Positions 1 to 36,561 of a stretch of DNA of 36,561 nt are shown piece by piece (position 1 is the stretch's first letter; each line of letters starts with the position of its first letter). The stretch lies in NCBI GenBank assembly GCA_038093975.1, contig JBBPTG010000240.1:1-36561 (forward strand). Reading direction: 5' to 3'. The stretch is from Chalciporus piperatus (Eukaryota > Basidiomycota > Agaricomycetes > Boletales > Boletaceae). A program made the position numbers and the translations under genes. The notes under the pieces are model-generated. The model searched no databases and was not told where the DNA came from. It worked only from the letters and a program-made list of their open reading frames with translations.

Positions 1-968
1 GGATGGACGTGTTCTCGGCGCATTTCGCTCGTCCGTTAGGCTCGCTGTCTCGTTGTCGTCGTCTGGTGGTTCGGTGGGTCTTCTGGTCGGTATGTCTCAT
101 CAATGGTTTCGCTCGCGACGTCTGGCTTGTCGCGCGACACGCTTGACCCGTTCCTCGAACCCATTACTGTTTGGGGAGTCTTCATGCGTCCGCGGATGTG
201 ATTACTGTCGACCTGGTAGTGGTCTCGTCTGTGGGCGTCTACATTCTTTGTGATCGGTCCATCGTCGTGTTCGGTGGTCGTTCAAGACAATGGTATGGTA
301 GGGTGTTGGAAGTGTGGTGTGAGGTGCGAAGGCAAGGCAATGAGACGGACTTTGGAAAATTTTCACCCATGGCAGGAATAGATAGTCATACTTCATAATG
401 ATTGTTTTACCTCGTGCAATCTTCTAGCGTAGCGGCTAAGTTGTCCGTTGTCTATTTTTGGCAAGTGGGGCTGGCGTATGTTCGACTCTCGCCTTCCATA
501 GAACATTTACAACATTTTCTGCTTATTTGGCTACAGATAGTCAAGCATCTTATAAGTATGAAACTTTGTACATTTCTATCATAATGTGTGAGATTGCCTG
601 AATTCAATGAAAATTCATGCAATTTCATCAAATTCCCTCAGGAGGTTTTTCCTGATGTAATGCGCACTTCCGATCTATACCATGACACGATCATTGTTTG
701 ATCCCCATCAGTCGTTGTGCTCATCTCCTTTTTCAGCCACGTCTGCCTCGTCAGCGAGTTCCGGGTGAAGCCGCCCCGAGACACCGCACCACGGCCGTCA
801 TCCGTTTTCCCTTCGCCCAACGGTGCACACTAGCTGCTTGGGTCACGATCGAGTTCAAAGGGTATCATGATGTGTTTTTCCTTTTCCCGCCTACATAATC
901 TTCACCACTTTCTTTCCTTCATTTATCCTCATTTCTTTCTTGTAATATAAATTCTTCCGAAAAAAGTG
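1..968. other. No gene recognised
   Basis: I see no convincing gene here. Open frames are short, overlap on both strands, and lack recognisable motifs or consistent splice signals. The segment from about 540 to 970 is AT-rich, with pyrimidine runs just before the kinase-like remnant that starts near 969. The missing N-lobe of that remnant cannot be found in this stretch in any frame. Confidence 0.5.
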
Positions 969-1807
969 TAATTATCATTATGCCTTTTCTTCAAGAATAT
1001 ACCCTACCTCCCTTTGACACCATTGGGGAGGCAGTGGAATGCTTTCGACAGTTATTCGAGGTGCGCTTTTGACAGGGTGGTGTGCTTGCCGCTGACATTC
1101 TTCAGGGCCTTCAATTCATGCATCGGCATCGTGTCGCTCACAGGTGAGAGTGGTTGCAACATTCAAAATAGCTTCCTGGTTGAAGAACTGCCAGGGATTG
1201 CATGTCTGGAAACATTATGATTGACCCTGGTGAGTCTTTACATTGACACATTCCATCCGGCGAGTCCGTCGATGAAGCGAGACTTCTCTGGCTACGCGCG
1301 CTTCCGAACTCGAACCCAACACCCTCCGAGATATTTTTTCATTGATTTTGGTCTCTCACATCGGTACGACATATCCGTCGTACAGCCAATGGGGGTCCCT
1401 ATCTGGGGAGGCGACAAGGAGGTCCCAGAATTCCAATGCTCCTCGCGACCCTTTCCCCACTGATGTCGTTTATCTCGGCAATGCCATTAGAAAGGACTTT
1501 GTCGAGGTAGTAGGTTTTACTCCTCGAAGCTGCCAGTTGTCCACGACGTACTAAACACGAGTAGTCACAGCAAGGGTTCAACTTTATGCGGCCTCTGATA
1601 GCCGATATGGTTCAAAAGGAGCCGTCAAGACGCCCCACCATGGATGAGGTAGTTCGGCGATTTGATGGTATTCGGGCTGGTCTCAGCAGTTGGAAACTGC
1701 GCTCGCGTGTCATCGATAGAGAGGAAACTATCTTTGATAGTGTTGTTCGCGGCACCTCTCACTGGGTACGACGGGCGAAGTTCGTCGCTATACCCACGTC
1801 CTCATGA
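969..1807 (+). pseudogene. 5'-truncated, frameshifted protein-kinase-like gene copy
   Basis: Homologous to the minus-strand kinase-like gene at 1946-3354. Exon-like pieces are 969-1060, 1106-1143, 1195 to about 1510, and about 1570-1807, with introns in the same places as the paralogue. It carries the catalytic loop HRDCMSGN (split by an intron after HR), FIDFG, VPEF in place of APE, and a C-terminal block starting RPLIADM. The N-lobe with the beta-3 lysine is absent: the frame meets TAA at 948-950. Compared with the paralogue there is a 1-nt insertion just after codon CCT at 1226-1228 and a second frame change near 1430-1440. I read it as a pseudogene. The family identification rests on motifs. 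A short, rearranged live gene is unlikely given two frame breaks. Confidence 0.75.
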
Positions 1808-1945
1808 GCTTTCTGTATGCTGTCACGTTGCATTCACCTTCCTTTATGTCACGTTCGTTTGTGCTCTCTGACCCTGCATGTGTCAAATGGCAAACTAGGT
1901 GGCAATGGCCAGGCTCCGTGCAACGGACCCAGAGCGTAATAAAAG

Positions 1946-3354
1946 TCACGACGGGGGCGTTGGTACAGCAGGAACACCCTTGATCATGAACCTAATTCGT
2001 CGGATCCAGTGCGAGATACTGTGGAAGAAACCACGGAAAAGACTCTCTCCCTTCTTCATGACAACACGCGAACGTAGCTTCCGTGTTTTGAGGCCAGCTC
2101 GAATCTCTTGAAACCGATCCGTAACCTGCTGCATCGTCGGACGTTTCGACGGGTCTTCCTGCACCATATCAGTGATCAGAGGCCGCATAAAGTCAAGTCC
2201 CTTCATTTTCTGCAAGAGTTGCTTAGCGAAGTCACGCGAGTGCATCAATGCTTCCCTCGAGGAAATCCTTCTTAATCATATTCCCGATGTAGAAGACATC
2301 GGTAGGGAACGGATCGCAGGGTTCGTCGGATTTCAAGAACTCTGGGACTTCCTTGTCTCCCCCCTCAATCTGTGGTGCTCTGGGTTCTAACACAGACGGG
2401 TCGTAGCGACGTGATATCCCGAAATCGATGAACATATATCTTGGGCGACCTTCAATCCGGGTTTTGAATCGTGCACGACCCGTGTAGTCTCGCTTCATCA
2501 CTGGGTCGACAGGGTGGAATTGATCGATGTACAAGGTTGTTGGGTCTACCATAACATTGTGAGACGTGCAATCTCTATTAAGCAAACCGAGGATTAATAA
2601 TGAGGCACGTCCGTCAAATAACACGCACCGATGTGCAACACGATGTTTATGCATGAATAGAAGACCCTATGAAAATTTAGCAACTGACGGTGATGAAGAA
2701 AACTTGCTCACCTCGAATAATTGTCGAAAGCATTCCACAGCCTCTCCGATTGTATCAAACGAAGGTCGAACATAGTATAATAGTAGTGGCATAACAATGA
2801 TATCGATTTCCTCGTCTGCAGGAGCACGGAGTACCTCGTAGATTGGGACGCAATAGTTGTCACTCGAGGCAACCAGTGGCTCGGAGGAGAATAATTGAGC
2901 AATCTCGACTTCAAACGGATGGACGGATTTGTTGACTCGTTTCAGCACAACATGCTGCCCGTCTGCGAGACGTGTAGCATCGAGGAGTCGGGTTGGATAC
3001 TATAATTTCGGTGAATCGAGCGATGACGGCCCGGATTTACAGCATGCTTACCATGGCTGGACGGCCGTCCTCACACATCCATCTACTTTTCTTGGTTCCA
3101 ATCCACGAAGGACTCCAACCTGGCGAATACCGCGATCGTAGGAGATATCCACGCTCCTTGAACCATTCATAGCGATGATTCCACCACGCCTCAGCAGGGG
3201 AAAGGTCGGGGTCGGGAACCGCACCGGGCTCTTGGGGCTCAGGCTGAGCTGTGTCTTGCCCATTTTCTTCGCCCAGTCCCTCCATGGTCGGGTTGGTTGG
3301 CCAACCTCGTGTTGATGTAAACATACCTAAATATGGACAGGTGTGAACCCCCAA
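1946..3354 (-). CDS. Fungal protein-kinase-like protein, five-exon model
   Basis: Exons (minus): 3354-3052, 2999-2712, 2666-2629, 2574-2256, 2209-1946; total 1212 nt, 403 codons. Introns are 45-55 nt and phases agree throughout. The protein has a beta-3 lysine (VVLKRV), a hinge-like region ending in IIVMPLLLYY, the catalytic loop HRDCTSHN, the magnesium motif IDFG, VPEF in place of APE, and the C-lobe motif DPSKRPTM. A basic, tryptophan-containing tail follows. It is short compared with typical kinases, and the substrate is unknown. Start is uncertain: Met at 3354, 3324 or 3285 are all possible. Oddity: the donor of intron 4 reads GGAAGC (2255-2250) instead of GTAAGC, so the last exon may be lost; without splicing the protein stops at a TGA a few codons later. 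It lies tail to tail with the pseudogene at 969-1807. Confidence 0.7.
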
Positions 3355-3498
3355 GCATCCATAGTCGTCGCGAAGAGTTGAGCGGAAGTAAATTCCCAGA
3401 TCGGCGTTCAGATCTCAGACCCAGTTGTTGTTCTTCCACTGGCATGTTCTCATTCGATTAAAGGTTCTTTTCCACGCAGTCCCTACTTAAAACGAGGT

Positions 3499-5778
3499 AT
3501 GGATATGTACATAATACAGTACACCCTTGAGCTACCCCATTGTAATGTCCTCACGAAACCGACTCAACGCTGTTTTGCCTGGGGGGATTGGTACAGCAGG
3601 CAACTGAAGCAAATCACCAACTGGTTTGTCAGGTCGGAGCCCAAGGAGGGATCGCTGAGCGACGGGCTCCTGCCAATCCGAATGACATCGGATGAACTCC
3701 TCAGAGTTCACGAGATAGTGGGAGAGCCCCAACGTGGTTATCCGGATGGTTTCGATGACCTCAAATGGCAACATCATTTGTGAGTGCCTGGAATTCCATG
3801 TTCTGCGGTAACTAACCAATGGATTGAAGCCTGACTCGGAGAGAGGAACTGTACGTGACCGGAAGCGACCTCTACACCACCGTCAAGGTAAAACCATAGT
3901 GGACCTTATGGGATAAAACTAACAACATAATTAGACAGTTTCTAAAAACGCTTTGAAGGAACTTCAAGCCTTCAGAATTGCAAAAGCTCGAGTGAACGAA
4001 GTCGGAGGTTCCCTCAGCCCTTTAACGACATCGTAACATATCTCTGATTCAGAAGTGTAGCCACGGAGATCGATTCTCCGTTGATGGGCCTTCGAATTGA
4101 CCCAGAACAACCATCTACGTTCACGCACGACAGTTGTTGCACGCCCCCCGACGAATCATCCACCGATTCAATATCTCTTGGCGATGCTGATTGACATAGC
4201 CCTCGTAGGATGGTCCTTCGTCTGACAACTGTCGTAGCTAATCGGATGTCCGCTCTCAGATAGTGACATTCCTGCCTCTGGCGTCGTGTCAAGTGCCGAA
4301 CACATGATGCCCGAAGCCTCAAGTGTTCTTGCGTCCAGGGCCGATGGCCCCGCCTCTTGTACGGCGGTCATCTATTTAATGGTTGGTTACAGGACCGAAT
4401 AACCCGTGGTCATCTAGCTGGAGGAGATTCCTGGTTTGGGTGCTGCCCCGCAAAACGGCACATCTTCATCTCCCAGTCCAATCAACAGGACCGGTAATCA
4501 GAAAGTTCCTCGTAAGACGGTCATTCTTTTGATAAACAAAGGCTAATTCGATTACAGCCCCCGTCCCAGATCCAGTTGGAGACAACATCCCTGACATCGG
4601 CTCCCACCCTGCACGAACCCATCCTGATGAAAGATGGATACAAGAACAATGGTCGTAAGTCTTGCGAGTTAGCCACCAACTCGTTCCACAGCACGATTTG
4701 GACCTCCATTTACCTACATACATGTCGACTGGTAATGCAGCACCGAATCCCGAATCCCGAACAGGCCGGTCTAGGTGCTCAGGGCGCTGCATACCCCACT
4801 CCAGCCCATTCCCCAGCCCGTAGTCCAGGGGAGCCTAGTCCTCCCCTGAGTGGACCCACGAGGCAATTGAGCGCCTTCCAAGACTTTTTGACGAACCATG
4901 ACGCTGCCCATGACTTTAACCTGTATACAACAATCGATGGGCAGAGGCACGGACAAGGCTTGCAGGCATCTCATTTTATCCAGGCTGCTGAGGTTCTGCG
5001 GGAAACAACTAGGTCGCATGTTATCTAGATCGTGCGGGAATTCAACGGCCTGTCAGACAGCGACAAGGAGGAGTGCATAAAGTTGGTCCAGGATGTACTA
5101 ATTCTACCAGTAAGATGTTTCATGACATCATGCTCCTTGTCCGGCATGTTATTCTACAATCCCTCTAGGGTTTGGTTGCTTACATTTACACACATTTGAT
5201 TATTTGCCCCCATCGTCGTGGGGGGATTCACGTTGTCAAGGATGACTTGACCGAACGTCTATCCAACTTGGACGAAGAAGTATATTACTGGCGAGGAAGA
5301 GGCGGGATTCAATGTGTTCTGTTCTATGACACGGTCAAGTCGAGCCTAATCAAGATCCTCGATGCAGTATGTTCTTTCTTTTCGCGCCCGTCGTTCACTT
5401 CAGCTGATAGCGTTCGGACCAAGGTTCCGCCTGAACAACATACATGCAATTCAGCACTGCTGGCGGGACGATGCTTACGAAACAAGACATTCAGGATCTG
5501 GCGGCGCTGGCAGCACTATGCGTTACTGGGCCGGACAAGGATAAAATTTTGCGTGCCAAGGAAAGTGAAGCGGTTGTCCTAGCAAACCTTTTCCATGCTG
5601 TAAGTCCTTCCATAAAGATTTCGAGCCGCTCTCGGGATGAGATACTAACTTCCGTGTACAGCTGCTCGTCGACTGGTGTCGGCGGTGCTTATTTGACGCT
5701 CTCATCTCACTCACGAAGGTCACCGGACACTGTCCACCGGGGCTTTACTTGGACCAGGCATCAGCGATCTCGTACGAT
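3499..5778 (+). pseudogene. Decayed multi-exon gene interrupted by a hAT transposon
   Basis: A chain of exon-like segments with phase-compatible introns: 3499-3779, 3830-3887, 3935-4032, 4053-4204, 4260-4366, 4418-4493, 4558-4654, 4692-5109, 5169-5366, 5404-5599, 5662-5778. Several introns have good branch points (CTAAC, CTAAT). The protein has an acidic Ser/Pro-rich middle, and a later part with TKQDIQDL and LLVDWCRRCLFDALISL, ending at GLYLDQASAISYD. I do not recognise the family with confidence; the last block resembles the linker before a glycine-rich loop in some basidiomycete kinases. Damage: in-frame TGA at 4192-4194 (probably from CGA), TAG at 5026-5028 (probably from CAG), a frame change between 5440 and 5480, a 20-nt remnant intron, and the hAT insertion. 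The start is arbitrary, and this could be two adjacent genes (a second Met lies near 4722). Confidence 0.55.
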
Positions 5779-5940
5779 TAGTGATGTGCAAGGCCTGGCC
5801 TTGAGCCCTGGGCCGGGCCCAGCCGGGCCTACTTAAGCCGAGCCTGGCCGGGCTTATCACAAGGGCCCATAGGGCCTGCGGGCTCGGGCTTCACCTGTGG
5901 CAGGCCATGGGCCAAGGCCTCGGGCCGGGGCTTCTTGCTT
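5779..5940 (+). repeat. Left end of hAT: TIR plus GGCC-rich subterminal repeats
   Basis: Begins TAGTGATGTGCAAGGCCTGG and continues with many copies of GGCC, GGGCC and GGGCTT in both orientations. Such subterminal motif clusters in hAT elements are known transposase-binding regions; that role here is inferred. Confidence 0.8.
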
Positions 5941-6021
5941 GTGGTCCGGAACGTGCCGTGAGTCTGTACAGTAGTAATAAACTCTCACCAGCGTCCCCAA
6001 ATACTTCCGTGTGAACGCCGA

Positions 6022-9000
6022 ATGGACACCCCAACTGGCCAGGAACCGGAGGTTCGCCCTAAACGAGCGACGATCCCATCGGCAAAGCTACGTGATGCTG
6101 CGAACGCAGCCACACCGGAGCTTCGATCACACCAACATGCCAAATCGGGCACGCTGGACGCGTCTACCTCACCCATTCAAGTTGCATCAGATGCTGAATC
6201 ACCTCCCCCGACTCTACCATCTACTATCACCCACAAACGCAAGCGGACACTTCCCAGTGATGCAAGTGGTGTTTTGGACTCGGATAACAGTGACCATGAG
6301 GCTGGGCTAGCTCGGCTCGCCAAAGGTGAGTGTCGAGTCTCGTTTGCTCAATTTCATCTATTGCTAACGAACTCAATGGATTACAGGCAAGCGACCAGCA
6401 ACAGAAGCCACTCAGACACACCGCAGCAACTCTCAGCGCTCTAATGGTGAGTTCGTTCCACTTTTCTTTGATTCATACGCGAGCTTACATTAGTTTGAAG
6501 CTGAATCTTCCAGCGCAGTGTCCTCGCTACCACAGGACAAGATCGGGCCCGACGGCCTATTAGAAGATGTCGTGATTATAGATGTAGACGACACTCCGAA
6601 AGCTCGACGTGAGCAGCGCAGTCGCGATGTCGACCAGTTTTTCGGCGAAACATATATTCGAGCGAGCGACGGCAAGAAGTGTCGCCATTGTAAGTTGTGC
6701 TCGTAAGTAATACAATTCATGTACCAATGTATTACCTGGCATGACACGACTACTACAGCAAGCCAAGCACTCCGTGTGTGCTCGTCGCGGAAGTGTCGAC
6801 CTTACGACGGCATTTGGAGGCAAATCACCGGGTGTGTATCAGTGTTAACTTTGTCTCGCTTTCACTTACGATATTTACTATCAGGCTGCATATCTCAAAT
6901 GGGCCAAAGAGAATAACTTCAAGTCAATGCTTCCCAAGGACCGAAAGAGCCAAAAGGACGAGTCGCAAACAATGCATCAAAGCCAGCTTGATCCCCACCT
7001 TCAGCCCGCCACTCCACGGGACAAACCTATTCCGTATACGGACGAACGGTTTCGTGTCGCTGCAATACAGTGGCTCGTTGATACAGACCAGGTAATCATA
7101 CTAGATATCCTCACTGCCATTGGCTCAAGGCTAATCTTGTGATACTAGCCAATTGCTGCACTCGAGCACCCCACATTTAAAAATATGATTGATATTGCTG
7201 CCCGAGCCACCAACGGAGTCAAGGTTCCTGCGCGCAAGGCTACGCGTCAGTCTATCATCGACATGTTCAAAGATCAAATGAGAAAATTACGCGAGAGGTT
7301 GACTGTAAGAATTATGACCTGCGCTTCAGTAGGTTTGTTTACTTACCATACCACGATCGATAGAGCAACGCAGTGCAAGGTCGTATCAATCTTACATGTG
7401 ATGGTTGGCAAGCTTCGAACACAGATGCTTACTTTGCCATCACTGGTTCCTGGACTGAAGAGAAGACACTGGGAGCTTGGGAGATCAACACGGCACTTCT
7501 CGGTTTCGTTCGAATGAACAGTGCCCATAACGGAGTCCGTCTAGGACAGGCACTATACAAGGTCGTGAAACGGTTAAAAATTGCACATAAGGTACGCTCG
7601 CTAGTCTCTGATCGCTAATCTATCCGAGATAACTCATTAAATACAGATTGGTCATGTCACTTGCGACAACGCCGCGAACATGGATACGATGATGATAGAA
7701 TTCGCAACACAAATTGAGCAGGATACAGGCAAGCCATTCAACGCACGCAAGCGTTGAGTACGGTACGTCTGACAGCTAAACAATTTGTAGTCGATGTATT
7801 CATGGACGTAACACAGTTGCCTGGCCCACATCATCAATTTGGCCACGCAAGCACTGCTCAAAACCCACAGCAAGTCGAAAGCATATGACCCAAGCAACCC
7901 TGATGCTGATCTCGTTGCCGACCGTGGATCGCAACGGGACGAAGTTGGCCTCGTCCGCTCGATCTCGGTCAAGGTCAGATATTATCACATTGTATAGAGA
8001 AATATATCAACACCGCATACTATATGACGTAGGAACGGTCATCCGCAAAACGCAAGGAGATGTTTCAATTAATCCAACTTCAAGAGAAGCCTGGGCACCC
8101 GCCAAGCAAGTCGCCACTTCAATTGTTACTCGATATGCCAGTCAGATGGTCGTCAACCTATGTAATGCTGGAGCGAGCAGAAAAACTCAAAGAGGTGCAT
8201 AATTTTCTTTATTGTATATATGACATCTCGTAACACTGTTATAGGATGTTGATACCTTTGTTCACGAGATGGCCATAGCTGAGAAGGATCGAGAGAAAAG
8301 ACAGAGGGTACTCGACCTTCAACTCACAGATGACGAGTGGTCTCGTGTTGGAACATTGCTAGGCTTGCTTGGGAAAGCCGAGCATGCCCAACAGTCTTTC
8401 TCATCAGATGGTGGTCCCGCCATTCACCTCGCCCTTCCTGCTATTGAATCTCTCCACAAGGCCTGGTATACTCGAAGCACCAAGGCAGATTATATTGACT
8501 TTTGGCCGGCGCTCGATGCAGGTGCTTCGAAGCTTGCCAACTACTATGACAAGACAGCAGACTCTGATGTCTATATTATGGCAATGTGTGAGTTTGTTTA
8601 ACCATCCTTAAAGCAAACTCGAAGTGCTACTTTGTTTTAGTACTCGATCCAGTACAGAAGGCACACCACATACGTAAGTTTTGGGGTGCTGAAATGTACG
8701 ATGAAGTATTGCAACATGCCGAGGAGCTCGTAAGCGATTTTCATGTTGATCGTAAAAATCCGTTATTAACAGGATTTATTAGTACAAAGAGCGGTATCTA
8801 CAAATGAATGGTGCGGTCGTTGATAAACCCAAGGAGCCTACGAGGACAACAGCTGCCTACGGCAAGATTGGCAAGCTCCTGCGTGAGCTCTCGGACGATG
8901 ACGATGAAGACGATCTACCCGCTGCTTCGTCGGTGGCGCACGGAGACCCTCATCAGCCATGGCTCGAAGATTTTCACGGCTACCTCAACTCGCGGGATCA

Positions 9001-9409
9001 GCTTACACCTGGTATGTCTATAGTGCAGTGGTGGGGACTCAACATAGCCAGATATTCTGTCTGGGGCTCGTTGGCCAGGGACTACCTCTCCGTTATGGCA
9101 ACATCAGTCTCAAGCGAGCGCGCATTCTCGTCGGCCGGAATTACCATTAGTAAGCGGCGGAATCGGCTCAAGGGAGATATTGTCGAGGCGTTACAGTGTC
9201 TCAAGTCTTTCATCTGACGAGACTTATTATTCCGTCATAATGATGAACCATCTGTATTCTCAGAGGTTTCTGGTGATGTGGAGGAGGCAGTAGGTGCACC
9301 CCTCGAGCTGAATGATGAGGAGTTGGAGATTGTGGAGCAACTCGAGGTCAAGGAAGACTTAGATGAGGTAGATGATAGTGAAGACATTGTCATGTTAACA
9401 TTCAAGTAG
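6022..9409 (+). pseudogene. hAT transposase, 13 exons, two nonsense codons
   Basis: Exons: 6022-6325, 6387-6446, 6501-6702, 6759-6831, 6885-7091, 7149-7304, 7364-7591, 7647-7762, 7817-7973, 8033-8194, 8245-8587, 8641-8729, 8783-9409. Phases agree at every junction. N-terminal disordered basic region; BED zinc finger (CRHC, then RRHLEANH, across an intron); first catalytic Asp in LTCDGW; second in VTCDNAANM; the block HIINLATQALL; MPVRWSSTY; and the C-terminal hATC dimerisation motif SSERAFSSAG. It would cut and paste the element by a DDE RNase H mechanism. TGA at 7755-7757 falls in exon 8 and TGA at 9215-9217 follows LKSFI, where an acidic frame continues 64 codons to 9409. Both fit CGA-to-TGA changes. 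If the second TGA is genuine, the protein simply ends there. Confidence 0.85.
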
Positions 9410-9429
9410 ATAGAACTACAGCTTATCAT

Positions 9430-9573
9430 CAAGCCGGGGCTTAAGCCAGGCCGAGCCTTAGCCCAGGCCGAGCCGTGAGTAGGGGCTCAGGCCTTATGTT
9501 TATCAAGCCCGAGCCTGTAAAAGCCAAGCCCGAGCCGGGGCTTTTGAGCCAAGCCGGGCCGTGCACATCACTA
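9430..9573 (+). repeat. Right end of hAT: subterminal repeats plus TIR
   Basis: GCC/GGC-rich repeats (for example GCCGAGCC and AAGCCCGAGCC) lead into the inverted repeat ending GCACATCACTA. The reverse complement matches the left end with scattered mismatches. Confidence 0.8.
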
Positions 9574-9580
9574 GTGCTGA

Positions 9581-10055
9581 TGTTACGAACGCTCCATTCC
9601 TTATCCTAATCATCCCTACATTCCATTACGCTTACTAGGTTTCTCTTCGTCTCTTGGACTTAGTCGTTTCACTTTCTCTTTTGTTATCTTATCTTATTGT
9701 GTCACGTGACTTAATTACATAAGCTAGGCCTAGACCTTCGCTTACTACTGATGACTCACCGCTCACTCGTCAGCATCAGTCAGTATTATTCATCATATGA
9801 CTCACGCTTACTCATTCCGCAGTAGAGCTAGTTACGCCATTGGTTAGTAGTCAGTATGAGTCATACCCAGTCACCTACGATAAGGTTTAGCCACAACATG
9901 TACAAACATTGACAATAGTATATAAACCCGGGTCAACAAGCACTGGACTCCCCAGTCTTGTTCTCCTGGGGTTTCCTCATCGAACCTCAGCCAAGTTCAT
10001 CGGCTCGCTATTGTCTATTGTGAGTCTTAGCTCTTAGTTGAGTTGAGTCGTTTCA
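9581..10055 (+). repeat. Solo LTR of the element-1 family
   Basis: 475 bp, TG...CA ends, flanked by a 5-bp duplication GCTGA (9576-9580 and 10056-10060). It aligns end to end with the 476-bp LTRs of element 1, with roughly twenty differences by eye. The TATA region (ATAGTATATAAACCC) and the self-primer 11-mer AGTCTTGTTCT are conserved. A solo LTR normally forms by recombination between the two LTRs of a full element. It sits 7 bp from the hAT right end. Confidence 0.93.
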
Positions 10056-10060
10056 GCTGA

Positions 10061-10306
10061 CACCTCACTTCACTATGGTGGACGTTTGGTGACGGTTCAA
10101 ATTCTTCAAAGTCCGCATTCTTTTTCGTTCTCCGCATACATGCAGGCTCTCAATATAATACAATGATAAGGATGCTCCATCATTACGGTCACAAAGAAAT
10201 GGAGCAACTGATCCGAAAGGTAGTTGAACTATTGGATTTTCACAGTCCTACTAAAAATCTGGACCTAGTAGGACCCATCTATGATATATTATACATGCCA
10301 CTTTAG
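10061..10306 (+). pseudogene. Possible downstream part of the gene split by the hAT
   Basis: From about 10091 one frame stays open to TAG at 10304-10306, starting with FGDG and including MIRMLHHYGHKEMEQLIRK and VVELLDF. A glycine-rich GG(R)FGD-like stretch just before it, in a shifted frame, recalls a kinase glycine loop. This fits the sequence left of the hAT, which ends in a kinase-linker-like block. The match is short and frame-broken, so this is a suggestion only. Confidence 0.3.
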
Positions 10307-10339
10307 TTGAATACCTGGTCAAAGACCCAAAGACCCTGA

Positions 10340-11661
10340 GTGAAACCATGTTAGCGCGTGGGTAGTCACAAGGTTTCTATCGCACCCAAAAATCGCGGTC
10401 CAGAAGACTCTCGCGAGAAGTCGTGCGAGCACGACAAAGTCAGAAACAGTTCAGAAACGCGAACGCAAGACGAGAGGCCAAGGACGAGTCGAGAGACGAC
10501 AAGAAGGGGGCGAAAAGGGCGAGAAATCGCGCGGGAGAGTCGGTGAGCAGAAAGTTGCAGCGAGAGGATCGGGCGAGGATGCCACGAACCAAACGGCTGA
10601 CGGCGTAAGCCTCGCGACCCCGGCGAGCGGCCCAAAAGATGTCGAGGTGAATGTCAAACCTCCACGAACCCTCGCGGACCACGCAGCCAAATACAGATGC
10701 CAAGCGAAACGGTATCGCGAGGGGAGATTTGAGGAGTGGTTGAGAGCCATACGGAGGCACCGGGTGCCGGCGATGAGGGAAGGGAAGGGAAAGACGAGGT
10801 TAGCGATGACGACAAATCAGTCGCGACTACGCACGGCGCCCGCAACGGGCAACCAGTCGAAGAACACGGAGCGGAGACCTCCACGGACGAGACCGCTGCC
10901 GCAGTGACAGCGAACACGTCCGTTGACGCCAGCGCAAACGCAAACGAACAGGAAGACTCACCAGATGATCCCCAGAGCATGCCGCTCGAGGGGGAGAAGG
11001 TGGAGTCGAGCCCTGGGAGCATTGAGCCCACCACACACGAGGACGGCGACTGACGGAGTCCGTCGTGCGTGCCCAGCGAACTCCACAGACGGTCGAAGCC
11101 ACCAGACCAAGTGGACGAGCTGACGAGCGAAACACGTCGAACGACGCTGAAAATGCACCCAGCTGCGAAGACGCGCTACCAGACGAATTGCCAGCGCCAT
11201 CCAACGAAGGTGGGGCAAGAGTGAGCACAGTTGGGAAGCTTTGGGGCACGAGAGTGGAGATCGAGGAGTTGAAGGTCGAAACAAGCGAAACAAGCGGGTG
11301 CGCCGATGCAGACTGCGGGTTGCGGCTCGAAACGACCAAGTCGAGCGATCCGGGAGCCATTGAGGTCGAACCAGGCGGCGAGATGGACGTCGAACGAGCG
11401 GGAAGCATCGTGCGCAATCACGGACGCACGGAAACCGATCGGGGAGACTCGAGAACGCTCGAGGATAAAGAAATCGGCCGGGGAGCGATGGGTGTGGTCG
11501 AGGAGGGCCCAGGGACGCTCAGAGACGAGCAGGACGAAGGGGAGGATGACAAGACGCCTCGAAACACGCCGATCAAGGGGGAGAAGAGGTCATCGAGACC
11601 GTTCGAGCGATGGACGACAGGAGTCGAGCAAAGCATCCCCTTCAGATCGGTTGAACGGTGA
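10340..11661 (+). other. Degraded purine/GC-rich ORF cluster of unknown origin
   Basis: Several overlapping plus-strand frames with strong Arg/Glu/Gly/Asp bias. One frame open to 10907 contains TLADHAAKYRCQAKRYREG and FEEWLRAI. A shifted frame, 10736-11053, is acidic and Ala/Thr-rich. 11065-11661 is open for 198 codons (Glu/Thr/Asp/Arg-rich). A single frameshift near 10735 would join the first two. The base composition differs sharply from the flanks. No catalytic motif, zinc finger or terminal repeat was found. It may be an N-terminal region of another decayed retroelement; I cannot name it. Confidence 0.35.
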
Positions 11662-12429
11662 TTCACATGAAATTGCCATATTTCTCAGTTTCATATAGCA
11701 TATGCAATATTACCTTACGGGAGGATGGTTTACTTATCAGACTTCCAAGATGAGCTCTCGTTCTGCATCATGTTTAACCCATTATCTCATTCCTGTCTGA
11801 CCATGCTGCTAGGATCGGGAAATCTACTCACCGACTGCCAAGTCATGACTGGATGGTCAGTATTGGCTTTCTTCTGTCCTCAACCTGCTTCCAATGATTA
11901 TGAACCTTTATCTTTCTAGTGACTTTGTGGAAAGTTTTGGCGACGGCAATTGCACTGAGGTGTTTGACCGATTCAAGACTTCACATCAATGCAATCATTT
12001 TTGCCAAACCTTCGGCCTGCGACCACTCAGCCTGTCAGGTGAGCCCGGCTTCTCTTACTCTTCAAGTGTAACAGCTGATCCTAGTTGCCTTCCAGGAGAG
12101 CTCCCTCTGTCACATTCCAACTCGGACTGAAGCTTTAATGGTGTTCCATGGATGGTGTGGTAGCACTTTGCTTTTGTCTTGTTTTTTTCTGGTCTCGCCT
12201 CTACCTATGTTTTGTACATATGGTCGACAACTGAAACAAAATTGCTTGCCTCATGCCGCCGGCTTCAATATTCAATCTTCGAAATAGGCATTCCTGAGTG
12301 TGTTTGTGAATGGTCCACAAATGAATGGGTATGTTGTTTGTCTGTTTGTAGGGGAATTCTGGGATCACAGTGCTCCGCATTTTGCAGACCCGCTCTCGAG
12401 CACTTGCTTTCTGATTCTATCACACCAGG
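11662..12429. other. No gene recognised
   Basis: Only short frames without motifs. The five bases before element 2 (CCAGG, 12425-12429) should be one copy of its target duplication, but the partner copy is not in the window because the other end of the element is broken. Confidence 0.5.
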
Positions 12430-12883
12430 TGTTATGACTGGGTCACAACACAGCGGGGACTTAAGGCAACACTAAGCCTTGCGAAGGAATATGCTGAGTA
12501 CTAAAGCTTAATTGCGGTGAAGCAACAAATGGATTAGACTGGGGTTTGTGATAAGTACAGGACTACTTATATACTATTGAGAAGTACGCACAGACCAACA
12601 GCCTAATAAGGAAATCACAAAGGGAAAGATAAATAAGGTAAATGGTACGATGATAAGAAAAGGTACCAGGCACGGATTAGGGTCTAGGCCATGACATCAT
12701 TGCTGACTCATCTAAGTCTGGACCTTTGTCACATGACCTGATTATGTAATAGTTTACGTAATGCTACAGGGACTACCGGAGCGGATAAAGATGAATCCGG
12801 CTTGACCCCTAAGTTGTAGACAAAGTCCAGAGTTCGAATACCATTGTAGGCAAAAGTTTGAAAAGTTTTTAAATACTATAACA
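12430..12883 (-). repeat. Element 2 3' LTR (454 bp, complete)
   Basis: Ends TGTTATGACT and CTATAACA on the plus strand (TG...CA). Contains a TATA box (TATATAA on the minus strand) and the self-primer 11-mer AGTCTAATCCA (minus strand, 12540-12530). Confidence 0.92.
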
Positions 12884-12899
12884 CTATCCCCTCTCTAGG
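12884..12899 (-). other. Element 2 polypurine tract
   Basis: On the minus strand CCTAGAGAGGGGATAG lies directly before the LTR start; it should prime plus-strand DNA synthesis. Elements 1 and 3 have the same purine-run-then-TAG layout. Confidence 0.85.
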
Positions 12900-15800
12900 A
12901 ATCGCATTCCAGGCGATTTGGCAACTTGCGCTCAGGAACCTCTGTCAGATTTTCGTATTTTTGAAATAAGGCAGAGAAATTTCCCATGGTCATGTTGATT
13001 CGGCGTGGGGCGGACGGGTGCTTGTTGTGAAAAGCTTTGACAGCTTCAGGTGCATTTGACAAATGCGCTGCCTTTTCCCATGTACGGTCTGATATGTCCC
13101 AGCCTTTCCAATGAACCAGGTACTCTAACTGTCCTTGTTTAACCTGAGACTTCACTACGTAATCCACCTCGTATTCTTCTTCTCCTTCTTGGTTGACTAT
13201 CACCGGGTCTGGAAGACGGACCGGTTGCCCTTCCAACGGTTCTCGAGCCGGTTTGACCCGTTTGACATTAACCGTGGGATGGATATGCATTGAATTGGGC
13301 AAGTCTAGTGTGACTGCATTGGGAAGGACCTTCGTGATCTGATAAGATCCGATCCAGTTTTGCGTCATCTTTTTGGAGGGATAAGGTAATTTGAGGTTGT
13401 CCGTGGATAACATAACAAAATCTCCGATTTGATAATCTGGAGCTTCGGACCGATGCTTGTCCGCTTGCTCTTTCATCCGGTTCTGAGTGTCTTCTAACGC
13501 CTGCTCTACTTCTTTGTGTGCCTTTCCACATTGTTCTAAGAATGTACCAGCCGGAGATGAATCGCCTTCGAATCCCATGCGTGGGAAGTAGTTTTGTGTT
13601 ATAGCGAAGGGGATAGTTCCGGTAGCAGTGGAAAGGGAGGAATTGTGATGGAACTGCGCTATCTTCAACCAATCAGCCCATTCCGTTTGACGTTTAGCCA
13701 CGTAAGCGCAGAGATACTGCTGGAGTTCTCGGTTCATACGCTCCATTTGGCCATCGGTTTGGGGGTGATAAGCGGTTGACAGCTTCTGTTCTATTCCTAG
13801 AAGGGTGCAAAGCTGCGAAGTAAACTCCGATGCAAATTGCGGTCCTCGATCTGAAACAATGGAAGAGGGAAGTCCATGTCTACACCAAACATTGTCTCTA
13901 AATAGAATAGCTAGTTCTTTCGAAGAAATTGTCTTTTTACAAGCAATAAACTCAACTTCTTTAGAGAAGCGATCTACAATAACGCAAATGGAGTCAAAGC
14001 CACGTGATTTGGGAAAACCCGTGGTAAAGTCTATAGATATATCCTTCCAAGGTTCTTTTGGAACCGGAAGGGGAATTAATTTGCCAGCTTGTGCCGTTGA
14101 CTTTCCCTTCGTGAGGGCGCACGTCTGACAATGTTCTACGTATGTTTTAACGTCCTTTGTGACACCAGGCCACGAGAAATAACAAGTAACCAAATGTAAG
14201 GTACGTCCTTGACCACCATGGCCACCAATAGGAGAATCATGAAGGATTGTAAGTAATTTAGTACGTAAGGAAATGGGAACGAAAACTTTGTTTTTGTCAT
14301 TTTTAAATACTATAGACCCCTCGTCAAAAACGAAGCCATCTACCGTATCATTTTTTATTTTTTCTGATTCGTTTTGTATTTCGTCATAAATAGGTGAAGA
14401 GAGAGTAACCGTATTAATGAAAACAGAAGCAGGAAGTACAATAATATTTTTGTTATGGTCGGGATCTGCTTCTCTGTGATCTTCTCGACGAGATAAAGCA
14501 TCAGCCCTTCCATTTGTAGCACCCGGTTTATAAATAATCGAATAATTATACTCTGAGAGCAACACGTTCCAGTGTGCTTGACGTGGGCTCAGAGTTTGGG
14601 GAGATTTCCAATATTCGAGATTCTTGTGATCAGTCCAAATCTCGAAATGTTCTCGACCCATTAGATAATGTCTCCATTCCTGCAAAGCCCGAATGACAGC
14701 TAGAAGCTCCTTGTCATAAACCGGGTAGTTCTTCTCGGCAGAACTAAAGGAATGGGAAATGAAGGCACAAGGCCTCCAGAGGCCATCATCACATTTAACC
14801 GAGAGCACAGCTCCCGTTGCAATATCACTAGCGTCCATTTCTACTCTGACTTCCTTAGAGCGGTCAGGATAAGCTAAAAGCGGAGCGGTAGTGAATTGCT
14901 GCTTCAGCTTGTCAAAAGCTTGCTGTTGCTCCGGTCCCCACCGGTATGGTGTGTCCTTTTTGGTAAGGTCATTCAAGGGACGAGCAATGTCAGCAAAACC
15001 CTGAATGAAGCGTCAATAGAAGTTAGCCAATCCTAAAAAGGACTGAACACCCTTCAACCGAGTTGACGCCGGCCAATCCAGAATAGCCTGCACCTTCGAA
15101 TTGTCCATCTCTACGCCTTTCTGGGAGATAACCATTCCCAGGAAATCTACGGAATCCACCGCGAAGCTACACTTTTCTGGTTTTACGTAAAGATCGTTCT
15201 CTCTGAGACGTTGCAATACTGTTTTAACTATTTCTAAGTGCTCTGCTCTAGTTTTTCCGAACGTAAAGATCATGAGATCGTCGATATAAATAATGAGGAC
15301 CCCATGAAGATCGCTAAATAGATCGTTCATCATTTGTTGGAATGTGGGGGGAGAGTTCGTAAGTCCAAAGTACATGACAACTGGTTCGTAAGCGCCGAAT
15401 GGAGTAACGAAAGCCGCTTTCCATTCATCGCCTTCTTTGATTCTAACATTATTATAGCCCCAACGAAGGTCCATTTTAGTAAACATATCAGCTCCTTTGA
15501 GCTGGTCGATAAGTCCAGAAATGAGGGGAAGAGGGTAAGCGTTCTTGACAGTTCCCTCATTTACGTAACGATAGTCCATCACTAATCTCTTTTTACCGTC
15601 CTTTTTTGGAATAAAGAAAACAGGAGATGTCTGAGGGGATTTCGACGGACGAAGATATCCTTTCGATAGCTCCTTATCGATGAACTTTTTGACGTCATCT
15701 AGTTCCTGTTCGGACATCGGAATCACCCTACCCTTTTTGGGAACGAAATCAGGCTTGAGATCTATTGCGTGGTCCCACGCCTTTCGGGTAGGCATACGCT

Positions 15801-16056
15801 CACTCTCCTGCTCTGAGAAGACGTCTAAGTACTCGTGGAGTTCTACTGGGACTTTCTCGGTGAGCCCCGCCTCAAACACTCGACGAATAGAAAATGAACG
15901 GTTCAAATGATAGTTGACTACTTTGCACTGATCCATACAGCGTGTGAATCGTACTCGTTTGGTCACCCAATCGATTTCAGGGTTGTGCCTTTCAAGCCAA
16001 TCATAGCCGATGATCATGTGATGAGTGCCAAGTACAGACACAAAAGCATCCATATG

Positions 16057-16746
16057 TAGTGTTTAAAAGTCCAGTTACATAACTGGAAAAAAAACCGAAA
16101 CTTAACTTAACTGGAGCGAAATATAACTGAAACCGGGTGAAAAATTGTAACTGGTTACGTCCAGTTTCAGTTACAGTTTTGTCACTTCCAAAATTTTACA
16201 AAACTGTACACAAACTGGTTATAACTGGTTATAAATAATAACCTATATATGGTCATCTACTACTATTTTTCCTGATTTTTTACAAATTTTTCCGACCTTA
16301 TTTGACTTTCTTTCTGAATATTGAAGTAAATTGATGAAATGACTGATTGAGACACACTCAACTCAAATACACATGTTAATTTGCACTGCTGAGATTACAT
16401 ATTTGCTTGTATTTTACTTAACTTGACCTCCCTTCCAATGCTATATCCACCAAAACATATGATAATCATGGTAATATAATAAAATGAGCATATCTTCACA
16501 AGGACTGAACCAAATCACATGATCCAGGGGTCATTTTAAAGCTACGAATCAGGGCTTTCTAATGTTTGTCCAGTTATTACAAAAAACCGGTCACAAACCG
16601 GTCACAAACTGGACCATAACTGATATGACAGTTATGTAGAGTTTCAGTTCAGTTAAACTGATTTTGCCGAAATTGATAACCAGTTACAGTTACAGTTTTG
16701 TCAAAAGAGGTATAAAAACTTAACTTAACTGGACTTTTAAACACTA
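16057..16746. mobile_element. hAT-type MITE, 690 bp, inside element 2 pol
   Basis: Perfect 21-bp terminal inverted repeats beginning TAGTGTTTAAAAGTCC, flanked by a perfect 8-bp target duplication TCCATATG (16049-16056 and 16747-16754). TIR start and duplication length are typical of hAT. It is AT-rich, has no coding potential, and contains many AACTGG/CCAGTT and AACTTAAC motifs near both ends, plus CCGGT repeats. It must move with a transposase from elsewhere. The TIR differs from that of the hAT at 5779-9573 after the first five bases. Confidence 0.95.
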
Positions 16747-17227
16747 TCCATATGCTCAAAATGTCCATTGTGTCCCAAAACAAGCGAAACCTTGTGAGTG
16801 ACACCGCCTATCGCTCCCTCTGAGCCGTCGGCGTTGTACACTGGAATAGGAAAAGGAAGTTCTTCCAGTGTCAAACCATGTCGCTCACAGAACGATTTAT
16901 CTATAAAAGTTTCGGTTGCGCCGGAATCCAATAGAGCGGCAAACTCCATTTTCTTCCATTGCTCTCCTTTATCGTACATAATAGTAATAGCGAGATCCAG
17001 CTCGTTTTTCCGATTCTGATTCCTTACATGTATTTTTGATGGGATTTCTTTTTTCGAATAATTTACCTTAAGGGAATTAAGCACGAATTGTTTTACTTCT
17101 GTCGCCACGCCACTAAGGGACGCCCTTTCAGAAGAATAAGAAAATGTATTGTCAAACGAAACATGAGGCCCGGTACTAATACAACCCTTTGGTAAACTAA
17201 GTCCGTGCCTTTGAGAACCCATCTCTC

Positions 17228-18574
17228 TCATCGGCTGTTTCCTTTTAAAGCTTCGGCTGCCTGTGCCTTAGCTTCTGACTCAATGCGGTCGCGCCAATAC
17301 GCTTCCGCTTCTTGGTTGATATATGCCGCTTGATGCGACATGTAACTTGTGCTGGTGGACGGGCCAGCGGGGTAGGGGGAAGGAGTAGGAGGGTAGGGTG
17401 CAGGGATGGTACCTGCGAAGGGCATCTGCCGGTTCTCAAACGGCAGGGAAGTTTCAACGTATTGTTGCGAATATGGATCCCACATAACCACTTGTCTCTG
17501 ATGGGGACGGCGCAGTTTCGGGCAGGCGTTAGCAAAGTGACCAGGCTGATCACAATTGAAACAATTGCCGCGAACCGGCGGTCTTGGCATTTGCTGTGCC
17601 GACAGATCCATCGGGGCTCCACGACCAGGCTGTGTGCCTGTGGGAGTAAAACGGGGGGCCGCATACGGAACGGGGGGACGTGGGAGCGGGCGTGATGCAA
17701 TTGGGTAACGAGGAGGGAGATACGGATATGATGATGAAGGCCTTGGCGCAGTTGCGGGTGCCTGACGGACTGGAGCACCGCGTTCAACGACGATATGTTC
17801 GAAAGTATGACCCAACTTTCGGTAGGTGTCGATCGTGTTGGTTAAATTTTGCTCATCAACATTGGTGTTGATTTGCGCCTGATAATAGATTTTGTAATCT
17901 ATTGCCTTTTTTAGAAGCTCTTTGGCATGAGCATCTTCAATCTCCGATTCCGCTTTCAACAATTCAAACTCCTGTAGGAAGATGTCCACAGGTTTCCCAG
18001 CCTGCTTCAATGCTTCCAATTTTCGAAGACTCTCATGAGCGAGAACGTCTATTTGAAAATGCGATTTGAGGAGATGTGAAAATATTGTCCACGTGGGCCA
18101 TGCTAGTAGTCCCAGGGGTGCTCGAACAGGTTCCTCTGCTGGTCCACCTTCTACTTCTGGTACTGGTGGTGGTGGTAGTAGTTCGTATCGAGACCATTTT
18201 TCTATTGTCATTTGGGCGAACCCAGCCGCTTTTCCTTCTAATCGTGAGAGAACGGCGAGGCATCGAACCTTGTTGTTTGTCCACGTATGGACAGACTGCC
18301 AGGCGTTAACCTGCGCCCACCACAAACGGAACTTGGTGCGGTCACCATCCCATTTCCCAGGGTCGGCAACTTTTTTGGACACGGAGTCCGAATTGTCTGA
18401 AATGGGCGCCTTCAGAGCGGCGGTGAGAGCAGCGATGGGATCAGCTGGATCTGTCATCGGAGTTTCGGGACGGGGAGTGGGGGGAGAGGAACTTTCGGAT
18501 GAGGATGGAAAGTAACGTGGGGGAGATCTGTAACCTTGAGCTTGTGGTTCCTGATCGTATAGCTCTGCTGACAT
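17228..18574 (-). CDS. gag: Element 2 Gag (448 aa)
   Basis: Structural protein that would form the virus-like particle and bind element RNA. N-terminal Pro/Ser-rich region, then a capsid-like helical region (about residues 70-250, including WDGDRTKFRLWWAQVNAW and FLQEFELLKAE), a proline-rich linker, and one CCHC zinc knuckle CFNCDQPGHFANAC near residue 340. A Pro/Tyr-rich tail follows. The stop TGA overlaps an ATG of the pol frame (ATGA), and a slippery heptamer lies 13 nt upstream of it. Intact in this copy. Confidence 0.9.
   Translation of the reverse strand: MSAELYDQEPQAQGYRSPPRYFPSSSESSSPPTPRPETPMTDPADPIAALTAALKAPISDNSDSVSKKVADPGKWDGDRTKFRLWWAQVNAWQSVHTWTNNKVRCLAVLSRLEGKAAGFAQMTIEKWSRYELLPPPPVPEVEGGPAEEPVRAPLGLLAWPTWTIFSHLLKSHFQIDVLAHESLRKLEALKQAGKPVDIFLQEFELLKAESEIEDAHAKELLKKAIDYKIYYQAQINTNVDEQNLTNTIDTYRKLGHTFEHIVVERGAPVRQAPATAPRPSSSYPYLPPRYPIASRPLPRPPVPYAAPRFTPTGTQPGRGAPMDLSAQQMPRPPVRGNCFNCDQPGHFANACPKLRRPHQRQVVMWDPYSQQYVETSLPFENRQMPFAGTIPAPYPPTPSPYPAGPSTSTSYMSHQAAYINQEAEAYWRDRIESEAKAQAAEALKGNSR
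17243..17249 (-). promoter_or_regulatory. Candidate -1 frameshift site T TTA AAA
   Basis: In the Gag frame the codons read GCT TTA AAA GGA, so TTTAAAA is in the correct X XXY YYZ register, five codons before the Gag stop. The -1 frame is then open into protease. Only a weak 5-bp stem (TGAGA/TCTCA) is visible downstream. Reinitiation at the ATGA overlap is the alternative. Confidence 0.7.
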
Positions 18575-19267
18575 ATATCCTTACTGAACCCTATCTTCCA
18601 AAGGTTCTCTGGGGATGACAGACACGAGGACGAAGGAAATATTTTTTCGAGCGGAGGTAATACCTGCGACGCTTATCGGAATCTCGGCAGACCTTCTGAG
18701 GAATTTTCCCAAGATCTGATTTGATTTTACACATACACTACTCTCGAACTTCTTTCTTCGAGCAGTAGCAAAAAGCTAACGTAATACAAGATTTTATTTA
18801 TTGTTTTCTATTTTGTACCTCGGCGGTGCTGCCGGCTTACGTTTCTACGTATGACTCAGCCAAGGGGGCGGCGACGCGCTGTTCCCTTGTCGTCCTTCGC
18901 AATTGGGCACGATCCCAATCCGGTCTTCGAACAAAAATACTATAGTACTGAGGATAACAGAGACGGGGCACTAAAGGCTGGCCCAAAAGAATAGAATAGC
19001 CAAAAGGCGAATGTGTGACGTCAACAGGTGATCACACGAACCTGCGTGGTGTCTACAGTCAGAGGGCTAGTGCTTGCGCAGACCCCAAGACGTCTCGAAC
19101 CACGAAAGAGCCCCTAGTGCACTATGGGGAACAGCAACATTATCCAATTTATAACGGCGGACGGCCGTATATGCAGCAGTGGATGGAGTTGCGGTCTCCT
19201 GTGTGTCACGTACACAAACGGTCTTCTTGACCAACTCTTTAGCCCTAGAGTCCAGGCGGTGTTTTCA
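18575..19267 (-). other. Element 2 5' leader
   Basis: About 690 nt between the primer site and the Gag start. No coding motif was found. Sense-strand ATG occurs only twice (near 18732 and 19139), against six antisense ones, a mild version of the ATG depletion in element 1. Confidence 0.6.
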
Positions 19268-19278
19268 AGTCTAATCCA
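19268..19278 (-). other. Element 2 self-primer binding site
   Basis: Minus-strand TGGATTAGACT, 2 nt inside the 5' LTR, is exactly complementary to AGTCTAATCCA in the LTR (minus strand, 19391-19381), about 33 nt after the TATA box. Match length and spacing equal those of element 1. Confidence 0.8.
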
Positions 19279-19280
19279 AG

Positions 19281-19552
19281 TGTTATGACTGGGTCACAAC
19301 ACAGCGGGGACTTAAGGCAACACTAAGCCTTGCGAAGGAATATGCTGAGTACTAAAGCTTAATTGCGGTGAAGCAACAAATGGATTAGACTGGGGTTTGT
19401 GATAAGTACAGGACTACTTATATACTATTGAGAAGTACGCACAGACCAACAGCCTAATAAGGAAATCACAAAGGGAAAGATAAATAAGGTAAATGGTACG
19501 ATGATAAGAAAAGGTACCAGGCACGGATTAGGGTCTAGGCCATGACATCATT
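19281..19552 (-). repeat. Element 2 5' LTR, truncated by element 3
   Basis: Matches 12430-12701 without a difference that I could see, then switches at 19553 to the LTR of element 3. U5, R and the TATA box remain; the distal U3 is missing. Confidence 0.92.
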
Positions 19553-20069
19553 TGAAACGACCCAAAACTCGTATTGAGATCAGGTCTACACTATCGCCAA
19601 GTGAAGCGGTTTAGAAGAAGAGAATGGAGAGCGACTGAGATAGGACGGTTGAGTCTTGGGGAAAGACCAAGTGAACTAAGCTGGGGTTACCAGCAGTTCC
19701 TTGGGGTTTATATACTATCCTAAGTGTTTGTACATGTTTGTATGTACTATAACTAAATAAGGAGTTCCCCTGAACCCATGAGAATAGAAGCGAGATAAGA
19801 AGGCTGTGAAGCATAGCCGAGATAGCCGAGATGAAGTACATGAGGTGAAAGGCTGTGGCATAGCCATGCGCAGCACGGAGATTAACTGTCAAGGTAAGGC
19901 AGTGCGTGAGAATGAATATAACCATAAGGGGCGACCGTGCGAAGAGTGAAAGTGAATGAGCACGTGTCTGAAAGATAAGATGAGAGAGATTAGATAAGAT
20001 CGAATGGAATGAAACGTTGAAGTCCGCAAAGTGTCTGTGAAGGTGAGAGAACCGTAATGAACCGTAACA
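19553..20069 (-). repeat. Element 3 3' LTR (517 bp)
   Basis: Plus-strand ends TGAAACGACC and CCGTAACA. Terminal sequences (TGTTACG...GTCGTTTCA on the minus strand) resemble the element-1 LTR, and the TATA context ATAGTATATAAACCC is shared. The rest is different sequence. Confidence 0.9.
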
Positions 20070-20083
20070 CTACCCCCTTCCTA
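20070..20083 (-). other. Element 3 polypurine tract
   Basis: Minus-strand TAGGAAGGGGGTAG directly before the LTR start; same layout as in elements 1 and 2. Confidence 0.85.
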
Positions 20084-20102
20084 TGGATCAACTTCCAGGT
20101 GA

Positions 20103-20573
20103 TCAATTTTCCATGTTGTCTGCGTCATGCCACTGCTGCCATCCGTTGGCATCTACGTTCTGCGGAACGTCAAGATGAACGTTGACCAGGGTGGGCGAGC
20201 GTGACGGCTGTCGTGAAGCCACCAGGGCTGGGATGGGGTCATCTGCATAGTGAGGAGGGAGGACGTCGGGATGCATAACTTTAAGGGTCATCCACATCTC
20301 GCTCCACGAGATCTGGTACTCGACGATGGTGGTACGATCCGTCACGAGCATGTGAACGAATCGGCGGGAGGTGTACAGCACGATGAGGGTTACGACCAGC
20401 GTGATGACGACGACGAGAAGGAGAAGGACATAGACGACGACCGGCATGGCCATCAAGAGGAAGAGGGAGGCGCTGATGACAGCGAGCAACGCGGTGCGAT
20501 GAAGTTTGTTGACCGACATGTCGGTCTGAGCGAGGGGACGAGTATAGGCAACACCGTTAAGGTATGCGTCCAT
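20103..20573 (-). CDS. Post-pol two-helix membrane protein of element 3
   Basis: 156 codons between pol and the 3' LTR, the position of env in env-bearing gypsy elements. A short N-terminal part is followed by two strongly hydrophobic helices (about residues 27-47 and 48-67), then RRFVHMLVTDRTTIVEYQIS, the block WSEMWMTLKVMHPD, and a Pro/Asp/Asn-rich tail. The W--MWM-L-V-HPD block and the order helix, helix, charged segment, Pro-rich tail match the ORF at 31045-31611 in element 1. There is no signal-peptide cleavage site, furin-like site or fusion peptide that I can recognise, so an envelope role is not shown. Function unknown. Confidence 0.7.
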   Translation of the reverse strand: MDAYLNGVAYTRPLAQTDMSVNKLHRTALLAVISASLFLLMAMPVVVYVLLLLVVVITLVVTLIVLYTSRRFVHMLVTDRTTIVEYQISWSEMWMTLKVMHPDVLPPHYADDPIPALVASRQPSRSPTLVNVHLDVPQNVDANGWQQWHDADNMEN

Positions 20574-20675
20574 AGTGATTTAGTGTTTTTTTTTAAGAGG
20601 AGGATTTGTTGGGGAATGAAGGGTGGTGGGTGGGCATCCAGGCTTTATATACGTTGTTCCCCTATTTGTCACTGT

Positions 20676-23310
20676 TTATGTGGGCGCAGCCCGTGTTTTT
20701 AATGGACTGGACAGGTTTGCCATGAGTCTATCAATTTTGGCTGGTCCGTTGTCCGTGAGATTTTCTGGACGTTTCCGGAATAGGAATAGAAAATCTGCTG
20801 GGTCAATGGATAGAGCACGAGGTGCGGCTGGATTCTTTGCGTAGAAGTCCTTCAAGCAACCCTTGGCATTTGCCAAATTAGCTCTTGGTTCCCAAGTGCG
20901 ATCGGTCTCATCATAACCTTTCCAGTGCACGAGGTATTCCAGTTTCTTTCCCTTGTATCGTGTATCAACGACGTAGTCGACTTCCCATTCGTTGTCTCGT
21001 TCTTCCGTAACAAGAACTGGTCCAGGCCGTGCCGTTGGCTGGCCGTCAAGGCGGTCCTTGTAAGGTTTGATTCGACGGACATTAACCACCGGGTGAATTC
21101 GAATGTCCCGTGGAAGCTGTAACTTTACTGCATTTGGCCCTGCCAAGGCGATAATTTTAAATGGACCTAGCCATTTTTCAGATAATTTGTCTGATGCGCG
21201 TGTCAAACGCAGGTCTGTGGTTGACAGCATGACTTGCTGTCCAATTTCATATTCGGGCGCAGCCGAGCGGTGTTTATCGGCTAGCGATTTCATGCGTTCC
21301 TGGGCCTTGGCTAGGTTCTTTTCTACATCGGCAATCGTTTTTCGCATTGCGTCTGTGAATGATTTGGCAGCTGGTGCCTGAGAAGTAGAAGCATGTGGTT
21401 CTGTGCCCATGCGTGGTTCATATGAACGTGTGACTTCAAACGGCGATTTCTTCGTTGAAGTATGATACTTGTTATTAATAGAGAACTGGGCGATGGCTAG
21501 CCAGTCTGCCCATTGATTTTGTTTATCGAAGCAGTAGATTCGCAGAAACTTTCCAACTTCTTTGTTTACGATTTCTGATTGTCCGTCTGTCTGCGGATGG
21601 AATGCCGTACTGAGCTTGGTATCAATACCAAGGGCATTATTGATTTCTCTAGCGACTTGCGCTGCGAACTGCGGGCCTCGATCTGATGTGATGGATAAAG
21701 GAAGTCCATGATGCTTCCATACGTGAGAAAGGAATATGCGAGCGGTGTCTAGGGCCGAACACGTTTTTGTGCATGGTATGAGTTCGACTTTTTTTGAGAA
21801 GCGATCTACCACCGTCAAGATTGCATTAAAACCACGTGATTCGGGTAAACCCGTAATGAAATCCGCAGTGATGTGTTGCCAGGGTCCGCTAGGAACCGGT
21901 AATGGTTGTAGAAGACCTGCGGGTGCCTGATTCGTTCCTTTGAATCTTTGACAGGTCTGACAGTGAGACACGTATTCTTTTACGAGAGTGGCGAGTCCAG
22001 GCCACATGTAAAATCGTTGAATGAGTTCTAACGTTTTCTCGTAACCGGGATGTCCTGCAGCCGGTGTGTCGTGGTGTAAGCGGATGATGTCCATTCGGAG
22101 TATGTTATCTTCCGGAATGTACATCCGATCTTCTTCGTCGTAGAGTAAGCCATCAAGCTTCTCATGAATACCCTTCTTCTGGAACTTCTGAACTTCTGTC
22201 TCAGATAGTTTGCATGTTGCAAGGAAGACTCTTTGTTTGATCCGTGCCCCTTCATCTGTCAGGGCGACTGTGCGGATATTCTCGGGAGCAATGACCAATA
22301 TTCCTTTATTGTCATTTTCAACTCCAACGGCGTGGTCTTCTCGTCGTGAGAGAGCGTCAGCTTTTGCCATAGAAGGTCCAGGTTTGTAAACCCAGAGCAT
22401 ATTGAATCTAGATAGATATTGCGCCCAGCGCGCTTGTCGGCGGTTGAGATCCTGTCTTGTCATGAACCACTGCAGGTTTGCGTGGTCGTTCCAAATCTCA
22501 AACTGGTGTCTAGCACCTTCTAGGTAATGTCGCCATTGCTCTAGTGCCTGAATGACTGAGAGCATTTCTTTATCGGCGATAGGGTAATTCCGTTCTTGCG
22601 GAGTCATGGAATGAGATGAATAGGCAACTGGGTGCCATTTGTCTTCTTTCAGAATAGATAAGACTGCGCCTGTTGCGTAATTAGATGCATCACATTCTAA
22701 GCGGAATTGACAAGTGCTATCGGGGAAGGCGAGTATGGGGGCTGAGGTGAAACTCTTTTTCAGCGTATCAAACGCTTTTTGACATTTGTCATCCCATATG
22801 AAGGCTTGTTCCTTTTTGGTTAGGTCATTGAGAGGACGTGCGACTTGCGCGTAGTCCTGAATGAACCTTCGATAGAAGTTTGCTAAACCTAGGAAGCTTC
22901 TTACGCCTTTGACGTTCTTCGGCTCTGGCCATTCCAGTATGGCTGTGACTTTAGATTGATCCATTTTTATCCCATCCTTTCCTACGATCATTCCGAGGAA
23001 TTCAACCTCAGATACACGGAAATTGCATTTTTCGGGTTTTACGAATAGATCGTTTTCTTCCAGTCTGCGAAGAACTTCAAGCACGATTTTGTCATGTTCT
23101 GTCTGATTTTCTGTTTTGGTGAAGATCATCAAATCGTCTATGTAGACGACGAGCACATCTTCCATGTCTGCGAAGATTTCGTTCATCATCGCTTGGAATG
23201 TGCCGGGAGTTACAGAGACCGAAGTACATGACTCGGGGTTCGAAAGAACCACGGAAGCAAACGAAGGCGGCTTTCCATTCATCGCCTTCTTTGATGCGAA
23301 CATTGTTGTA
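20676..23310 (-). pseudogene. Element 3 pol fragment (RT-RNase H-integrase-chromodomain)
   Basis: Begins in RT at [15 protein letters not shown] and reaches [10 protein letters not shown], RNase H (LECDASNYATGAVLS), integrase (HHDTPAAGHPG, CQTCQRF, ADFITGLPESRGF, SDRGPQFAAQ), a GPF/Y-like module (LSEKWLGPFKI) and a chromodomain (YLVHWKGYDETDRTWEP). A frame change near 23205-23212, between CNS and GTFQ, looks like a 2-nt deletion relative to element 1. From about 23200 down to the stop near 20676 the frame is intact over more than 800 codons. Confidence 0.88.
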
Positions 23311-23349
23311 TCATCAGCAAGACTGCAAAAAGTCTGAAGTTACTGGAAT

Positions 23350-24147
23350 GACTGGATCAGTTAAATCAGTAGTCCAGTGGCCCAGTAACAAGTAATTTCA
23401 GTCATTTCAGTAGTTTCAGTAACCTAGTCACCCAGTCATCAAGTAGTTTCAGTAGTCTTAGTAACCCAGTGGCCTAGTGGCCCAGTCATCCAGTCATTTC
23501 AGTAGCTTCAGTAGCTCAGTCATTCAGTCATCCAGTAGTCTCAGTAGTCTCAGTCATCCAGCAGCCCAGTCATCCAGTCATCCAGTCATTTCAGTAGTCT
23601 CAGTAGCTCAGTCATCCAGTCATTCAGTCATTTCAGTGGTCTCATTAGTTCAGTGGCCAAGTGTTCCAGTTATCCAGTAGTTCCAGTAACCCAGCAGCCC
23701 AGTCATCAAGTCATCCAGTTACTTCAGTAGTCTCAGTAGCCCAGTCATTCAGTCATTCAGTCATCCAGTAGTTCCAGTAACCCAGCATCCCAGTCCTCAA
23801 GTCATCTAGTAGTTCCAGTAACCCAGCAGCCCAGTCATCCAATCATCCAGTCACTTCAGTAGTCTCAGTAGCTCAGTAGCCCAGTGTTCCAGTCATCCAG
23901 TTATCTCAGTAGCCTAGTAGCCCAGTTTCCCAGTCATGTAGTCATCTCAGCAGCCTAGTAGCCCAGTGCCCTAGTTATCCAGCAATCCAGTTGTCTCATT
24001 ACTCCAGCCATCCAGTATTCCAGTAATCCAGTAATCTAGTCACTCAGTGGTCCAGTAATCCAGTCACTCCAGTCACTCCAGTCACACAAGTCACACAAGT
24101 CACTCCAGTAATCCAGTCACCTCAGTAATCCAGTCACTCCAGTAATC
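23350..24147. repeat. Minisatellite of 8-9-bp CAGT units
   Basis: Long degenerate array of CAGTCATC, CAGTAGTCT, CAGTGGCC and similar units. It continues beyond element 1 at 32122, and the target duplication TAATC is itself part of a unit. No function evident; frames within it are Ser-rich artefacts. Confidence 0.9.
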
Positions 24148-24486
24148 TGTTACGAACGCTTCATTCCTTATCCTAATCATCCCTACATTCCATTACGCTT
24201 ACTAAGTTTCTTTTCGTTTCGTGGACTTAGTCGTTTCACTTTCTCTTTCATTATCTTATCTTATCGCATCACGTGACTTACTTACATAAGCTAGGTCTAG
24301 ACCTTCGCTTACTAACTGATGACTCACCGCTCACTCGTCAGCATCAGTCAGCATTACTCATCATATGACTCACGCTTACTCATTCCGCAGTAGAGCTAGT
24401 TACGCCATTGGCTAGTAGTCAGTATGAGTCATACCCAGTCACCTACGATAAGGTTTAGCCACAACATGTACAAACATTGACAATAG

Positions 24487-24494
24487 TATATAAA
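24487..24494 (+). promoter_or_regulatory. LTR TATA box
   Basis: TATATAAA in the context ATAGTATATAAACCC. The same core (ATAGTATATAA) occurs in the LTRs of elements 2 and 3 and in the solo LTR. Start of transcription is inferred about 30-35 nt downstream, which coincides with the self-primer 11-mer at 24522. Confidence 0.8.
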
Positions 24495-24521
24495 CCCGGG
24501 TCGACAAGCACTGGACTCTCC

Positions 24522-24532
24522 AGTCTTGTTCT
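24522..24532 (+). other. Self-primer 11-mer in the R region
   Basis: AGTCTTGTTCT, 35 nt after the TATA start; exact reverse complement of the primer site at 24626-24636. Flanked by an inverted repeat CTCCAG/CTGGAG (24518-24523 and 24534-24539). Confidence 0.8.
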
Positions 24533-24587
24533 CCTGGAGTTTCCTCATCGAACCTCAGCCAAGTTCATCGGCTCGCTATTGTCTATT

Positions 24588-24656
24588 GTGAGTCTTAGCT
24601 CTTAGTTGAGTTGAGTCGTTTCATTAGAACAAGACTAATATTTTCTTTTGTCTTAG
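24588..24656 (+). other. Candidate 69-nt intron removing the primer site
   Basis: Donor GTGAGT in U5, branch-like GACTAAT, pyrimidine-rich TTTTCTTTTGTC and acceptor TTAG. If spliced, the RNA loses the end of the LTR and the whole primer site. Signals are good for a basidiomycete intron, but expression data are needed. Confidence 0.5.
24626..24636 (+). other. Element 1 self-primer binding site
   Basis: AGAACAAGACT, 2 nt after the 5' LTR, complementary over exactly 11 nt to the presumed RNA 5' end. No TGG-starting tRNA site is present. This is the arrangement known from Tf1/sushi-group elements. Confidence 0.8.
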
Positions 24657-24766
24657 CGTCTCGTCGCTACCACACGTGTCCTTGTACGCCACTTCAACCG
24701 TTGATCACTAGTGGGTACCGCGCTGCTTGTACGCGCCTTGTCATCGCTGACTTTATTTTTGAATAA

Positions 24767-26021
24767 GTGTCGAGCAACCCCGCCGCATCTCAGCGCGCCG
24801 CGTCCCCTGTACCTTCCATTCAGTGGAACGGTATACTTGATCTCCCCGCCGTCGAGAACAACCTCGATTTCCCCAGCGTCATCAGAAACCTCGAGCGAGC
24901 TGCAGAGGTCTTCCCCGGCTTCACCAGCATCATCGACGACCTCGAGCGAGAGAACGCTCGTGTTCAGGAAGAATACGCTTGCACTCAGGCATTACACGCT
25001 GAGAGACAAAGGGAGACTATTGAGAAGTACTCAGCGCCGATAGTCCCAGAGCCAGACTATTCGGATCTCTACGTTGATTGGTTGGAACCTCCGGTAATTC
25101 CCTCCTACCCATATCATCTACCCTCTGAGGTTTACATTCACCCTCTCGGTACTCTTCGGTCTCCTCACCATCCCGCCAATCTCCAGATCGGCACTCGTCG
25201 ATTTCCGTCGCTCCCTCCCATCGAGGCTATTCGGGCACCGTTGCCGCCCAACCCCCAGCAGATACTAGCCGACGCCTTCGGCGTTGAAGAGTTATATTAC
25301 CGTGCCTCCTCCATCCCCAGAGCCCCAACTCCGCTCGCGGAACCCGTTGATTGGACAGCCGTCGACGAGGATCTTCTTGCTCTTCAACACCAATTCCCCA
25401 TTGGAGTCTCTGGTCGTACGGAAAGTTTCCGCCGCGCTCTCTATCACACGCTTATATCCCCGGCAGGTGAGAAGTCGATTCGAGAGAACATTGACGCTCG
25501 GGTACGTCAACGCCGACGAAGCGACAGGTTACTTAGAGGTATCCCTGAGAACGCCGGTACTCGTATTAAGGAAAGAGTATCAACCCCGCGTCCTACTCGC
25601 CGCACTCGCCGCCCTAAGCCTCTCGTCCCTCTTAGGAAAATTCGCCCAGTACAGCTTACAGGCCTTCCTATTACTTTCATACCTCATCTTCGGCCACGTA
25701 ATTCTCTCAGACGACCTTCGCGTTACCTTTGATTTCGCCTACATCCTTGTATCTCACAGGAATCGTCCAGTAGCACTACCTACTCCTCCACCTTCCCCTG
25801 TTGTATCACAAGCAGAGTTAGAAGAAGACGAAGAATTACCAGGATTAGTAGAGTCTGATAGTGAAGACGAAGGAGGACTAAGAGAGACAAACGCGCCAGG
25901 AGTGCAACTGTACTATCCCGCACCTCATTCCATCAGAAGAAGTATCCCACCGCCACCTTATCAAAGAGACGCCCCTGCTTCGTTATCAGGAGAAACCCTT
26001 GAAGGATCTCAGGAGATCTGA
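24767..26021 (+). other. AUG-less pre-gag reading frame with candidate intron
   Basis: One frame is open from after TAA at 24764-24766 to 25732; a second, in the +1 frame, is open to TGA at 26019-26021. A 61-nt intron (25467-25527, GTGAGA...ACAG) would join them in phase. The joined product of about 400 residues has a coiled-coil-like segment (LERENARVQEEYACTQALH), a Pro-rich middle, one hydrophobic stretch (LLAALAALSLSSLLGKFAQY onwards) and an acidic Pro-rich tail. Neither frame has a Met codon, and no ATG occurs upstream in the predicted transcript, so translation would need a non-AUG start. It could equally be untranslated leader with fortuitous frames. No homologue is recognised. Confidence 0.45.
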
Positions 26022-26064
26022 AATAAAAATCTAGTTTTATCCCTTTCATTCTAGTGCATCAAGA

Positions 26065-27267
26065 ATGTCGGTTCTCGCTCCAGACTTAGCAGCTGCCTTA
26101 ACAGGCATTCTCGGACATCGTGACGCGTCCATACGGGATCTTGGAACGCAGTTGAGACTCGCGTTAGAAACAATGACGGATCAGCTTACCAACGCTCAAA
26201 GGGTAAATCAAAATCTAAACAATAATATCTTGCAGCTTGAAGCGCAAGTACAAGCCATTCAAATACCTGGCGCAGTACCAGCTCCTACGGTTGGACCTAG
26301 CGGACCTAAGTTATCCAAAATCGTCAAAGATCCAGGAGATTACGATGGATCTAGAGGAAGAAAGTTCGAAGAATGGTGGACAAGAGTCCGTGCATGGATA
26401 GATGAAAACAACACCGTGTTAACCGGAATGACGGCGATCAGAGCTATCCTTAGTCGAATGACAGGAGGAGACGCCGCTACTTTCTCACGAGCCATGACAC
26501 ATGACATCTTGGAGAATGGAACCACGTATACTTCCGCCGAGTTCCATAAACGAATCACCGATCAATTCCGCTCGGGCAACGAGGTGGAATATCACCGCAA
26601 CCAGATCAAGAATCTGAAACAAGGCAAGATGTCTATGGAGAAATTCCTTACCACGTTCCAGACTCATCGCCTCATGGACGATTGGAGTGACGCGCGACAC
26701 ATCGAACTTCTAGAACTAAACGCAGATCCAGAGATCACGCATCGGATCTTTATGGATAAGGGACGGTTCGACAAATATGACACATACGTCGAAGAACTAC
26801 GTCTCCTTGCAGGAAGAAAACAACTTATCTCCATGATCAAGACAGGAACCGCAGGTGATACCCCGCGATATAAATATACCAACACGGGCACACAACCGGG
26901 TCGTGGTGCCCCAATGGATATAGGTTCTGCCGAAATCGAACAAGGAGAAATTGTTGAAGAAGAAGAAGAAGCATCATCTGTCGTAAAGGCGGCCACAAGC
27001 AATTCCAAAGAGAAGAAGCAAGGAAATTGCTGGAATTGTGGGAAACCGGGACATCCAAAGCAACAATGTCCGGTGCCTAGTACCAAATGCAAGAATTGTG
27101 GTTGGTCACGAGGCGAACACAAACGTGCCTGTAAACTTCAGAAGAGACAGGTGAGAGAACTGTCTACCGAATCTAGTACTCTTGAAGGCCGTTCATTCGA
27201 CGAAATGAAGGCTTACTTCTACGATATGAAAGATATCGAAATGAAGGGAAAAGGCAAAGCGGCCTGA
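26065..27267 (+). CDS. gag: Element 1 Gag (400 aa)
   Basis: Starts at the first ATG after the LTR TATA box. A coiled-coil-like N-terminal part (residues 25-70) is followed by a capsid-like region (about 90-260, with EEWWTRVRAWIDENNTV and MSMEKFLTTFQTHRLMDDW), a basic/acidic linker, and two zinc knuckles: CWNCGKPGHPKQQC (classical CX2CX4HX4C) and, 14 residues later, CKNCGWSRGEHKRAC (atypical CX2CX6HX3C). It ends five codons after a slippery heptamer; pol overlaps in the -1 frame. A good acceptor-like sequence (TTTCATTCTAG, ending 26054) lies 10 nt before the start, so a gag mRNA spliced in the leader is possible. Confidence 0.93.
   Translation: MSVLAPDLAAALTGILGHRDASIRDLGTQLRLALETMTDQLTNAQRVNQNLNNNILQLEAQVQAIQIPGAVPAPTVGPSGPKLSKIVKDPGDYDGSRGRKFEEWWTRVRAWIDENNTVLTGMTAIRAILSRMTGGDAATFSRAMTHDILENGTTYTSAEFHKRITDQFRSGNEVEYHRNQIKNLKQGKMSMEKFLTTFQTHRLMDDWSDARHIELLELNADPEITHRIFMDKGRFDKYDTYVEELRLLAGRKQLISMIKTGTAGDTPRYKYTNTGTQPGRGAPMDIGSAEIEQGEIVEEEEEASSVVKAATSNSKEKKQGNCWNCGKPGHPKQQCPVPSTKCKNCGWSRGEHKRACKLQKRQVRELSTESSTLEGRSFDEMKAYFYDMKDIEMKGKGKAA
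27246..27252 (+). promoter_or_regulatory. Candidate -1 frameshift site G GGA AAA with downstream stem
   Basis: Gag codons read AAG GGA AAA GGC, putting GGGAAAA in X XXY YYZ register. After a 6-nt spacer, GCGGCC (27259-27264) can pair with GGACCGC (27283-27289), six GC pairs with one bulged A, with the Gag stop in the loop. The -1 frame is open from about 27186, so the overlap with gag is about 80 nt. Confidence 0.78.
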
Positions 27268-30200
27268 ATGATCTGGGCAAACGGACCGCAACTAACTCGT
27301 TAGGAAAATCTGTAAACTATTCACACAGTCAAACGGGGTCTCATGTTGATCATGAGCTTGGCCTGGACTCTAGTCAGGTGCTTAATTCCGTTTCTATAAT
27401 CCGATATCTTTCCGAAAACCCAGGACCACGTTTCATTCGCACGACGGATCGAGAATTGAAGCTATCTACTTCCATCGCTTCGCAACGCCTTCCTTCTGCT
27501 TTCACACGAGCAGAAGCACTTCTTGATTCAGGAGCTAATGCTATCTTCGTTGATCGGAGATGGGCTGATAAAATCAAATTACCCCTCGTGCAACTCAGAC
27601 ATCCACTTACGGTGTACAACGTGGACGGAACACATAACTCCGCTGGACAGATAACACACTGTGCGGAAATCATTATCCATTTCAACGGACATCGTGAGAA
27701 GGCCATTGCAGAAGTCACTGATCTCGGAAAGAATCAGGTGATACTAGGATACGCATGGCTGAAGCAACACAATCCGGAAATAGATTGGAACAAAGGAACG
27801 GTCCACATGACACGTTGTCCTTGGTCTTGTTCCGTCTTACGAGATAAACCACCATTCGCACGACAACTTGATGATGAAGAACGAAATTCTCTTCGTCACA
27901 TCAACGCCGCAAAGAGGGAGGTACCTGAACCAAAAATGGAAAAGACTCCGGAAGAGCTTGTTCCAAAAGAATATCACAAGTATATTCACCTGTTCAAGAA
28001 AAAGGAATCTGAACGCATGCCAACTCGTAAGCCGTGGGATCATGCAATTGACTTGAAAGACACCTACAAGCCGAAAAAGGGTCGTCTTATCCCACTCTCT
28101 GTCACGGAACAAGAAGAAGTCAGCGCATTCATTGATGATCAGCTCAAGAAAGGATACATTCGTCCTTCCAAATCTGAGCAGACTTCTCCCGTGTTCTTCG
28201 TTCCTAAGAAAGATGGCAAGAAACGCATGGTTCAAGATTACCGTTATCTGAATGAACACACGGTGAAAAACAACTACCCATTACCCCTCATTTCCCAATT
28301 GGTTGATAAACTGAAAGGCGCAAAACTGTTTACCAAAATGGACTTACGTTGGGGATACAACAACATCCGCATCAAAGAAGGCGATGAATCTAAAGCCGCA
28401 TTCGTGTGCTTCCGTGGCGCCTTCGAACCCTTGGTCATGTACTTCGGATTATGCAATTCTCCTGCGACATTTCAAACCATGATGAACGACATCTTCTCGG
28501 ATATGGAAGACGCCGTTGTTGTCTACATTGATGACATCATGATCTTTACCAAATCCGACGACCCTGCTGTCCATGCCAAAATAGTCAGAGAAGTTCTTCG
28601 TCGCCTAGAAGAAAATGACCTCTTCGTCAAACCAGAGAAATGTGTCTTCCATACCAAAGAAGTAGAATTCTTGGGAATGACAATTACTCCCGAGGGAATC
28701 AGGATGGATGACAATAAGGTCAAGGCAATCACCGAATGGCCAACTCCGACAAACGTCAGAGGTGTCAGAAGCTTCCTTGGGTTAGCAAACTTCTATCGCC
28801 GCTTCATTCAGGATTACGCCCAAGTGGCTAGACCCTTGAATGATCTTACCAAGAAGGATACGAAATTCGCATGGGAAGACGCGCAGAAGAACGCCTTCAA
28901 CACGTTGAAACAGAAGTTCATCACCGCTCCCATACTCGCTTTCCCAGACAATGACAAACGCTTCCGTCTAGAATCGGATGCATCTAATTATGCCACGGGT
29001 GCTGTTCTATCTATAGAACAAGGAGACAAATGGCATCCCGTCGCGTTCTCTTCTCACTCCATGTCACCGGAAGAACGCAACTATCCTATCGCGGATAAAG
29101 AGATGCTAAGCGTAATCAGAAGTCTAGAACAGTGGAGACATTATCTGGAAGGTTCCAAGCACGAGTTTGAAATTTGGAACGATCACGCGAACCTTCAGTT
29201 CTTCATGACTCGGCAAGATTTAAATCGTCGCCAAGCACGTTGGTCTCAATATCTTAGCCGATTCAATTTCAAATGGTTACACAAGGCCGGTTCCCAAATG
29301 GGGAAAGCCGATGCCTTATCAAGAAGAGAAGATCACGCAATCGGTATCGAAGCAGATAACAAAGCTGTTCTGGTAATACCTCCGGACAGAATAGCTGCCA
29401 CGTCAACGGTTCAACTCTCAACCGATTCCGATTTGATCAAAAACAAAATCAGAAAAGCAACCTTCAAAATACGTGAGACAGAAGTCATGAAGCTCTGTAA
29501 GGAACACGGCATTTGTGAAGAGTCTGATGGAATTCTGATTGACAAGAAAGGAAGACTATACGTTCCTGAAGAAGAAAATCTCCGCATGGAGATTATTCGA
29601 CTTCATCACGATACACCCCTTGCTGGGCATCCCGGATATGAGAAGACAATTGAACTGTTACAGCGCAGTTATGCCTGGCCAGGAATGGCTACGCTCGTAA
29701 AAGACTACATCTCACGCTGTGACAGATGTGCACGTTTCAAAGGGATAAACTATGCTCCTTCTGGAAAGCTCCGCCCCCTTGAAGTTCCGGATCTTCCCTG
29801 GGAACATATCTCTGCAGATTTCACTACCGATCTGCCACTCTCGAATGGATTCGATTCTATCCTTGTCGTCGTAGACAGATTCTCCAAAGAAGTCGAATTC
29901 ATTCCTTGCAACAAGACGGTTACCGCTCTCGACACCGCCCGTCTTTACTTAACCCATGTATGGAAACATCATGGACTTCCTAAAACCATCATATCGGACC
30001 GAGGTCCGCAATTCGCATCTCAAGTGATGAAAGACATATGCAAACGTCTTGGCATTACGCCCAAACTCTCCACCGCCTTTCATCCCCAAACTGATGGACA
30101 AACTGAGCGCATGAATCGAGATCTACAACAGTATCTCCGTCTATTCACGTCAGAAAAACAAGAAGAATGGACTGATTGGCTACCAATAGCGCAATTCTCA

Positions 30201-30980
30201 TACAACTCGAAGAAGCAAGCCTCTACATCCAAGGCACCTTTCAACGTGACGCACACATATTCCCCGAGAATGGGAATAGAGAATTACACATCTAAAGCAC
30301 CCGCTGCTACGGACTTTGTTGACACGCTTGCCAACACGTTGAAAGAAACCAAGGATAACATAATAGAAGCTCAGAAACGTATGAAGACGCAGGCCGACAA
30401 ACACCGCTCTGAATCACCATCTTACGAAATTGGTCAGAAAGTTTGGTTGTCTACAGCTAATCTCCGCCTGGCGCAGAGATCTAAGAAACTTTCCCCACGA
30501 TGGTTAGGCCCTTACGAAATCACAACCCTGATTGGACGGAACGCACTACGTTTGAAGCTTCCGCGTACCATGAAAATTCACCCCGTCGTTAATGTTTCAC
30601 GTGTCAAACCATATAAGGACAGGTTACGGAAGCAAACCGTTGATAAGCCTGGGCCTGTGATTGTGACAGAAGACAGAGATGATGAATACGAGGTGGATTA
30701 CATTGTTGATTCTCGTTTACAGGGAAAAACCCTGAAATACCTCGTACACTGGAAAGGCTATGCGGAATCTGATCGGACATGGGAACCGAGATCGAATCTC
30801 AAAAATGCACCAGATGCAATAAGGGAATTCAACAAGATACATCCGTCCGCCCCACGATTCCTTCGCATGTCACGGAGTCTATTCGAGTCACTGTTCCAGC
30901 CGTATGACAACTTAACGAGTCAGGTGGATGATGGACAAATTAATTGGTTGAATACCGTGCCAGATACCGAAAAGGTATAA
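27252..30980 (+). CDS. pol: Element 1 Pol (made as Gag-Pol by -1 frameshift)
   Basis: 1242 codons after the slip. Order: aspartic protease (LLDSGAN near 27520), reverse transcriptase (FTKMDLRWGYNN, FGLCNSPATFQ, VVYIDDIMIFT near 28525), RNase H (ESDASNYATGAVLS), integrase with an HHCC finger (HHDTPLAGHPG, CDRCARF) and DDE residues in ADFTTDL, SDRGPQF and TERMNRD, a GPF/Y-like module (LSPRWLGPYEI), and a chromodomain (YEVDYIVDS, LVHWKGYAESDRTWEP, about 30680-30850). A conserved tail (SLFQPYDNLTS) follows, also present in elements 2 and 3. No break seen. The chromodomain may guide integration to chromatin marks, as known for chromoviruses. Confidence 0.95.
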   Translation, partial: RQSGLNDLGKRTATNSLGKSVNYSHSQTGSHVDHELGLDSSQVLNSVSIIRYLSENPGPRFIRTTDRELKLSTSIASQRLPSAFTRAEALLDSGANAIFVDRRWADKIKLPLVQLRHPLTVYNVDGTHNSAGQITHCAEIIIHFNGHREKAIAEVTDLGKNQVILGYAWLKQHNPEIDWNKGTVHMTRCPWSCSVLRDKPPFARQLDDEERNSLRHINAAKREVPEPKMEKTPEELVPKEYHKYIHLFKKKESERMPTRKPWDHAIDLKDTYKPKKGRLIPLSVTEQEEVSAFIDDQLKKGYIRPSKSEQTSPVFFVPKKDGKKRMVQDYRYLNEHTVKNNYPLPLISQLVDKLKGAKLFTKMDLRWGYNNIRIKEGDESKAAFVCFRGAFEPLVMYFGLCNSPATFQTMMNDIFSDMEDAVVVYIDDIMIFTKSDDPAVHAKIVREVLRRLEENDLFVKPEKCVFHTKEVEFLGMTITPEGIRMDDNKVKAITEWPTPTNVRGVRSFLGLANFYRRFIQDYAQVARPLNDLTKKDTKFAWEDAQKNAFNTLKQKFITAPILAFPDNDKRFRLESDASNYATGAVLSIEQGDKWHPVAFSSHSMSPEERNYPIADKEMLSVIRSLEQWRHYLEGSKHEFEIWNDHANLQFFMTRQDLNRRQARWSQYLSRFNFKWLHKAGSQMGKADALSRREDHAIGIEADNKAVLVIPPDRIAATSTVQLSTDSDLIKNKIRKATFKIRETEVMKLCKEHGICEESDGILIDKKGRLYVPEEENLRMEIIRLHHDTPLAGHPGYEKTIELLQRSYAWPGMATLVKDYISRCDRCARFKGINYAPSGKLRPLEVPDLPWEHISADFTTDLPLSNGFDSILVVVDRFSKEVEFIPCNKTVTALDTARLYLTHVWKHHGLPKTIISDRGPQFASQVMKDICKRLGITPKLSTAFHPQTDGQTERMNRDLQQYLRLFTSEKQEEWTDWLPIAQFSYNSKKQASTSKAPFNVTHTYSPRMGIENYTSKAPAATDFVDTLANTLKETKDNIIEAQKRMKTQADKHRSESPSYEIGQKVWLSTANLRLAQRSKKLSPRWLGPYEITTLIGRNALRLKLPRTMKIHPVVNVSRVKPYKDRLRKQTVDKPGPVIVTEDRDDEYEVDYIVDSRLQGKTLKYLVHWKGYAESDRTWEPRSNLKNAPDAIREFNKIHPSAPRFLRMSRSLFESLFQPYDNLTSQVDDGQINWLNTVPDTEKV

Positions 30981-31044
30981 GAGGCTGATGTTTGACGATC
31001 TTTTACTCTCACGGTTTCTCTTCCACGAACCACCATCATCACCA

Positions 31045-31611
31045 ATGGATCTCAACGACGTCTACGCTTGGGAGAATGTTCTCCGCGACATTTTCATTCG
31101 AAACTTCACTAGAGATCGAGGCAACTTTGTCCTCTCCCTCCTCTTTGTACTCTTCGTCATCTGCAACGGCTGGATCCTCCGCATGCTCATCCCCTCCCTC
31201 CTCGCTTTCATCGCTATCGCTGTCGTCACCATCGCTATTCAATATCTCATGTTCGCTCGGATGATCGTGACTAGACGGTCCACGTCTATCGAGGTTAACT
31301 GGGACTGGACGACAAGGTGGATGAAGCTTGTTGTATGGCACCCAGATTTGAGCAAATGGGACAACGTGGTAGAAGTACAGCAGGAGAATCCTGATCAGCA
31401 GGAATGGCCCACAAATTGGCCTACTCTCGCTGAACCTCCTATTCCCGACCCTGCACTCGTAGGTGCTCCCCACCCTATCCCCGTCGATGAAAACGATGGT
31501 AACCCATTCGAGCCACCAGTGACCTGGACAAACAACAACCTTCAGGTCGCTACTGCTCCGCCAGCAGATGGAGTACCGTGGATGAATCAAGGTCCACTCG
31601 TCGAAATCTGA
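31045..31611 (+). CDS. Post-pol two-helix membrane protein of element 1
   Basis: Open from 30988, 7 nt after the pol stop, to 31611; I prefer the ATG at 31045 (context ACCAATGG) because the element-3 homologue also begins Met-Asp. 188 residues: charged start, two hydrophobic helices (NFVLSLLFVLFVICNGWILR and LLAFIAIAVVTIAIQYLMFA), a basic segment with RRSTSIEVNWDW, the block TRWMKLVVWHPD, and a Pro/Asp/Glu-rich tail. The W--W-KL-V-HPD block is shared with element 3. Translation could follow reinitiation after pol or a spliced RNA. No envelope hallmarks were recognised; a role in particle assembly or membrane association is conjecture. Confidence 0.75.
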   Translation: MDLNDVYAWENVLRDIFIRNFTRDRGNFVLSLLFVLFVICNGWILRMLIPSLLAFIAIAVVTIAIQYLMFARMIVTRRSTSIEVNWDWTTRWMKLVVWHPDLSKWDNVVEVQQENPDQQEWPTNWPTLAEPPIPDPALVGAPHPIPVDENDGNPFEPPVTWTNNNLQVATAPPADGVPWMNQGPLVEI

Positions 31612-31629
31612 TCGTCTAGGAATACGATC

Positions 31630-31645
31630 CATAGAGAGGGGGTAG
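31630..31645 (+). other. Element 1 polypurine tract
   Basis: CATAGAGAGGGGGTAG directly before the 3' LTR, the plus-strand primer. Confidence 0.88.
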
Positions 31646-32121
31646 TGTTACGAACGCTTCATTCCTTATCCTAATCATCCCTACATTCCATTACGCTTAC
31701 TAAGTTTCTTTTCGTTTCGTGGACTTAGTCGTTTCACTTTCTCTTTCATTATCTTATCTTATCGCATCACGTGACTTACTTACATAAGCTAGGTCTAGAC
31801 CTTCGCTTACTAACTGATGACTCACCGCTCACTCGTCAGCATCAGTCAGCATTACTCATCATATGACTCACGCTTACTCATTCCGCAGTAGAGCTAGTTA
31901 CGCCATTGGCTAGTAGTCAGTATGAGTCATACCCAGTCACCTACGATAAGGTTTAGCCACAACATGTACAAACATTGACAATAGTATATAAACCCGGGTC
32001 GACAAGCACTGGACTCTCCAGTCTTGTTCTCCTGGAGTTTCCTCATCGAACCTCAGCCAAGTTCATCGGCTCGCTATTGTCTATTGTGAGTCTTAGCTCT
32101 TAGTTGAGTTGAGTCGTTTCA
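31646..32121 (+). repeat. Element 1 3' LTR (476 bp)
   Basis: I found no difference from the 5' LTR in a base-by-base read. Followed by the TAATC duplication at 32122-32126. Confidence 0.97.
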
Positions 32122-32230
32122 TAATCCAGTCACCCTGTGGTCCAGTAAACCAGTCATACCAGTTATCCAGTTACCCAGCCCTCAGCTCACCCAATCACTC
32201 CAGTACTACTCAGTCATCTAATAGAGTCAT
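32122..32230. repeat. Minisatellite, continuation
   Basis: CAGT-based units resume (CAGTCACC, CAGTAAAC, CAGTCATAC) after element 1 and fade out near 32230. This is the right part of the array at 23350-24147. Confidence 0.85.
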
Positions 32231-32275
32231 TCTAATTAGTGACATTTTATAATCATTCATAGGATGGATTATAGC

Positions 32276-32965
32276 TAAAGTCCACAAAAATGTGTACTAA
32301 AAGTGTAGTTAACAATGTGGGAAAGGGTATTAGGATTGAGTGTAGTGAAGTGTACAAAAAAGCGTAGTAAAAGTGTAGTTACAAGTGTGGGAAAGTATAG
32401 CTAGATTGAGTGAGCAAAGTGTACAAAAAAAGTGTAGTAAAAGTGTAGTAAAAGTGTGGGAAAGTGTAGCTAGATTGAGTGTAGCTAAAGTGTACAAAAA
32501 AGCGTAGTAAAAGTGTAGTCAAGAGTGTGGGAAAGTATAGCTAGATTGAGTGTAGCAAAAGTGTACAAAAAAGCGTAGTAAAAGTGTAGTGAAATGTGTG
32601 GGAAAGTGTGTAGTGATAGAGTGTAGCTAAAGTGGACAAAAAAGCGTACTAAAAGTGTAGTTACAAGTGTAGTGATTGAGTGTAGCAAAGTGTAACAAAA
32701 AAGCGTAGTAAAACTTGAATCAAATGTGTAGGAAAGTGTAGCTAGATTGAGTGTAGCAAAAGTGTACAAAAAAGCGTAGTAAATGTGTAATTACAAGTGT
32801 GGGAAAGTGTATTAGGTTAGAGTGTAGCAAAAGTGTACAAAAAGCGCAGTAAGTGTGTAGTTAAAAGTGTAGCAAAGTATGTGGAGATCAAACCTATTGA
32901 AAGTGTACAAAAAAGCATACACAAGTGTACAAAAAATATGGTAGCTATCTAGTGTAGGAGATCCT
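32276..32965. repeat. AT-rich tandem repeat of about 70 bp
   Basis: About nine imperfect copies. Each holds GTGTACAAAAAAGCGTAG, AAAAGTGTAG, GTGTGGGAAAG and GCTAGATTGAGTG in that order; starts of the GTACAAAAAA block fall near 32352, 32421, 32492, 32563 and 32633. Later copies are more diverged. No gene is visible in it. Confidence 0.88.
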
Positions 32966-33211
32966 AATAATGTGTAGCTACATTTCCCTAATGCTCGGAC
33001 TTGACAAAAAATCCGCGCGAAAAAGTCACGTGACCATGTTGAATTTGCTGCGCCACCTCGGGAGTCTCTCTATGCTTGGACACCGCTAGGACCTAGCGGA
33101 GTTCGAAACCTAGACCTAGTGGCCCGGCGCGGCCCGCCACCTCGACGCAATCACTAAGCGACCTACTGCAGCCACTCGCTCGACACTCGCCACTACATAC
33201 TCAAGAAACTG
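32966..33211 (+). promoter_or_regulatory. Upstream region of the AT-hook gene
   Basis: Composition changes from AT-rich repeat to GC-rich. Contains a 10-bp palindrome GTCACGTGAC (33025-33034) with an E-box core, and CCTAGCGG/CCTAGTGG repeats. No TATA box is obvious. Confidence 0.3.
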
Positions 33212-36200
33212 ATGTCAGAACCAACCGAACTGCCCGTCAAACGTGGCCGTGGCCGCCCCAAAGGATCCAAGAACAAACCGGGCGCACGAAATGTTGGTCG
33301 CCCATACAAAGATGGTCGGCCACCTCAACCTCAAAAGCCTCGTGAGGCACAACTCGGTAAGCTCGATGAGCTCTCCTTTCGAGATTTCACTCACAACCAG
33401 GCCACACCAGCTTCCCAAGATCCCCAGGTTACCACCACACCAAGCACGAGCGGATCAGCCGCTGCGGCAAATAAAACAACGATTCAGCCGATAGCCAACA
33501 CAGGTATGTAGTAGTAGTATTTCGAGCACTGACAAACGACCCGCTAACCACCGCGCGAAACAAAACAGGCCACCAGACCGTACAGGCTCGCGATCGAGCT
33601 GATCCGCCCGAAAACTCGACGACCGTACCTCAAAAACCCGCCCAGTCTGTTCCTCGCGCCGGAAACAATCGCTCGGAGGGTCCAAAGGAGGCTGTAGATC
33701 ACACAGCAGCTGAGCCAGCTGCAAAACAGGGTGAGGGTGGTCCTGCCGCACATCGTGAGTACTCCCAGCTTGTCCGACAGTTGATTTTGATGACTGACTT
33801 GGAATGACATCCAGAGATCCACGAGAAACCCGAAACACAAAAGAACTCAGCCGATTCCCCCCCGATCGTGCACGGCGAGGTTCGCCACCCATCCCCTGTC
33901 CATCCGAGCACAGACGACCCATCCGCACATGCCGATGTTGTCGATCTGACTCACACGGACTCCGACATCGAACCTACCATCACAGATATCGACCACCCTT
34001 ATGCTGCCGATGCCTCATCGCCACAGGAAACCGCTCCCGTCGTCATCGAGACCTCATCATTGGGTGAGAAACTGCCCCCGGCAGATGTCGGAGGTCTGCC
34101 CGAGGCCAGCTCGCTGCCTCAGGCTGTGCGTCAATGGGCAGCTCCACAGGTCGACAACCCATATGGGTCAGACTTGACGGCCACTTTGCAGAGTATCACA
34201 GAGGAAAAGGATGACGAGGAGGAAGAGCCTGAGGGAGAAGAGGACCCTGAAGTAGAGAATGAATTTAGAATGAGTCCCGATGATGAACCTGACCGAGAGC
34301 CCATGTCCACGGAGACAGCAGCTGCCAATGCTGCTTCATCAAAGCCCTCGCAGTTCCGATCGACAATGCCACTTTGGCTGAAGGCCGAGTACCTTCGTGT
34401 TCGCGACCAGCTCGTCCGTGAAATCAAACAGAACCGGTCCCACATGCCATCATGTTACGATAGATACTCGTTTTATGATGGCGGAGAAAGCCAATTCCTT
34501 GCTGCTCGCTCATCATATGATGGCTCATCTGCTGCCACATTTCACCGACCTCGATTCTTTGTCTGGCTTCCCCATCTCTTCGTTGACAAGATCCCCTGCC
34601 CTGCCTGTCTGGCTGCAGGTAGGTCAGGCACGAAGACTGCACGAGTATACCTATCCAAGCATGGCTTTGCGGACAGCTCACGCCGCACCGTCGACATCGA
34701 TCAATGTGTTTACCTCATTGGCTATCGATACATCTGTCCCCACTCTCAGTGTCGCCGCAACTACCAGAGTTGGAGTCCATCACTGCTCACTGCACTCCCA
34801 AGGGTGATTGCAGATCAGTTCACCTTCCGTCTCACATACCGCTCTGGGCTAACCGATCGTCTGGTGGCACTCCTTCGAGAGTCATCACGAATTGGTCTGG
34901 GTCCAAAGGTCTTCACAACGATGGTCCAGACGCTTCACTATCGTCGCTATGATCAGCTCCGATGCCAGTTTCTGGAGCTCCTTGCTGCCAATCGTAAAGG
35001 CACACTCACCCACTGCTGGTCAAACTCGACCACCGCCTCCTTTGGGGAGTTTGGAGATCGCAATGGGTATGCGGGCTTTGTTCCAAGTGCACAATACTTC
35101 AATCACTTTTACAACATGATGGTTGAAGAAGAAACCCCTGAGCTACAACAGGTGATTTGCTCTCGACCTGCAACTATTCTCAAGCATGATCATACATTCA
35201 AGGTGAGCTCCTGGTAGTCAGCCTGCATGTCATCCAAGCATTCTAACCAGGTCCTAGATTGCCAAACGAATCTGCAAGAAGGGTGGAGTTCCAGTGTTCA
35301 CAGCCCTTCATACCTTCATCAATGAATACAGTGAGATCCGGGGCATGACATTCACTCTTTCAAAGGCACAAGATGGCTGGGCCCCTGTGATGCAGTCAAT
35401 CCTTCCCTCCCTTCAGGCTTATGGTCACTCACCTCCACGAGTTGTATACACGGACAACGTCAGAGCAGATCGAGACAAGCTGCTGTCCATCTTCCCCTCT
35501 CTCATGAATGATGTTATTCCCCCCAGCTCTACGACATCTTACGAGGAGCTAATGCTACCCTCAAACTGGAGGGTGGTTCAGCTCACCACAGCTCAACAAG
35601 TGAACTTGCAGTTCAACGTCATCATGAATCACCACACTGATGCAACCCCTGTCGTGATTGGCTTTGGGCTTCAGTTTCCAGTGCAGATCTCAACAGGACT
35701 CTCTGGGCGTGTTGCTGTCATTGAGGTTGCATATCAGAAGACAGTCTATCTGATTCAGGTGTGTATGCCTGTGATGTTGAAGAATGTTGTACATTGAGTT
35801 GACCATTTCTTACTAGACCCATTCCTTCATGCATGATGGGTACATCACTCTCCCACATGCACTACAGACCTTCCTATGCTCAGAGGTCTATAAGAAGGTT
35901 GGTGTGGATGTCAGAGTCAACTTCAAGCGGCTGCATGGTGATTGTACCCCCAACTCAACTGGACCATTTCTGGGCCATGTTGAGCTCTTCAACCTGATCA
36001 AGAACCACTTGCCCCTTCCATTCAGTGGCAGCATGTCCCTGGTTTCACTATGTGCTTCTATCCTTCGAAAGCGCTTTGTGCAGAATCCTGAGGTCTGCAT
36101 CAGCCAAGATTGGGTAGAGAAGTCCTTGAAGCCTGTGTTTGTTGCTTATGCAGCATTGCATGTGTATGCTGCATGGCACATTTACGAGGTCCTCACCACC

Positions 36201-36561
36201 ACTGACTGTCCTCAACTGGTTGAATCCAATACTCCAGGAGGAACTTCAGTGACCATGTTTGCTCCAGATGGACGCGAGCTTGTGCATGGCATGATCTCAC
36301 TTGACAGGCCTGCCACATTCAAGGGAGTCAATGTCATCAAATCTCGCACTGTCATCATTGTTCAGCAAGTAATTGTCCCAGCCTACCTCATCTCTCCTAC
36401 TCTTGTCGAATCCCGGCAGCCTACTCCTTTATCTGCCTTTGGACCTGTTCCATTTTCAATGCTATGTAACCTGTCATCTCTTCGAACACGAGCTTCCCAT
36501 GAGCTTCGCCCTCAAGGCATGCTCTTCATGGGGCCTGACATTTCACATCCTCCTTCCTCCC
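33212..36561 (+). CDS. AT-hook, zinc-ribbon, RNase H-like and exonuclease-like protein (3' end outside window)
   Basis: Exons 33212-33503, 33569-33754, 33815-35202, 35258-35758 and 35817 onwards; phases agree and the last exon is open to the window end (over 1030 residues). N-terminal AT-hook KRGRGRPKGSKNK; a long acidic disordered region; then a domain with CPAC and CPHSQC pairs and a tryptophan/tyrosine-rich core, which I assign tentatively to DUF6729. Next is a transposase-like RNase H segment with KHDHTFK, ALHTFINEYSEIRG and VVYTDNVRADRDKLLSIFPSL. Then comes a WRN-type 3'-5' exonuclease-like fold (VIGFGLQFPV, VAVIEVAYQ, YKKVGVDVRVNFKRL, SLVSLCASILRKRF, AYAALHVYAAWHIYEVL). Positions that normally hold D-E, D and D read G-Q, N and H/V, so catalysis looks lost. 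It may be a domesticated or element-borne transposase; no terminal repeats were identified. Confidence 0.75.

Follow-up and report, generated by a model that had tools for sequence, protein, structure and literature searches.

An ATG-free coding leader and a predicted intron-split start codon in a Ty3/gypsy retrotransposon of Chalciporus piperatus

A Ty3/gypsy retrotransposon of the fungus Chalciporus piperatus carries upstream of gag a coding leader without a single ATG. Probably, the AUG of its first leader protein, A, is produced by splicing position 24710 to position 24768, whereas the unspliced RNA would be scanned through to Gag. The evidence is drawn from the sequences: copies of the leader avoid ATG, constraint acts on two overlapping frames (A and B), the splice signals are conserved, and one copy of a related family lacks the intron. 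For this retrotransposon, here called element 1, we infer from these patterns splicing, scanning and a switch between two messages. All positions refer to the window, that is, the whole stretch of 36,561 nt that was analysed (contig JBBPTG010000240.1 of assembly GCA_038093975.1, forward strand), and a slash within a motif marks a predicted splice junction.

Results

Element 1 is a Ty3/gypsy chromovirus (Metaviridae), as indicated by the order protease, reverse transcriptase, RNase H and integrase, by a C-terminal chromodomain and by TG...CA LTRs around gag and pol (Table 1). Within pol, Pfam recognises RVP_2 (32-146), RVT_1 (275-436), RT_RNaseH (524-629), rve (807-903) and Chromo (1104-1153), and Gag has four relatives with identities of 28-42% in a search of 5.8 billion proteins. 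The gag and pol frames overlap at 27190-27380 with pol in -1, suggesting frameshifting, and an extra ORF with hydrophobic segments lies downstream of pol (30988-31611; Pfam matches sub-threshold only). The TATA box has the same place relative to the leader at loci L077 and L079; L080 has TATATAAG. Like the Tf1/sushi chromoviruses, element 1 is of the Ty3/gypsy type and has 11 bases at its predicted RNA start that are complementary to the primer-binding site (PBS), as Tf1/sushi self-priming would require; we know of no leader gene or intron in Tf1. In Tf1 itself the PBS pairs with the first 11 bases of the RNA (excerpts of PMC7175516). Because 24522-24532 is the complement of 24626-24636, by the same rule the RNA of element 1 probably starts near 24522, 35 nt past the start of the TATA box, which would give a leader of about 1540 nt.

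Table 1. Features of element 1 in the window
Feature	Position	Strand	Remarks
5' LTR	24148-24623	+	TG...CA; identical direct repeat
TATA box (TATATAAA)	24487-24494	+	read in the sequence
Predicted RNA 5' end and self-primer (AGTCTTGTTCT)	24522-24532	+	longest exact complement 11 nt; start predicted by analogy with Tf1
Primer-binding site (self-priming)	24626-24636	+	complement of 24522-24532, just past the 5' LTR
Predicted intron, 57 nt	24711-24767	+	donor GTGGGT after A (24710); branch CTGAC at 24747-24751; acceptor AAG before TG (24768)
Frame A	24768-25732	+	320 codons follow the split AUG, ending at a stop; basic C-terminus; lacks Met
Frame B	25350-26021	+	in +1 to A; opens at 25269, with constraint beginning only at about 25350; hydrophobic middle and acidic tail
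gag	26065-27267	+	Retrotrans_gag E 1.9e-4, 22 bits (curated cut-off 24.1); zinc knuckle E 0.0086; its AUG (26065) is the first of the unspliced RNA
pol	27378-30980	+	protease, RT, RNase H, integrase, chromodomain (Pfam)
3' LTR	31646-32121	+	identical to 24148-24623

The original prediction held that the plus strand has no ATG between the TATA box of the LTR and the ATG of gag. Indeed, none lies between the neighbouring ATGs at 24466 and 26065, whose spacing of 1599 nt is the largest in the window (runner-up, 588 nt). The segment 24521-26064 contains no ATG and 25 CAT, the number of CAT that had been estimated. As also proposed, the gap opens where the transcript should begin, with the TATA box at 24487 and an RNA start predicted near 24522 by the Tf1 rule. 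The random expectation of about 25 ATGs was too high, since 2000 dinucleotide shuffles of the same segment contained 10.7 on average. None of these shuffles had fewer than 3.

Copies of the leader were found at 39 or more further loci of the genome (40 of 374 candidates were scored). Thirty-eight of them were aligned with the window to give 39 rows, L045 being left out for its internal LTR insertion; rows L025, L026, L029 and L030 were trimmed at 3' breakpoints and L041 and L046 at the 5' end, and several rows stop at a contig end. These rows hold 58,694 nt of leader with 11 ATG against 1004 CAT, and 30 of the 39 have no ATG at all, the nine others carrying one or two each. Elsewhere the same rows are rich in ATG, with 4-7 wherever U3 is complete, in keeping with the ATGs that had been noticed upstream of the gap, and 21-28 wherever gag is complete. 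When the substitutions of each copy were reassigned to random sites of the same base, around 125 leader ATGs were expected (range 95-153 in 200 trials), or 121.6 in a second computation, compared with the 11 observed. Gains of ATG in the leader amount to 0.09 of expectation, the lowest value among the 64 trinucleotides, whereas in gag of the same copies the ratio is 1.36 (rank 57 of 64). The effect is strongest in 25353-26021, where ATG gains fall to 0.02; in 24768-25352 taken alone, TGG is more avoided than ATG (0.13 versus 0.19), which comes second. Gains of GGG, TGG and TAA are also low across the whole leader (0.22-0.24), and together with the rarity of TGG in 24768-25352 this indicates that composition and coding contribute to the ATG effect. 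Taken together, the copies support negative selection against ATG in the leader, as originally suggested.

What does the leader encode? Frame A, open from 24767 to 25732, begins directly after a TAA with GTG TCG AGC. In 33 of the 39 rows (the incomplete rows L026, L030, L037, L043, L044 and L046 being left out), dN/dS of frame A is 0.27 in 24767-25267, as opposed to 1.63 and 1.18 in the other two frames, and dN/dS of frame B is 0.14 in 25734-26018, as opposed to 1.37 and 2.06; gag of these rows gives 0.10. Where A and B overlap, the values are 0.38 for A, 0.62 for B and 1.73 for the third frame. Substitutions turn from mostly A-silent to mostly B-silent at about 25350-25358, and translation of B therefore probably begins from about 25350. 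Within the window columns, A and B are free of stops in every aligned row, although L021 and L046 have frame-breaking deletions and some other copies of A and B in the genome do contain stops. The leader thus appears to encode two overlapping proteins under purifying selection. Neither contains an internal methionine (0 in the 320 residues of A and 0 in the 223 of constrained B), compared with 14 in 400 in Gag. No homologue of A was found at E≤0.001 among 5.8 billion proteins, and neither A nor B matched Pfam or the sequences of the PDB. AlphaFold models of B and A, with a mean pLDDT of 39.5 and 48.1, were not good enough to search for similar folds.

The start of frame A coincides with the end of a predicted intron. 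The 3' end of this intron reads AATAAG/TG at 24767/24768, so that the G of the GTG opening frame A is the last base of the intron; in silico removal yields ATC ACT ATG TCG AGC AAC, and frame A then begins Met-Ser-Ser-Asn-Pro. Among 16 aligned A proteins, the 29 residues following this Met are invariant except at one position. The pattern A/GTRNGT..CTRAC..AG/TG is intact in all 38 aligned rows that cover the site, and none of 5000 shuffles of the region reproduced the motif of element 1. Genome-wide, AGTRGGT..CTGAC..AGTG has 90 matches, compared with 21 of the reversed control, and by hand count about 63 of the 90 end within 6 nt of a match to frame A. The predicted introns are 50, 51, 53, 56, 57, 58 or 62 nt long at different loci, with A/TG kept throughout. 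Such differences, which are not multiples of three, are expected of an intron, unlike a translated stretch. At four loci A/TG flanks the predicted intron signals while the unspliced sequence has no AUG for A, and the base at -3 of the joined AUG is a purine at all four junctions (A in element 1 and in families C9 and C19, G in family C51). Moreover, only the split A/TG keeps the unspliced RNA clear of ATG, since AT/G would need ATGT at the donor. A point against the prediction is that element 1 and C9 have an AAG acceptor; AAG is rarer than YAG at intron acceptors. Introns this short and of this type fit the genome, since the transposase-like gene of the window (from 33868 on) has two, of 55 and 58 nt with donors GTGAGC and GTGTGT and TAG acceptors, whose excision leaves one open frame.

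A candidate first intron is seen at 24588-24656 (GTGAGT ... TTTTCTTTTGTCTTAG), and its removal would take the PBS out of the spliced RNA. At the matching place of C19 (L080, 437-506) we read GTAAGT, GTTAAC and CCCTAG, and none was seen in C51. No copy joined across 24588-24656 was present in the genome at up to 3 mismatches.

A comparable origin for the start of B found no counterpart. The sole AG/TG in the phase of B, apart from the donor site at 24710, is at 25901, the branch-like stretch 25290-25305 differs between copies by eye, and no convincing intron emerged from the donors and acceptors conserved within A and its surroundings. Candidate routes to B are initiation at a non-AUG codon, a +1 frameshift out of A and another splice.

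If the intron is real, spliced RNA should occasionally be reverse transcribed and leave copies with joined exons, and we therefore searched the genome for them. The family of element 1 itself has no such copy at up to 3 mismatches. The joined-exon pattern of C51, in contrast, has one match in the genome, C311:20716-20738, with two mismatches just upstream of the join, and its reversed control has none. Alignment of L077:400-800 to the genome, in which 40 of 86 candidates were scored, gave 29 places spanning the query from base 1 to at least base 399. All but one of them are 397-402 bases long; the exception is C311, where 350 bases align to 401 with 87% identity including the gap, so that it is shorter by 51 bases, the predicted intron having 50. 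The end of the alignment places TG at the predicted exon start (20726). The leader frame of this copy is open for 277 codons, compared with the usual 262, and is 100% identical to that of C51. As known from the 23 letters at the join and from the alignment coordinates, C311 lacks the intron at its predicted boundaries and looks like what reverse transcription of a spliced RNA would leave behind. The retention of the intron length at the other 28 places suggests, in turn, that most genomic RNA is unspliced.

The arrangement extends beyond close relatives. Diverged families were found through gag, and one locus of each was examined. In C9, whose A is 62% identical, A/GTGGGT..CTGAC..AATAAG/TG is kept, and the part of the leader read has one ATG, 5' of the intron. 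In C19 (Gag 55% identical), A/GTAGGT..CTGAC..ACAG/TG bounds 53 nt and is in frame with about 20 codons, which by eye resemble the start of A, before the copy is interrupted; B and the C-terminal part of A that it overlaps can be recognised. The C19 leader has no ATG in 950 nt outside two presumed insertions, which do contain ATGs. In C51 (Gag 50% identical), A/GTGCGT..TTAAC..GTAG/TG bounds a 50-nt intron in frame with an ATG-less ORF of 262 codons that bears no resemblance to A by eye. Here the leader has no ATG in 1025 nt (shuffles average 4.4, with zero in 10 of 2000), and the ORF has no stop in 37 of its 38 genome matches and a dN/dS of 0.27 between C51 and C55; as an exception to the rule, the part of the leader read in C55, which belongs to the C51 family, has three ATGs. 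In 5000 shuffles each, the motif arose twice for C19 and, with the branch relaxed to TRAC, once for C51. The C51-type motif with TTAAC had 3 genome matches against 6 for the reversed control because the gap range used excluded the commonest spacing, that of C51 itself. These single loci suggest that the split-AUG layout recurs in families whose Gag is 50-55% identical to that of element 1.

Discussion

In the model that we favour, a single promoter would give rise to two messages, unspliced and spliced. The unspliced RNA would serve both as genome and as mRNA for Gag; lacking an AUG over about 1540 nt, it would let ribosomes scan through to gag, a reading that fits the gap in the leader. In the spliced RNA the first AUG would be that of A; ribosomes may get to B through a +1 shift in A or initiation at a non-AUG codon. 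A stray ATG in the leader would capture scanning ribosomes and lower Gag. In consequence, ATG would be purged from all frames, even within A and B, and, the genome being the unspliced RNA, nearly all copies would retain the intron. The original prediction, which covered neither the coding frames nor the intron, had offered translation of the leader from non-AUG codons as another reason for the gap. It was right in so far as the leader appears to be coding, in two frames, and frame B may start at a non-AUG codon; for the start of frame A, the A/TG that splicing would restore is the better explanation. More tentatively, and with odds that we place somewhat below even, splicing could work as a one-bit switch: the start codon cut by the intron would keep the genomic RNA free of AUG over 1.5 kb for Gag, removal of the intron would yield a message for A and the membrane-like B, and the second, PBS-spanning intron (24588-24656) may bar that message from reverse transcription.

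Could frame A instead start on the unspliced RNA at a non-AUG codon, either the GTG at 24767 or a near-cognate, so weakly that most ribosomes pass on to gag? The GTG right behind the TAA invites this reading, an AUG-free leader would serve leaky scanning equally well, and the glyco-Gag of MLV is a precedent for a weak non-AUG start ahead of gag. We nevertheless consider it unlikely, since it leaves unaccounted for the donor, branch and acceptor kept across families, the frame-breaking intron lengths and the loss in C311, and the GTG has a T at -3; ORF I of rice tungro bacilliform virus (RTBV) provides a further precedent for such a start (excerpts of PMC5902531). We find it similarly improbable that nearly all translated RNA has lost the intron, with A as the main product and Gag translated on the spliced RNA through leaky scanning, reinitiation or internal entry. 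In favour of this reading, the splice signals of C19 (GTAGGT, CTGAC, CAG) are good. However, avoiding ATG within A and B would be nearly purposeless if the start of A captured the ribosomes, unless scanning past A is common, and 28 of the 29 C51-family places that span the site keep the intron length.

Two further readings treat the gap as a by-product or an accident. That Gag is made from a shorter RNA with its 5' end within the leader is very improbable, as the avoidance spans from the R region to the AUG of gag with its onset near the promoter, and an RNA start near 24522 agrees with the self-priming match. Chance or base composition could be invoked because the leader is G-poor in places and gains of GGG, TGG and TAA are rare as well (0.22-0.24). 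Yet the 2000 shuffles never went below 3 ATG, ATG is the extreme of all 64 trinucleotides in the leader and not in gag, and the ATG-free leader of C51 was equalled by only 10 of 2000 shuffles, so that we attach almost no weight to this explanation. The reading that remains by far the likeliest is the one in which the unspliced RNA would be scanned through to Gag and splicing would supply the AUG of A.

Each device of this model has a counterpart elsewhere. Plant Ogre elements and gammaretroviral glyco-Gag also have extra coding sequence 5' of gag, the ORF1 of Ogre with its own AUG and glyco-Gag as a CUG-started extension of Gag. Unlike these, element 1 has two separate frames, both out of frame with gag. 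Epstein-Barr virus (EBV), a herpesvirus, makes latent RNAs of multiple exons and is unconnected with reverse transcription, and we know of no long AUG-free stretch in its EBNA-LP system. In EBV, splicing creates the AUG of the leader protein EBNA-LP (excerpts of PMC3751371 and PMC12451641). As would be the case for A, the product of this splice-made AUG is a leader protein encoded ahead of further ORFs, the first being EBNA2, on RNAs that are alternatively spliced; the likeness implies no relatedness. In RTBV, the polyprotein ORF is reached by ribosomes that scan about 900 nt across ORFs I and II, which have been cleared of internal AUGs; ORF I starts at AUU, and the RNA also undergoes a splice, which serves the distal ORF P4 (excerpts of PMC5902531). 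Element 1 shares with RTBV and badnaviruses long upstream ORFs free of internal AUG, but differs in its leader of about 1540 nt, in the overlap of its frames and in a predicted split AUG for A in place of AUU. The barley LTR retrotransposon BARE1 has unspliced and spliced RNA pools with different coding use; 104 nt are spliced out at the end of gag, so that a stop follows Gag, and DNA copies of the spliced RNA could not be amplified (excerpts of PMC3735527). In contrast, C311 looks like a DNA copy of spliced RNA, and the excerpts on BARE1 describe no leader protein. Among the papers listed by exact-phrase searches of an open-access collection, judged by titles and the openings of abstracts, we found no retrotransposon with a splice-made start codon, nor any case combining a splice-made AUG, AUG-cleared scanning and spliced and unspliced retrotransposon pools. 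The individual devices are thus known from EBV, RTBV and BARE1, and their combination in one retrotransposon is apparently new.

Why would a retroelement cut a start codon with an intron? It must use one RNA as both genome and mRNA. If our model is right, the intron-cut start codon is a minimal device by which the splicing state alone picks the protein that is made, and it would explain how an ATG-free leader hides two conserved proteins from gene finders that rely on ATG. Moreover, because selection against ATG can be read in dozens of copies within one genome, the distance that fungal ribosomes scan and the cost of each stray AUG might become measurable.

Other features of the window

Element 3 (12425-19552, minus strand) is a gag-pol element with 277-nt LTRs that are 99.6% identical, a pol split in two ORFs and, by eye, a self-priming-like match. 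Considered as a second instance of the same system, it was rejected: two ATGs lie between its TATA box and gag (18574, minus), and its leader has no ORF longer than 65 codons. Element 2 (19552-23303, minus) is apparently the 3' part of a C51-family element, with the end of pol, an ORF and an LTR at about 19552-20070, as judged by eye against L077; the ORF after pol (20103-20573, minus) has hydrophobic segments and sub-threshold Pfam matches only. Short degenerate repeat arrays flank element 1 at 23358-24134 and at 32260-32929, where the repeats of the latter array recur about every 71 nt. Another LTR of the element 1 family, 96% identical, on the same strand and possibly solo, is found at 9581-10055, and a DUF6729/MULE-like transposase gene with two short introns occupies 33868-36000.
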